A DNA stretch of 64,000 nt from Flammeovirga pectinis (GTDB taxonomy: Bacteria; Bacteroidota; Bacteroidia; Cytophagales; Flammeovirgaceae), in contig NZ_CP034563.1 of NCBI RefSeq assembly GCF_003970675.1, positions 558,001 through 622,000 of the forward strand. Reading direction: 5' to 3'. Shown here in pieces: positions 1 through 64,000 of this stretch (the stretch's first letter is position 1; each line of letters begins with the position of its first letter). The notes beneath the pieces are model-generated. The model worked only from the letters and a program-made list of their open reading frames with translations. It was not told the origin of the DNA and ran no database searches. The position numbers were made by a program, and so were the translations under genes.

Positions 1-3498
<3,498 letters not shown>

Positions 3499-6400
3499 AT
3501 GAAACAATTAACTACAACTTCTAATCATTTACTCTTACTTTTTTTGCTTTGCTTAGCAACCAATCTAGACCTCTTTGCACAAGGACAGAAAGTAAGCGGA
3601 ACTGTAAGTGAACCAAAAGGAACGTTTTTACCAGGGGTAAGCGTACTTATTAAAGGAACAACACATGGATCAATCACTGATTATGATGGTAAATTCGATC
3701 TAGAAATACCATCAGGAACAAAAGACCCAATACTGATATTTAGATATCTGGGTTACAAAACACAAGAACTACCAGTAGGAACTAAAAGCGTATTTAACAT
3801 CACCTTAATAGAAGATGCAGAGCAACTAAAAGAAGTTGTTGTGGTCGGCTTTGGTGAACAGAAAAAAGAAAACGTAACGGGTTCATTAGAAACAATGGAC
3901 AAAAAACTAATTAAAGACAGACCTGTAACATCTACATCATCTTTATTTCAGGGAACAATGCCAGGAGTAGTAGCCACACAAACTTCTGGACAGCCAGGAG
4001 CAGACAATATGTCGATTATTGTTCGTGGATCATCCTCAATCAATTCAACACCTGCACTAATTATTGTAGATGGTATGCCAGCAGAAATGAACAATATTAA
4101 CCCTCAAGATATTGAAAGCATGACTGTATTAAAAGATGCGGCTGCAACTGCAATCTATGGTGCAAGAGCTGCAGGTGGCGTAATTCTAATCACAACAAAA
4201 AGAGGAGAAGATGGGAAAGTTTCTTTTGGATATAACGGTTATGTAGGCCTTCAAACTCCTACCAAAGAACATCAATTTGTTGGTGCGGTAGATTACATGG
4301 AAATGCGTAACCAAGCAAGGGTAAACGATGGTGCATTACCACTCTATACAGAAGACCAAATTAACGAGTACAGAGATGGAACAAAACAAGGAGCAAATTG
4401 GAGAGAGTCGATTCTAAAAAGTAGTGCCTTACAACAGCAACACAACTTAACAGTTTCTGGTGGTAGCGATAAGATTAAATACTATGGTTCTGGTTCATTT
4501 TTCGATCAAGAAGGGTTAACAGCAAACACTAACTTTCAGCGTTATAATATGAGAATGAATGTGGATGCTAAAATTAATGACCGTTTAAATACACATTTTA
4601 GAACACATATTGCGAATTCTAGCCGTACTCAACCTACAAGAAGTGTTGGCTCTGCATTTTACAATGCGAATATTTATTCTCCTGTAGATCCTGTTAAATG
4701 GGATAACGGAGAATGGAATTATGTAAGAAATGGTAACCCTCAAAGATGGTTAGAAGAAGGTGGCGATCGTATTAGTGATTTGATGTATACACAAATGATG
4801 TTAGGTGCAGATTATAAGATTGCAAATGGCCTTACTGCCTACATAGATTACAACATGAATTATATGCATGATAGAGGTACTGCATTTAACAACCAACACG
4901 ATTACTACGGAGCAAATGGAGATTTAGTGAAATCTGAACCTAACTGGTACGAAGATTATAATGCTTCTAATCTTTACAGTGGCTTACAAGCACGTTTAGA
5001 TTACGAAAAGAATTTTGCCAACCATTATATAAAGGGTATGATTGGCTATTCTCATGAGTCGAAAACAAACAACAATGGGCAAATGACGAAGTACAACTAC
5101 CTTACAAATTCAATTCATGTAATTGATGGAGGGAGTATGAACCCTACAGATTGGAGAATGGATGGAACAGCATCTGAATGGGCTATTCAGTCAGTTTATG
5201 CACGTTTAAATTATGCTTTTAAAGATAAATATTTGTTCGAAGCAAATGTAAGGGTAGATGGTTCTTCTAAATTTGCTCAAAATAATAGACACGGTGTATT
5301 CCCTTCTTTTTCAGCAGGTTGGAGAATTAGCGAAGAAGGGTTTTTAAAAGATGCTGATTGGTTGACAAATTTAAAAGTGAGAGCTTCTTGGGGACAAGTT
5401 GGTAATCAAAATATACCATATTATGATTGGACTGCTACTTTAGCAACTGGTTCTGCAGTAATTGGAGATCAGGGTGTATCTTCTGTTTATTATGATAAAA
5501 CTGCCAATCCAAATATTAAATGGGAAACCAAAGAGACTACAAATATTGGTCTTGAAGGAGATTTCTTTGGTCGTTTAATAGGCTTCTCTGTTGATGTATT
5601 TAAAAACAGAACAAATGATATTCTGATGAATGTACCTGTTCCTCCTCAATTTGGTTACGATGCTCCACGTGTAAATGCTGGGGTAGTTGATAATAACGGT
5701 TGGGAAGTTTCTTTAAGACACAATAATTCTATTGGTGAGTTCCAATATTTTGTGAACTTAAACATGTTTGATAACAGAAATAATGTAGTAGATATCTTAA
5801 ACACAGGTCCTTGGATTGAAGACGATGGACGCGTTTTTACAGATGTTGGTGCGCCAATGAAATCGTGGTACGGTTATAAATCAGACGGTATTTACCAAAC
5901 AGATGAAGAAGCACTGGCCAATACAGCACACTACGAATTAACAAACGGAAGAATTAAAGCAGGAGATATCAAACTAATTGATTCTAATGGCGATGGTGTA
6001 ATTGATGGTGACGATAGAGAATTGATAGGCGATCCGAATCCTCATTATATGTTTGGTATTAATTTAGGAGGTTCTTGGAAAGGTTTTGATTTTAATATCT
6101 TGTTTAATGGAGCTCTGCAAAGAGATGTGGTTTTATTAAATGAGGCGGCAATGCCATTTGCATTACAAGCAACTCCTCATGAGTGGATGAAAGAAAAAGC
6201 ATGGCCAAACACCAATGAGTTGCCTATTTTAAGAGAAGATTTTACAGTAAACGACCCGGGTAGATACTTCTCAGATTTTTGGGTACAAGATGGTAAATAT
6301 ATCCGCTTAAAAAATGTAACTATTGGATACACATTTAAACAATCTTTCCTAAGCAAAGTAGGAGCAACAAACGCAAGACTTTATGTAAGTGGAGATAATA

Positions 6401-6519
6401 TTTGGAGTAGCTCAAGTTTATGGTCGCCAACAGTAGATCCAGAAATTGATAACGGAGGTAGAGGTTCTTCTTATCCTCAGGTATCAGTTTACACTACAGG
6501 TGTTAGCATTAATTTCTAA
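3499..6519 (+). CDS. SusC-like TonB-dependent outer-membrane transporter
   Basis: This 1006-residue protein has a signal peptide (residues 1-27), an N-terminal carboxypeptidase-D-like beta-sandwich (about 30-105; GVSVLIKGTT, DYDGKFDL) and the EVVVVGFG box that starts SusC plugs. The plug follows, with SIIVRGSSS and IYGARAAGGVILITTKRG, and then a long beta-barrel ending in VSINF. It imports oligosaccharides across the outer membrane with the SusD partner encoded 29 bases downstream, powered by TonB. The adjacent beta-galactosidases suggest a galactose-containing glycan. Start chosen at the ATG that begins the signal peptide. Length is normal for the family. Confidence 0.96.
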   Translation: MKQLTTTSNHLLLLFLLCLATNLDLFAQGQKVSGTVSEPKGTFLPGVSVLIKGTTHGSITDYDGKFDLEIPSGTKDPILIFRYLGYKTQELPVGTKSVFNITLIEDAEQLKEVVVVGFGEQKKENVTGSLETMDKKLIKDRPVTSTSSLFQGTMPGVVATQTSGQPGADNMSIIVRGSSSINSTPALIIVDGMPAEMNNINPQDIESMTVLKDAAATAIYGARAAGGVILITTKRGEDGKVSFGYNGYVGLQTPTKEHQFVGAVDYMEMRNQARVNDGALPLYTEDQINEYRDGTKQGANWRESILKSSALQQQHNLTVSGGSDKIKYYGSGSFFDQEGLTANTNFQRYNMRMNVDAKINDRLNTHFRTHIANSSRTQPTRSVGSAFYNANIYSPVDPVKWDNGEWNYVRNGNPQRWLEEGGDRISDLMYTQMMLGADYKIANGLTAYIDYNMNYMHDRGTAFNNQHDYYGANGDLVKSEPNWYEDYNASNLYSGLQARLDYEKNFANHYIKGMIGYSHESKTNNNGQMTKYNYLTNSIHVIDGGSMNPTDWRMDGTASEWAIQSVYARLNYAFKDKYLFEANVRVDGSSKFAQNNRHGVFPSFSAGWRISEEGFLKDADWLTNLKVRASWGQVGNQNIPYYDWTATLATGSAVIGDQGVSSVYYDKTANPNIKWETKETTNIGLEGDFFGRLIGFSVDVFKNRTNDILMNVPVPPQFGYDAPRVNAGVVDNNGWEVSLRHNNSIGEFQYFVNLNMFDNRNNVVDILNTGPWIEDDGRVFTDVGAPMKSWYGYKSDGIYQTDEEALANTAHYELTNGRIKAGDIKLIDSNGDGVIDGDDRELIGDPNPHYMFGINLGGSWKGFDFNILFNGALQRDVVLLNEAAMPFALQATPHEWMKEKAWPNTNELPILREDFTVNDPGRYFSDFWVQDGKYIRLKNVTIGYTFKQSFLSKVGATNARLYVSGDNIWSSSSLWSPTVDPEIDNGGRGSSYPQVSVYTTGVSINF

Positions 6520-6548
6520 ATCAACACTTACTATCAACACACAGAACA

Positions 6549-8162
6549 ATGAAAAGATTAATCAATATATCAACTTTACTAGTAGCCTTACTTGGGTTAA
6601 CTACAGCTTGTAACTATTTAGATAAAGAACCTTTACATGCTGTTTCTGATGAGACTTTTTGGAAGAATCAGAACGAAGCAAGAGCATTTTTAGACAATAT
6701 CTATAATTCTATAACACCTTGGGATCATTTATATACAGAAAGTGCAACAGATAATGCCTATTTAAGATACCCTTGGGAAGGAAGTGATTTAAGAGACTAT
6801 ACTGCAGGCGTTCATACATCATTCACAGGTTTCTGTGGATGGTGGTTTTCTTACACAGATATAAGAAACTGCTACGAATTTCTAAATAGAGTAGATGATG
6901 TACCGGGTATTGACGCAACAGAAAATACAGAAATGCGTGCGGAAGTACATTTCTTCTTGGCTTCTGAATATTTTGATATGTGGAAAGTGTACAAAGAAGT
7001 GCCACTTGTAGATAAATTGCTGACATTAGAAGAAGCAGATGTACCAACAGCCACAGAAGAAGAAATAAAAGCCTTTATTGTAGAAAACATTGATATTGCA
7101 ATTGCAGGTTTGCCAGAAACTAGATCAGATGGCCGCTTAACCAAAGCTGCTGCAGAAATGCTAAAAGCAGATTACTTACTTTGGATTGCAGATTATGCTG
7201 GGGTGGCAACACTTACAGGAGATATTATTAAATCTGGTAATTATGCTTTAGAAGCAAATTATGACGATCTTTTTCATTCTTCAACACAAACAGGCACTAA
7301 AGAAAATATACTTTGGAGAGAGTATAAAAACGGAGTGACAGAAGATTGGGCTAACTATCTTAATTATGCTTTTCTTCCAAATGGTTTTGGCGGAGGCTGG
7401 TCTTCTATTTCGCCATCTACTTTATTGGCAGATGCTTACGAAGCAAAAGATGGTAGTTACCCTTACACTACTTCTCCTTTATATGATCCGGTAAATGATC
7501 CAAAAGGATATACAATTCGTGATTCTAGGTTTGAAGAAACCATTTTGTACGATGGGGTTTATTACGAAAGTATTTTATACAATCCACTTGATTTAACCGA
7601 AGGGAATCCAAATAAAATTGGCGGAAGTAACTGTACTTTAACAGGCTATAATTTTAGAAAATATACAGACATGGATAAAGTAACGCACTCCCTATGTGAT
7701 GTAAATAATTACGTCTATAGATATGCAGAAACATTATTGATGTTTGCAGAAGCACAGAACGAAATAACAGGACCTACAACAGAAATATATAATGCAATTA
7801 ATCAAATAAGAACTAGAGCAGGTATGCCTAACGTTAATCAATCTATCTATAACTCAAAAGATGCTCTCCGAGAATTAATTCAAAGAGAAAGACGAGTGGA
7901 GTTTGCAGGAGAGTCAAAACGTTTTTGGGATACTTGGCGATGGGGTCAAAATAAATACGGAAGCCCAGCACATTGGTCAGAAAACACACTTACAAACGAT
8001 ATGGAAAGTGTAGATTATGAACATGCTGATGGCGACAGTTATACAGATTTCTTAAGAAAAAGAAGAGATGGAGGTATGGGAGATAGAACGTATGTTTTCC
8101 CAATTCCGCAAACAGCTCTAGACGTTTCGAAAAATATTACACAACATCCTGCGTGGAGATAA
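6549..8162 (+). CDS. SusD/RagB-family glycan-binding lipoprotein
   Basis: This 537-residue lipoprotein has its lipobox LTTAC with Cys21. It shows the N-terminal SusD region (YLDKEPLHAVSDETFWKN), the tetratricopeptide-like helices and the C-terminal family signature RRVEFAGESKRFWDTWRWG. It caps the SusC barrel at the cell surface and captures oligosaccharides. It lies between susC and the GH2 gene with short gaps (29 and 17 bases), so the three are almost certainly co-transcribed. The residues after Cys21 (NYLDKE) carry acidic residues, compatible with surface export. Confidence 0.95.
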   Translation: MKRLINISTLLVALLGLTTACNYLDKEPLHAVSDETFWKNQNEARAFLDNIYNSITPWDHLYTESATDNAYLRYPWEGSDLRDYTAGVHTSFTGFCGWWFSYTDIRNCYEFLNRVDDVPGIDATENTEMRAEVHFFLASEYFDMWKVYKEVPLVDKLLTLEEADVPTATEEEIKAFIVENIDIAIAGLPETRSDGRLTKAAAEMLKADYLLWIADYAGVATLTGDIIKSGNYALEANYDDLFHSSTQTGTKENILWREYKNGVTEDWANYLNYAFLPNGFGGGWSSISPSTLLADAYEAKDGSYPYTTSPLYDPVNDPKGYTIRDSRFEETILYDGVYYESILYNPLDLTEGNPNKIGGSNCTLTGYNFRKYTDMDKVTHSLCDVNNYVYRYAETLLMFAEAQNEITGPTTEIYNAINQIRTRAGMPNVNQSIYNSKDALRELIQRERRVEFAGESKRFWDTWRWGQNKYGSPAHWSENTLTNDMESVDYEHADGDSYTDFLRKRRDGGMGDRTYVFPIPQTALDVSKNITQHPAWR

Positions 8163-8167
8163 CCTAA

Positions 8168-11434
<3,267 letters not shown>

Positions 11435-11454
11435 CAAACAAACAGACTTAAAGT

Positions 11455-11476
11455 CAACTCCAATAAAATGGAGTTG
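11455..11476 (+). other. Intercistronic hairpin
   Basis: CAACTCCA (11455-11462) pairs with TGGAGTTG (11469-11476) around a six-base loop, in the 62-base gap between the GH2 and kinase genes. No T-run follows, so it is more likely an mRNA stability or processing element than a terminator. Confidence 0.5.
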
Positions 11477-11496
11477 GCTAAATACCTAATTAGAAA

Positions 11497-12600
11497 ATGA
11501 TGAAAGAACTACAAGAAAAATTCAACCAATTTATAGCCGATATTCCTGTTAAATCTATACACCCATTTGGCTCAGGACATATAAACGATACCTACTTAAT
11601 AGAAGTAGAAGGGACTACGCAAAATTACATTCTTCAGAGAGTAAACCATCATATTTTTCCAAATGTGCCAGAACTAATGAACAACATAGTTGCTGTAACA
11701 AAACATTTACGAAAGAAGTATGAACAAATGCCACATAAGAACCCAGATATTAATACATTAACTTTCCTTCCTGCAAAAGATGGAAATATGTATTACAAAG
11801 ATGAAAGTGGAGATTATTGGAGAGTGATGCTGGAAATTAATCCTGCAAAAACTTACGATCAAGTGGAAGAGCCAAAACAAGCTTTTCAGGCAGGTGTTGG
11901 GTTTGGTGGTTTTCAATCTTTATTGTCTGATTTAGACGGAAGTAAACTCTACGAGATTATTCCAAATTTCCATAACATGGAAACACGTTTGCAAACTTTT
12001 TTAGATACAGTAGAGAAAGACCCTAAAGACAGAGTTACTCTAGCACAAGAACAAATCGCTTTTGTAAAAGAGAGAACGGAAGAAATGCTTACGCTAGTAC
12101 GTTTAAGTAAAGAAGGTGTTTTGCCAATTCGAGTAACACACAACGATACTAAAATTAATAACATCTTATTAGATGAAAACGATCAAGGATTGTGTGTTAT
12201 TGATCTAGATACGGTAATGCCAGGTTTAGTACATTATGATTTTGGAGACTCTATAAGAACATCTACAAATACGGGTGCAGAGGACGATGCAAATTTAGAT
12301 AATGTAGAAATGGACATCAATTTGTTTAAAGCATATACTGAAGGTTTTCTTCAAGAAACAGCTGATATTTTAACAGAAACAGAGATAAAATACCTTCCAT
12401 TATCAGCAAAAATTATGACTTTTATTATCGGTTTAAGATTTATAACTGACTACATTGACGGTGATAACTACTTTAAGACAAAACATGAACACCACAATTT
12501 ACAACGTGCTAAAGCACAGTTTAAATTGGTGGAAAGTATGGAAGTGCAATTTGAAGAAATGAAGAAAATTGTTGCTGATGCAACCGTTCTTACGGTATAG
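11497..12600 (+). CDS. APH-family sugar kinase, NahK-like (anomeric hexose/HexNAc kinase)
   Basis: This 367-residue cytoplasmic protein has the aminoglycoside-phosphotransferase fold. It shows an N-lobe glycine loop FGSGHINDTY, the catalytic loop THNDTKINN with base Asp217, and the metal site VIDLDTVMPG followed by YDFGDSIR. This combination resembles N-acetylhexosamine 1-kinases (NahK/LnpB), which make sugar 1-phosphates from GalNAc, GlcNAc and, less well, galactose. It sits after a beta-galactosidase in a susCD operon, so a role phosphorylating released galactose or HexNAc at C1 is plausible. The exact sugar is inference. No antibiotic link is implied by the fold name. Confidence 0.82.
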   Translation: MMKELQEKFNQFIADIPVKSIHPFGSGHINDTYLIEVEGTTQNYILQRVNHHIFPNVPELMNNIVAVTKHLRKKYEQMPHKNPDINTLTFLPAKDGNMYYKDESGDYWRVMLEINPAKTYDQVEEPKQAFQAGVGFGGFQSLLSDLDGSKLYEIIPNFHNMETRLQTFLDTVEKDPKDRVTLAQEQIAFVKERTEEMLTLVRLSKEGVLPIRVTHNDTKINNILLDENDQGLCVIDLDTVMPGLVHYDFGDSIRTSTNTGAEDDANLDNVEMDINLFKAYTEGFLQETADILTETEIKYLPLSAKIMTFIIGLRFITDYIDGDNYFKTKHEHHNLQRAKAQFKLVESMEVQFEEMKKIVADATVLTV

Positions 12601-12644
12601 ACTTTATTAGCAGAAAAACAGAACTTACAATTAATTTGAGACCT

Positions 12645-12672
12645 ATAAAGTGATACTTATGTATCACTTTAT
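12645..12672 (+). terminator. Hairpin between kinase and DUF3472 genes
   Basis: ATAAAGTGATAC (12645-12656) pairs perfectly with GTATCACTTTAT (12661-12672) around TTAT. The following TATTTA is a weak U-tract, so it may terminate or attenuate. It lies only 19 bases before the next start codon. Confidence 0.55.
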
Positions 12673-12691
12673 TATTTATATACCTATTGAT

Positions 12692-14020
12692 ATGAAGTAT
12701 TTTAATTGCATTCTTTTAGTACTCTCTAGTTTAATAATGAGTTGTGCGCCGTCTACACCTAAAAGCAATGAGGGTTTTACACTACTCTTGAGAGATAATG
12801 CGTGGATAGGCGATAATTACCATGAAGTTCCAAAAGTGGTGACTAAAAATGGTATAGAAAATTGGAAAAGTACCCAACCAATAACGGCTTATTTTTATGC
12901 TGACAAAGCGGGTAAGATTAATTTAAAAGTTAAATTAAAAGTTATAAATGGACCTGTGCAATTAAGTATTAAGATTGGACAGCAAGAGAAGTTTATCACT
13001 GTAAAATCTAAGGAGTTAAAAGCGATAGATATTGGAAGTTTTAAGCTGCAAAAATCAGGATATCAAGAAGTCATAATTAATAAGAAAACACTTGTTGACG
13101 ATGTTCAAATTGTGTATTTAGAGATAGATAAAAAAACTGAAAATAAATTTTATAGCATTCCAGAAAGTAATACGTATTTTGGAAGAAGAGGCCCAAGTGT
13201 TCATTTAAAATATGAACTTCCGGCAGCCGTTAAAGACCAAGAAGTAGAATGGTTTTATAACGAAATTGAGGTGCCAAAAGGAGAAGACGTAATTGGTTCT
13301 TATTTTATGGCAAATGGGTTTGGTGAAGGTTATTTCGGTATTCAGGTAAACAGTGAAAATGAAAGACGTATTTTATTTTCTGTATGGAGTCCTTTTAAAA
13401 CAGATAATCCAGAAGACATTCCTGATGATCAGAAAATACAATTATTAGCAAAAGGCGAAGGAGTAACCACTGGAAAATTTGGAGATGAAGGAGCTGGTGG
13501 CCAAAGCTATAAAGTGTACAATTGGAAACCAGAAACAACGTATAAATTTCTTTTAAGAGGACATCCAGTAGCCCATAATTATACGCAATACACAGCTTAT
13601 TTCTTTGCACCCGAAGAACATGAATGGCAAATTATAGCGAGTTTTAAAAGACCAAAAACTACTACTTATCTTACCAATTTTCATTCATTTTTAGAGAATT
13701 TTATACCGGCCACAGGTGATATTATGCGTCAAGCAAATTATAAAAATCAGTGGGTGAGAACAGCAAAAGGAGATTGGTATGCCGTAGACAGTGCAAAATT
13801 TACTGCAGATGCAACAGCAAGAGGCTTAGATAGGTTTGATTATGGTGGAGGAGTAAATAGTACGGGTTTCTACCTTAAAAATTGTGGCTTTTTTAACAAT
13901 GTAGTAGAAATGAATACGGAGTTTAACCATGCAGTGAAACCAAATCAGCCGAAAATAAATCTTAGTAAATTAGATAAAATTGCAGCCGAAAATAATATAT
14001 CAAATAAAAACAGAACTTAA
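12692..14020 (+). CDS. DUF5077/DUF3472-domain lipoprotein
   Basis: I place the start at the ATG at 12692 because it gives a clean lipoprotein signal (MKYFNCILLVLSSLIMSC, Cys18). The upstream in-frame ATG at 12650 lies within a hairpin. The 442-residue product has an N-terminal DUF5077-like segment (LRDNAWIGDNYHEVPKV, about 30-135) and a DUF3472 domain (YFGRRGPSVHLKYELP through FLENFIPATGD, about 155-380). Such proteins are frequent in Bacteroidota glycan loci, and their activity is not established. Surface or periplasmic carbohydrate binding or cleavage is inference from context. Confidence 0.8.
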   Translation: MKYFNCILLVLSSLIMSCAPSTPKSNEGFTLLLRDNAWIGDNYHEVPKVVTKNGIENWKSTQPITAYFYADKAGKINLKVKLKVINGPVQLSIKIGQQEKFITVKSKELKAIDIGSFKLQKSGYQEVIINKKTLVDDVQIVYLEIDKKTENKFYSIPESNTYFGRRGPSVHLKYELPAAVKDQEVEWFYNEIEVPKGEDVIGSYFMANGFGEGYFGIQVNSENERRILFSVWSPFKTDNPEDIPDDQKIQLLAKGEGVTTGKFGDEGAGGQSYKVYNWKPETTYKFLLRGHPVAHNYTQYTAYFFAPEEHEWQIIASFKRPKTTTYLTNFHSFLENFIPATGDIMRQANYKNQWVRTAKGDWYAVDSAKFTADATARGLDRFDYGGGVNSTGFYLKNCGFFNNVVEMNTEFNHAVKPNQPKINLSKLDKIAAENNISNKNRT

Positions 14021-14185
14021 TATTGTAGTGGATTATTACAGTTTAAAGGTATGTAATACAGTTGTTTAATTATATTTATGAATTGTGGTTCACGTAAAAA
14101 AATGAAGAATAGCAATAATTAATAAAAAAAATTATAAATTGCTTACTTAAGCACAACAAATTTTAATTTTTTGATTAGTAATAGG

Positions 14186-15412
14186 ATGAAGAAAGACGGG
14201 AAAGTTTTTAAAAAGAAACAGATTCGAAAAAGTCAGATATTACAATTATTACTTAAGGAGAAAACACTATCTCCTTCAGAAATTGCTACGAGAACAGAAT
14301 TAACCTTACCAATGTCATCTTCTTTAATGAAAGAATTGGTAGACGATAATTATATATTTTTACAGGAGCATAGAACGGAGAAAAACGTAGGAAGACCTCC
14401 TACTTCTTATCAAATAAATCCTGATGGAGGCTATTTTTTTGGTGTGAAAGTGGGTTTAAGGAAAACGAGAATCATTCTGCTGGATTTACAGAACAAAGAA
14501 CGCTTTTTTGTTTCTGAAGATACAAGAGAAATTAAAGACTCGGTCAACTTCTTAAAACGTCTGATTAAATCGATAAAAAAGATCATTAACGATCAGGAAA
14601 TTCCTTTAGAAAGAGTATTAGGAGTAGGGGTTGCTGTACCTGGTTTGGTGAATAGTAAAACGGGTAGATCGTTTAGTTATTTCAATGATTTAGACACTAC
14701 GTTGCAAAACTATTTAACAGATGCTTTTAAAGTACCTGTAGAAATTGAGAACGATGTAAATGCACTTACTTTAGGAGAGTTGCATTTTGGTACTGCCAAA
14801 ACTTCAGAAAATGCTTTATGTATTAACCTTGATAAAGGTATTGGTATGGGCATGATTGTAAGTGGAGGTTTATATACCGGACAAAATGGATTGGCAGGGG
14901 AACTTGGTCATATACGTATAGATGATCATGGTGATATGTGTTATTGTGGTAAAAAAGGGTGTTTAGAAACCTTTGCTTCTGGAGAAGCTTTGGTGAGAAA
15001 AATGCAAGACATCTACAAAAAGGGAGAATCTCCTATTGTAGAAAAAATTCTGAAAGAAGCTGGTAAAACAGAAGTTGACTTAGATGTTTTTGTTGATATT
15101 GTTACAATGGGCGACCAAGTAGGCATAGAATTAACAGAACAAGCAGGGGTTTCTATTGGTAAAGCAATAGGTATTTTAGTTAACCTTTTTAACCCAGATA
15201 AAATTATTCTAGGAGGTAAAGTGAGTCAGTTAAAAGATTATATCCTTTTTCCTGTAAAGTCTTCTGTCATTAAACATTCATTGCCAGAAACGTTTGCACA
15301 AACTACAATCACTTATTCTGATATAAGAAGAAAAGCAGGTTGTTTAGGAGCAACAACATTAGTGTCTGATAAAATATTTAGACCTTCTGAAGCAGCCATT
15401 CATTTTGTGTAA
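14186..15412 (+). CDS. ROK-family transcriptional regulator (NagC/XylR type)
   Basis: I prefer the ATG at 14186 over an upstream in-frame TTG at 14171, giving 408 residues. A winged helix-turn-helix fills about residues 15-75 (LSPSEIATRTELTLPMSSSLMKELV). A ROK sugar-kinase-like domain follows, with EIENDVNA, GMIVSGGLYTGQNGLAGELGH and the zinc motif CYCGKKGC (Cys252, Cys254, Cys259). Proteins of this type are repressors released by a sugar or sugar phosphate. It lies between the glycan genes and the GalT-like gene, so it probably controls this locus, perhaps through the inverted repeat at 3276-3313. That link is inference. Confidence 0.92.
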   Translation: MKKDGKVFKKKQIRKSQILQLLLKEKTLSPSEIATRTELTLPMSSSLMKELVDDNYIFLQEHRTEKNVGRPPTSYQINPDGGYFFGVKVGLRKTRIILLDLQNKERFFVSEDTREIKDSVNFLKRLIKSIKKIINDQEIPLERVLGVGVAVPGLVNSKTGRSFSYFNDLDTTLQNYLTDAFKVPVEIENDVNALTLGELHFGTAKTSENALCINLDKGIGMGMIVSGGLYTGQNGLAGELGHIRIDDHGDMCYCGKKGCLETFASGEALVRKMQDIYKKGESPIVEKILKEAGKTEVDLDVFVDIVTMGDQVGIELTEQAGVSIGKAIGILVNLFNPDKIILGGKVSQLKDYILFPVKSSVIKHSLPETFAQTTITYSDIRRKAGCLGATTLVSDKIFRPSEAAIHFV

Positions 15413-15423
15413 AATAGTATAAA

Positions 15424-15464
15424 GAAGTCATTTCTAGAGAATTTCATTATTTAGAAATGACTTC
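15424..15464 (+). terminator. Intrinsic terminator after ROK gene
   Basis: GAAGTCATTTCTA (15424-15436) pairs with TAGAAATGACTTC (15452-15464). It is followed by a T-rich stretch. Confidence 0.8.
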
Positions 15465-15556
15465 AATTTTCCTTTTTTGATCAAACATTAACCAACAAGA
15501 CAAAAGCCTAATATTCCAGCATAGACTAACCTAATATCTTTAAAATAATTAAACCA

Positions 15557-16555
15557 ATGACAATCAAAGAGACAAATAGAAGTTCGGTGTTATCGAACCA
15601 AATGGATGAATTATACCTTTCAGCATTTCAATCAAAATACATTACAAAAGAAGCATTAGAAGGAAATGAACGTTTGCATTTTTTTGATGTAGAGGATGAA
15701 ATTGATTACAAAATTCAGATCAATCATGTAAGATCAAAATATAGTAAAGAAATGGCAGGGGTTAAGAAGCCTCAATTACCAAATGGAGCAAAGTGCCCTA
15801 TTTGCATAGAAAATGTAGGTAGTAAAGGCAAAGAGAATTTAAAGCATTTACCCATTGATTTAGGTTCAACTCCATTCTTTTTACAATTGACGCCTTTCCC
15901 TTTATATCATCATCATTTTGTGTTGATTTCTGAAGAACATAAACCTATGGAGGTAAGTGCTGATAGTTTTAAAAATCAGCTTCACTTTTTAGACATGCAA
16001 CCCGAATATACTGTGTGTTCTAATTCTGATAGAGAATGGGCCGGGGCTTCTATTTTATCGCATTTGCATTATCAGGTTTTTAAAAAACTTGAGCTTCCCA
16101 TTTTTAATACAAAAGTAAAAGCACAGTTTATACAAAACCAAGTGACTTATACGCTTTGTAAGTTCCCGTTAACGGTAATAAAATTAGAGGCAGATGATAG
16201 AATTTTGATGGAAATTGCTTTACAAACGGTATTGAGTAAGTGGAAGGGAGCTAATAGTGACAATACTTTTAATACTGCAATGCGTAAAGTAAATAATGGT
16301 TACCAAGTGTATTTATTGTTTAGAAATCCAGCTTATAGAACTCCAGAAAATTTACTTAAATATAAATACGAAGGAGTAGGTGTTATAGAGGCTTGTGGAG
16401 AAGGAATTTTGCCAACACCAGAAGGAGAAGATGCACAAGAATTAAATGCAGCAATAAAAAAAGAAGGGAAAGAAATAATTAAAGGGATTTTAAATGGATT
16501 AAACCCATTGTCTGAAGGTGATGCACTTGCTTTTTTTTATCAGTTAAAAGCCTAA
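15557..16555 (+). CDS. DUF4922 protein, GalT/Ap4A-phosphorylase-like nucleotidyltransferase
   Basis: This 332-residue cytoplasmic protein shows the landmarks of the HIT/GalT superfamily. They are a CPIC pair (Cys80, Cys83), LISEEHKP with His128, and SHLHYQ (His169, His171, Gln173). E. coli GalT uses Cys52, Cys55, His115 and His164 for metal and His166-x-Gln168 for uridylyl transfer. The order and spacing here are parallel, making His171 the likely nucleophile. Related enzymes include GDP-hexose phosphorylases and Ap4A phosphorylases. Next to the NahK-like kinase, a role converting a hexose 1-phosphate to or from a nucleotide sugar is a good hypothesis. The nucleotide is not readable from sequence. 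Confidence 0.8.
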   Translation: MTIKETNRSSVLSNQMDELYLSAFQSKYITKEALEGNERLHFFDVEDEIDYKIQINHVRSKYSKEMAGVKKPQLPNGAKCPICIENVGSKGKENLKHLPIDLGSTPFFLQLTPFPLYHHHFVLISEEHKPMEVSADSFKNQLHFLDMQPEYTVCSNSDREWAGASILSHLHYQVFKKLELPIFNTKVKAQFIQNQVTYTLCKFPLTVIKLEADDRILMEIALQTVLSKWKGANSDNTFNTAMRKVNNGYQVYLLFRNPAYRTPENLLKYKYEGVGVIEACGEGILPTPEGEDAQELNAAIKKEGKEIIKGILNGLNPLSEGDALAFFYQLKA

Positions 16556-16798
16556 AAAAGCTAGAAGTTGAAGGGTTAAGTTTATTCTAATTTATTAATA
16601 ATTAAATCGAGATTCTTTAAAAGTTCTTGTGTATTTTTACAATATTAAATTTCGCTTAATAATATTAATCATAAATAAAAAATTGAATAATAGTTTATTA
16701 TTTGGCTAAACAGTATTTAATTTGGTTATTGAAATTAACTCGCATATATAAACACATCATCTTTTTTTAAAAGAAAAACACTTACTACATAGTATACC

Positions 16799-17821
16799 AT
16801 GAAAGCACTAGTTAAATCAAAAGCCGAAAAAGGCTTGTGGATGGAAGATGTAGCCATTCCAGAAATAGGACCAAATGATGTCTTAATTAAAGTCTCAAAA
16901 TCTTCAATTTGTGGTACAGACTTACACATTTATATGTGGGATCAATGGGCACAAAAAACGATTAGAGTAGGACAAACAATCGGACATGAATATGTAGGTC
17001 ATGTTGCTGCTTTTGGTAGCGAAGTAAAATCGTTTAAAGAAGGCGATAGAGTAACAGGAGAAGGGCACATTGCGTGTAATAGATGCCGAAATTGTCGTCG
17101 TGGTCGTCAGCATATTTGTGAACAAACAATTGGTATTGGAGTAAATACTAACGGATCTTTTGCAGAATATGTAAAAGTACCTGGAGCCAATGTGATGAAA
17201 ATTAATGCACAAATTCCAGATGAAGTGGTGGCTATTATGGACCCTCTAGGAAATGCAACTCATACTGCTTTATCGTTCCCGTTAATTGCAGAAGATGTAC
17301 TAATTACCGGTTCTGGTTTAATTGGTAGTATGGCTATACAAGTAGCAAAATTTGCAGGTGCTCGTCACATTGTTGCTACAGAAATGAACGAGTACAGAGC
17401 AGAACTAGCAAAGAAAATGGGAGCTACAAGAGTGGTAAACCCTGCAAAAGAAAAGCTAGAAGATGTAATGGCAGAATTACACATGAGTGGTTTTGATATT
17501 GGTTTGGAATGTTCGGGTTCTCCTATTGCATTCAATCAATTAATAGATAATATGTACAATTCTGGTAAAGTATCTTTATTGGGAATTTTACCTCAATCTG
17601 CTCAGGTAGATTGGAATAAGATTATTTTTAGAGGGCTTACTCTAAAAGGAATCTATGGTAGAGAAATGTACGAAACTTGGTACCAGATGGAACAAATGCT
17701 TCTTTCTGGTTTAGATATAGCTCCAATAATTACACACCGTTTTGGTATTGATGATTTTCAAAAAGGTTTTGATGTAATGGAAGAAGGAAATTGTGGAAAG
17801 GTTATCTTAAATTGGGATTAG
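16799..17821 (+). CDS. tdh: L-threonine 3-dehydrogenase
   Basis: This 340-residue zinc-dependent medium-chain dehydrogenase is close to the usual 341. It has the catalytic zinc segment [19 protein letters not shown], the structural zinc cysteines [12 protein letters not shown] and a Rossmann motif ([18 protein letters not shown]). It oxidises L-threonine to 2-amino-3-ketobutyrate with NAD. The kbl gene for the next step starts 50 bases downstream, which fixes the specificity within the family. The 243-base upstream spacer holds its promoter, and no riboswitch-like structure was recognised there. Confidence 0.95.
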
Positions 17822-17871
17822 GTCCTAGTGTAAATCAACTACTGTTTTAATAACACAAAAATAAAAATACG

Positions 17872-19059
17872 ATGAGTAAGAAAATATATGATAGTCTTAA
17901 AGAAGACTTGAAACAGATAAAAGCGGATGGTCTTTATAAAAGTGAGCGTATCATTACAAGTCCTCAAGATGCTGAAATCACTTTAAACACAGGTCAAAAA
18001 GTATTGAACTTTTGTGCAAATAATTACTTAGGACTTTCTAATCACCCTAACTTAATTAAAGCTGCAAAAGATGCGATGGACACTCATGGTTTTGGGATGT
18101 CATCTGTTCGTTTTATTTGTGGAGCAACAGATTTACATAAGAAACTAGAAGAGAAAATTGCCGATTTTTTCGGTACAGAAGATACAATTTTATACGCGGC
18201 TTGTTTTGATGCAAATGGTGGTGTTTTCGAACCATTATTAACAGCAGAAGACGCAATTATTTCTGATACTTTAAACCATGCATCTATTATTGATGGTGTG
18301 CGTTTATGTAAGGCAAAACGTTTCCGTTATGCAACAGCAAACATGGAAGATCTAGAAAAGCAATTGATTGCCGCTCAAGAACAACGTTATAGAATTATTG
18401 TTACAGATGGTGTATTCTCTATGGATGGTCACGTTGCTCCAATGGACGAGGTGGTAAAATTAGCAGAGAAATACGATGCATTGGTAATGGTTGATGAGTG
18501 CCACTCTGCAGGTGTTGTTGGTAAAACGGGAAGAGGTGTAACAGAACACTTTGATATTCGTGGAAAAGTGGATATTATTACGGGTACACTAGGTAAAGCA
18601 TTTGGTGGTGCAATTGGTGGTTTTACAACGGGTAAGAAAGAAGTAATAGAAATGTTACGTCAGCGTTCTAGACCCTATTTATTCTCGAATTCTATTCCTC
18701 CATCTATTGCAGCAGCAGGTATAGAAATGTTCGATATGATGAACACTACCAACGAATTATCGAAGCAATTACATACTAATACTGCTTATTTTAATGAACA
18801 AATGTTAGCCGCTGGTTTTGATATTAAACCTACCGATTCTGCAATTTGTGCTGTAATGTTATATAATGCGGAATTATCGCAACGTTTTGCAGAAAAATTA
18901 TTAGAAAAAGGTATTTACGTGATTGGTTTCTACTTCCCAGTAGTTCCTAAAGAACAAGCACGTATTAGAGTACAACTTTCTGCCGCACATACACAAGCAC
19001 ATCTTGAAAAAGCTGTTGCTGCGTTTACTGAAGTAGGAAAAGACTTAGGCATTATTTAG
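17872..19059 (+). CDS. kbl: Glycine C-acetyltransferase (2-amino-3-ketobutyrate CoA ligase)
   Basis: This 395-residue PLP enzyme is of the alpha-oxoamine synthase family. It shows NFCANNYLGLSNHP, FGMSSVRFICGATD, VDECHSAGVVG and the PLP lysine in TGTLGKAFGGA. It cleaves 2-amino-3-ketobutyrate with CoA to glycine and acetyl-CoA. It pairs with tdh immediately upstream as the two-step threonine degradation pathway. A strong terminator ends the operon. Confidence 0.96.
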   Translation: MSKKIYDSLKEDLKQIKADGLYKSERIITSPQDAEITLNTGQKVLNFCANNYLGLSNHPNLIKAAKDAMDTHGFGMSSVRFICGATDLHKKLEEKIADFFGTEDTILYAACFDANGGVFEPLLTAEDAIISDTLNHASIIDGVRLCKAKRFRYATANMEDLEKQLIAAQEQRYRIIVTDGVFSMDGHVAPMDEVVKLAEKYDALVMVDECHSAGVVGKTGRGVTEHFDIRGKVDIITGTLGKAFGGAIGGFTTGKKEVIEMLRQRSRPYLFSNSIPPSIAAAGIEMFDMMNTTNELSKQLHTNTAYFNEQMLAAGFDIKPTDSAICAVMLYNAELSQRFAEKLLEKGIYVIGFYFPVVPKEQARIRVQLSAAHTQAHLEKAVAAFTEVGKDLGII

Positions 19060-19080
19060 TCTAACAAAATATAAAAAGAA

Positions 19081-19113
19081 AACACCATACAATTCCTGTA
19101 TGGTGTTTTTTTT
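19081..19113 (+). terminator. Intrinsic terminator after tdh-kbl
   Basis: AACACCATACA (19081-19091) pairs perfectly with TGTATGGTGTT (19097-19107), followed by a run of T. Confidence 0.93.
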
Positions 19114-19130
19114 ATGTATTTCTAATTAGA

Positions 19131-19253
19131 TTAAATATCGTCTAACATAGACTGAGCAAAATAATCTAATGTTTCTTTTTTCTCTTTTTTCTGAGATTTC
19201 ACATACCCAATTCCAAAGGCAAATGATATCGTGCTAATTAGTAGTAGTGTCAT
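19131..19253 (-). CDS. Small single-span membrane protein (40 aa)
   Basis: An ATG at 19253 opens a 40-codon frame. A hydrophobic N-terminal helix (LLLISTISFAFGIGYV) is followed by a lysine-rich segment (KSQKKEKKE) and an acidic tail (LDYFAQSMLDDI). The composition is typical of small inner-membrane proteins. No function can be assigned. It is convergent with kbl, which ends 71 bases away. I regard it as probably real because hydrophobic, basic and acidic segments are well ordered in so short a frame. Confidence 0.55.
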   Translation of the reverse strand: MTLLLISTISFAFGIGYVKSQKKEKKETLDYFAQSMLDDI

Positions 19254-19584
19254 AATAATTTAGTTATAGTTGATAAATAATATAGTAGAATAAACGTTTA
19301 AGTTTACCACTATTATTACCCATAAAGTACCTTTTAGTATCCCAAAAGTGTCAAATTTTAAAGGTGAAATACATTATTAGTGATGTAACTCAGTGTGAAA
19401 AGATAAATTATACCTGAAAGAAAGTCCTTAACAATTCTTCTAACTCTTCATGCGTTTTAAAGTATTGTAGTTTATTGAACAAAAGAATTGATTTTTTTCG
19501 ATGTGAGGAAATTGCATAAAAAAAGACACTAACATAGTTTATGTTAGCGTCTCTCAGAAATGTATATATTACTATAATTTTTAG
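19254..19584. other. Spacer; weak reverse-strand coding trace and a terminator
   Basis: No convincing gene is present. On the reverse strand a 37-codon open stretch without a start codon ends at a TAA at 19408-19410 and reads like a protein tail (YFKTHEELEELLRTFF). It may be a remnant. The terminator at 19524-19552 lies in this spacer. Confidence 0.3.
19524..19552 (-). terminator. Intrinsic terminator for the reverse-strand barrel gene
   Basis: Read on the reverse strand, AGACGCTAACATA pairs with TATGTTAGTGTCT (one G-T pair) around a three-base loop. It is followed by seven T residues. Confidence 0.88.
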
Positions 19585-20151
19585 TTAGTCATTACTTCCT
19601 AAGATTACAGCAGTTGTAAGCCCAAGAGTAGAAAGGTGAGTATCAGAACTTAAATCCATTGCTTCCCATTCAAGGCGCAATTCTAATCTTTCAGCAAGAA
19701 TAATTCCTGCACCTACACCCCATAAAAAGCGAGTGTCATTTTCAGTACCTGGTTGTTGAACACCAGAACCAGAATTTTCATATTTTGCCCAAAAAGCACC
19801 AGCCTTAGCAAAACCAAAAATTGGCCCTATCTGAATTTTTCCTCTTAAAGAAACATCCCAACCAGTAATTTTAGATTCATAATCGTATCCTCCATCATTT
19901 GCTTTTACTTTTCCTAGTGAACGATATCCACCCTCGATACCCAAGAATTTCTTTCCAACACCTGCAAAGACTTTCCAAGCAAGTGCATTGTCACTCACAT
20001 TAAAATCACTGCCACTAATATTAGTAAGCTTATGATCAGCAAATGTGTTTCCGATACCACCACCAATCTTAAAAGATTGTGCATTGGCAAATTGAATAGA
20101 TGAGAAAGTACAAAATGAGAACAATAAAATTGGTAATAAGTAGTTTTTCAT
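19585..20151 (-). CDS. Outer-membrane beta-barrel protein
   Basis: This 188-residue protein has a signal peptide (residues 1-24, ending ANAQ). Alternating aromatic and glycine-rich strands follow (FKIGGGIGNTFAD, WKVFAGVGKKFLGIEGGYRSLG, FLWGVGAGIILAERLELRLEWEAMD), typical of small eight-stranded OmpW/OmpA-like barrels. It stands alone between spacers and ends in its own terminator. The ligand or role is unknown. Confidence 0.82.
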   Translation of the reverse strand: MKNYLLPILLFSFCTFSSIQFANAQSFKIGGGIGNTFADHKLTNISGSDFNVSDNALAWKVFAGVGKKFLGIEGGYRSLGKVKANDGGYDYESKITGWDVSLRGKIQIGPIFGFAKAGAFWAKYENSGSGVQQPGTENDTRFLWGVGAGIILAERLELRLEWEAMDLSSDTHLSTLGLTTAVILGSND

Positions 20152-20389
20152 AACTTAAATAGACTTATGTAACAAACATTATATCAGTAAGTTATGGTAT
20201 TGAAGACAAATAAATAAAATTTTAAAAGGTATACTACTATAAAATCTTTTTATTGTTAAACTGTATCTAGTGCTTGGTGTTGTTGGTGCGTTTTTTAGAT
20301 TGATTATTTAAAGTATATATCTAATAGATTGCGTTTCATATTTTTACCTGTAGAATAAGTTTATTGTTAAGGTGAAAATAGCTAACTAA

Positions 20390-21091
20390 TTATTCTCCAA
20401 TAAGAACTTTTTCAAAATCAGCCATAAAGTTAGACAATACAAAAGGGTCTAAATTAGAGTGGTCAAAAGTTATTGAAAGCGGAATAAATGATTGCCCATT
20501 TTGTTCGTAGCGTTTACCAAAATAGAAAAAAGGACGAGCAGAATCTAATGCTGACGTATGCAATTGGAAACTTGTAAATTGCAGATTTGGGAGATTACCA
20601 ATAAAATGTGCAGAAGCCCAAACAGTAGGGGGTAGTGGTGCAAAATCTCCTTCCTTATCAAAGGCTTGTTTTATCTTTGTTCTGTAATTAGCAATAAAAT
20701 CTTCTATGCTAGAATGAGCAGGATTTTCGACTAAAATTTCAGTAAAACGCTTGTCGCCACCAACAGCAACAGGACAGAAAACAGGTAGATTATCAAAAAT
20801 ATACCACTCACCCTCAATCATTCTATACCTAAAATAGGGGTGTTCTTTCATTGCTTGTACTAAACACCACATTAAGTAGCTACTAAAAGAAGCACCATCA
20901 ATTTTCTTAATAGTGGCCGCATAATAGTCTAGTCCTTTGGTTACATCTAACTGTAAAGTCATCTGTAAATTTGGTTCTCTAACAATATTCTTGTCATGAA
21001 AAAAGTTTAACGACCATTGTTCATAAGAACTAACATCAGTCATTTCTAATTTCTTACCATCAAACTTTTCTAGCAGCGTACTTAAATCCAT
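20390..21091 (-). CDS. CatA-like acetyltransferase-fold protein
   Basis: This 233-residue protein resembles trimeric chloramphenicol acetyltransferases along its length (FSSYLMWCLVQAMKEHPYFRYRM, PPTVWASAHFIGNLP, FIPLSITFDHSNLDPF). The usual HHAVCDG active-site box is changed to DHSNLDP. Catalytic His211 and the structural Asp215 are kept, but the rest of the box differs. It could acetylate some other substrate, and drug resistance should not be assumed. It lies 98 bases after the YecH-like gene on the same strand. Confidence 0.75.
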   Translation of the reverse strand: MDLSTLLEKFDGKKLEMTDVSSYEQWSLNFFHDKNIVREPNLQMTLQLDVTKGLDYYAATIKKIDGASFSSYLMWCLVQAMKEHPYFRYRMIEGEWYIFDNLPVFCPVAVGGDKRFTEILVENPAHSSIEDFIANYRTKIKQAFDKEGDFAPLPPTVWASAHFIGNLPNLQFTSFQLHTSALDSARPFFYFGKRYEQNGQSFIPLSITFDHSNLDPFVLSNFMADFEKVLIGE

Positions 21092-21189
21092 ATATCAAAA
21101 ATGTTTAGACGCAAAAATAGCATCCCAAATCGTGAAAACGTCTGCAGATGCTACTTTTTATGTATTTCTTTACTCTTATTAAGAATAGA

Positions 21190-21444
21190 TTATCTCGTAT
21201 GAGAATCGCACATCTTCATTGTAGGGTGTACTTCTACCATTCCATTATCATTTACAAATACTTTACTTCTTTCCATTAAGAACGGAAGTGTTTCTTCTTT
21301 AGGAAAAGGAACTCCAGAACAAGCTGTGAAATGAATATCTTCTCCCCATTTATTAGAGATTGCATCCATTAAAGTAGCTGGTGTAAAAACAGCATCATTA
21401 TCTTGTACTAAAAAGATTACCTCGTGAACGTGTGTCGTATTCAT
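21190..21444 (-). CDS. YecH-like DUF2492 probable metal-binding protein
   Basis: I use the ATG at 21444, which gives 84 residues starting MNTTHVHEV. This matches the YecH/DUF2492 family, where the conserved HxHEV start, a central ACSG cysteine segment and a C-terminal KMCDSH motif are thought to bind metal. An in-frame ATG at 21483 would add an unrelated 13-residue leader. It is small and cytoplasmic, and its biochemical role is undefined. It is divergent from the gene at 21626. Confidence 0.8.
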   Translation of the reverse strand: MNTTHVHEVIFLVQDNDAVFTPATLMDAISNKWGEDIHFTACSGVPFPKEETLPFLMERSKVFVNDNGMVEVHPTMKMCDSHTR

Positions 21445-21625
21445 AGAAAAACAGTTTATTTCATTTTTTAATTTGATAATCAAATATAATAAAAGATAAA
21501 TTAGTCTTTTATTATGTTTAACTTTATTAATAATTAAAATATAGATACATACATGTTTTAATATCTTTTAATTTCTAATATCATCTCTAACTTTGTTTCA
21601 ATTTTAATAAACGATACATTAAAGC

Positions 21626-22153
21626 ATGAGTAATTATAAAATTGTAAGGATTTCTACAGCAGAACGTGCTATGTCGGAATATCCAATAATGGAGGTAGAA
21701 GAAGTTGGAGAAAAGGACGGTGAATTTATAGTTTCTAATAAAGACAATTGCGTAGACGAAGACCTAGATGATGAATTATTGATCTTTAAAGAGTCTACAA
21801 CTTTATTGGGAAGATTTGTTTGTGGGTACGAAGAGGAAGACCCTTCACTAATGCTGATTACAAACGAGGAATACCAACAAATTATGATTTCTGTGGGACA
21901 ATTTATTTTATCGCACCCTTTAATTAAAAATGGTGTAATTGATTTAAATGTGATCTACGAAGGTAAATCAAAATATTATAGTGAGAACTTTTTTAGCCTA
22001 ACTTTAGAAGAAGCAGAAAAAGTAATAAAATGGGCTTTTGATAATAGTTTTGATTATGAAACTTTTCTGAAGTTCACTTATAACTATTTAAAAAGAACGT
22101 TAAACGCATACAGCGGTAACCTAAATGATATCTTCAAAATAGAAGAAGCATAA
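21626..22153 (+). CDS. Hypothetical acidic cytoplasmic protein (175 aa)
   Basis: This protein has no signal peptide or membrane segment and no family I recognise. It is rich in Asp and Glu near residues 25-75 (EVEEVGEKDGEF, DEDLDDELL). The C-terminal half is helical (LTLEEAEKVIKWAFDN, LKFTYNYLKRTLNAYSGNL). The frame is uninterrupted, starts near a divergent spacer and ends just before a strong bidirectional terminator, which supports it being a real gene. Confidence 0.7.
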   Translation: MSNYKIVRISTAERAMSEYPIMEVEEVGEKDGEFIVSNKDNCVDEDLDDELLIFKESTTLLGRFVCGYEEEDPSLMLITNEEYQQIMISVGQFILSHPLIKNGVIDLNVIYEGKSKYYSENFFSLTLEEAEKVIKWAFDNSFDYETFLKFTYNYLKRTLNAYSGNLNDIFKIEEA

Positions 22154-22163
22154 AAAATAAAAC

Positions 22164-22200
22164 CCTCTCTTTAAAGTGTTTGAATTACTTTAAAGAGAGG
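22164..22200. terminator. Bidirectional terminator between convergent genes
   Basis: CCTCTCTTTAAAGT (22164-22177) pairs perfectly with ACTTTAAAGAGAGG (22187-22200). T-rich flanks on one side and A-rich on the other would serve both the 21626 gene and the reverse GH5 gene. Confidence 0.9.
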
Positions 22201-22208
22201 ATTTTGTC

Positions 22209-23963
22209 TTATTTATTGAATTTAAAATCTAGAAGGTTCACATTGCCTTTTATGATTTTAAATTTCACTTTCACTTCTCCACTCGGTAAAGCTACTTTTT
22301 TAATTGATGTAGTTGTGTACTTTTCAGAATTACCTGTTTTTGCTAATGTTATATTTTCAACAACAATTTTATCATTAACTATAAGCTGAAGAATACCCTC
22401 ATTTTCTTTGGCTGACGCTTGAATTTCTAACGTATATTTACCCTTTTTTGCTACATTAAAAGTGTATTGCATCCATTCCTCTTCTTCGATCCAACTTATA
22501 ATAGGCTGCTTATTAAATTCTGTGATATCAACACCATCATTGCGGTAGAATTTACCATTATTCCAAATCATCCAATCTCCACCATTATCAATATGATAAT
22601 CAGCCGAAATTTTGTCGTAATAAGCGTAACCATCTCTACCTAAATCGTAATCTGCAAAAAGAATTGGTGCATTGGTGGTATGTACTTTAAAAGGTTTTGT
22701 AGTGTAATTATCTAACTGCCCCGTCATCGCATAAATAACATCAGGAGCAATTACACAATTCTCAGTTTTATGAGATTCTGCATAATCGATTACGGCTGCA
22801 AAAGTCTCTTCTTTAGACAAAGGAGCTTTGTTTTCCCAAGATGTAATTAAAGCAGAATAAGATGCAGGAGTTACTACTTTTAAAATGTTGTTTGTTCGGC
22901 TCTTTTTTACAGGCCACCAAGACCATCCAATTTTATTTTTTTCATAAAGCATTATGCTATCAGAAAACCATGTATTAGAATTTTCTCCACTTTCACTCAT
23001 CCAAAGCGGTAAACCATATTCTTCTCTCATTTTTAACCAACCATTCAATACATCACTATTATTGTTATTCCAATATTTATGGAAAGTGATAACCATATTA
23101 TCGTCAGCATCTTTCAACGAATGTTTACTTAGAGATTCGTAATTGTTACCCCAGCAATTACCAGAAATAAATACAATATGGTTTTTATCTACCGTTCTTA
23201 CTGCATTTATTAAACGCTCATGTAGCTCCCAAATAGGGTCGTTATTATCACAGCCACAACCATTAGGAGACGACTTTTCTGTAAATCCCCAGTTTGGTTC
23301 GTTAAATAGATCGTAACCAGCAATCCATGGAGAATCTTTGTATCTATCAGCAAGTTTAATCCATAAATTCTCTAGCTTCTTTTTGTTGTCTTCACTTTCC
23401 CAAAGAGATGGTAATTCAGTATCATAATCAGAGATATTGGCATCTCTACCTTGTCCGCCAGGAGCACCGTGCATATCTAAAATCAAGTACATTTCATTTT
23501 GAGCACACCAAGACAAAAGGCTGTCTGTAACTTCAAAACCTTTATTTATCCAAGTAGTTGTCAGTTCACCATTTGCTAAGGTATCTTCTTCTTCAATTGG
23601 TAAAGTGAACCATTTGTAATGCAATGCAACACGTACAGAATTAAATCCCCATGCTTTCATTGAGTCTAAATCAGTTTTTCTGAAATGGTTCTCAATCCAA
23701 GTATCGTAGAATTTATCTGTATTTTCTTGTCCCATTGTTTCAACTAATTTATCGTGAAATTGGGTGTGTGTATTTACTCCAGCACTGGTAGATTGCATCA
23801 TGTATCCTTCTTGAATGAGCCAGTTTCCTGTACCTATTCCTCTAAGAATATATTCTCCATCATCATTTATAATCTTTGTACCATCAGTACGTAAAAAACC
23901 TTGTGAAAATGCACTTACTGATAGCAGTAAGCAAAAAGAAAGTAATTGTAATTTTTTAATCAT
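22209..23963 (-). CDS. GH5 family glycoside hydrolase with C-terminal binding domain
   Basis: This 584-residue secreted protein has its signal peptide at residues 1-20. The TIM-barrel shows LRGIGTGNWL, FNSVRVALHYKW, YLILDMHGAPGGQG, the acid/base Glu222 in DLFNEPNW and the likely nucleophile Glu324 in WMSESGEN. Residues about 440-584 form a beta-sandwich resembling CBM6-type modules (WMQYTFNVAKKGKYTLEIQ, VKVKFKIIKGNVNLLDF). It should cleave beta-linked polysaccharide, but the subfamily and substrate are not clear from sequence. Its start overlaps the end of the upstream GH109-like gene by eight bases, so the two are one operon. Confidence 0.92.
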   Translation of the reverse strand: MIKKLQLLSFCLLLSVSAFSQGFLRTDGTKIINDDGEYILRGIGTGNWLIQEGYMMQSTSAGVNTHTQFHDKLVETMGQENTDKFYDTWIENHFRKTDLDSMKAWGFNSVRVALHYKWFTLPIEEEDTLANGELTTTWINKGFEVTDSLLSWCAQNEMYLILDMHGAPGGQGRDANISDYDTELPSLWESEDNKKKLENLWIKLADRYKDSPWIAGYDLFNEPNWGFTEKSSPNGCGCDNNDPIWELHERLINAVRTVDKNHIVFISGNCWGNNYESLSKHSLKDADDNMVITFHKYWNNNNSDVLNGWLKMREEYGLPLWMSESGENSNTWFSDSIMLYEKNKIGWSWWPVKKSRTNNILKVVTPASYSALITSWENKAPLSKEETFAAVIDYAESHKTENCVIAPDVIYAMTGQLDNYTTKPFKVHTTNAPILFADYDLGRDGYAYYDKISADYHIDNGGDWMIWNNGKFYRNDGVDITEFNKQPIISWIEEEEWMQYTFNVAKKGKYTLEIQASAKENEGILQLIVNDKIVVENITLAKTGNSEKYTTTSIKKVALPSGEVKVKFKIIKGNVNLLDFKFNK

Positions 23964-25197
23964 TATTTTTAGAAGTTACTGTTGTTGTAAGTTTTTTATT
24001 TTCCCAATTTCCATCTGTAAAATCAGGAAAAGGAATTGTTTTATTATTTTGGTTGATAGATAATTCTGATAACGGAGAAATTGCTAACCAAGTCAACATA
24101 TCATAAAGATCGTATTTTGGTTTTCTTTTTTCAATTGTTGCTGAAATAAATTCATCCAAGACAAAATAATCCATTTGATGCCTAGCTGTTTTTGCTGCTT
24201 TATACTGTCCTTTTTTCCAGCAAGTAGCATCATAAGCATTAAACACTTGATAGGGTTTTTCTATCCACTCATCTGCTACACATTTATCTTGAAGGTGTAA
24301 ATGATTGCCATGCTCCTGAATCCAGATACCTTTAGTTCCCTGTACCCTAAAACCGAGTGAATAAGGGCGAGGTAAGTTGGTGTTATGTGTAAGGACAATT
24401 GTTTCTCCATTGGCGGTAGTTAAGGTACTTGTTACTACATCGCCTAAGGTATATTTATCTTTTGCATTCGGGTGATTAACTCCTTTATTTTGTTCAACAT
24501 AACTTTTAAGTCCAACAGCTTTAGTAGCATGCGACACAATAGAGGTAAACCGATTGCCTTTATTAATTTTTAATAACGAGGCTATAGGACCTATGCCATG
24601 TGTTGGATATAAATCTCCATTTCTAAATGTAGAATGATGTGTTCTCCAAGAAGCCTCTCCTTCAACCCCGTCACCATAATTCATATTTTCATCAAACTTA
24701 ACGGTCCTAAGATCATGTTCATACCCTCCTCTACAATGTATTAGTTCACCAAAAAGCCCTTGATCAATCATGTTCTGAACAGCCATTACATCTCTATGGA
24801 AACACGTATTTTCTAAAATCATACACGTAGCTCCACTATTCTCTTGTGTTGCTTTCAAAGCATATAACAACTCCATATTTTGAGCACTAGCCGCTTCTAT
24901 TCCAACATAAATAGGAAAACGAAGAACATATTTAGCTACCTCAGGGAATACATCCCAAGGGACAGAAATAATTACAGCATCAAGAACTATTTCTTTAAAC
25001 AATAGCGGGTAATCACTTTTGTAGAAGATCGGTAGTTTTTTATTGTATTTAGCAAATAAGGCAATTGCTTTTTCTTGATTTATTAAAGAGGGTTCTATAA
25101 CTACCTCAATAGCTACATCTTCTCTTTGTAAGCAATTTTCTAAGTGAATACTACCTCTATAACCGGCTCCTATTATCCCTAATTTTATTGTATTCAT
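23956..25197 (-). CDS. GH109-like Gfo/Idh/MocA protein without signal peptide
   Basis: This 413-residue protein has an N-terminal NAD-binding Rossmann fold (KLGIIGAGYRGSIHLENC). It carries GH109 signatures such as CMILENTCFHRDVMAVQNM, GYEHDLRTVKF, RNGDLYPTHGIGPIA and LPRPYSLGFRVQGTKG. GH109 enzymes remove alpha-linked N-acetylgalactosamine by an NAD-dependent redox mechanism. No export signal is visible, so it probably acts in the cytoplasm, unlike the Tat-tagged paralogue divergent from it at 25581. It is co-transcribed with the GH5 gene (eight-base overlap). Another reaction of the Gfo/Idh/MocA superfamily remains possible. Confidence 0.85.
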   Translation of the reverse strand: MNTIKLGIIGAGYRGSIHLENCLQREDVAIEVVIEPSLINQEKAIALFAKYNKKLPIFYKSDYPLLFKEIVLDAVIISVPWDVFPEVAKYVLRFPIYVGIEAASAQNMELLYALKATQENSGATCMILENTCFHRDVMAVQNMIDQGLFGELIHCRGGYEHDLRTVKFDENMNYGDGVEGEASWRTHHSTFRNGDLYPTHGIGPIASLLKINKGNRFTSIVSHATKAVGLKSYVEQNKGVNHPNAKDKYTLGDVVTSTLTTANGETIVLTHNTNLPRPYSLGFRVQGTKGIWIQEHGNHLHLQDKCVADEWIEKPYQVFNAYDATCWKKGQYKAAKTARHQMDYFVLDEFISATIEKRKPKYDLYDMLTWLAISPLSELSINQNNKTIPFPDFTDGNWENKKLTTTVTSKNND

Positions 25198-25580
25198 TTA
25201 TAGTTTTTAAAAAATTGATGCTGATGTTATGTTCAGTGCTTAATAGATAATGTTTGTTATTAATAAGTATCAATTAACAATTTTATTTAAAGAGTTTAAT
25301 TGATATGGAGGGTATTTACTTCTATTATTGCAGATACAATTTAGAGTTATCATTTTTTAATTTTAATGATTAAACCTCAAAATTTAATTTATTTAACATA
25401 TTTAAATGTATTTTTTTACTCTTAGTGATTAAATAAATCATTTAAATTATTAATATTGTTATTATAAATAATAAAAAATATAAATTAAATATTCAAGATT
25501 ATTTATACAACATATTACTCGGTTAGACTTAATAAAAACTGATCGCAAACCTAACTTACTTTTAATCAATACAACATATC
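25198..25580. promoter_or_regulatory. Divergent spacer between the two GH109 genes
   Basis: This 383-base AT-rich spacer must contain both promoters. I see no open frame and no repeat or operator that I can defend. Confidence 0.4.
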
Positions 25581-26957
25581 ATGAATACTAAACGAAGAGA
25601 CTTTTTAAAGACAGCAGCAATTGCAGGAGCGGGTACTATTGTAGCTCCGGGAATGGGGTTTGCTAAATCTAAAAACGAAAAAGTTAAACTTGCTTTTATT
25701 GGTACAGGTGCTAGAGGAATATGGCATTTAAACAATGCACTTTTAAGAGAAGATACAGAGGTTGTTGCTATCTGTGATACAGATGATAAAGCGATAAAAA
25801 ATGCGTTGAAATATGTTGAAAAACATGGTAAAAAGAAACCGCAGATTTTTGGTAAAAATGAACTAGATTACAGAAATATGCTTGACCTTAAAGAGGTTCA
25901 AGGCGTAATTATTTCTACTCCTTGGGTATGGCATACTCCAATGTCTGTAGATAGTATGAAAGCAGGTAAATTTACAGGAGTAGAAGTTTCTGCAGCCATG
26001 ACTTTACAAGAATGTTGGGATTTAGTAAACGTGCATGAAGAAACGGGTTCGCATTTAATGATTCTTGAAAATGTATGTTACCGCCGTGATGTAATGGCTG
26101 TTTTACAGATGGTGAGAGAAGGGATGTTTGGAGAATCAATGCATGCTAGATGTGGTTACCAACACGATCTTCGTAATGTGAAATTTAATAATGGTGTAGA
26201 CACATATGGTGGTGGTGTTGAATTTGGTGAGAAAGGAGCATCTGAAGCCAAATGGAGAACACATCATTCATTACATAAAAATGGAGATTTATATCCTACT
26301 CATGGCGCAGGACCAGTGGCAACGTATATGGATATTAATCGTGGTAATAAATTTGATACAATTTCGTCTTTTGCTACTAAAGCTAGAGGACTAAATGAAT
26401 ATATAATTGAGAAGGGAGGGAAGGACCATCCGAATGCTAATTTACCTTGGAAATTAGGTGATATTGTTACCTCTACAATCTCTACTGCAAATGGAGAAAC
26501 AATTATTGTAACACACGATACGAACCTTCCAAGACCCTATTCTTTAGGTTTTAGATTCCAAGGTACAAAAGGCTTATGGGAACATGAAGATGGTTATAGT
26601 GCAAAACATGGTAACTTAATGTATATAGATGGCCAAACTAAACCACACCAATGGGACGATGCAAAACAATGGTTAGATAAATACGACCATCCACTTTGGG
26701 CAAAATACGGAGAAACGGCAACTGGTGCAGGACACGGAGGAATGGATTTCTTTGTAATGCATGATTTTGTCAACTCTATTAAACACAATATTGCACCTCC
26801 ATTAGATGCTTATGATGCAGCAGCTTGGTCGGCAATTACACCTTTATCAGAAAGATCTATAGAAGAGGGTGGAGCGGTACAACATTTTCCAGATTTTACA
26901 AGAGGAAAATGGTTTAAGCGTGAACCTATCTTTGGTAAAAATGAAGTGTACTTATAA
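25581..26957 (+). CDS. GH109 family protein with Tat signal
   Basis: This 458-residue protein begins with a twin-arginine signal (RRDFLKTAAIAGAG). A Rossmann domain (KLAFIGTGARGIWHLNNALL) and GH109 motifs follow: MILENVCYRRDVMAVLQMV, GYQHDLRNVKF, KNGDLYPTHGAGPVATYMDI and LPRPYSLGFRFQGTKG. Export in folded, cofactor-loaded form through Tat fits a secreted enzyme with tightly bound NAD, as known for alpha-N-acetylgalactosaminidases of this family. It ends in its own terminator. It is closely related to the reverse-strand paralogue next door, suggesting tandem inverted duplication and division into cytoplasmic and exported forms. Confidence 0.9.
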   Translation: MNTKRRDFLKTAAIAGAGTIVAPGMGFAKSKNEKVKLAFIGTGARGIWHLNNALLREDTEVVAICDTDDKAIKNALKYVEKHGKKKPQIFGKNELDYRNMLDLKEVQGVIISTPWVWHTPMSVDSMKAGKFTGVEVSAAMTLQECWDLVNVHEETGSHLMILENVCYRRDVMAVLQMVREGMFGESMHARCGYQHDLRNVKFNNGVDTYGGGVEFGEKGASEAKWRTHHSLHKNGDLYPTHGAGPVATYMDINRGNKFDTISSFATKARGLNEYIIEKGGKDHPNANLPWKLGDIVTSTISTANGETIIVTHDTNLPRPYSLGFRFQGTKGLWEHEDGYSAKHGNLMYIDGQTKPHQWDDAKQWLDKYDHPLWAKYGETATGAGHGGMDFFVMHDFVNSIKHNIAPPLDAYDAAAWSAITPLSERSIEEGGAVQHFPDFTRGKWFKREPIFGKNEVYL

Positions 26958-27324
26958 GTCTCAAAAGCTTTATAATTAATAGAAGTGAGCTATTCATATT
27001 TATATGGTAGTTCACTTTTTTTACATCTATTTTTTAATGGAGTTTATAACGTAGGTTTCTTTATAAATTACAGTTGAAATTAGCACATTCATTCCACTTA
27101 TTTTTCATTTAAAAAGCAATAAATAGAGTTTTTATTAATTCCCGATTATGAGCACATTACCTTTTTTGTATTAATTTTGAAAACTGTTATACTCTTGAAA
27201 ATTAATTACTTATATAGGTTTTAAAAAGGTTGTAATTTTTTCTGAAATTTAATTTCTTTAACACAAAGCTATTGACACCTTTAGGTTAGAACTTGTCTAT
27301 ATACCGACATCAATTACTAATCTC
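26958..27324. other. Spacer with one terminator
   Basis: This 367-base AT-rich spacer holds the terminator at 26983-27021. I see no further gene or recognisable element before the lipoprotein gene. Confidence 0.4.
26983..27021 (+). terminator. Intrinsic terminator after GH109
   Basis: AAGTGAGCTA (26983-26992) pairs with TAGTTCACTT (27008-27017) with one G-T pair, followed by T residues. Confidence 0.75.
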
Positions 27325-28140
27325 ATGTTTAAAAAATTATATATTATTTCTCTTATTTCAGTTCTCTTTTTTTCCTGTACAAATGATACAGAAGAAATAA
27401 TTCCAGAACCTATTGTATCGAAAATAAATAGCGAAGTACCTCGTCCTGTAATTCCTGAAATTAAGGATAGCGAACCAACTTCTAAATTTAATGCAAATGA
27501 ATATAGACTTCAAAGAATTGAATCTATACACTTAGGTGTAAATATTTCTTTTGAATATGATTCTGACCATAGAGTTATTGGTGGAGTTATTGAAGGAAAT
27601 AATTATAATATCACTTATGATAATTTTGATAGAATAGTTAAGATTGAAGTAGAGGATCGTTCTATTTATAAAATTAACTATCTAGCATCTCATGAGATCC
27701 ATTTAATCCGAACGGATAGTTATAATTATAATCATGTTTTTAAATATGTGATTAATGATCAGAATCAGGTAGTAAAATATAGATATCAATTAGTTTATGA
27801 AGGAAATGGTATAGAAGAAAAGTCTACATTTTTTGATATGAATTATTATTATAATGAGGATAATAACATAGAAACCTCTTTCGATAATAATAAAAATAAT
27901 CAATTTCTAGAACATAAATTTGATACCGAAATTGACAATCCGTATACAAGAGTAAGAGATGTTATAAGGTTTTTTATGGCAGGAGGCGGAAAGCATATTT
28001 TAGTAGAAACAGAATCTAAAAATAGAGTTTCTCAGTGGTATGCTGGAGATTATTATATTTATACAGAAACAGCTTTATCTTTAAATATAAAAATTGAAAA
28101 GCAAGAGTATGAACAGCAATTGTATTTTGAAAAAATATAA
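27325..28140 (+). CDS. Hypothetical lipoprotein with YD-like repeats
   Basis: This 271-residue lipoprotein has a typical signal (VLFFSC, Cys18). After a proline-rich linker it shows beta-strand repeats of the type FEYDSDHRVIGGVIEG and ITYDNFDRIVKIEVE. These resemble the YD/RHS-like sheet proteins common as lipoproteins in Bacteroidota. No catalytic motif is visible. It stands alone and ends in a strong terminator. Function unknown. Confidence 0.72.
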   Translation: MFKKLYIISLISVLFFSCTNDTEEIIPEPIVSKINSEVPRPVIPEIKDSEPTSKFNANEYRLQRIESIHLGVNISFEYDSDHRVIGGVIEGNNYNITYDNFDRIVKIEVEDRSIYKINYLASHEIHLIRTDSYNYNHVFKYVINDQNQVVKYRYQLVYEGNGIEEKSTFFDMNYYYNEDNNIETSFDNNKNNQFLEHKFDTEIDNPYTRVRDVIRFFMAGGGKHILVETESKNRVSQWYAGDYYIYTETALSLNIKIEKQEYEQQLYFEKI

Positions 28141-28163
28141 TTGATAAAGAGAGGTAATTATAT

Positions 28164-28203
28164 AAAGGCTCGGTTTTGGAAAATTTACCAAAATCGAGCC
28201 TTT
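28164..28203 (+). terminator. Intrinsic terminator after lipoprotein gene
   Basis: AAAGGCTCGGTTTTGG (28164-28179) pairs with CCAAAATCGAGCCTTT (28188-28203) with one mismatch. Confidence 0.85.
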
Positions 28204-28225
28204 GTGTTTTGAAAGTAAAATGTGG

Positions 28226-28432
28226 TTAGAATACTATGAGATCCTTACCCATTTCTATATACAGTGCTATAGGTAAAAGTGGGTCGTTGGCAGTGAAGAT
28301 ATGATCTTGAATATATTCATATTCTCCCTCTGAAATATTAGCAAACCCAAGTAAAAATACATTACCGACTTCCTCCTCAAAACTTAGGTATTTTTGTATT
28401 ACCACAAAAGGTAACCAAAAATTATAGTTAAT
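28226..28432 (-). pseudogene. Possible gene remnant, 68 codons without a usable start
   Basis: The reverse strand is open from 28432 to a TAA at 28226-28228. It encodes a protein-like acidic segment (NYNFWLPFVVIQKYLSFEEE, then EGEYEYIQDHIFTANDPLLP) with no ATG before its last ten codons and a stop immediately upstream. It reads like the C-terminal part of an SMI1/Imm-type small globular protein, but I cannot name the family. It may be the tail of a gene whose 5' half was deleted. Confidence 0.35.
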
Positions 28433-28649
28433 TTAATATCAAGGTTTTTTAGTGCTAAAGGAAGAGGTTTTCACGTTTACTTTTTAGATGAGATTTTGAG
28501 AATGTATTCCATCCACCAACAAAAATTTGCAAGTAGCAAAAATTAGTAGTAACTAAGTATATAGAAATAGAAAATTAAAGTGATTTATATTTAAAAACTA
28601 TTGATTGTTCTATTACTTGATTAAAATTAATAACTCTCAACCTAAAAAT
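28433..28649. other. AT-rich spacer upstream of VOC gene
   Basis: No gene recognised. The forward strand carries a short coding-like stretch without a start (GRGFHVYFLDEILRMYSIHQ, near 28450-28540), which may belong to the same degraded region as the remnant before it. Confidence 0.25.
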
Positions 28650-29327
28650 ATGATTGTTCAAACTACAATTAGTGATATAGAAGCTACACTGTCTTTTTAT
28701 AAAAAACTTAATTTCGAAGTACTTAATTTGGGCGATAAATATGTGTTTCAATCAAATTCTGTACAATTACAAGCAGAAACCAAAAAGTCTTCTAGAAAAG
28801 GAATTGTATTGTACAAAGGAGATATAGGTTTAGATGTTCAGCCATTAATAGAAAGTAGTGTAAATAGCCAAACCGAAACAGAAACAATAATTATGGCACC
28901 TTCTGGAGCGTTGGTTTATCTTTTAGAAGGAAATGCACCACTTTTAAATAAAGTAGATGCCACACCATTGGTTGGTACTTTTGTAGGGGTAAGTTTAGAG
29001 TCTTTAGATTTAAATAAATCAATGGCTTTTTGGGAACAATTGGGTTTTAAAATGGCTATGGGAGATGCTGCTCAAGGTTGGGTAAGTTTGTCTAATGCTA
29101 CCGGAGATATTATTAGTGTTATGAGAGCAGGAATGTGTCCTCATCAATTTAGTAATCCATCGCTTACATTTTTTAATGGTAGTAATAACCTAGAAGTAAT
29201 AGAAAAAGTAAGAGCAAATCAAATCTCAATTAAAGAAGAAATAACAGTATTTAGTAAAGAAGGTATTGTAGATAATATTGTACTGGAAGACCCCGATGGT
29301 TTTGGCTTTTTTGTTTTTAATGATTAA
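28650..29327 (+). CDS. VOC-family (glyoxalase-fold) protein
   Basis: I choose the ATG at 28650, because an in-frame TTG at 28605 would add an unrelated leader. The 225-residue product has two betaalphabetabetabeta modules: TISDIEATLSFYKKLNFEVL opens the first and VSLESLDLNKSMAFWEQLGF the second, ending EDPDGFGFFVFND. The fold covers glyoxalases, dioxygenases and binding or resistance proteins. The metal-ligand pattern is incomplete, so no reaction can be assigned. Confidence 0.8.
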   Translation: MIVQTTISDIEATLSFYKKLNFEVLNLGDKYVFQSNSVQLQAETKKSSRKGIVLYKGDIGLDVQPLIESSVNSQTETETIIMAPSGALVYLLEGNAPLLNKVDATPLVGTFVGVSLESLDLNKSMAFWEQLGFKMAMGDAAQGWVSLSNATGDIISVMRAGMCPHQFSNPSLTFFNGSNNLEVIEKVRANQISIKEEITVFSKEGIVDNIVLEDPDGFGFFVFND

Positions 29328-29501
29328 TATGTATTACTGTTTAGTTAGAAAATAATTTAATAACTCAATAAGCGTAGTTTAAAAGACTACCAATTCTTAA
29401 AATGTCATTTTGTTGAAAAATAACCCAAAAGTATAGTGACATTTTTATATTTCTAATATAACCTAGAAACAGACCAATAGTGGTCTAAAACTTTATTTAT
29501 T

Positions 29502-30188
29502 ATGCAAAAAAAATTAATGGCCGAGTTTCTCGGTACTGCTTGGTTAGTTATTGGAGGCTGTGGTAGTGCAATCTTTGCTGCAGGTATTCCAGAGGTCGGT
29601 ATTGGCTTTTATGGAGTAGCATTGGCCTTTGGTCTAACAGTATTAACAATGGCCTATGCCATAGGGCATATTTCGGGTTGCCATTTAAACCCAGCAGTTT
29701 CTCTTGGTTTATGGGCCGGTGGACGTTTTTCTGGTAAAGAGCTTTTACCATATATTATTTCTCAGGTATTAGGAGCAGTAGTAGGAGCTGGAATCCTCTA
29801 TGCAATTTTTACAGGTAAAAGTGCAGATATTGGAGGTTTTGCAGCAAATGGATATGGCGAACATTCTCCAGAGGGTTACCCAATGCTATCTGGTTTTATC
29901 ACAGAATTTGTAATGACATTTATGTTCTTAATTATAATTTTAGGAGCAACACATTCCAAAGCACCAAAATACCTTGCTGGTGTTGCTATTGGTTTAGGAC
30001 TTACACTAATTCACTTGGTAAGTATTCCAATTACAAACACCTCTGTAAACCCGGCAAGAAGTACTTCTCAAGCATTATTTGTGGGTGGTTGGGCAATACA
30101 ACAATTATGGTTATTCTGGTTAGCACCAATTTTAGGCGCAATTGCAGCAGGTTTTACATATAAATACTTGTCTCCAGAAGAAGAATAG
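29502..30188 (+). CDS. aqpZ: Aquaporin Z
   Basis: This 228-residue six-span channel has both NPA boxes (Asn63 in HLNPAVS, Asn183 in SVNPARS). The selectivity-filter residues match E. coli AqpZ in kind and spacing: Phe43, His171, Thr180 and Arg186. This points to a water-selective channel rather than a glycerol facilitator. It is a single gene with its own terminator. Confidence 0.96.
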
Positions 30189-30216
30189 GACTTAATAAAA
30201 TAAAAATATACAAGCC

Positions 30217-30249
30217 TCTTGGTGTTAATTCACTAAGAGGTTTTTTTAT
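30217..30249 (+). terminator. Intrinsic terminator after aqpZ
   Basis: CCTCTTGGTG (30217-30226) pairs with CACTAAGAGG (30233-30242) with one mismatch. Seven T residues follow. Confidence 0.88.
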
Positions 30250-30414
30250 GTTAAAAATGTAACCTTTTTCTTATTAATAAATGTTTGCTATATACTTTAT
30301 ATTTCACAAAACATTGTTACTAATTCTCTAGTATACTAAGATACAGAAATTTAAAGAGATAAAATTTAAATTCCTGTTACAATTAACTTCACAATTACAC
30401 AAATCGTCATCATC

Positions 30415-30546
30415 ATGAGAACTTTAGTTACAATCATTGCATTTTTCACTGTTATATCAGCATTAACTTGGTTCGCAGTAGACCAATCTGATGTAATAGA
30501 GCACATAAACGAAAATCCTAGAACACAGTTTCACATCACAAAATAA
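30415..30546 (+). CDS. Small membrane or secreted protein (43 aa)
   Basis: An ATG at 30415 opens 43 codons. A hydrophobic helix (LVTIIAFFTVISALTWFAV) is followed by a polar tail (DQSDVIEHINENPRTQFHITK). A perfect terminator begins 27 bases after the stop, which strongly suggests a discrete transcription unit. Function unknown. It could be a single-span membrane protein or an exported peptide. Confidence 0.68.
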   Translation: MRTLVTIIAFFTVISALTWFAVDQSDVIEHINENPRTQFHITK

Positions 30547-30572
30547 GTTCATTTTATAAAATGATCAGGAAT

Positions 30573-30606
30573 GACCCCAACAATTTAATTTGTTGGGGTC
30601 TTTTTT
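30573..30606 (+). terminator. Intrinsic terminator after 43-residue gene
   Basis: GACCCCAACAA (30573-30583) pairs perfectly with TTGTTGGGGTC (30590-30600), followed by six T residues. Confidence 0.93.
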
Positions 30607-30637
30607 AATGCCCTTTATATGAAAAATATTTTGATAA

Positions 30638-30757
30638 AGTAATACAGGTTTAAACAAGATTTATGAAGAGGTAAAAACATTAGAAATTTATCTGAAAACT
30701 GATTTTGCGTCTGCACTAAATTTAATTGTTACTCCAAGTGATAATGATGGAGATTAG
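30638..30757 (+). pseudogene. Possible C-terminal gene remnant
   Basis: Thirty-nine codons read in frame after two consecutive stops, with no start codon. The protein-like text includes KIYEEVKTLEIYLKTDFASA and ends PSDNDGD, then TAG. A perfect terminator follows 37 bases later, as if the end of a gene and its terminator survived a deletion. Confidence 0.3.
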
Positions 30758-30794
30758 AAGAGTATATTCCTTCAAATAACATTATGAAAAATAA

Positions 30795-30829
30795 AGACCT
30801 CATCTACAAAATAGATGAGGTCTTTTTTT
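30795..30829 (+). terminator. Orphan intrinsic terminator
   Basis: AGACCTCATCTA (30795-30806) pairs perfectly with TAGATGAGGTCT (30812-30823) and runs into T residues. No intact gene precedes it. It follows the remnant ending at 30757. Confidence 0.9.
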
Positions 30830-31088
30830 ATTTTCATTACTACTTAATGTCATTCTCGGGTTCAATAAGATAAGGGGATAAAGAGAAGAAAAACCCTAAG
30901 TGGTGAAAAATAAATTTCATTTTTCTTAGAAAATAAGCCTTTACAGCGTATTATAATTATAAAATGGGAGCAAAATAGTTAAGGTATTAATATTTATTTA
31001 CATATTTGAAATGTGTGATATTTATATTTTTTATAAATATTTGAGTACTAGAATGACAGCTAGTATTGATTATTTTTTTGCTACTATT

Positions 31089-32489
31089 ATGAATAAATTT
31101 TTAACTATTGTATTAATGCTACTTTGGGCATTAAATTCTCATGCATTATCAATTAGTAACCTCTATGGGTCTGGTATGGTAATGCAACAAAATGCTACGG
31201 TTACTCTTTGGGGATGGGGACATCCTGGAGAACAAATTTCTGTAGTAACTTCATGGGGGGAACAAACAACTACAATTGTAGAAGGGACTTCTAACTGGAA
31301 AGCTATAATTAAAACTCAAAATGGAGGTTTTAATCCCGAATTAATCACTATTTCAGGGAGTAAATCAAAAATTGTTTTAAGAGATGTATTAATCGGTGAA
31401 GTTTGGCTTGCTGCCGGACAAGATAATATAACTGCCACTTTTAAAGATAGCGTTAGTTTAACGAATCCAATTTTTAAGGAAGAAGTATATAAAAAAGGAC
31501 TTCGTTTTTTTACTGTTGATAAAAAGCCATCAATGTTTTCACACGAAGACATCAAAGGACAATGGAAAGGAACATCGGAAGCTAACCTCTTAGAAACAAG
31601 TGTTTTGGCTTACTATTTTGCTTTTCAGGTAAAAGGATTTACGCAAATTCCTGTGGGTGTAGTGATTCAAGATTGGGGGCATGAAGCCATAGATAGTTGG
31701 CACACAGAAACAGCAATGGATGAAGAACTTGCCTTGGTTAATAAACTTGAAAATATTAAGAATCAACCATTTACACCTCATCACGAAGATATTGCTCATC
31801 ATCCGATGATGTATCAATTTAGAAACTATAAAATTGCTGGTATTTTATGGTCGCATGGTAAACACGAAATAAGTAAGAAAAGTGATTATAAGGCTAGTAT
31901 GCTAAAACTGATTAAAAATATGCGTAATCAGTTTGGCGAAGTACCCTTTTATTATGTTCAGATTGCACCTTATAAATATGGAAATATTACTGCAGGAGCA
32001 AAAATACGAGATCAGCAAAGAGAAATATTGAATATAAAAAAGACAGCCATGGTTGTAACAAGCGATATTTCTCACCACAATGATTTTAACCCACAAAATA
32101 AGGATGATATCGGCGTAAGGCTTGCAAATATTGCTTTAAAACGTATTTATGATAAAATTAATGATGAGGTTGTAGAGTCTCCTAACATGATGTTTATACA
32201 AAGAAAAGGGCGTACACTTTATGTGCATTTTTCTAACAGTAAAGGGCTTCATTTTTCAAAAGGAGATAAAGGATATTTTGAAGTTTGTTCAGCTGATGGT
32301 ATTTATCATTGTGTTCCAGCATTAATTGATAAAAATATTGTAAAATTAGATCTCAAGGGAATTAAAAAGCCGCAATATGTTCGTTTTGGTTGGAATAGTA
32401 AAGCGAGACCATTTTTAGAAAATGAAGTTGGTTTACCTGCATCATGTTTTTCTAATCAAAAAATTATTGAAGGAGATACTTTTTTCTAG
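31089..32489 (+). CDS. Sialate O-acetylesterase-like protein lacking catalytic Ser and His
   Basis: I use the ATG at 31089 because it starts a signal peptide (MNKFLTIVLMLLWALNSHA). An upstream in-frame ATG at 31011 would bury it. The 466-residue product follows the SIAE layout: N-terminal sandwich (YGSGMVMQQNATVTLWGWG), SGNH block, and C-terminal domain (YVRFGWNSKARPFLENEVGLPASCF). The nucleophile box normally reads GQSNM; here it is GQDNI with Asp112. The DxHP box reads DFNPQNK, so the catalytic His is Asn334. WYQGE is also changed to WSHGK. The fold is kept but deacetylation by the normal triad is not possible. A binding role or a different chemistry is inferred. Confidence 0.87.
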   Translation: MNKFLTIVLMLLWALNSHALSISNLYGSGMVMQQNATVTLWGWGHPGEQISVVTSWGEQTTTIVEGTSNWKAIIKTQNGGFNPELITISGSKSKIVLRDVLIGEVWLAAGQDNITATFKDSVSLTNPIFKEEVYKKGLRFFTVDKKPSMFSHEDIKGQWKGTSEANLLETSVLAYYFAFQVKGFTQIPVGVVIQDWGHEAIDSWHTETAMDEELALVNKLENIKNQPFTPHHEDIAHHPMMYQFRNYKIAGILWSHGKHEISKKSDYKASMLKLIKNMRNQFGEVPFYYVQIAPYKYGNITAGAKIRDQQREILNIKKTAMVVTSDISHHNDFNPQNKDDIGVRLANIALKRIYDKINDEVVESPNMMFIQRKGRTLYVHFSNSKGLHFSKGDKGYFEVCSADGIYHCVPALIDKNIVKLDLKGIKKPQYVRFGWNSKARPFLENEVGLPASCFSNQKIIEGDTFF

Positions 32490-32521
32490 ATGTTAATAAA
32501 CGATCAATATTATATACAACT

Positions 32522-32566
32522 AAAGCCCTAGTAGTAATGATTTTTCTTCATTATTACTAGGGCTTT
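32522..32566 (+). terminator. Intrinsic terminator after SIAE-like gene
   Basis: A 19-base arm (32522-32540, starting AAAGCCCTAG) pairs with 32548-32566 (ending CTAGGGCTTT), nearly perfectly. Confidence 0.88.
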
Positions 32567-32581
32567 AATTTGAAAAAAAAT

Positions 32582-32616
32582 AAGGTCATTATAGAATACA
32601 ATGCTATAATGACCTT
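32582..32616 (-). terminator. Intrinsic terminator for the peroxiredoxin-like gene
   Basis: AAGGTCATTATAG (32582-32594) and CTATAATGACCTT (32604-32616) form a perfect stem. On the reverse strand it is followed by a T-rich run. Confidence 0.88.
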
Positions 32617-32631
32617 TTCAAGCTGATTGAT

Positions 32632-33264
32632 TTAAATGGATTCAAGTGTATTTAGAATATCTTTTACACTCATCCTTACTTTATAGTTTGGATCATAATG
32701 TCTTGCAATAATCTTCCCATCTTGTGAAATTATAAAAGTTGCAGGAACAGGAAGAGCTGCCTTTTTAATAGCGTTCGTTTTAGTTAAATCGTTCTCATAT
32801 TTTTTAAGCATATTTTGGTATCCATCGTTTACATCAAATGTTACCTCGAAGCTGTTCATAATATCCATTTTTTTATCTTCTACCATTTCGAAAGTAAATC
32901 CTTTCTTTTCTGCTAGAGCAGTAAAACGTTCTTGATTTTCTGGCGTAACAGCAATAAACGTTGCTCCTTTAGCTTCAATCATACTTAAAGAATCTTGCAC
33001 GTTAATAAGGTGTTTTACACAATATGGACACCAACTACCTCTAAAGAAATTAACAACAACAGGACCGTTCTTAAGTGCATCATCTAAAGAATATGTTTTG
33101 TTGTTCTGATCTTTACCTTTAAAGTTTTTCACAGATTCTCCAACTTCTAAACCAGGTTGAAGTGTGCCGACTGTAACACCGTATTTTTCGTAAATAGCAG
33201 TTTCTTGTGCTGAAGTAATTTGAATACTGGCAATTAGGAATAAAATGATTAATAGGTTTTTCAT
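32632..33264 (-). CDS. Exported peroxiredoxin-like (AhpC/TSA) protein
   Basis: The ATG at 33264 gives 210 residues and a clean signal peptide (MKNLLIILFLIASIQITSAQ). The upstream ATG at 33315 adds a polar leader and is less likely. The thioredoxin fold carries FFRGSWCPYCVKHL with Cys79 and Cys82, typical of PRX-like proteins with an FRGxWCPYC site, and a cis-Pro region (ALPVPATFII). It should reduce peroxides or thiols in the periplasm. It is divergent from an AraC regulator. Confidence 0.88.
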   Translation of the reverse strand: MKNLLIILFLIASIQITSAQETAIYEKYGVTVGTLQPGLEVGESVKNFKGKDQNNKTYSLDDALKNGPVVVNFFRGSWCPYCVKHLINVQDSLSMIEAKGATFIAVTPENQERFTALAEKKGFTFEMVEDKKMDIMNSFEVTFDVNDGYQNMLKKYENDLTKTNAIKKAALPVPATFIISQDGKIIARHYDPNYKVRMSVKDILNTLESI

Positions 33265-33409
33265 TACGAGTTGATAATTTAAAGTTTGTAATTTAATTTT
33301 TGACTGATAGGTCAAATATAGTAAATGGTTTTTATATTCATACTTTTTTTAATGAATTTTTTTATTAACATTGTAAAAACAATAACTAAGACTATTTTAG
33401 ATACGGAGT

Positions 33410-34264
33410 ATGAAAGTAGAAGGAAACGTAGGAGAATACTTTAGAATAGAAGAATTGAATGCTTCTAACCACTCAATTTTGCAAGAAAAATTTTCTACAG
33501 AAAAAACACTATTATGGTTCTTAGACGATACAACTCAATTAATTATTGATAATGTTCCTTATAATTTTAAAAAAAACCAAGTAATTACTTTAACCGAATT
33601 CTATAATATTGATGTAGTACACATGGGGACAACCAAGTTGTTTCAATTCAATAGATCATTTTATTGTATTGTGGAACACGATAGTGAGGTAGATTGTAAA
33701 GGAATTTTATTCTTTGGAGCAAAACATTTACCTATACTTAACTTGTCTAATGATGATCAAGAGAAGCTAGGTATCTTTTGGAAGTTGATGGAGTCTGAGT
33801 TATTAATAGAAAATGACCTACAATTATCTATGCTTGGTACGCTAATGAAACAGATACTTATTATTTGTACCAGACAACTTAAACAACAAGCAGACTACCT
33901 TAGCAGCATCAATAAAAAGCAACTTGATATAATTAGAGAGTTTACTTTTTTAGTTGAAATGAATTATTTAGAGAAACATACTGTGGCAGAATATGCAGAA
34001 ATGCTAAATAGATCGCCCAAAACACTCGCCAATTTATTCTCTAAAAATGATCATAAATCGCCTTTACAGTTTATTCAAGAAAGACGTTTATTAGAAGCAA
34101 CTAGATATTTACAGTTTACAAATAATACAATTTCTGAGATTTCTGATAGTTTGAATTTTACAGATGTTCAGACTTTTAATAGATTTTTTAAGAGACACTT
34201 AAATCAATCTCCAACAGAATTTAGAGCATTTTCTTTAAAAGAAAAAGAGGCTGAAAATAAGTAA
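33410..34264 (+). CDS. AraC-family transcriptional regulator
   Basis: This 284-residue protein has an N-terminal cupin-like domain (about 1-150; LLWFLDDTTQLIIDNVPYNFKKNQVITL). Its C-terminal double helix-turn-helix is well conserved (LLEATRYLQFTNNTISEISDSLNFTDVQTFNRFFKRHLNQSPTEFR, given here in pieces: NTISEISDSLNF and TFNRFFKRHLNQSPTEFR). The divergent peroxiredoxin-like gene, 145 bases away, is a natural target, though that is inference. Confidence 0.9.
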   Translation: MKVEGNVGEYFRIEELNASNHSILQEKFSTEKTLLWFLDDTTQLIIDNVPYNFKKNQVITLTEFYNIDVVHMGTTKLFQFNRSFYCIVEHDSEVDCKGILFFGAKHLPILNLSNDDQEKLGIFWKLMESELLIENDLQLSMLGTLMKQILIICTRQLKQQADYLSSINKKQLDIIREFTFLVEMNYLEKHTVAEYAEMLNRSPKTLANLFSKNDHKSPLQFIQERRLLEATRYLQFTNNTISEISDSLNFTDVQTFNRFFKRHLNQSPTEFRAFSLKEKEAENK

Positions 34265-34830
34265 TTTGAAGACCTTAATTACTCTTCGTTGAGTGGTAAC
34301 TAGTTAACAAAAATGACCATATTTTTTTAATTGACTATTAATTAGTTAAGTATTTTTTTTGGTAAAAAACTGCCCCTATATTCTCTAATCAAAGGTTTAC
34401 AAAAATACTACACCAAATCAAATTATATTAACATAAAATTTGAGAAAATATGACTACATTTATATACAATTTCAGATGAATTAAAAAGTGGAATTTTTCA
34501 TTTAACGGTGGAGAATTTTTTGAACTCGTTAGTTTTATTGTCTACTTCTTTTATAAAGAGTAAGGCTTTAAAGTTGACGAGTTTTTGAATGTAATAGCCT
34601 TTGCCCTTCCTTATTTTATTACTTCTTAAGTGTTCTATTTTTGATATATTAATGTTTGTAGATTTTTTATTTATGTTTAATGTTAAATAAAAATTAATCT
34701 TGTTGTTTTAATATGTTGTATATCATTAATGTAGTAATAATGCATTGTTACCATATTTTAGTCTTTAAATTTATTTGTTTTGATATTGAACTAAATTTGA
34801 CTTTTTAAAAGTTGAACCAAATTAATATTT
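34265..34830. other. Long AT-rich spacer
   Basis: I find no gene, hairpin or repeat in these 566 bases that I can defend. They presumably hold the promoter of the barrel gene at 34831. Confidence 0.4.
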
Positions 34831-35838
34831 ATGAGCAAATTATGTTTAATTTCTTACTTACTGCTATATTCAATTACCACGTTTGGACAATCAGAAAGCC
34901 AAAATAATTTATCAGATACAACCTCCATTTACCCCTATACTTTCCCTATTTGGGGGCAAGAAATTCAGAATAAAGGAATTGATTTTCCTTTACCAGCAGG
35001 TATATCTGTCCATTACGTTTATAATGAAATGTATTTAGGTATTTCAGAATTTGGAATGGCTTTAAACGGGCAAGATTTATCTTCTATTTTAAACGAAAAA
35101 ACTTTAGGTTTTCAGAGTACTAGAGCCACTACAAACGGTATTAATTTAAGAGGAGATTTGTTTACTCTTCCATTTTTGAATGTATACGGGTTATTCTCTT
35201 ATGTTGAAGGTGGAACAGAGGTGGGATTACAACCAGATTTTGGCAATGGAAAGTTTCCTTATTTTAGTTCGAGTGTAATTTTTGAGGCAATATCTTTTGG
35301 CGTTGGAGCAACCTTTAATTATGGGTACAAAGATTATTTTGTATCTGTTGATGCCAATTATTCAGGCACTAAATCTGATCTAATAAAAGACAATGTTGGC
35401 ATAATGGTCAACTCTATTAGATTTGGTAAAAAGTTTAATTTAAAGCACGACCGTTTTGTTACTTTTTATGTAGGGGCAATGTATAGAAACTTTACAAACT
35501 CAGGAGGTAGTTATGGCTCTATTGTTTTAAAAGATGCCATGCCGGGTTTAGAAGGAGCGTACCAGCAATGGTACGATAATCTATCTACAGGTCAGAGAAT
35601 AGTTATAGATGCTGGTGTTAAAGCTATAAATGAGATAGCTGGTACAGAAATAGGAGATGGGGGTATAATGAATAGCCAAGTGGATTATCATATCAAAAAA
35701 GATTTACTTAAAAAATGGACTTTCCAGTTTGGAGGACAATTTCAGCTTAGTAAGAGAATTTGGATTAGAGGTGAATATGGAGTTTCTGATTATAGTAAAT
35801 TTATCTTGACGGGTATTAATTATAGATTTGGTGTCTAA
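34831..35838 (+). CDS. Outer-membrane beta-barrel protein of unknown family
   Basis: This 335-residue protein has a signal peptide (residues 1-19, ending TFGQ). It is built of amphipathic strands (FLNVYGLFSYVEGG, FVTFYVGAMYRNF, KWTFQFGGQFQLSKRIWIRGEYGVSDY) and ends with an aromatic strand GINYRFGV, consistent with a barrel inserted by BAM. It is a single gene with a bidirectional terminator. I do not recognise the family with confidence. Confidence 0.75.
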   Translation: MSKLCLISYLLLYSITTFGQSESQNNLSDTTSIYPYTFPIWGQEIQNKGIDFPLPAGISVHYVYNEMYLGISEFGMALNGQDLSSILNEKTLGFQSTRATTNGINLRGDLFTLPFLNVYGLFSYVEGGTEVGLQPDFGNGKFPYFSSSVIFEAISFGVGATFNYGYKDYFVSVDANYSGTKSDLIKDNVGIMVNSIRFGKKFNLKHDRFVTFYVGAMYRNFTNSGGSYGSIVLKDAMPGLEGAYQQWYDNLSTGQRIVIDAGVKAINEIAGTEIGDGGIMNSQVDYHIKKDLLKKWTFQFGGQFQLSKRIWIRGEYGVSDYSKFILTGINYRFGV

Positions 35839-35853
35839 TACCAATTATAAAAG

Positions 35854-35887
35854 AACACCCCAATTCATTTACATGAATTGGGGTGTT
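35854..35887. terminator. Bidirectional terminator
   Basis: AACACCCCAATTCAT (35854-35868) pairs perfectly with ATGAATTGGGGTGTT (35873-35887) between convergent genes. Confidence 0.92.
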
Positions 35888-35890
35888 TTC

Positions 35891-36706
35891 TTAACTTTCT
35901 AAGAAGTTGATTACTTTTTCAACTACAGCATCGGTTCTTAAAATTCTGAAGTGTCCTGTGTTTTCAATTTTTTCGAGTACACAAGCTGTTCCCCATGCCT
36001 TCTGAACATCTATTGATTGCTGGATAGCGATTATTTTGTCATTAACGTCGTGGAGAATATAAGCCTTTTCTACGTTTACTTTCGTGACAAAATCAGATAC
36101 ATTTTGATCGTTTACTTTTACGTTAAACTCACTTTCTAGCTTATTTACTAACTTATTTTTTACTCTATTATTTAACCCTACCATCTGAGCAACATCATTT
36201 AAACGTTGTTCAAACCTATCAGGGGTAGTGATCATCACGTATTTATCAACCTTAATATCTTTATTGTTAGATAAACAGTGCGTTGTGCCAACACTACCAA
36301 AAGAATGGCTAATTATATTTTTAATAGCATGTTCTTTTAAAAAGAGCTTTACTAAGGCACTAAATTCGAACATGGTTGTTTTTCCTTTGCTACTAAATCC
36401 ATGAGAGGGAGCATCGAATGCATAAACTGTATAATCGTTATCCACAAGGCTTTCAATAATTTCAGCAAAATTACCTGCTTGTCCTTCCCAACCGTGTACT
36501 AATAAAATTTTCTTTGGTCCGTTACCCCATTTATAGGTCTGAACATCAAAAGAATTAAAAGAGATAAAGTCTTTTTCTGCCTTATCTAATATTTCTATTT
36601 CGTGAGGTCTAAGTTTAAATACAGTAGGTTGCACTATTTTATTGTAAGCCATTTTTACAACAAGACTTGGCATAGTGGCGGATAGTATCTTTATGAAAGG
36701 TTTCAT
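35891..36706 (-). CDS. Alpha/beta-hydrolase
   Basis: This 271-residue protein has the oxyanion-hole segment LLVHGWEGQAGNF, a strand and loop FDAPSHGFSS, a nucleophile elbow SHSFGS with Ser135, and a C-terminal catalytic His in NTGHF. The usual GxSxG elbow has Ser instead of the first Gly, which occurs in some lipase-like hydrolases. The N-terminus has a short hydrophobic patch but no clear signal. The substrate is unknown. It is convergent with the barrel gene and shares its terminator. Confidence 0.87.
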   Translation of the reverse strand: MKPFIKILSATMPSLVVKMAYNKIVQPTVFKLRPHEIEILDKAEKDFISFNSFDVQTYKWGNGPKKILLVHGWEGQAGNFAEIIESLVDNDYTVYAFDAPSHGFSSKGKTTMFEFSALVKLFLKEHAIKNIISHSFGSVGTTHCLSNNKDIKVDKYVMITTPDRFEQRLNDVAQMVGLNNRVKNKLVNKLESEFNVKVNDQNVSDFVTKVNVEKAYILHDVNDKIIAIQQSIDVQKAWGTACVLEKIENTGHFRILRTDAVVEKVINFLES

Positions 36707-37303
36707 TTATAACATTTTAAGTTCGAGAACACAAAGATACAATTATAAAATTAATTAAGAATAAACATTCATTCATTATACAAAAAAGAGACCTAGAATA
36801 TTCTAAGTCTCTTTTTAATGTACTATTAAATAAACAACATTAATTATAGTTCGGGTTATTGTAATGAGTTAAACTATTGAAATGAAATGAAATATTATTT
36901 TTTCTTTGTAACGTATAACAATCATTTTTTTGACTGAATACATAACTAATACAATTAAGAAGAAAAGTACCCTACCTTTTTATTAAAGTTTATTTTAAAA
37001 ATAAATCATAATAGATAGCTGTAGTCATCAAAAACTTATAAACAACAAAATATTAATTTTTGTAAATAGATGATAAGTAATACTTTACTACTTCAATAGT
37101 GTCGAAAATCAATCAGATAATAAAAAATAAAATAATTAACAAAAACTTTACTCTAACAACTAAATCAATTGTAAAATTAGGAGATAGAATTATAAACTTT
37201 AATAAAAAGTACTGGTTGCTACCTTCTTTCTCTAAATTATTGAAAGTGTCTTCTTAATTTGTATAAGGTTATGAGTTGTTTTGGGTAAACTATAGATGTA
37301 ATA
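36707..37303. other. Spacer with an orphan hairpin and a possible small gene
   Basis: The notable elements are a hairpin (AAAGAGACCTAGAA at 36785-36798 against TTCTAAGTCTCTTT, one mismatch, T-rich after) and the 52-codon frame at 37099. The remaining sequence is AT-rich without recognisable features. Confidence 0.4.
37099..37257 (+). CDS. Possible small basic protein, GTG start (52 aa)
   Basis: A GTG at 37099 opens 52 codons ending at TAA 37255-37257. The product is lysine- and asparagine-rich (KINQIIKNKIINKNFTL) with a coding-like C-terminus (FNKKYWLLPSFSKLLKVSS). It ends 46 bases before the UbiB-type gene. No ATG is available and no family is recognised, so it may be chance. Confidence 0.25.
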   Translation: MSKINQIIKNKIINKNFTLTTKSIVKLGDRIINFNKKYWLLPSFSKLLKVSS

Positions 37304-38956
37304 ATGGAAAGCAAGGTAAACTATTCAGGTAGATATATTGAAATCGTTCACGTAATGGTAAAATATGGGTTTCAAGCGTGGATTATGAATTCAACATTGA
37401 GCCACCTTATTCCTAATAAAGTATTAGAGAAACATTCTGATATTAATAAACTACCTATTGAGGTTAGGCTAAGACTAGCAATAGAAGAGTTAGGTCCTAC
37501 TTTTATTAAATTAGGACAATTACTTAGTAATAGAGCAGATTTAATTCCTATTGAGTATGTACACGAGTTACAGAAACTTCAAGACAATGTATCTGAAGAT
37601 AACACACTTAATATTAATGAGTACATAGAAAAAGAGTTAGGACAACCTGCAAACGAAGTTTTTGAATACATAGATCCAACACCAATAGGTATAGCCTCTA
37701 TTGGGCAAACGTATGCTGTAAAAAGAAAGGGTAAAGACCTTGTTCTTAAAGTAAGGAAGGTAAATGCAGATGTTATTATGAATGAGGATTTACGTATTAT
37801 GCGTAGTATTCTAAGAGTAATAGTAAAATCGAGCAAATCTTTAGCTAGAATGGATACTATGCGTCTTTTTGATGAATTTGAAATTAGTATCAAGAATGAA
37901 TTAAATTACGCTATTGAGAGACGAAATCAGGCACAATTTGTAAAATATTTTAAAGACTCAAAGATTACCTGCGCACCTAATGTAGTAAATGATTTATCTA
38001 CGCAATCTTTATTCTGTATGGACTTTGCAGAAGGAGTGAAGTTGAATGATTTTTTAGAATCGGCTACCGATAAACAAAAAGAAACAGTGAGTAAAAGACT
38101 CGTTAAATCTTTTGTACAACAGATTATAGAATTTGGATTTTACCATGCTGATCCTCATCCGGGGAACATATTTATTACAGAAGACCTTAGAATATGTTTT
38201 ATAGATTTTGGTGCAATAGGCCATTTATTACCAGAAGATACAACGTTAATTACAGAGTTTCTCGAAGCTTTTTTATCTAAGGATACAGATAGAGTAATTC
38301 GAGCAATTAAGAGAATTGCAATTTCTCATGAAATTACCGTTGAAAATCAGAAGAATTTACAATACCAACTTCACGATATTTTTCAGGAGCTAGATCAAGG
38401 GGTAGATGAAGTACCATGGGTAGAATTTAGTGAGAAAATTATGGCTATTATGTTTCACTATAATATTGTATTACCAAATTATTTTGTCAATCTAGCCAAA
38501 GCATTGTCGTTAATATTAGGAACAGCATTAGACATGAGCCCTAAAATGAATATTTTAGAAGAAATTAAACCATTTATGATTAAATATCAGTTTGATTTAT
38601 TCTCTTTAAAAAATCAAAGAAAAATGCTACTAGATCTATTCAATACTTTAAAAGATGTCAAAACTATTCCTACCGATATTAAAGATATTATCCAATTAAT
38701 AAAACGAGGTAAAATTGAAGTTCAAATTGGATTAGACGATACAAAAACAATTTTAGATACCTTTAAAAACGGCATAAATAAACTGACAACAGGTATTATA
38801 ATAGGTTGCCTTTTAATTGCATCTTCGTCTATGTCTGTATCAGAAAATGCTTCTTTTATAAATAATTTTGCCCTTGGTGGTTACTTTATTGCAGGTATAC
38901 TTGGGTTAGTTTTAACGATAGACATGTTTAAAGATCTCTTTAAGAAAAACAAATAA
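37304..38956 (+). CDS. UbiB/AarF/ABC1-type atypical kinase
   Basis: This 550-residue protein has the family motifs. They are KLGQ (Lys69 to Gln72) in GPTFIKLGQLLSNRADLIP, the alanine/glycine loop PIGIASIGQTYAV with the kinase lysine in LVLKVRK, NELNYAIERRN, the catalytic HADPHPGN and the metal site IDFGAIG. Two hydrophobic helices close the C-terminus (about 485-545). UbiB proteins are membrane-associated ATPases that support isoprenoid quinone synthesis. In this phylum menaquinone is the usual quinone, so a role in quinone or lipid handling is inferred. Confidence 0.93.
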   Translation: MESKVNYSGRYIEIVHVMVKYGFQAWIMNSTLSHLIPNKVLEKHSDINKLPIEVRLRLAIEELGPTFIKLGQLLSNRADLIPIEYVHELQKLQDNVSEDNTLNINEYIEKELGQPANEVFEYIDPTPIGIASIGQTYAVKRKGKDLVLKVRKVNADVIMNEDLRIMRSILRVIVKSSKSLARMDTMRLFDEFEISIKNELNYAIERRNQAQFVKYFKDSKITCAPNVVNDLSTQSLFCMDFAEGVKLNDFLESATDKQKETVSKRLVKSFVQQIIEFGFYHADPHPGNIFITEDLRICFIDFGAIGHLLPEDTTLITEFLEAFLSKDTDRVIRAIKRIAISHEITVENQKNLQYQLHDIFQELDQGVDEVPWVEFSEKIMAIMFHYNIVLPNYFVNLAKALSLILGTALDMSPKMNILEEIKPFMIKYQFDLFSLKNQRKMLLDLFNTLKDVKTIPTDIKDIIQLIKRGKIEVQIGLDDTKTILDTFKNGINKLTTGIIIGCLLIASSSMSVSENASFINNFALGGYFIAGILGLVLTIDMFKDLFKKNK

Positions 38957-39077
38957 TAGGTTTTTAACAATGTAAATAGATTAATAATCAATTTAAGTAT
39001 ACTAATATTCTTTCCTCATTTTAATCTGATTGGTAAATAATTGATTATTTTAGAAATCAATTATTACTAAACCAAAG

Positions 39078-40469
39078 ATGATGAAATTTACACCTAAATT
39101 TTTATTACTGTTACTTTTAAGTATTAGTATGCTTAATGCTTATAGTCAGAATATTAATCTCCAAGATATTAATAAAGGCAACGTTGAACAATTTAAAAGT
39201 ACTAAATATGGAACAGCTACCTACTTTGGTTCAACATTATTTATAGGAACTAAAACTTACGAGACCTCTTCGAGGTTGACCATTGTTGAAGGAGATTTAA
39301 TCATTAGGAATAAGGGACAATTATTTATAAAATCAACAGATACATTAGTTGTTTATGGGAATTTAGTACTAAGATCATCTAATAAAGAAAAAGATACCAA
39401 AGTTAGAAATAGTAAAATTGAAAATAGTGGAAATTTAATTGTCCAGAAAAATTTCTATTTAGGTAAATTAGATAGTGAAAAAGCAATTAACTTTAATAAT
39501 AAACAAGGTGCTAATCTACTAATAGGGGAAAGTTTTTTGGGCCCCCACCCTCATAAATGTAATTTTGGAGGTAATATTGGAGTAATGGGCGATGTAAATA
39601 TACATTTTCATATTGAAGAAGGTAAGGGTAAACATAAACATCAAGAACCTAAGCATAATAAAATTAATGATTTAAATAAGTTTTATTATTTTAGTATTAA
39701 TCAATCTAACTTTGCAAAACATGATAAAAATAGTAAAATACCCCAATCAAAAATAAATCATTTTGTTAAAATTAGGGGTAAATCTTTGGAAGATAAAATA
39801 CCTAGTATCAACGAACCTTTACGTATAATATCCCATTATTTGACTAATAAAATTGATAAGACAGACCTCCCAGTAGAACTCACCTCATTTAATGTAAACA
39901 TAGAAAACGGTAAAGTATTTAGTGTATGGGAGACTGCACAAGAGATTAACAATAGCCATTTTAAATTGGAGCGATCTATAGATGGTAAAAACTATGAAAC
40001 TATTGCGGAATTTGTTGAGGGGGCAGGGAACTCAAATGTGGCCAATACTTATGAAGTAGAAGATGAAAAACCAAAAAAAGGAAAAGTATATTACCGATTA
40101 ACTCAAGTTGATTTTGATGGTAAAACAGAATCTTGGATAGAAGTGTTGAACAATGGAAAACTTGAACAAGGGGAAGTTGTCAGTATTTATCCTAACCCTG
40201 CTCAATACACTTTAAATGTTGCTCTTAATCTTATGGAGGACGAAGTAGCTACTTTTGAGTTTATCAACACCTCTACAGGTCAATTGGTAGATAATACACC
40301 GAATTTAGACTTATCGAGATCTAAAGCAGTTTTTGATGTATCTACTTTTACTCCAGGTACTTATGTGCTAATTGTGAAACTCAATGGTAAGATTAGTCAT
40401 AGAGACCAAGTAGTAATTCTTGGTAATAAATCCAGAGGTAATGAGATAGAAAAAGAAGATAAAAAATAA
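39078..40469 (+). CDS. Secreted protein with T9SS type A sorting domain
   Basis: This 463-residue protein has a signal peptide (MMKFTPKFLLLLLLSISMLNAYSQ), a beta-rich middle and a fibronectin-like segment common in T9SS cargo (FKLERSIDGKNYETIAEF, KGKVYYRLTQVDFDGKTESW). Its C-terminal sorting domain begins VSIYPNPAQYTLNV and includes FTPGTYVLIVKLNG. Unusually, 14 charged residues (NKSRGNEIEKEDKK) follow the point where such domains normally stop. The passenger part shows no enzyme motif and may be structural or adhesive. Confidence 0.85.
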   Translation: MMKFTPKFLLLLLLSISMLNAYSQNINLQDINKGNVEQFKSTKYGTATYFGSTLFIGTKTYETSSRLTIVEGDLIIRNKGQLFIKSTDTLVVYGNLVLRSSNKEKDTKVRNSKIENSGNLIVQKNFYLGKLDSEKAINFNNKQGANLLIGESFLGPHPHKCNFGGNIGVMGDVNIHFHIEEGKGKHKHQEPKHNKINDLNKFYYFSINQSNFAKHDKNSKIPQSKINHFVKIRGKSLEDKIPSINEPLRIISHYLTNKIDKTDLPVELTSFNVNIENGKVFSVWETAQEINNSHFKLERSIDGKNYETIAEFVEGAGNSNVANTYEVEDEKPKKGKVYYRLTQVDFDGKTESWIEVLNNGKLEQGEVVSIYPNPAQYTLNVALNLMEDEVATFEFINTSTGQLVDNTPNLDLSRSKAVFDVSTFTPGTYVLIVKLNGKISHRDQVVILGNKSRGNEIEKEDKK

Positions 40470-40470
40470 A

Positions 40471-40505
40471 AGAAGGAGGGACATTTTTTGAGTGTTCCTC
40501 CTTCT
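40471..40505. terminator. Bidirectional terminator
   Basis: AGAAGGAGGGACA (40471-40483) pairs with TGTTCCTCCTTCT (40493-40505), with one mismatch, between convergent genes. Confidence 0.8.
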
Positions 40506-40509
40506 CTTT

Positions 40510-43500
40510 TTACTTCGCCATAATAATTTCATCTCTATATTCTGAGGGTGTTTTCTTGAATTCCAATTTAAAACACTTACTAAAATACTTTGGATCGTTA
40601 AAGCCAGTTTGGTAGGCAATATCTGAAATATTCAACTCTGGATCTTTCATTAAATCAGCAGCATATTTTAATCTAATATTCTTTATAAACTCATTAATTG
40701 ATAACCCAGAAATCGATTTCATTTTACGTAGTAAATGTCGTTTACTCATACCAAAATGTTCTGTAAAATCATCTACTCCAAAAGAGAAATTATCCATGTT
40801 GTCTTTTACAACTTGAATTGCTTTTCCTAAGAAATCATCTTCAACAACTTCTTTATTTAATGTAGCATACGATGTAGTAGATTGGAATTTCTGTACAAGC
40901 ATTTTACGAGTAGCCGCCATATTACTTACTTTCCTACGCAAGATATTAATATCAAATGGCTTCACTATATAATCGTCAGCTCCTGCACTGTATCCATTCC
41001 ATTGAGTTTCTTCACCAGAATAAGCAGTAAGTAAAATAACCGGTATATGCGATGTCTGAGGCTCATTTTTAATCAACTTACAGAGATCAGGACCATTCAA
41101 TTCAGGCATCATAATATCGCTAATTACAAAATCTGGTGAATATTCCATTACTTTTTCCAAGCCAATTTTCCCGTTTTCGGCCTCAATAATATTGAATGTA
41201 TTTATAAGATTTTCTTTAATATATCTTCTAATGTCATTGTTATCTTCAACAACTAATACAGTAAGGTTTTCGGCTTTAATTTCTTCATCGTTAATAACAT
41301 CAATTGTGTGTTCGCTTACAAAAGACATTTGGTCTAAATCTTCATTTATAGAACCCTTTTTTAAGGTATGCTTATTTGTTTTTTCAGCAGATGATAAAAA
41401 GTTTTCACCTGTTTTTAATCTGACAGTAAATGTAGACCCTTTGTCTTGTTCAGAAACAACATCAATGGTACCATGGTGTAAATCAACAAATTGTTTTATA
41501 AGTGCTAGCCCAATTCCAGTTCCTATTGTGGTTGAGTTAACACTGTTATTTGCTTGATAATACAGATCAAAAATATGAGCTTTTTGTTCTGTAGAAATTC
41601 CTAAACCAGTATCCATTATTTCTAAGAGAACTTCGTTATTTTCTTTTTTTATTGAAAATTGAATTGAACGATGATCTGGTGTATATTTAAATGCATTCGA
41701 CAATAAGTTAGTGATAATATTGTCCATTTTTTCAGCATCAAACCACATGATGTATTCTTCTTCAAAACTCTCAAAATGGAAATCAATTTTCTTCTTTTGT
41801 GCTAAAAGAGTAAATGATAGAAATCTTGATTTTGAGAAGCTCACAATATCATTTTTACTTGCCTTTAAATCAATATTACCAGATTCTAACTTTCTAAAAT
41901 CTAGTAGCTGATTTACATTTTTAAGTAAGCTATTGGCATTTCTAAACATTACATCATAATCCTCTTTTGGTGATGTACTTTCTCCTTGAATTAATTGTTT
42001 TAAAGGTCCAATTATCAATGTTAATGGCGTACGTAATTCATGAGAGATATTCGTGAAAAATCGGAGTTTTGCCTCGTTATTTTCTTGAACTTCTTGTAGT
42101 AAATTATTTATATTTTCTGATTGAGTTTCTAACTCATGATTCTGCTCTTTTAATAGAGAATTTTTATCGTTTAAATCATGGTTTTGTGCTGCAAGTAGCT
42201 CATTTACTTCCTTTATTGTAGAAGTAGCTCGGTTAACTTTAGCGGTTAACTTTTTCTTTTGTTCTTTTAATTGATGTACCCTCAGTTTATATAAAACTAA
42301 AAGTCCGATCACAATAGCAATAATAAATAATACTCTAAAAAGTGTTGTTTCCCACCAAGGTGGAATTACCGTTATTTTTAATGTTGTAGGCTGTGTATTC
42401 CAAATTCCATCATTATTAGAAGCCTTTACTTTAAAAGTATAAGTGCCTGGTTTTAAGTTATTGTAGTATGCATTTTTTCTATCATTTACATAATACCATT
42501 CATCTTCTAATCCCTCTAGCATATAGGCATATTGATTCTTCTTAGGGAGGATGAAATTTAACGCAGAAAATTCAAAAGAAAAGATATTCTCATCATGCGA
42601 TAATGTGATTTCATTTAATTCATCAATAGGTAAAGGTAATGGGCTGTTTTCCGTACCAAATTCAACTTCTTTATTAAAAAGTCTAAAAGATGAAATAACA
42701 GTTTTTGCTTGAACAGGATTTAACCAAATATCTTTAGGTTTAAAATAATTCAAACCATTGTTGCCCCCAAAATACATTGTGCCATCTGATTTTTGAAATG
42801 CAGCCTGAATTTTAAAATCAAGACCTTGTAAACCATCTTCTACTGTAAAAATATGAAAGTCAGGTTTTTCAGGAGTATGAACAGCATTAATATACTTTAC
42901 CAAACCACGTTGCGTGCTTATCCATATATTACCTTGCTCATCATCTAAAATACCTGAAATACTGTTTGAAGGAAGTCCGTCTTCTACAGTATAGGTGTAA
43001 GAAATATCACTATTTCTATCAAGGTAAATCAGTTTATTTCTTGTACCAATCCAAAGGTTTCCTCTTTGGTCTTCGTGACTACAAACTGTTGTAGAGATAT
43101 TAATTTTATATTGAAGGCCAATTGGTGTAAAATCATCTGTAGCATCATTATAAATATCAATACTACTACCTGTCTGAACTAATAAATTGCCTTTACTATC
43201 TTCAAAAACTTTCCCAATAAAATCATTAGAAATACTAGAGGGGTTTCCTACATCAGACCTATAATGTTTAAATGTATTGGTCTTTTTGTCTAACTTATTT
43301 AATCCTCCATGCATTGTACCAACCCATATATCTCCATTCTTTCTTTGAAAGATAGCACTTACATCATTTCTTGTTAGACTTTCAGGATTGTTTTCATTAT
43401 TGTAAAAGTGCTTCATTTTACCAGTTTTATAATCAATAAAGTCAAGACCACCATTAAAAGAGCCTACCCATAAGTTCTTATCCTTATCAGTTAACATACT

Positions 43501-44715
43501 TAAAATAACATCTCCAGAAAGGCCATCTTTTTTAGTAAGAAATGATGATTTTCCATCTTTTAAAATGGTAATACCACCTCCGTCTGTGCCTACATAAACT
43601 TCTTTATTTGGTCCTTCTGCAAAAGACAGTACATTGTTACTGCTAAGAATACCTTTTTTAATATGATTGAAATTTTTGTCCCATTTACTAAAGTAGTTTA
43701 CACCACCATTGTAAGTACCTACCCATAAAATACCACCTTTGTTATCGTAAAGCAGGCTATGTATTGAATTACTATTTATACTATTTGGAATACTATCATC
43801 GGGTAGTAAATCAATTATTTGATATGTTTTAGTATCAAGAATATGTAAACCACCACCTTCTGTACCTATATACAATTGTCCATTTTGGTTGCCATTAATA
43901 CATAAGATACTATTGTGTTTTAAGCCATCTTCAAGAGTATATTGTTTAAATGATTCCTCTTTCTTATTAAAACGATGTAATCCTCCGCCAAGAGTACCCA
44001 CCCAAAGCTGATTAAATTCATCTTCATAAACACTTGTAATAGTATTGTGAGACAACTTGTTATCTACCTCTTTCTTGAAATGTTTAAGGTATTTATTCTC
44101 TATCTGTATTTGATATAACCCATTATCTGTACCTACCCAAAGTGTATTCGATTTATCTTCATATATACAACGAACGGGATCTTTTATACTTCTTTTTTTA
44201 CCATTTTTGTTGTAGGTATAAGGTATAAAACTGTCAGTTGCATAATCATATTGTACTAAACCTTTTCCAGTGCCTATCCATAATCTATGGTCTGCATCTT
44301 CAAAAATGGCTTGTATTTTATCGTTTGGTATGGAAGATGTATTTTTTGGTTGATTTCGGTATGTTTTGAATGTATCTGTTTTCCTGTTGAGTAGATTAAG
44401 TCCCCCGCTAAAGGTACCTACCCAGAAGTTATTCCTAGAATCTTCAAAAATAGAAAGAACAAAGTGGTCTGATAGACCAGATTTATCGGTTTCATTACCG
44501 GAGTAGTTTTTAAATGAACTACCGTTATAACGGTTAAGTCCACTAATACCTCCAATCCAAAGGTATCCATTATTGTCTTTAGCCAAGCACTTTGCCCAAC
44601 TATGGTTTAACCCTTCGTTAATATTTAAGTACTCAAACTTAGGAGAGTCTTGTCCATAAGAAAACGAAGTTATTAAAATAGAAAAAAGAGAAAGTAAATA
44701 ATTAAAAAATTTCAT
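40510..44715 (-). CDS. Hybrid two-component system (HTCS) regulator
   Basis: I choose the ATG at 44715, which begins a signal peptide (MKFFNYLLSLFSILITSFSYG). The 1401-residue protein carries two beta-propellers of Reg_prop repeats (repeated LWVGT and LWIGT motifs, about 30-690), a Y_Y_Y domain (to about 780) and one membrane helix (about 785-815). Inside the cell it has HisKA with phospho-His in NISHELRTPL (about 890), an ATPase domain, a receiver with Asp in FVISDIMMPEL (about 1200), and a C-terminal AraC helix-turn-helix. HTCS proteins sense oligosaccharides in the periplasm and switch on their locus. The divergent operon and the 55477 gene are the likely targets. Confidence 0.96.
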   Translation of the reverse strand: MKFFNYLLSLFSILITSFSYGQDSPKFEYLNINEGLNHSWAKCLAKDNNGYLWIGGISGLNRYNGSSFKNYSGNETDKSGLSDHFVLSIFEDSRNNFWVGTFSGGLNLLNRKTDTFKTYRNQPKNTSSIPNDKIQAIFEDADHRLWIGTGKGLVQYDYATDSFIPYTYNKNGKKRSIKDPVRCIYEDKSNTLWVGTDNGLYQIQIENKYLKHFKKEVDNKLSHNTITSVYEDEFNQLWVGTLGGGLHRFNKKEESFKQYTLEDGLKHNSILCINGNQNGQLYIGTEGGGLHILDTKTYQIIDLLPDDSIPNSINSNSIHSLLYDNKGGILWVGTYNGGVNYFSKWDKNFNHIKKGILSSNNVLSFAEGPNKEVYVGTDGGGITILKDGKSSFLTKKDGLSGDVILSMLTDKDKNLWVGSFNGGLDFIDYKTGKMKHFYNNENNPESLTRNDVSAIFQRKNGDIWVGTMHGGLNKLDKKTNTFKHYRSDVGNPSSISNDFIGKVFEDSKGNLLVQTGSSIDIYNDATDDFTPIGLQYKINISTTVCSHEDQRGNLWIGTRNKLIYLDRNSDISYTYTVEDGLPSNSISGILDDEQGNIWISTQRGLVKYINAVHTPEKPDFHIFTVEDGLQGLDFKIQAAFQKSDGTMYFGGNNGLNYFKPKDIWLNPVQAKTVISSFRLFNKEVEFGTENSPLPLPIDELNEITLSHDENIFSFEFSALNFILPKKNQYAYMLEGLEDEWYYVNDRKNAYYNNLKPGTYTFKVKASNNDGIWNTQPTTLKITVIPPWWETTLFRVLFIIAIVIGLLVLYKLRVHQLKEQKKKLTAKVNRATSTIKEVNELLAAQNHDLNDKNSLLKEQNHELETQSENINNLLQEVQENNEAKLRFFTNISHELRTPLTLIIGPLKQLIQGESTSPKEDYDVMFRNANSLLKNVNQLLDFRKLESGNIDLKASKNDIVSFSKSRFLSFTLLAQKKKIDFHFESFEEEYIMWFDAEKMDNIITNLLSNAFKYTPDHRSIQFSIKKENNEVLLEIMDTGLGISTEQKAHIFDLYYQANNSVNSTTIGTGIGLALIKQFVDLHHGTIDVVSEQDKGSTFTVRLKTGENFLSSAEKTNKHTLKKGSINEDLDQMSFVSEHTIDVINDEEIKAENLTVLVVEDNNDIRRYIKENLINTFNIIEAENGKIGLEKVMEYSPDFVISDIMMPELNGPDLCKLIKNEPQTSHIPVILLTAYSGEETQWNGYSAGADDYIVKPFDINILRRKVSNMAATRKMLVQKFQSTTSYATLNKEVVEDDFLGKAIQVVKDNMDNFSFGVDDFTEHFGMSKRHLLRKMKSISGLSINEFIKNIRLKYAADLMKDPELNISDIAYQTGFNDPKYFSKCFKLEFKKTPSEYRDEIIMAK

Positions 44716-44877
44716 AGCACAGTGAATACATTGAGTTGAGTTAGTTATATAGAAACTGGTTATTAAGACCATTCTCTTATCAATGATAAATAGAATTATT
44801 CAAATTTAAAAATGAACTTAATATACATGTACTATAAATGATTAAATACACCAAATTGTTTTTTCTATTGGTGGAAA

Positions 44878-44904
44878 AATAGGTCAAATGTCTTTTTTTT
44901 ACCC
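44878..44904 (+). promoter_or_regulatory. Conserved block 1 (candidate HTCS site)
   Basis: AATAGGTCAAATGTC, eight bases, then ACCC. The counterpart at 55086-55112 reads AATAGGACAAATGTC, eight bases, ACCC. The core TGTC-N8-ACC also recurs in block 2. Confidence 0.55.
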
Positions 44905-45020
44905 TTTAAAGCCTATTTTTTAACAGAATCTAAGAAAACCCTTTACAATTGCTGAAATCTGCATTCTCAGTGGTGTATTCAAAGATTGTAAGAGCTGATA
45001 ACATAGTGAAATTCCATAGG

Positions 45021-45064
45021 TGTCTTAAATATCCCCTTATCAGTGTCTTGATTACACCTAATAA
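45021..45064 (+). promoter_or_regulatory. Conserved block 2 (candidate HTCS tandem site)
   Basis: This 44-base block matches 55228-55271 at 34 positions by hand count. It contains two TGTC-type half sites 23 bases apart (45021 and 45044), the second ending ACACCTAATAA. Direct repeats about two helical turns apart are what AraC-type domains usually bind. Confidence 0.65.
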
Positions 45065-45079
45065 AAACGCAAACTCCCT

Positions 45080-45089
45080 AAAATTGTAA
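45080..45089 (+). promoter_or_regulatory. Conserved block 3 (candidate core promoter)
   Basis: AAAATTGTAA lies exactly 15 bases after block 2, as does its copy at 55287-55296. The position, 77 bases before the first gene, suits a promoter element. The exact -33 and -7 boxes are not clear. Confidence 0.45.
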
Positions 45090-45165
45090 CATACTCTTCA
45101 ACTAAGCGCTACTAAGAAAGAGACGAAACAACTTTTTAAAAGACAATAAAGCAAAACGTATTGAG

Positions 45166-46719
45166 ATGAATTTTACAAAAACAACTTTATTAAAACTCTT
45201 TATTCTTACTATGTTAGGGATATCGCTCTCTTGTGAAAACAAGGAGACGTCGTTAGATATACCAATGCCAGTATTAGCAAAATACTCTTTTATAATTTCT
45301 GATGATACTATTGTAACTTTTACGAATAAATCTGTTGGAGCTACCTCTTATCTATGGGATTTTGGCGATGGCACAACATCTAATGAACAAAATGTTGAAC
45401 ACGTATTTCCAGAAGGAGAATTTGTAGTTAACTTAATGGCAGCTTCAGGAGCTACTGAAAACTCTTTTACTAGAGAGGTTAATATCTTTGTTCCAGAAAT
45501 TATCGAACCTGTAGATGTAGTAGCAGAGGCAAAGAAGATATTGGTTGGTACTGATGGTACTAAAAAATGGTCGATTGCTAAAGAATCCAAAGGATACTCA
45601 TTTGGTCCGTTAGACGATGAGACTATTGATTGGTTTGTTATAGATATGTATGATGAAAATGCTTTTACAACTAGAGTATGCCTTTTTAATCAAGAATTTT
45701 CTTTTACTACTGATGGAGTATATAATAGAGTATCAAATGGAGCACTTTGGAAAGAATGGCAAATTTTTGAAACTGAAGGATGTCATGACACAGAAAATGA
45801 GTTAGTGACAAATGCTGGTGCAAATGTAGAAGTTTGGGAAGATGGTGAATTTACCTATGAAATCACTGAAGAAGGTGGATATGCTGTAATCACAATAATT
45901 GGTTTAGGCGGTTATGTAGGGCATTATACAAGTGGAGTGGATGCATCAGACTTCTTGCCTCAGAAAGAACATAAGTACATTATTAAATCTGCAATACCAG
46001 GAAGAATAGAATTGTCTTCTTTAGGGTATAATGGAGATTCTAAAGCAATACCAAACAAAGCAGATCGTCTTGTAAGATTAATTTTAGTTCCTTCAGAAGT
46101 TACAGTAGAACCTGTAGATGAAGAGCCAGAAGAGCCAGTAGAAGAAGTAGATTTATCTTCAATAAAAACACTATTGTCTAGATCATGGTCAGTAGAAGAA
46201 AATACTGGAGCAGTTTCTTATGGTCCACTTGTGGGAGATGATGTTTGGTGGTCTTTATCAGAAAATGATGTGCTTGCTAGAACGTGTTTATTTGATTCAG
46301 AATTTACATTCTCTGAAGACGGAAGTTATTCAAGAGATGTGAATGGAACTATCTGGAAAGAATGGTCAATATTTACTGATGTTGAATGTGCAGATACATC
46401 AGACCCATTAATAAATATAGATGGTGAAAATGTAGACGCTTGGGGAGATGGTGATTTCACTTACGAATTAAGTGTAGTAGATAACGATACAATAATTACT
46501 GTAAATGGTATGGGTGGTTATATAGGCCATTATACTTCTGGAGTAGATTATGCAGATTATGTTGCACACGATGTTCATGAATATAAAATAACCTCTATTT
46601 CAGATTCAGAATTAAAATTATCGTCGAAAGGTTTTGGAGGGGATTCAAAAACTATTCCAGGGTATGACCCGAACAAGGCAGATAGAATTATAAAAATTTC
46701 TTTTGTACCTGCTAACTAA
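45166..46719 (+). CDS. PKD-domain surface lipoprotein with duplicated C-terminal module
   Basis: This 517-residue lipoprotein (ISLSC, Cys23) has a PKD domain (YLWDFGDGTTSNEQNVEHVF, about 40-110). It is followed by two copies of a roughly 185-residue module (about 120-310 and 335-517). Shared landmarks are KEW(Q/S)IF, the CLF(N/D)xEF strand, GGY(V/I)GHYTSGVD and a C-terminal NKADR(L/I). No catalytic motif is evident. It is the first gene of the locus, where SusE/F-like surface glycan-binding proteins would otherwise be. A glycan-binding role is inferred from position and domains. Confidence 0.87.
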   Translation: MNFTKTTLLKLFILTMLGISLSCENKETSLDIPMPVLAKYSFIISDDTIVTFTNKSVGATSYLWDFGDGTTSNEQNVEHVFPEGEFVVNLMAASGATENSFTREVNIFVPEIIEPVDVVAEAKKILVGTDGTKKWSIAKESKGYSFGPLDDETIDWFVIDMYDENAFTTRVCLFNQEFSFTTDGVYNRVSNGALWKEWQIFETEGCHDTENELVTNAGANVEVWEDGEFTYEITEEGGYAVITIIGLGGYVGHYTSGVDASDFLPQKEHKYIIKSAIPGRIELSSLGYNGDSKAIPNKADRLVRLILVPSEVTVEPVDEEPEEPVEEVDLSSIKTLLSRSWSVEENTGAVSYGPLVGDDVWWSLSENDVLARTCLFDSEFTFSEDGSYSRDVNGTIWKEWSIFTDVECADTSDPLINIDGENVDAWGDGDFTYELSVVDNDTIITVNGMGGYIGHYTSGVDYADYVAHDVHEYKITSISDSELKLSSKGFGGDSKTIPGYDPNKADRIIKISFVPAN

Positions 46720-46755
46720 TTTTTTGAACGCTATTCAGAAATAAAATCAACAAAG

Positions 46756-49700
46756 ATGAAAATATATATAAAAAGTTTATCTGTATTCAGTTTTATAATA
46801 GCAATGCTATTGAATACAGGGAACGCATTTGCTCAAGATGACTTTACGCTAACCGGTTTAGTAATAGATGAAAGTAACGAACCTTTAATTGGAGTAACTG
46901 TAGCATTGATAGGAGATTTTGAAACACCTGTTGGGACAACTACAGACTTTGATGGAAATTATAAAATATTAGTTCCAGAGGGAGTGACAGGCGTGTCGTT
47001 CCGTTATATGGGATACGAAACACAGACTTTTGATTTAACAAATCAAACAAATATTAGTGTAACACTAAAAGAAGATATAGATGTGTTGAATGAGGTTGTG
47101 GTTGTAGGGTACGGAACCCAAGAAAAGAAAGATGTTACTGGTGCCATGTCTTCTGTAGACAGAGAAGACTTTAATTCGGGTGTGATGTCAAACCCTACCG
47201 AACTTATTCAAGGTAGAGCAACGGGTGTACAGATAACACCAAGCAGTGGAGAGCCGGGTGCTGCTGTTTCTGTAAATATTAGAGGAACAAGTTCTGTACG
47301 TGGTAATAACGGTCCTTTATATGTAATTGATGGAGTTCCTTTAGGAGGTGGTGCATCTGCTTCGGGATCTGTAGGAGGTGGAAATCAGGCACCTAAAGAC
47401 CCTTTGAACTTTTTAAATCCAGATGATATTGAAAGCATTGATATCTTAAAAGATGCCTCTGCAACGGCAATTTATGGTTCTAGAGGATCGAACGGTGTAG
47501 TGATGATTACAACTAAGAAAGCTAAAAATCAAGAAGGTAAAGTTAGTTACTCAGCGTATGGTGGTATGGCATGGGTAAGAAAGAAAATTGATTTACTTTC
47601 TGCTGATGACTGGAGACTAAGTAGAGCTTTAATTGCACAATCAACTGGTGATTTATCATTTTTAGATTGGGATTATGGTGGAAAGACAAACTGGCAAGAT
47701 GAAATTTTTAGAACAGCCTATTCACAAAATCATAACTTGTCTGTATCTGGTGGATCAGAATCAGGTAACTATTTGGCCTCTTTAGGTTATATGGACCAAG
47801 AAGGAGTAATAGAAAGTTCTGGAATGAAACGTCTTACTGGTCGTTTAAATATTGAACAAAGATTATTAAATGATAGATGGAAAGTTGGTTTTAACTTATC
47901 TGCATCAACAATTAACGATACTTATGCACCTTTAGGAACAGGATCTGGAACAGGTGATACAGGGGCAAATAACTTGATTGGTAGTGCATTGAGAGGTAAC
48001 CCAACAATGCCAATTTATAACGAAGATGGCTCTTACTTTCAAACACCAACAGATGTCAATCCAGTAGCTTTAATTAATTTAATAAACGATGAGTCTGTAA
48101 CTGACCGCTATTTAGCCAATGTAACTTCAGATTTTAAAATCATAGAAGGTTTAAATTATAATTTGAGTATTGCCTATGATAGATCAAATGCTCAGCGTAA
48201 AGGTAGTCGTTCTAAAGATTTGCAAAGCGAGACAAATGGTACGGGTACAATCAGTAATAATCAAAATACAAACTTTTCAATAGAGAATTTTGTAACATAT
48301 TCTAAGACAATTGATAAACATAATTTCTCTGTTATGGGAGGTTTTTCATACCAAAAATTTGATTACGAATTTAACGGTATGTATGTAGATAACTTCTTTT
48401 CTTCTGCTGTAGATTACGCAGATAATTTAAATCAGGCAGCAAACAAACAAGCATCTAATGTTTGGTCTGGTGGAGGTTCTTCTGAACTGCAATCTTATTT
48501 TGGTAGATTTAATTACAGCTTTAATGATAGGTATTTAATTACTGCATCTATGAGAGCAGATGGTTCTACTAAATTTGGAGACAATAATAAGTATGGTTAC
48601 TTTCCAAGTGCAGCATTAGGGTGGAGAATTTCTGAAGAAGCATTTCTATATAATTCTGATGTAGTATCTAACCTTAAATTAAGAGGTGGTTGGGGACAGA
48701 CTGGTAACCAAGAAATTCCAGATCATATTCCTTTAATGATCTACAATCCAGTGACGGTAAATGATGTGAAAACATACGAGCCAGATCATCAGCCAAACGA
48801 GGATATTAAATGGGAAACTACAACACAAGCAAACATAGGTTTAGACTTTGGTTTCTTTAATGATAAAATTTCAGGTACGTTAGATTACTTCCATAAATCA
48901 ACAACAGATTTATTATTTAAAGTAGATTTAACGCCTCCAGCATTAGCAACAGTTGGGTATGTAAACTTACCTGCTCAATTAATAAATAAAGGGTTTGAGG
49001 CGTCGTTAAAAGTATATTGGATTACAGACGGAGATTGGGAGTTTTCATCAAACGTTAACTTCACAATGATCGAAAATAATATTCAAGGTTTAGATAATGA
49101 TGCAGTAAGAACGGGTAGATTAAACGGGCCTGGTATCTCAAGTACACAAGTTCAAGTTATTCAAGACAACTATCCATTACAGACTTTTTATACAAGAGAA
49201 TTTAGAGGTTTTGATCAAGAAGGATATTCTATGTATACCAATGCAGAAGGTGGTACAACAAGTTCTTCTGATGCAGCAGTGGAAAGACATTTGGGGTCAC
49301 CACACCCAGATTATATGTGGAGTTTAAATAATACCGTTAAATACAAAAGCATAGATTTTTCTGTATTTATTGATGCAAAACACGGACAGAATATTTATAA
49401 CAACACAGCACATGCATTCTATAACAAAAGGATGTTATCTCAGGCAGGGAATACAACGTATGCCAATTTAATGTCAGAGAAAAACCTTGATCAAGAAGCA
49501 ATTACTTCTTCAGAATTTATAGAAGATGCAACTTTCCTTCGTTTATCAAACATCACTTTGGGTTACAACTTTAATACATCTAACATTTCTTGGATGAGTG
49601 GTGCTAGAATTTACGCAACAGGGCAAAACTTATTTGTATGGACAAACTATACAGGTTATGACCCTGAAGTAAATGCAAGTATGGACGTAAATGGTTACCC

Positions 49701-49773
49701 ATCATTTGGTATAGATTATACATCTTATCCACGTCCATCTACAGTAATCATTGGTATTAATGTTAATCTTTAA
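46756..49773 (+). CDS. SusC-like TonB-dependent outer-membrane transporter
   Basis: This 1005-residue protein has a signal peptide (1-26), a carboxypeptidase-D-like sandwich (LIGVTVALIGD, TDFDGNYKI), the EVVVVGYG box, a plug (VNIRGTSSVRGNNGPLYVIDG, IYGSRGSNGVVMITTKK) and a large barrel ending IIGINVNL. It imports the locus oligosaccharide with the SusD encoded 11 bases downstream. It is a different lineage from the SusC at 3499 in loop content. Confidence 0.96.
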   Translation: MKIYIKSLSVFSFIIAMLLNTGNAFAQDDFTLTGLVIDESNEPLIGVTVALIGDFETPVGTTTDFDGNYKILVPEGVTGVSFRYMGYETQTFDLTNQTNISVTLKEDIDVLNEVVVVGYGTQEKKDVTGAMSSVDREDFNSGVMSNPTELIQGRATGVQITPSSGEPGAAVSVNIRGTSSVRGNNGPLYVIDGVPLGGGASASGSVGGGNQAPKDPLNFLNPDDIESIDILKDASATAIYGSRGSNGVVMITTKKAKNQEGKVSYSAYGGMAWVRKKIDLLSADDWRLSRALIAQSTGDLSFLDWDYGGKTNWQDEIFRTAYSQNHNLSVSGGSESGNYLASLGYMDQEGVIESSGMKRLTGRLNIEQRLLNDRWKVGFNLSASTINDTYAPLGTGSGTGDTGANNLIGSALRGNPTMPIYNEDGSYFQTPTDVNPVALINLINDESVTDRYLANVTSDFKIIEGLNYNLSIAYDRSNAQRKGSRSKDLQSETNGTGTISNNQNTNFSIENFVTYSKTIDKHNFSVMGGFSYQKFDYEFNGMYVDNFFSSAVDYADNLNQAANKQASNVWSGGGSSELQSYFGRFNYSFNDRYLITASMRADGSTKFGDNNKYGYFPSAALGWRISEEAFLYNSDVVSNLKLRGGWGQTGNQEIPDHIPLMIYNPVTVNDVKTYEPDHQPNEDIKWETTTQANIGLDFGFFNDKISGTLDYFHKSTTDLLFKVDLTPPALATVGYVNLPAQLINKGFEASLKVYWITDGDWEFSSNVNFTMIENNIQGLDNDAVRTGRLNGPGISSTQVQVIQDNYPLQTFYTREFRGFDQEGYSMYTNAEGGTTSSSDAAVERHLGSPHPDYMWSLNNTVKYKSIDFSVFIDAKHGQNIYNNTAHAFYNKRMLSQAGNTTYANLMSEKNLDQEAITSSEFIEDATFLRLSNITLGYNFNTSNISWMSGARIYATGQNLFVWTNYTGYDPEVNASMDVNGYPSFGIDYTSYPRPSTVIIGINVNL

Positions 49774-49784
49774 GCTGAACAATT

Positions 49785-51401
49785 ATGAAATTCAATACAT
49801 ATAAATCTTTAGCAGTAGCCTTTGTATCGATGCTGTCGGTAGGGTGTACGAATTTAGAACCAAATACAGACTTTCAAGTAACGCAAGAGAAATACTATGC
49901 GGAACAAAGAAAATCAATTTTAGAAGATCCAACTAAGCTAAGTGCTTTATCATTACCTGCGTATTCATCACTTTTCCAGTTTATGGGAGAAAGAAATATT
50001 TACGCACTAACAGAGGGGTCTACAGATGAAATGATGACACCAACAAGAGGAAATGATTGGAGTGATAACGGACTTTGGTTACAATTACATAAACAAGAAT
50101 GGGGAGCAGATCATCTTATTGTAGAAAATGGATGGAACGATATGTCGGTAGGTATATCTAGAACATTTAATACATTAAAAGATATCTATGATATTGGTGA
50201 TGGTGATGAGTATTTCTTAGAAATTGCACAACCTTATCTTGCAGAAGTAAGATTTTTGAGAGCATATTATGTTTGGCAAGTACTTGATTTATTTGGACAG
50301 GTACCTTATAGAAACGAAGACGGAGTAAACGTAGCTTTAGATAGAGTTACTGCTACAAATTTGGTTATTCAAGAATTAGAAGAAATTACCCCTCTTTTGT
50401 TTGAGAAAAAAGACCAACCTGAATATGGTAAAGTAGTAAGAGAAACAGGACATGCTTTACTTTCTAAAGTATACCTAAATCGATTTATATACAATGGAGA
50501 ATCTTCTGCATCTAAAGAAGATATGGATAAGGCAATTGAGCATGCAGATGCTGTTTTAAATTCACCTAGTTATAGATTGGCTGATGATTATTTCCAACTT
50601 TTTGATTTCAATAATCAAGATAGCCCAGAAGCATTATTAATAATTAGAAATGGTTACAATGTATCTAGTGAGTTTTCTGGACAGACAAGAGCTTTAATGA
50701 CTTTACATTATTCTCAAACGGGAGGAACTGCAGCTTTACAGCCTTGGAACGGGATGTGTACTACAGAAGAGTTTTTCAATTCTTGGGATCAAGATGGTAT
50801 TAATGGCAATGGTGTAGAAACAACAGATTACCGTTTTCAAGATACTAGATACTTACAAAGTACAGGTCTAAATTTAGGTTTACTAGAAGGTCAACAATAC
50901 AGTACTTCTGGAGTTCAATTAAAGGATAGAAACGGTAATTTATTGGCCTACACTGCAGAAATAGCAGACATATCAAATGCACAAGAGTTTGAGGGAGTAA
51001 GAGTATTAAAATGGGCACCAGATCAGCTTTCTGAGAATTTCTGGAGAGCAAATAACGATGTGGCATTACTTAGATTTGCAGATGTGTATTTAATGAAAGC
51101 AGAAGCACTTTGGAGAAATGGAGATGCAGCAGGTGCACTAACAATAATTAATGACTTAAGACTAAGAAGAGGAAATACAGTACTTTCTTCAATTGGTGTA
51201 GACGGACAAGAAATTTTAGACGAAAGAGGTTTTGAATTGTATTGGGAAGGCTACAGAAGAACAGATTTAGTTCGTTTTGGTCAGTTTACAAAAGGCACTT
51301 GGGCCGGTAAAGATGTAACTACAGAAGATAGAAATATATATCCGATACCTTCATCAGTATTAGTATCTAGTGATGGTTTTTCTCAAAACAGTGGCTACTA
51401 G
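49785..51401 (+). CDS. SusD/RagB-family glycan-binding lipoprotein
   Basis: This 538-residue lipoprotein (LSVGC, Cys21) has SusD hallmarks: AEVRFLRAYYVWQVLDLFGQVPY in the helical region, FADVYLMKAEALWRNGDA, and the C-terminal ERGFELYWEGYRRTDLVRFGQF. It partners the preceding SusC in surface glycan capture. A short GC-rich hairpin follows 23 bases after its stop. Confidence 0.95.
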   Translation: MKFNTYKSLAVAFVSMLSVGCTNLEPNTDFQVTQEKYYAEQRKSILEDPTKLSALSLPAYSSLFQFMGERNIYALTEGSTDEMMTPTRGNDWSDNGLWLQLHKQEWGADHLIVENGWNDMSVGISRTFNTLKDIYDIGDGDEYFLEIAQPYLAEVRFLRAYYVWQVLDLFGQVPYRNEDGVNVALDRVTATNLVIQELEEITPLLFEKKDQPEYGKVVRETGHALLSKVYLNRFIYNGESSASKEDMDKAIEHADAVLNSPSYRLADDYFQLFDFNNQDSPEALLIIRNGYNVSSEFSGQTRALMTLHYSQTGGTAALQPWNGMCTTEEFFNSWDQDGINGNGVETTDYRFQDTRYLQSTGLNLGLLEGQQYSTSGVQLKDRNGNLLAYTAEIADISNAQEFEGVRVLKWAPDQLSENFWRANNDVALLRFADVYLMKAEALWRNGDAAGALTIINDLRLRRGNTVLSSIGVDGQEILDERGFELYWEGYRRTDLVRFGQFTKGTWAGKDVTTEDRNIYPIPSSVLVSSDGFSQNSGY

Positions 51402-51424
51402 AAGTTAGATGTGTGAATTTTTTT

Positions 51425-51443
51425 GGGCAGCGAATCGCTGCCC
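51425..51443 (+). other. GC-rich intercistronic hairpin
   Basis: GGGCAGCG (51425-51432) pairs perfectly with CGCTGCCC (51436-51443) around AAT, in an otherwise AT-rich 70-base gap between susD and the next gene. No T-run follows, so it more likely protects or marks the end of an upstream mRNA segment than terminates. Confidence 0.6.
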
Positions 51444-51471
51444 ATCTTTAAAATCAAAAACAATTAGTAAG

Positions 51472-52707
51472 ATGAATACTATAAAAAATATACTCTTTAC
51501 AATCTGTTCAACAGCTCTTTTATCTGCCTGTACAACCGAAAATGTAATTTCAGATTTTCCAATTAAAAAAGGTGTGGTAGAGCATGAAGCTGTGCCTGTA
51601 GCAAAATCAAATAATAAGAAAGTGTATATGCACTATATGCCTTGGTTTGAGGCTAAAGGTGATTACTCTTCAGATTGGGGGAGCCATTGGACAATGACTA
51701 ATAAAAACCCAGATGAATTAATTGACGGAACTATTCCTGATATTGCATCGCATGTGCATCCTTTAATTGGACCTTACGATTCTCGTGATCCAGATGTAAT
51801 TAATTACCACTTACTTTTAATGAAATATGCTGGTATTGATGGTTTATTAATCAACTGGTACGGTACGGAAGGAACAAACCAAGATATTGATTCTCTTTTA
51901 CAGAATTCGAACGCAATTATTGAAGAGTTAGATGATGTTGGCTTAAACTTCTCTGTAGTAATGGAAGATCGTTTTGCTAACGAAGAAACACCTTTTGATG
52001 ATATCACTGCTAATATTAAATATCTAAGTGATAATTATTATGGAAGAGATGAATACATCAGAATTGATGGAAAACCACTTACAATGATTTTCGGACCATT
52101 CCAATCTGGAGACGTAGAGTGGACACAAGCGCTTGGAGCATCGCCAGAAGACGAACATTTTATTCCTCTTCAGAATAATACTAAAATTAATACTGTTGCA
52201 GATGGAGATTTTGCATGGCCCGGTTCAGGAGATATCAGTGATATAGAAAACTACTATAAGAATGCAGATCCAAATAAAATATCTGTAGGTGGTGCTTTCC
52301 CTGGATTTAAAGATTTTTATGTTGAAGGTGGCTATGGTGAAGTAATTGTTGGTGGATGGGAATACCCATTAGGAGCATCACAAATGAAATCGACATTAGA
52401 TTTAGCTTCAAACTACGGAGATAAAATCGACTTTTTACAGCTTATTACTTGGAACGATTTCGGAGAAGGAACAACAATAGAACCTACAGTAGAATATCAA
52501 TTTGATTTCTTAGTAGAAGTGCAAAAATATACAGGCGTAAGTTACTCAGTTACAGAACTAGAAATGGTTTACAATTGGTTTAATCTTAAAAATGATCCTA
52601 GATACCTTGCAAATAGATCTTTTAGAGATAAGGTAGATCAAATTTATTTTAACCTTGTTTCTACAAGAGTTTCAGAAGCTACTGATTTATTTACTGAACT
52701 TCAATAA
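51472..52707 (+). CDS. GH71/GH99-like glycoside hydrolase lipoprotein
   Basis: The ATG at 51472 yields a lipoprotein signal (STALLSAC, Cys20). The earlier in-frame ATG at 51409 would cross the hairpin. The 411-residue protein has the family layout: VYMHYMPWFEAKGD at the start of the barrel, YAGIDGLLINWYG, FSVVMEDRF and TWNDFGEGTTIEP. In GH99 the last motif normally carries two Glu three residues apart; here they are Asp329 and Glu332. The TWND-GE form is also seen in GH71 alpha-1,3-glucanases. An endo-acting alpha-glycanase is likely, with alpha-glucan or alpha-mannan unresolved. Confidence 0.85.
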   Translation: MNTIKNILFTICSTALLSACTTENVISDFPIKKGVVEHEAVPVAKSNNKKVYMHYMPWFEAKGDYSSDWGSHWTMTNKNPDELIDGTIPDIASHVHPLIGPYDSRDPDVINYHLLLMKYAGIDGLLINWYGTEGTNQDIDSLLQNSNAIIEELDDVGLNFSVVMEDRFANEETPFDDITANIKYLSDNYYGRDEYIRIDGKPLTMIFGPFQSGDVEWTQALGASPEDEHFIPLQNNTKINTVADGDFAWPGSGDISDIENYYKNADPNKISVGGAFPGFKDFYVEGGYGEVIVGGWEYPLGASQMKSTLDLASNYGDKIDFLQLITWNDFGEGTTIEPTVEYQFDFLVEVQKYTGVSYSVTELEMVYNWFNLKNDPRYLANRSFRDKVDQIYFNLVSTRVSEATDLFTELQ

Positions 52708-52722
52708 ACTTAATTTAAAAAC

Positions 52723-54795
52723 ATGTCAATTAGAAAATTAATTACAACATTGATTATTGGGGGTACACTCTCTTCATGTCAATTATTCGATAGCTATAAA
52801 GAAACAGATGTTGTTCTTTCGTCTCCAGGAAATCATTTAGAATTAACTTTTAAAATGATAGATGGAGCACCAAAATATGAACTTACATTTGATCAAGAAC
52901 AAATTATTTCTACTTCAGATTTAGGTTTTGTATTGAAAGATCAACCCAACTTATTAGATAACTTTGAGGTTGTAGATATTCAAAAAAAATCTATTGATGA
53001 ACAATGGGAAACAGTATGGGGACAAAGTAAAGAGGTAGATAACAACTTTAATGAACTTACGGTTTATCTTAAAGAAAAGTCTACTCATCCAAGAGAAATG
53101 CAACTCATTTTTAGAGTATTTGATGATGGATTAGGCTTTAGATATTTTATCCCTACACAAGAGAATATTTCTAAAATAGAAATCATGTCGGAAGAAACGA
53201 CATTTAATTTAGTAGACAATTATAAAGTATGGTACCAACCCTGCGATACAATTGTAACCAACTGGGAACACGGTTTTGATACTTATGAACGTCTTTATGA
53301 GAAAGCACAAATTGCAGAGGTAAAAACGTTAATGCATACACCTGCTACTTTTGAAACGAAAAGTGGAGATTATTTGAGTATTCATGAAGCAAATCTTACA
53401 GATTACTCTACAATGACTTTGGATAGAGGTACTAAAGGAACATCATTTGAGTCGTATTTAGTGCCATGGCCTGACGGTGTGAAAGTAAAAAGAACTACAC
53501 CAATGTACACACCTTGGAGAACTATTCAAGTAGGTCATAATCCTGGAGATCTTGTAGAATCAAACATCATTTTAAATTTAAATGAGCCCAATAAGATTGA
53601 AGATGTTTCTTTTATAAAACCAATGAAATATTTAGGGGTTTGGTGGGAAATGCACATGAACAAATCTACTTGGGAACAAGGACCAAACCATGGTGCAAAT
53701 ACACAAAACACTAAAAAATATATTGATTTTGCAGCATCAAATGGTCTTGGAGGAGTATTGGTAGAAGGTTGGAATAAGGGATGGGAAGACTGGATTACAA
53801 ATCCAAATTTCAATTTTGTAGAGCCCTATTCTGATTATGATTTAAAATATTTAGCAAGTTACGCCAAAGAAAAAGGAGTAGAATTAATAGGTCATCATGA
53901 AACAAGTGGTGATATTTTAACCTACGAAAACCAAATGGACGATGCTTTTGATCTTCTTGAAAAGAACGAGATGAATGCATTAAAAACAGGTTATGTAGGT
54001 AAAATTAGAGCAGAAGAAGAAGGGCAACATCACCATGGGCAGTATATGGTAAACCATTACAGAAAGGTATTAGAAACAGCTGCTAAACATAAAGTTTGCG
54101 TTGTTGCACACGAGCCAATAAAGCCAACGGGAATCCGTAGAACCTACCCAAATATGTTAAGTAGAGAGGCAATGCGAGGTATGGAATACAATGCTTGGAG
54201 TGATGGAAATCCAGCAAGTCACACTACAATATTACCATTTACAATGGGGTTAGGTGGACCTTTAGATTACACGCCAGGTATTTTTCAGACAAATTTTGAT
54301 AAATATAGAAAAGGAAATTCTACGCATACAACAGTTGCAAATCAGTTGGCATTGTATGTAGTGTTGTACAGCCCTGTACAAATGGCAGCAGATTTACCAG
54401 AACATTATGAAGGAAATCCAGCATTTCAGTTTATTAGAGAAGTACCTACAGATTGGGAAGAATCTAAAGTGTTAACTGCAGATATTGGAGAGTACGTAGC
54501 AGTGGCAAGGAAAGATAGAAAAAGTAATGATTGGTATATCGGTGCAATTACAAACGAACAGAAAAGAGCATTAGAGATACCAATAGATTTCTTAGAAGAT
54601 GGAAAGGAATACATTGCAGAAATCTATGCAGATGGTACAAATGCAAGTTATAAAGTAAATGCTACTGATGTAGACATTAAGAAAGTGAAAATTAAAAATG
54701 GTGAACATCTTTCTATGCACTTAGCAGAGGGAGGCGGACAAGCAATAAGAATACATGAAGCGGCTACTGGAGAATATGTATCTATGACAGAATAA
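52723..54795 (+). CDS. GH97 alpha-glycosidase, inverting type
   Basis: This 690-residue lipoprotein (GTLSSC, Cys19) has the N-terminal sandwich, a TIM barrel (KYLGVWWEMHMNKSTW, GLGGVLVEGWNKGW) and a C-terminal sheet domain. Catalytic glutamates are visible: Glu393 in HHETSG, Glu464 in AHEPIKPTG and Glu488 in RGMEYN. They correspond to Glu439, Glu508 and Glu532 of SusB with the same 24-residue gap between the last two. That pattern marks the inverting alpha-glucosidase branch rather than the retaining alpha-galactosidase branch. It probably trims oligosaccharides made by the preceding enzyme. It ends in a terminator. Confidence 0.93.
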   Translation: MSIRKLITTLIIGGTLSSCQLFDSYKETDVVLSSPGNHLELTFKMIDGAPKYELTFDQEQIISTSDLGFVLKDQPNLLDNFEVVDIQKKSIDEQWETVWGQSKEVDNNFNELTVYLKEKSTHPREMQLIFRVFDDGLGFRYFIPTQENISKIEIMSEETTFNLVDNYKVWYQPCDTIVTNWEHGFDTYERLYEKAQIAEVKTLMHTPATFETKSGDYLSIHEANLTDYSTMTLDRGTKGTSFESYLVPWPDGVKVKRTTPMYTPWRTIQVGHNPGDLVESNIILNLNEPNKIEDVSFIKPMKYLGVWWEMHMNKSTWEQGPNHGANTQNTKKYIDFAASNGLGGVLVEGWNKGWEDWITNPNFNFVEPYSDYDLKYLASYAKEKGVELIGHHETSGDILTYENQMDDAFDLLEKNEMNALKTGYVGKIRAEEEGQHHHGQYMVNHYRKVLETAAKHKVCVVAHEPIKPTGIRRTYPNMLSREAMRGMEYNAWSDGNPASHTTILPFTMGLGGPLDYTPGIFQTNFDKYRKGNSTHTTVANQLALYVVLYSPVQMAADLPEHYEGNPAFQFIREVPTDWEESKVLTADIGEYVAVARKDRKSNDWYIGAITNEQKRALEIPIDFLEDGKEYIAEIYADGTNASYKVNATDVDIKKVKIKNGEHLSMHLAEGGGQAIRIHEAATGEYVSMTE

Positions 54796-54819
54796 TTAAT
54801 TATAATATTCGAGCTGATC

Positions 54820-54848
54820 AAAGGCCTCCTTTATAAGGGGGCTTTTTT
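54820..54848 (+). terminator. Intrinsic terminator after GH97
   Basis: AAGGCCTCCTT pairs imperfectly with AAGGGGGCTT around TATA, followed by seven T residues. Confidence 0.7.
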
Positions 54849-55085
54849 TGTTATTTTAGGTTGTATTACTACTGCTCTAGAATACTTTTTATATCTAAAA
54901 GGAGAAGTACATTAATTGATGGAATTGAAATGTTTGATCTATTCGATAGGCCTGATAGAATTGGCTTCGTACAAGTAAAGTATTCTTTATCATTACAGAA
55001 GTAGTCAGATCGTTAGCAACTGATAATAATTTAAAGTAGGGTACTTATAGATATTCACTAGAATAGAACATTTTTAAGGGTGAAT

Positions 55086-55112
55086 AATAGGACAAATGTC
55101 GATTTATTACCC
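55086..55112 (+). promoter_or_regulatory. Conserved block 1, second copy
   Basis: AATAGGACAAATGTC, eight bases, ACCC. It differs from the 44878 copy at one of the first fifteen bases. Confidence 0.55.
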
Positions 55113-55227
55113 CGTGTAAGTCACTTTTATCAAGTAGTAGTTATTCCTTCTGATTTCTCTTTAAAATAGCCAATAGATAGTGTTTAAGGCTGTTTTTAAT
55201 CAAATATTTGATGTGGAATAACAATGT

Positions 55228-55271
55228 GGTCTTAAAATTACCCCTTAGAGTGTCTTATTTACACCTAATAA
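55228..55271 (+). promoter_or_regulatory. Conserved block 2, second copy
   Basis: GGTCTTAAAATTACCCC followed by AGTGTCTT and TTTACACCTAATAA. The two half sites are 23 bases apart, as in the 45021 copy. Confidence 0.65.
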
Positions 55272-55286
55272 GATGAGGTATCCCGT

Positions 55287-55296
55287 AAAATTGTAA
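55287..55296 (+). promoter_or_regulatory. Conserved block 3, second copy
   Basis: AAAATTGTAA, exactly 15 bases after block 2, identical to 45080-45089. Confidence 0.45.
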
Positions 55297-55476
55297 TATC
55301 CTAATCAAGCAAATCGCGAAGCTAGAGAAGGATATACTAATTAATGAATCATTTACCAGTATGAAATAATAAAGCAATCTATTTAACCAACTATTGTAAG
55401 CATTACTACTGGCCTTACAAAAACTACTAAAATTACTTTTTATGTTGATGGGCTACCATCATTAGATTTATATTTT

Positions 55477-58400
55477 ATGAAGAAGTTATTACAAAAAATA
55501 GTATTCTTAGCGGTTTTAATTACTCCGTGTTTTGTTTTCGGACAAGACGAAACAATTGATCAAACAATGTATATTGATTTTGGTCCAAATGATGTGACAA
55601 ATGGAGATGAAACTACGGGTGAAGATACAAATGGTAATTATTGGACCAATGTAACGAACGCACTTTCTAGTGGAGGCCCAATAACTATTGTAAATACATT
55701 AGATGAAGAAACTAATATTAGTTTACAATTAGAGACCACATTTGGAAAGAATGGAAAAAATCATGGTGGATTAAAAACTCCAGAGGAAGAAAAATTAGCT
55801 GATTTAGCAATTGCTACTGCTACTCAAGATTACTTCTTTACAAGTGGTACTTGTGGTATTAGATTATCTGGCTTTGATAAAGATAAACAATATAGGTTTA
55901 CTGCTTTTGGTAGCAGAGGCGATGGAGTTCCAAATCGTTTTACTGAGTATATGTTTTCTGGTTTAAATACGGAAAAAGGAGTGTTACAAACATCATTCTC
56001 TTTTAAAGGGAATACAGAAAACGTCTATACAACAGGATATATTTTCCCAGATGCAGAAGGAGAAATATATTTTACGGTTACTAAGGTGAGTGGGTTAGCT
56101 TACTTGAATGCATTAAAGGTTGAAGAAATTACTTCGGATGCAGAATTTAATGCTGTAACAGCAATGGTAATTAATCCGGTAGATCTAACCTCTCCATTGT
56201 TATCAAGACAAATAGAGTATACTATTGAACCAGCAAACGCAACTGTTAATACAATTGAGTGGGTTGTGGACAATGAAATGATTGCAACAATTGATGCTGA
56301 CGGTGTTATCCACCCTAAAAGAAATGGTACAATTACAGTTACAGCAACAAGTAATGATATTGGAGCAGATCTATCAGAAGAATTTGAAATGGTAATCGCT
56401 AACCAACCTGAAAATTTATATTTAACAGGTAGTGCTTTAGATGATGATAAGGATAGACTATTTAATTATAGTCCAGATGTAGATACACTATTCAGTAATA
56501 TATTCTATGCTTATGTTCCTTTAATAGAAGGAGAATCGTTTACACTTTATAATATGAACGAAAACCAAGAGCAAATAGCTTATGGTATTGATGCTGAAGG
56601 AACATTAGTACAAGATGGTGATCCAATTACTGTTACAGAAACAGCACCTTATAGAGTAAAGATTGATTTTAATACACAATCTATAGTAGTAGAAAAAATT
56701 ACTAACTGGAAATTAGTAGGTACACAAACTCCAGGTTCTTGGGGTAGTAGTGAAGGTCCTGAAATTGAATATCAAGGAGGAAGTATTTGGCAATCTACAG
56801 TAACATTACAACGTGACGAAAATGAAACTTACGATGCGATGTTATTAAGAATGAATGATAGTTACTTAATGGGTTCACTGTGGAGTAACTTTTCTAAACT
56901 GAGTTATAAAGATGATGAGGATATATTTGGAGGAATTCGTAATTTTCCATTACCAGATGGTGAGTATATTTTCACATTAGATTTAGAAAATTATACTTAC
57001 TTAGTAGAAGCTCCTGCGGTGGATGATATGGGAATTGTATTTTGTGGTTCTTCTGTATGTGGAGGCTTTGGTGCATTAACAGCAGAAGATGGTTCTTATA
57101 CCGGATATGCATATAACTACACTACTTTATTAGAAGATAGAACAGCGAATGGAATTGGCAAAAATTGGAATGTGAAAAATGTTTCGATTGGCGGTGATAA
57201 TACAATTAAAGTAAATAACCGATGGGATTTAGATGTTGCTTCTGCAGGGTCAAAATATTTAGTAATTGGTTTATCAATGGGTAATGAAGGCCTAATGAGT
57301 GGTGGTCAAGTAGTTTTTGATCAATTTAAAGAGAACCTTACTGGCTTAATTCAAAGAGCTAGAGACGAGGGAATGGTACCTGTAATTATGAGTAATTACG
57401 CTAATGGTCGTTACGATGAAACGGATTATGCTTTTGTAAAAGAGATGAACTTATTGATTCATCAATGGGATGTTCCATCTATGAACTTATTGGGTGCATT
57501 GGATAACGGAATGGGTCAGTTTATCAATAATGATGATAATGAAGACAAGGACTACGAAAGAGATCCAGCACACCCTAATCAAAAAGGGCACGATGAATTT
57601 TTGTATGCAATGGTTCCGTCTTTATTCGATGCCTTGTACAACGAGAAACCGCTACCAACAAGAATGATGAATTCTTCTTTAGCAATGCATGATTTATCTC
57701 AATTAAATAACTTGAATTTTACACCTGACGGAACAGTTCATTCTTTCACAAATAGTGTTTATTTTAAAACAGATAGTGAAGGAAACTTGGTAACATTTAC
57801 ACAAGGTGAAGTAAAAGGAACGTTGGCTGTAAATGCAGATGGATTTATTGCTTATACATCTCCAACAGGAGACGAATTAGTTGGCCCTACCGTCGTAAAT
57901 GATGACGAATGGCATTTACTTACACTAACGCATTATTACGCAACTGAAGCAACTTTCTTATATGTAGATAAAGAAATTCAAGGAGCTGTTTCAGAACAAT
58001 TAGTACCTGAAATGTTCCAGTTAAATAACAACGCCGAAGCAACAAGTCTTAGTTTTAAAGAGTGGTTTTTCTACCGTGCAGGTATGAATAAAGAGGAAGT
58101 TGATGCAATTGCAGACGGTATGATGTTAAAATCATCTTTAGAATTATATGCACCTTTAAATAGTGATGTAACATCTGAAGAACATGTTATGAACTATGCA
58201 CAAAGTACTGTGAAGATTGAAATTGATGCAGATAAGACTGCTCAAACAATAGATTTTGGTGCTATCGAAAGCATGACATACGGTGATACGACGTATACAT
58301 TATCAGCAACAAGTTCTGAGGGTTTACCAATAACTTATGCAACTTCTAATGAAGATGTAGCAACAATTGATGGACAAACATTGACAATTTTAGGTGCAGG

Positions 58401-59985
58401 TGATGTAACTATTACTGCAATGCAAGAAGGAGCTAATTATATTGCTGAAGCCGTAGATGTAGATCAAATGGTAACAATAGAGAAGGCATTAATAGAAGTA
58501 AGTACTGTTGCTCAAAGTAGTATTTATGGAGATACAATTCCAACTTTTGCAATTGCTTATTTGGGTTTTGTAAATAATGAATCGTCTGCTGATTTAACTA
58601 CAATGGCAACAGCTACAACAGTTGCTACAAGTAGTGCAGATGCTGGAGAATATGAAGTGACATTATCTGGTGCAACATCAGATAATTATACATTCTCATA
58701 TTCTGCTAGTTCTATTACAATAGAAAAAGCACTAATAGAAGTAAGTACTTTAGCTCAAAGTAGCACTTATGGAGGTACAATTCCAACTTTTACAATAGCT
58801 TATTCAGGATTTGTAAATAATGAATCTTCAGCTGATTTATCAGCAATGGCAACAGCTACAACAGTTGCTACAAATAGTTCTGCTGTTGGAGAATATGAAG
58901 TGACTCTATCAGGAGCAACATCAGATAATTATACATTCTCATATTCTGCTAGTTCTATTACAATAGAGAAGGCATTAATAGAAGTAAGTACTGTTGCTCA
59001 AAGTAGTATTTACGGAGACACGATTCCAACTTTTACAATAACTTATTTGGGATTTGTAAATGATGAATCTTCAGCTGATTTATCAGCAATGGCAACAGCT
59101 ACAACAGTTGCGACAAGTAGTTCTACTGTTGGAGAATATGAAGTGACACTATCTGGAGCAACATCGGATAATTATACATTCTCTTATTCTGCTAGTTCTA
59201 TTACTATAGAGAAGGCACAAATTGAAGTAAGTACCGTTGCTCTAAGCAGCACTTATGGAAATGATATTCCAACTTTTACAATTGCTTATTCAGGATTTGT
59301 AAATAATGAATCTTCAGCTGATTTAACTACAATGGCAACAGCTACAACAGTTGCTACAAGTAGTGCAGATGCTGGAGAATATGAAGTGACATTATCTGGC
59401 GCAACAGCCGATAATTATTCTTTTTCTTATTTTGCAAGTACACTTACAATCAATAAAGCAGCTCAAGAAATTACATTATTTGATTTGCCTGAAAGTATAG
59501 CACTTTCAACAGAGTCATTTATCCTTATTTCTGTATCATCTGCTGCTTTAGAAGTATCATATTCATCTTCTGACGAATCTATACTTTCGATTGATGGAGT
59601 GACAGCAACTTTATTAAAAGCTGGAGAAGTTGAGATTACAGCAACTCAAGCAGGTAATAAAAATTATGAAGCAGCGGCAGGAATTACACAAACAATAACT
59701 GTAACTGTAGAGGAGGAAGAAGAAGAAGAACCAATTGATGGTGAGGTAACGGCATTAGAAGATGATTTATTAAAGATAAATATCTATCCAAACCCAACAG
59801 CAAACTTCTTTACTTTAGATCAAGATGCAATATCTATACAGGTATATAATTTAAACGGGGTGATGGTGAAAACTTTTGAAGGAGTAAAGAAACAATACGA
59901 CATTTCTAACTTACCCAAAAGTACATACGCTTTATTAATTCAGACTGTGGAAGGTGTGCAAACACAAAAACTACTGATTAAATAA
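55477..59985 (+). CDS. Multidomain secreted SGNH esterase with MBG repeats and T9SS signal
   Basis: The 1502-residue protein has these parts in order. First come a signal peptide (1-22) and a binding-type sandwich (TMYIDFGPND through LAYLNALKVEE, about 30-225). An Ig-like domain (about 230-310) and SusE/F-like sandwiches (about 315-515) follow. The SGNH hydrolase (about 518-720) has Ser524 in FCGSSVCGG, GLSMGNEG near 600 and DPAHPNQKG near 695-703. A LamG-like domain spans about 735-890. Ig-like repeats, four 81-residue MBG-type repeats (about 1002-1325), another Ig-like segment with an EEEEEEE linker, and a T9SS type A domain (INIYPNPTANFF) close the protein. The catalytic Ser, Asn and Asp-His are all present. 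It probably removes ester groups from the locus polysaccharide at the surface. Confidence 0.87.
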   Translation: MKKLLQKIVFLAVLITPCFVFGQDETIDQTMYIDFGPNDVTNGDETTGEDTNGNYWTNVTNALSSGGPITIVNTLDEETNISLQLETTFGKNGKNHGGLKTPEEEKLADLAIATATQDYFFTSGTCGIRLSGFDKDKQYRFTAFGSRGDGVPNRFTEYMFSGLNTEKGVLQTSFSFKGNTENVYTTGYIFPDAEGEIYFTVTKVSGLAYLNALKVEEITSDAEFNAVTAMVINPVDLTSPLLSRQIEYTIEPANATVNTIEWVVDNEMIATIDADGVIHPKRNGTITVTATSNDIGADLSEEFEMVIANQPENLYLTGSALDDDKDRLFNYSPDVDTLFSNIFYAYVPLIEGESFTLYNMNENQEQIAYGIDAEGTLVQDGDPITVTETAPYRVKIDFNTQSIVVEKITNWKLVGTQTPGSWGSSEGPEIEYQGGSIWQSTVTLQRDENETYDAMLLRMNDSYLMGSLWSNFSKLSYKDDEDIFGGIRNFPLPDGEYIFTLDLENYTYLVEAPAVDDMGIVFCGSSVCGGFGALTAEDGSYTGYAYNYTTLLEDRTANGIGKNWNVKNVSIGGDNTIKVNNRWDLDVASAGSKYLVIGLSMGNEGLMSGGQVVFDQFKENLTGLIQRARDEGMVPVIMSNYANGRYDETDYAFVKEMNLLIHQWDVPSMNLLGALDNGMGQFINNDDNEDKDYERDPAHPNQKGHDEFLYAMVPSLFDALYNEKPLPTRMMNSSLAMHDLSQLNNLNFTPDGTVHSFTNSVYFKTDSEGNLVTFTQGEVKGTLAVNADGFIAYTSPTGDELVGPTVVNDDEWHLLTLTHYYATEATFLYVDKEIQGAVSEQLVPEMFQLNNNAEATSLSFKEWFFYRAGMNKEEVDAIADGMMLKSSLELYAPLNSDVTSEEHVMNYAQSTVKIEIDADKTAQTIDFGAIESMTYGDTTYTLSATSSEGLPITYATSNEDVATIDGQTLTILGAGDVTITAMQEGANYIAEAVDVDQMVTIEKALIEVSTVAQSSIYGDTIPTFAIAYLGFVNNESSADLTTMATATTVATSSADAGEYEVTLSGATSDNYTFSYSASSITIEKALIEVSTLAQSSTYGGTIPTFTIAYSGFVNNESSADLSAMATATTVATNSSAVGEYEVTLSGATSDNYTFSYSASSITIEKALIEVSTVAQSSIYGDTIPTFTITYLGFVNDESSADLSAMATATTVATSSSTVGEYEVTLSGATSDNYTFSYSASSITIEKAQIEVSTVALSSTYGNDIPTFTIAYSGFVNNESSADLTTMATATTVATSSADAGEYEVTLSGATADNYSFSYFASTLTINKAAQEITLFDLPESIALSTESFILISVSSAALEVSYSSSDESILSIDGVTATLLKAGEVEITATQAGNKNYEAAAGITQTITVTVEEEEEEEPIDGEVTALEDDLLKINIYPNPTANFFTLDQDAISIQVYNLNGVMVKTFEGVKKQYDISNLPKSTYALLIQTVEGVQTQKLLIK
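58480..59451 (+). repeat. Four tandem 243-base coding repeats
   Basis: Units begin at 58480, 58723, 58966 and 59209, each 243 bases (81 codons), starting at the codons for EKA and including YG(D/G/N) and DNY(T/S)FSY. The first three are very similar at DNA level, and the fourth diverges towards its end. They encode MBG-type surface repeats. Confidence 0.93.
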
Positions 59986-60006
59986 GGAAGAAACTCTAAT
60001 AAAATT

Positions 60007-60080
60007 GTGGTCTAGACCACCACAAATTATATAGTAAACCATGAGCACTTGGTGCTTTTAAAACTAAGTCTTATGGTTTA
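60007..60080 (+). other. Structured 3' region after esterase gene
   Basis: A perfect palindrome GTGGTCTAGACCAC (60007-60020) is followed by a long stem, GTAAACCAT (60034-60042) with ATGGTTTAC (60072-60080). That stem encloses an inner hairpin AGCAC/GTGCT (60044-60056). It could be an RNA structure in the transcript end or a protein site. Confidence 0.4.
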
Positions 60081-60117
60081 CAAAATGCAATATTGAAATA
60101 AGAACAACCGACAAGAA

Positions 60118-60149
60118 TAAAGGCAATAACTTTTTACAGTTATTGCCTT
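60118..60149. terminator. Bidirectional terminator
   Basis: AAAGGCAATAACT (60118-60130) pairs perfectly with AGTTATTGCCTTT (60137-60149) between convergent genes. Confidence 0.9.
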
Positions 60150-60181
60150 TATTTTATAGAAATAATATTAAAAAAACACTT

Positions 60182-60373
60182 TTATAAGTGTTGTGATTCA
60201 TTTTTATGTTTAATCGATAAAAACGGTATGCATAGTAGAATAAGCATAGATAGTATACCTAAGTAACTCCCGTAATTACTTGTAATATAGAGATTTGTGT
60301 AGTCAATTATGATAACTTGACTAAGAATAATAATAAATGCAGCGATTAATAATCCGAACTTAAATTTTTGCAT
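60182..60373 (-). CDS. Small two-span membrane protein (63 aa)
   Basis: Two hydrophobic helices (GLLIAAFIIILSQVIII and YLGILSMLILLCIPFL) are separated by a polar loop. A basic start (MQKFKF) and a polar tail (KHKNESQHL) complete it. It ends next to a bidirectional terminator and lies 81 bases after the LytTR regulator on the same strand. Function unknown. The helix arrangement makes a real gene likely. Confidence 0.65.
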   Translation of the reverse strand: MQKFKFGLLIAAFIIILSQVIIIDYTNLYITSNYGSYLGILSMLILLCIPFLSIKHKNESQHL

Positions 60374-60454
60374 GATCTAGGGTAATAATTGATTTAATGT
60401 AAAATTACTTTTTTAAGCATCTATAATCAATTTAAATTACTCGATGTCTGTATT

Positions 60455-61213
60455 TTACGCTAACCATTCTTTAAAAGGCTTCACTTTTTCTCTACCTACA
60501 ATAATGTCTTTATCTACTATATCAAGAGGTAATTCTAGAATTAAACGACTGTTGGTAAATTTATTAATTTTTAGAATTGAAGACCTATGAATTATAAAAC
60601 TTCTACCTGTTCTAAAAAATTCATTCGGATCAAGAATATCCGTTAGTTCTTCCATTTTAAAATCAACAATATATCTTCGTCCTTCATTGGTGTATACAAA
60701 TGTATGGCGTCCTTCTGCACCAAAAAGAGCAATATCTTCTGTTTCAATACTTTTGATAACTTCTCCAACTCTAATCATAAATCTCTTTTTATACTTCTGA
60801 TTATAGGTGGCTAATAAAGCATCTATTTGTCCATCTGTAGTAGCTGTTGCATTATTACGAATAGTTTGCAATTTCTGAATTGCTTTGGTAAGTGCATCAG
60901 CATCAACAGGTTTTAATAGATAGTCAATACTGTTTGCTTTAAAAGCATCAAGTGCATATTCATCATAAGCAGTAGTAAAAATGATTGGTTTTGTAACCTC
61001 AATACTTTCTAAAATATCAAAAGCTATTCCATCTGTAAGGTGTATATCCATGAAAATGAGATCAATGGTATTTTGGTTTTCTTTCAACCATACTATTGCC
61101 TTATCTACACTATCAATAATCTTAATAACTTCTATATCAAAAGGCGTTTTATTTATCTGTCTTTGTAATTTGGCCTGTGCAGGTTTTTCATCTTCAATAA
61201 TAATTGCTTTCAT
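60455..61213 (-). CDS. LytTR-family response regulator
   Basis: This 252-residue protein has an N-terminal receiver (acidic pocket IEDE at 6-9, phospho-Asp56 in LIFMDIHL, Thr/Lys in FTTAYDEYAL and YLLKPVD). The C-terminal LytTR DNA-binding domain (about 140-250) includes EFFRTGRSFIIHRSSILKIN. It starts five bases after the preceding kinase-like gene ends, in a four-gene operon. It is the output partner of the LytS-type kinase(s) upstream. Confidence 0.95.
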   Translation of the reverse strand: MKAIIIEDEKPAQAKLQRQINKTPFDIEVIKIIDSVDKAIVWLKENQNTIDLIFMDIHLTDGIAFDILESIEVTKPIIFTTAYDEYALDAFKANSIDYLLKPVDADALTKAIQKLQTIRNNATATTDGQIDALLATYNQKYKKRFMIRVGEVIKSIETEDIALFGAEGRHTFVYTNEGRRYIVDFKMEELTDILDPNEFFRTGRSFIIHRSSILKINKFTNSRLILELPLDIVDKDIIVGREKVKPFKEWLA

Positions 61214-61218
61214 GATTT

Positions 61219-62349
61219 TTAAGAGGTTGTTCGTTTAAAAATGGATTGGTCTTGTGTGGTTATTTCTGCTTTTTTATCACTTTTCCAAGTTTCATTTTCT
61301 ACTTGAAAGGCAGGTAATTTGATAATGTATTCTTTCCCTTTTTTTATAGATAGAACAGGTATTTTAGTATATAACCTAAAAGTTTCTTCTAAAGAATGCA
61401 TTACTTCGGGCAGGGCTTTCGGACGGTCTAATTTGGGGTTGAAACTATGTGCAACAACTAAAAGAGCATCTTCTTCTATGGTGATGGAAATTTCCAAAGG
61501 TTGTAAAGCTGAAGCAATATTATCATTGGCAATTGCTACTATTAGACGTGTAAGCAAAACGGGAGGTAATACCAAAGAACTCGACACATCAGAAGGTATT
61601 TTATAAGTGGCTGATATTCCTCCAGATCGAGCGTCAGATAGTAATTCTACAACTGATTTTACATTTTGGATTGCATCTTCTACAGCTACAAATTCTTCTT
61701 TTCTGTTATTAATAGTATTACGATATACTTTTGCTAATTTTTCAGCATATTCTTCTGCTTTGTCGGCATCTTTATACGCTAATCCAATTAGTGTTTCTAA
61801 GGTTTCGTATAAGAGTGGTAGGTTTGCATCTTCAGCAAATAGACGCATTTCTTTACTTATGTAAGCAGTCCGTTTTTTCTCTTCTTCTCTAATCGATTTA
61901 TTTTTTAATGCTATAAGTCGATTTCCCCACCATGCACATTCAAATAAAAGGGTCTGAAAAATAAATAAACCCTGAAAAACATACATTTCTGTAGTGAAGT
62001 TTTCAAAACGTGTATACCCAATTAAATAGTAAAAGTAAACACTCAATATAGTACCGATGCTTAAAATACTAGTGAGTAATACACCAAGACTATGATAGGA
62101 GATTTGCTCATAAATATTAGAAAGAATTGCAATCTTTTTACCAATAAATGAAGCACCCCAAAGTACAGAGAAGTTCCAAAAATAAGAGATGATTATACAT
62201 ACAACCCATTCTGCTCTAAAATAAGATTCTTCTAATTCTCCAATTCTATTAAAAGCCATAAGTAATAGAAAATAGGTAATACTACCAGAAAGAATAGGAT
62301 AGAATAGTTTATAATATACCGAAGACTTTTTACCAAAATGCTGTAACAT
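61219..62349 (-). CDS. LytS-like membrane protein with degenerate kinase domain
   Basis: This 376-residue protein has about four membrane helices (residues 15-145), a charged coil and a domain in the place of HisKA_7TM/HATPase. The neighbouring kinase has SPHYLFNSLN; the equivalent here is DANLPLLYETLE, with no His between residues 160 and 190. The N-box also reads IANDNIASA instead of ENAVKHN, and the DxG box is lost (VVAHSFNPK). It is therefore probably not an autokinase. Between a real kinase and the regulator, it may act as a regulatory partner or a heterodimer subunit. This is inference. Confidence 0.85.
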   Translation of the reverse strand: MLQHFGKKSSVYYKLFYPILSGSITYFLLLMAFNRIGELEESYFRAEWVVCIIISYFWNFSVLWGASFIGKKIAILSNIYEQISYHSLGVLLTSILSIGTILSVYFYYLIGYTRFENFTTEMYVFQGLFIFQTLLFECAWWGNRLIALKNKSIREEEKKRTAYISKEMRLFAEDANLPLLYETLETLIGLAYKDADKAEEYAEKLAKVYRNTINNRKEEFVAVEDAIQNVKSVVELLSDARSGGISATYKIPSDVSSSLVLPPVLLTRLIVAIANDNIASALQPLEISITIEEDALLVVAHSFNPKLDRPKALPEVMHSLEETFRLYTKIPVLSIKKGKEYIIKLPAFQVENETWKSDKKAEITTQDQSIFKRTTS

Positions 62350-62360
62350 ATTGTTCTTTG

Positions 62361-63353
62361 TTAGGAGAGTAAAGGTAATTGTACGCTGTAAGATAAATCA
62401 TTTTGATTGATCTGAATATTTTTTTGCCCCATCAAAAGATATCGATCTTTTATATTTTCTAATCCTACTTTTGTAGATGATCGTTTTCTAGGTGTTTTTG
62501 TCTTATTGTTTTTTACATCAATAGCGTGTTGTTCTTCATTGTAAAAAACTTTAATTTCTACAGGCTTTTCATCTGATAATACATTGTGTTTTACAGCATT
62601 TTCTACTAGCATTTGTATGGACAACGGAGGTAAGCTACCCATTACATTTTTTAAGTTTGCAGCAAAGCTAATGTGTACACTTTCTCCATGCCTTGTTTGT
62701 AATTGGAAAGCAAAAGCACGAACAAGTTCAATTTCATTAGCCAATGTAATTAGTGGTTTGTTGGCGTATTTCATCACATACTGATAAGTTTGTGCAATAC
62801 TTCTAATGTATTTTTCTGCTTGGTTTGCATCACTCACAACTAAGTAAGCAACAGTATTTAAGCTATTAAAAAGGTAATGTGGACTTAACTGATCTTTCAA
62901 TGCTTCTAAACGTAATTCTGATGCTTTTCTTTTTGTTTTTACGTAATGCATCTGTTGTAGAGAAAACGCCTGAAAAGCAAAGCTTAAATATTCTATTACT
63001 AAGAGAGCAAATAAGAATACAGCAAATAAAATAATAATCTTTGCAGTCAGGTCAAAAACATAAACTGGAGCAATATAAAACCCTAATTTATAACGCATTG
63101 CAAAAATAAGTGGAATACTTATAATTATACTACCTAAACCTCTGTATAGTATCTGTTTAACAATACCATTAGGGGCCAAAATAGTAGCAAATAGACCACC
63201 TCCAATAATAACAAGACTACTTGCTAAGAAGTAAATCAAAAAAGTGAAATAATTAGAAACAAGTGGAGCTACTTCTGCTACAGGAGCATATAAAAAATAA
63301 CAGTATAAACTACCTCCAAGTAAACAATAGATAGTGTTTTTAATTAGTCCCAT
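62361..63353 (-). CDS. LytS-type sensor histidine kinase
   Basis: This 330-residue protein has about four membrane helices (residues 5-130). His159 is the phospho-acceptor in SPHYLFNSLNTV, the N-box is MLVENAVKHNV and the nucleotide-binding region is VGLENIKDRY. No periplasmic sensor domain is evident, so the stimulus is probably sensed in or at the membrane, or through the co-expressed repeat protein. It ends 11 bases before the degenerate paralogue starts and starts two bases after the repeat gene ends. Confidence 0.93.
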   Translation of the reverse strand: MGLIKNTIYCLLGGSLYCYFLYAPVAEVAPLVSNYFTFLIYFLASSLVIIGGGLFATILAPNGIVKQILYRGLGSIIISIPLIFAMRYKLGFYIAPVYVFDLTAKIIILFAVFLFALLVIEYLSFAFQAFSLQQMHYVKTKRKASELRLEALKDQLSPHYLFNSLNTVAYLVVSDANQAEKYIRSIAQTYQYVMKYANKPLITLANEIELVRAFAFQLQTRHGESVHISFAANLKNVMGSLPPLSIQMLVENAVKHNVLSDEKPVEIKVFYNEEQHAIDVKNNKTKTPRKRSSTKVGLENIKDRYLLMGQKNIQINQNDLSYSVQLPLLS

Positions 63354-63355
63354 TT

Positions 63356-64000
63356 TTATAACGCTTTAAGTGCTTTTTCTCTTTCAAAATCTGATGAAAT
63401 AGTTTCGCAAATATCTTTATAAAGTGAAACTAAAGATTGGTCTTTTGAGTTGGTAACATCTTTTGCAATTGCGGTTAGAGCATTGGCGGCATCAAAACTT
63501 GAACTTATATTTTTAGTTGCATTTAAATAAGGTACTAAATAACTCTTAGCGAAGAAGTCTGAAGTTGTAGAACTTTTTAAGAAACTACTTAAATCATAAC
63601 TACTACTTATTGTTGCTGCAGCATGATAGAATGTATTGATAACCTCTTCATTTTTCATTTTCTTTAATGCAATCGCTTTCAACCCAGCGGACTTTTCAAA
63701 ACTAGACGGAATGGAGATACAAATCTGTAGATAAAGTATTTGAGAATTACCTTCCCAAATGTCCCAATAGTTAGCGCTTCTACTCAATGCACTTCTTTTC
63801 TCAAAGGCAGAGGAGATTGTTTTAATAGACATTAGTAAAGCATTGTTCTGTTCTGCGTTCCAGTTGCTACCATTCGGACTAGCAAATGCAGCACTTATGG
63901 CATTCTTTTTTTCAAAATCTGAGGATATAGAGGCCAAGCAACTTTCTAAAGCTATAGCGGGCATTTTGGTTACATTTTGATCAAAAGCAATCTGTAATGT
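63356..64000 (-). CDS. ISSDFEK-repeat helical protein, 5' end cut by window edge
   Basis: The frame remains open to base 64000, so the ATG at 63964 is probably internal. Six repeats of about 35 residues carry variants of ISS(D/A/S)FEKxxAL. They begin, counting from that Met, at residues 13, 50, 85, 119, 153 and 189. Such helical-pair repeats suggest a protein-binding solenoid. The stop is two bases before the histidine kinase start, so it is cotranscribed and possibly translationally coupled. The missing N-terminus may contain another domain. Function unknown. Confidence 0.8.
   Translation of the reverse strand, partial: TLQIAFDQNVTKMPAIALESCLASISSDFEKKNAISAAFASPNGSNWNAEQNNALLMSIKTISSAFEKRSALSRSANYWDIWEGNSQILYLQICISIPSSFEKSAGLKAIALKKMKNEEVINTFYHAAATISSSYDLSSFLKSSTTSDFFAKSYLVPYLNATKNISSSFDAANALTAIAKDVTNSKDQSLVSLYKDICETISSDFEREKALKAL

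Follow-up and report, generated by a model that had tools for sequence, protein, structure and literature searches.

Gene content of the HTCS-linked locus

The locus lies in a 64,000-nucleotide stretch of the Flammeovirga pectinis genome (6.68 Mb, three contigs), referred to here as the window. The HTCS regulator is encoded on the minus strand (40510..44772) and carries a two-component propeller, Y_Y_Y, HisKA, HATPase, receiver and AraC-type DNA-binding domain in one chain (Pfam), the domain set of an HTCS. Divergent from it, an operon on the plus strand (45166..54795) encodes a PKD-domain protein, SusC, SusD, a GH99/71-like protein and GH97, with intergenic gaps of 7-36 bp. The GH99/71-like protein has an endo-alpha-mannosidase match across about 140 residues, and the nearest solved structures to the GH97 product are alpha-glucosidases.

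On the 3' side of the operon lies a terminator-like hairpin followed by a T-rich tail (54820..54846, plus strand). The interval 54700-55500 contains three hairpins against 0.2 expected, of which two overlap at 54820-54846, and the terminator-like hairpin is mostly kept in a relative of the same genus (genome G006). The next gene (55477..59985, plus strand) encodes a secreted 1502-aa protein composed of a GDSL-like hydrolase, Ig-like and MBG repeats, and a type IX secretion C-terminal domain. The hydrolase match is marginal (33.8 bits against a Pfam cut-off of 32.9), and a solved-structure search with this stretch returned no match at 0.01; the protein is called the esterase below. With a terminator standing after GH97, the esterase gene would need a promoter of its own. 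A search of 44700-55700 against Rfam gave nothing at gathering score, and its two sub-threshold matches were taken as chance. Folding of the esterase leader RNA gives z values of -1.35 and -0.20 in the window and -2.59 and -1.13 in G006.

Architecture of the two promoters

The operon and the esterase gene are preceded by the same composite element, in promoter A and promoter B respectively: a distal block of 35 bp, a linker of about 115 bp, a 23-bp direct repeat of the half-site TGTC-N8-MCC, and the sequence TAAAATTGTAA. An earlier note on this DNA had described three blocks recurring in order, and its measurements are reproduced. The first, AATAGG[T/A]CAAATGTC-N8-ACCC, is found at 44878-44904 and 55086-55112 (23/27 identical); the second, of 44 bases, at 45021-45064 and 55228-55271 with the claimed 34 identities; the third, AAAATTGTAA, is identical at 45080-45089 and 55287-55296. 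The first two blocks are offset by 143 and 142 bases, and the last two by 15 bases in both copies. The term 'three-block' nevertheless undersells the structure: the first block extends over 35-37 bp, larger than had been stated, and alone approaches the size of a dimer site.

The proximal direct repeat of promoter A (45021..45058, plus strand) consists of TGTC-N8-CCC at 45021 and TGTC-N8-ACC at 45044; that of promoter B (55228..55265, plus strand) consists of GGTC-N8-ACC at 55228 and TGTC-N8-ACC at 55251. The half-sites are thus 23 bp apart in each, as had been proposed for recurring TGTC half-sites, but the TGTC itself holds only in part, the first half-site of copy B reading GGTC. The same half-site is imperfect in G006, where it reads AGTC. 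Downstream, TAAAATTGTAA occupies 45079..45089 in promoter A and 55286..55296 in promoter B, both on the plus strand. The Bacteroidota -7 box is TAnnTTTG and the -33 element is TTG. TAAAATTGTAA differs from this -7 consensus by one mismatch, and neither promoter A nor promoter B has a TTG at the -33 position. The second proximal half-site ends 20 bp before the -7-like element.

The distal block lies at 44870..44904 in promoter A and 55078..55112 in promoter B (plus strand), with TGTC-N8-ACCC at 44889 and 55097. This half-site, of the proximal type, is present in both distal blocks and in both of their G006 orthologs, and a 35-bp pattern, GGKKGAAWAATASGWCAAATGTCKWTTTWTTACCC, fits all four copies with zero mismatches. 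Copy B reads GGGT-N9-GACA-AA-TGTC-N8-ACCC, by eye a near inverted repeat, and the inverted arm is weaker in promoter A, with TGAC instead of TGTC. In the G006 copy of B a repeat finder scored an inverted repeat of 27 nt (78% complementarity), and in copy A a different, 9-nt repeat; it reported none in the other two distal copies, so that the inverted repeat of the window's copy B went unscored.

Across the four promoters (A and B in the two genomes), the distance from the distal TGTC to the second proximal TGTC is 155, 155, 154 and 154 bp, the proximal half-sites are 23 bp apart in every case, and TAAAATTGTAA starts 35 bp past the TGTC of the second half-site. Since 23 bp and 154-155 bp are not whole numbers of helical turns, a simple same-face geometry is unproven.

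Similarity above chance and uniqueness in the genome

Compared with 300 dinucleotide shuffles, the upstream regions of A and B share a best ungapped 70-mer with 50 identities (shuffle maximum 41) and a best 37-mer with 28 (maximum 27). When only the distal parts are compared, little or no margin is left: 28 against 26 for the 37-mer and 42 against 42 for the 70-mer. The single half-site is not significant in the window, with 7 occurrences against 3.9 expected and 9 of 100 shuffles reaching 7.

The combined elements are rare. The distal 35-mer, at no more than three mismatches, has two matches in this genome and two in G006, against none in either for the reversed pattern. The proximal pair, at no more than one mismatch, likewise has two and two, with zero and one for the reversed control, and longer composite patterns are confined genome-wide to this locus. 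Presence of the blocks at many unrelated genes, which had been named as grounds for refuting a regulon, is not observed: within the mismatch limits applied, neither genome has another copy. The strong evidence is this genome uniqueness, together with conservation in a second species.

Conservation of blocks and spacing

The locus is present in two of nine genomes of the genus, the present one and G006. Gene order in G006 is unchanged, SusC is 98% and the HTCS 92% identical, and the first start codon of the HTCS ortholog lies slightly further inside. In this one relative with the locus, the blocks stand upstream of both the operon and the esterase gene, so the prediction that orthologous operons would carry them is borne out. 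Between the species, 34 of 37 positions of the distal block are identical in A and 35 of 37 in B; the proximal block matches at 39/39 and 38/39, and TAAAATTGTAA at 11/11 in both promoters.

The linkers behave differently. Linker A (115 bp, 44905..45019, plus strand) is identical to G006 at 87 of 115 positions and linker B (114 bp, 55113..55226, plus strand) at 64 of 114, each without an indel. An indel rate was taken from 14 HTCS-neighbourhood regions, of which four were without a match in the paired G006 locus and ten were used, with 200 columns cut from each end of the alignments. These ten regions show 31 gap events per 538 mismatches. For the 78 mismatches of the linkers, 4.5 indels would be expected and none is seen, with a rough P(0) of about 0.011. 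One of the ten, another HTCS promoter region (L121), also has 54 mismatches and no gap, so scarcity of indels is not unique to linkers A and B. The blocks are near-invariant while the linkers drift without indel, which indicates that spacing is held and sequence is free. No homolog with a shifted distal-proximal spacing was found, the 154/155 bp being kept without indel. Judged from this one species pair, selection appears to act on the blocks and on their spacing.

Two like sequences that lie 10 kb apart in the same orientation could also reflect a recently duplicated promoter fragment or the ends of a mobile element, with no shared regulation. This explanation is hardly credible, as the linkers retain no residual similarity while the blocks are alike, both copies occupy orthologous places in G006, and no further genome copies were found. 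Linkers A and B, which differ in length by one base, agree at 43 of 114 positions with one gap allowed, a value equalled by 526 of 5000 shuffles; in G006 the figure is 45 of 114, equalled by 216 of 5000. The unlike linkers between like blocks agree with the original argument that selection on sites, rather than recent duplication, accounts for the pair. Mobile-element ends were rejected on the orthologous positions and the diverged linkers. An old duplication may be the origin of the two copies.

The sequence flanking the distal blocks on the upstream side raises a further alternative, in which distal A mainly serves the divergent HTCS gene in autoregulation and its presence at B is secondary. 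The HTCS start is about 100 bp away from distal A, and 58 of the 60 positions next to the block on that side are conserved, against 14 of 60 (ungapped) upstream of distal B. Promoter B, however, has no divergent gene, GH97 running in the same direction, and the block is nonetheless kept there at an unchanged distance; autoregulation as the main role is quite improbable.

The HTCS as candidate binding protein

Promoters A and B are very probably a genuine regulon, kept by selection and governed by the adjacent HTCS. We infer the HTCS as binder from the adjacent gene, the half-site geometry, the published operator layout and an unusual recognition-helix residue. The proximal repeats lie upstream of a susC/susD operon linked to an HTCS gene, and they have the direct-repeat arrangement of HTCS operators. 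In Bacteroides, the predicted operators of HTCSs linked to susC/susD are, in the accessible part of the source, direct repeats with a mean distance of 21 bp (Ravcheev 2013, PMC3878776).

The distinguishing residue is an Arg at the third position of SKRHLLRK in the AraC-type domain. This segment we take, from AraC-family structures, to be the first recognition helix. Among 66 distinct AraC-type domains, drawn from part of the loci collected, the Arg is found in two, the HTCS and its ortholog; the others carry Ser, Thr, Met, Val, Pro, Ile or Gly at this position.

Relatives of the HTCS were sought in 58 genomes with the whole protein and, with the DNA-binding domain, in 390 genomes from the order and 395 from the class, at most 10-11 candidates being scored per genome. 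The domain of the ortholog is 98% identical, and the next among the matches listed reach no more than about 50% identity, so that no wider family of the site is traceable. The pair motif is absent from 28 HTCS loci with domains 39-50% identical, including 1.5-kb flanks, and from the surroundings of 13 other HTCS-type genes in this genome and G006, 26 regions of about 20 kb each (control 1). It is not enriched near the best 80 of 188 SusC relatives, with three matches against five for the reversed control; the best identity in this set is 36%, and records nearest to this genome are possibly left out of it. In a scan of the 13 regions L035-L047, four matches are found against one for the control, namely the two G006 promoters, a site before a VOC gene (L041) and one in L037.

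Similar repeats elsewhere in the order

An order-wide scan for the pair covered 390 genomes and gave 23 places, spread over 20 of them; the reversed pattern gave seven. Nineteen scan regions were fetched, and 15 of them, joined by L041, form the 16 read; sites of G050, G085, G113 and G263, which resemble chance or tandem repeats, were left out. TAnnTTTG lies exactly 23 bp past the last CACC in 12 of the 16 regions and at 22 bp in one, and is missing in three. Among eight downstream proteins examined with Pfam, seven are of VOC, AHSA1, DinB or DoxX type (DinB below the cut-off) and one has no match. None of the 16 sites stands directly before a SusC-like gene, and in four regions (L080, L082, L083 and L085) such a gene lies 2-5 kb from the site. 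Two of these sites adjoin AraC regulators with a DJ-1 domain. The regions read belong to another regulon; a broad HTCS motif was therefore rejected, and the scan provides no evidence for widespread HTCS operators of this kind.

Repeats of the form TGTC-N8-MCCC-N6-TGTC-N8-ACC precede VOC, AHSA1, DinB and DoxX-type genes, and two of these repeats adjoin AraC/DJ-1 regulators. They raise the alternative that an unlinked AraC-family regulator, instead of the HTCS, acts on the composite. In this genome, however, the only two sites found are both in this PUL beside the HTCS, and the spacing to the -7 element is 20 bp here against 23 bp in 12 of the 16 other regions, which makes an unlinked regulator improbable. 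The AraC/DJ-1-linked sites share with the present ones the TGTC-N8-MCC direct repeat and, in the two linked regulators, an Arg at the same helix position. They differ in a 22-bp spacing, in CACC-N23-TAnnTTTG in most cases, in unrelated target genes, and in having no further TGTC-N8-MCC within 400 bp (14 regions checked). The occurrence of this Arg in two unrelated regulator groups is suggestive of a tie between the residue and the half-site TGTC-N8-MCC, on a very small sample.

Proposed mechanism and the role of the distal block

An oligosaccharide would be sensed by the HTCS, which would then phosphorylate its own receiver. The paired AraC-type domains would bind the proximal direct repeat, one per half-site, with TGTC and MCC lying in successive major grooves. 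The second half-site, 20 bp upstream of the -7 element, would replace the missing -33 contact and thereby recruit RNA polymerase. The distal block would, less surely than the proximal one, serve as a site for a second HTCS dimer in an inverted arrangement, and the 154-155 bp would be held by an interaction of the two bound dimers, through looping or within a single membrane-tethered complex. The esterase gene, beyond the terminator after GH97, would be served by a second copy of the switch. We put the probability of this reading, a regulon controlled by the adjacent HTCS, at roughly 0.7.

If the HTCS is the regulator, the odds that the distal block is a second HTCS site cooperating with the proximal one are about even. 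This role is suggested by the shared half-site, a size close to that of a dimer site, occurrence only with the proximal pair, and the fixed distance of 154-155 bp. The main rival is that the proximal repeat is the HTCS site and that the distal block binds a different protein, for example a regulator of carbon use acting globally or another factor specific to the locus. This is possible, if doubtful. The distal block contains the extra conserved AATAGGWCAAA, absent from the proximal half-sites, and is arranged differently; moreover, an HTCS-controlled arabinan locus in Bacteroides is, as the consulted part of that report has it, also under the CRP-like BT4338 (PMC5061871). On the other hand, a global regulator is expected to have many sites, 834 bound locations being given for BT4338 by ChIP-seq in the accessible part of the source (PMC6989115), and at no more than three mismatches only two copies of the distal block were found per genome. 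The block also contains the same TGTC-N8-ACC half-site. At best, the four promoters match the BT4338 site TATGTTnTAnAACATA at 9-10 of 14 positions; shuffles do as well, and this candidate was rejected. With no match to that consensus and no other copy of the block, a global regulator of the BT4338 type is unlikely. The E. coli CRP consensus agrees with the promoters at 7 of 10 positions at most, a raw count.

A bolder version of the preferred two-site reading is more speculative and rather unlikely: a membrane-tethered HTCS would hold the distal inverted and proximal direct sites at 154-155 bp in a loop anchored at the inner membrane, and both promoters, 10 kb apart, may share one regulator cluster.

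Relation to known systems and significance

The regulon is of a known kind, and the remote site is its unusual part. The HTCS_Hep, HTCS_Man and HTCS_Rgu operators of B. thetaiotaomicron are likewise direct repeats of about two turns upstream of operons in the HTCS-holding PUL, and under HTCS_Hep a separately located enzyme gene (BT4675 heparinase) shares the site, according to the part of the source consulted (PMC3878776). They differ in a mean distance of 21 bp rather than 23 bp; a further site like the one here, conserved, 35 bp long and 154-155 bp upstream, is not described for them in that part (PMC3878776). SusR operators also have two sites at a long fixed distance, but with centres 67 or 77 bp apart against 131-155 bp here, and the SusR DNA-binding domain is not AraC-type (same source, in part; PMC3878776). 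In the literature searched, with subscription papers largely outside it, no report of a remote HTCS operator was found.

In E. coli araBAD, AraC acts at araI1-I2 and at the remote araO2, about 210 bp away. The likeness lies in direct-repeat half-sites by the polymerase site combined with a remote operator. The araBAD loop is a repression loop. The distal site here looks inverted and lies at 154-155 rather than about 210 bp.

HTCSs are a main glycan-sensor class in Bacteroidota, and the predicted operators published for them, so far as the sources seen extend, are simple two-site repeats. The two promoters form a natural pair in which linker sequence differs while sites and spacing are the same, which makes remote HTCS operators directly testable. 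A single recognition-helix residue becomes a candidate specificity determinant common to unrelated AraC-family regulators that stand beside the same kind of half-site. The prediction for this organism is a six-gene regulon that includes the secreted esterase. In conclusion, the arrangement suggests that one membrane sugar sensor would activate the uptake operon together with the secreted esterase, perhaps through a distant site as well.

Features around promoters A and B and the HTCS

At promoter A, upstream of the SusC/SusD operon, the distal half-site is flanked by the arms of a perfect 9-bp inverted repeat, AAAAATAGG/CCTATTTTT (window positions 44875-44883 and 44912-44920), for which an identical repeat search found no match in G006, the other genome of the genus with the orthologous locus. 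Ahead of the secreted esterase gene lies a long leader of 180 nt (55297-55476) that is well kept in G006 (163/180 aligned columns), with a small hairpin (55446-55461) immediately 5' of the start codon. In the DNA-binding domain of the HTCS (40513-40875), the first recognition helix (SKRHLLRK), assigned from AraC-family structures, carries an Arg at one position that is found in 2 of the 66 distinct AraC-type domains compared.

Related sites at other loci

A pattern scan and reading of the regions revealed a separate regulon signature in several genomes of the order, TGTC-N8-MCCC-N6-TGTC-N8-ACC, at L072 8752, L073 8597, L080 8921, L082 8831, L084 8198, L086 8183, L088 8330, L089 8124 and L041 7956, among others. 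Most copies have a TAnnTTTG box 23 bp downstream, the genes that follow are of VOC, AHSA1, DinB and DoxX type, and AraC/DJ-1 regulators adjoin two copies. In another genome of the order, TGTCCACCGATTACCCAGATTA occurs as tandem 22-bp repeats (L077 8413-8493).

Upstream of a different susC that is linked to an HTCS (L126 18863-19444), TGTCAAAATTTGACC likewise fits TGTC-N8-ACC and is kept between species. The region upstream of another HTCS-linked operon (L121 12235-12486) differs from its counterpart in the same genus pair, L134, by 54 mismatches and no indels. Within it, two words stand 43 bp apart: TGATTTGCACC, with one change in G006, and TGATTTGACCC, which is identical there. This region is perhaps another multi-site HTCS promoter.
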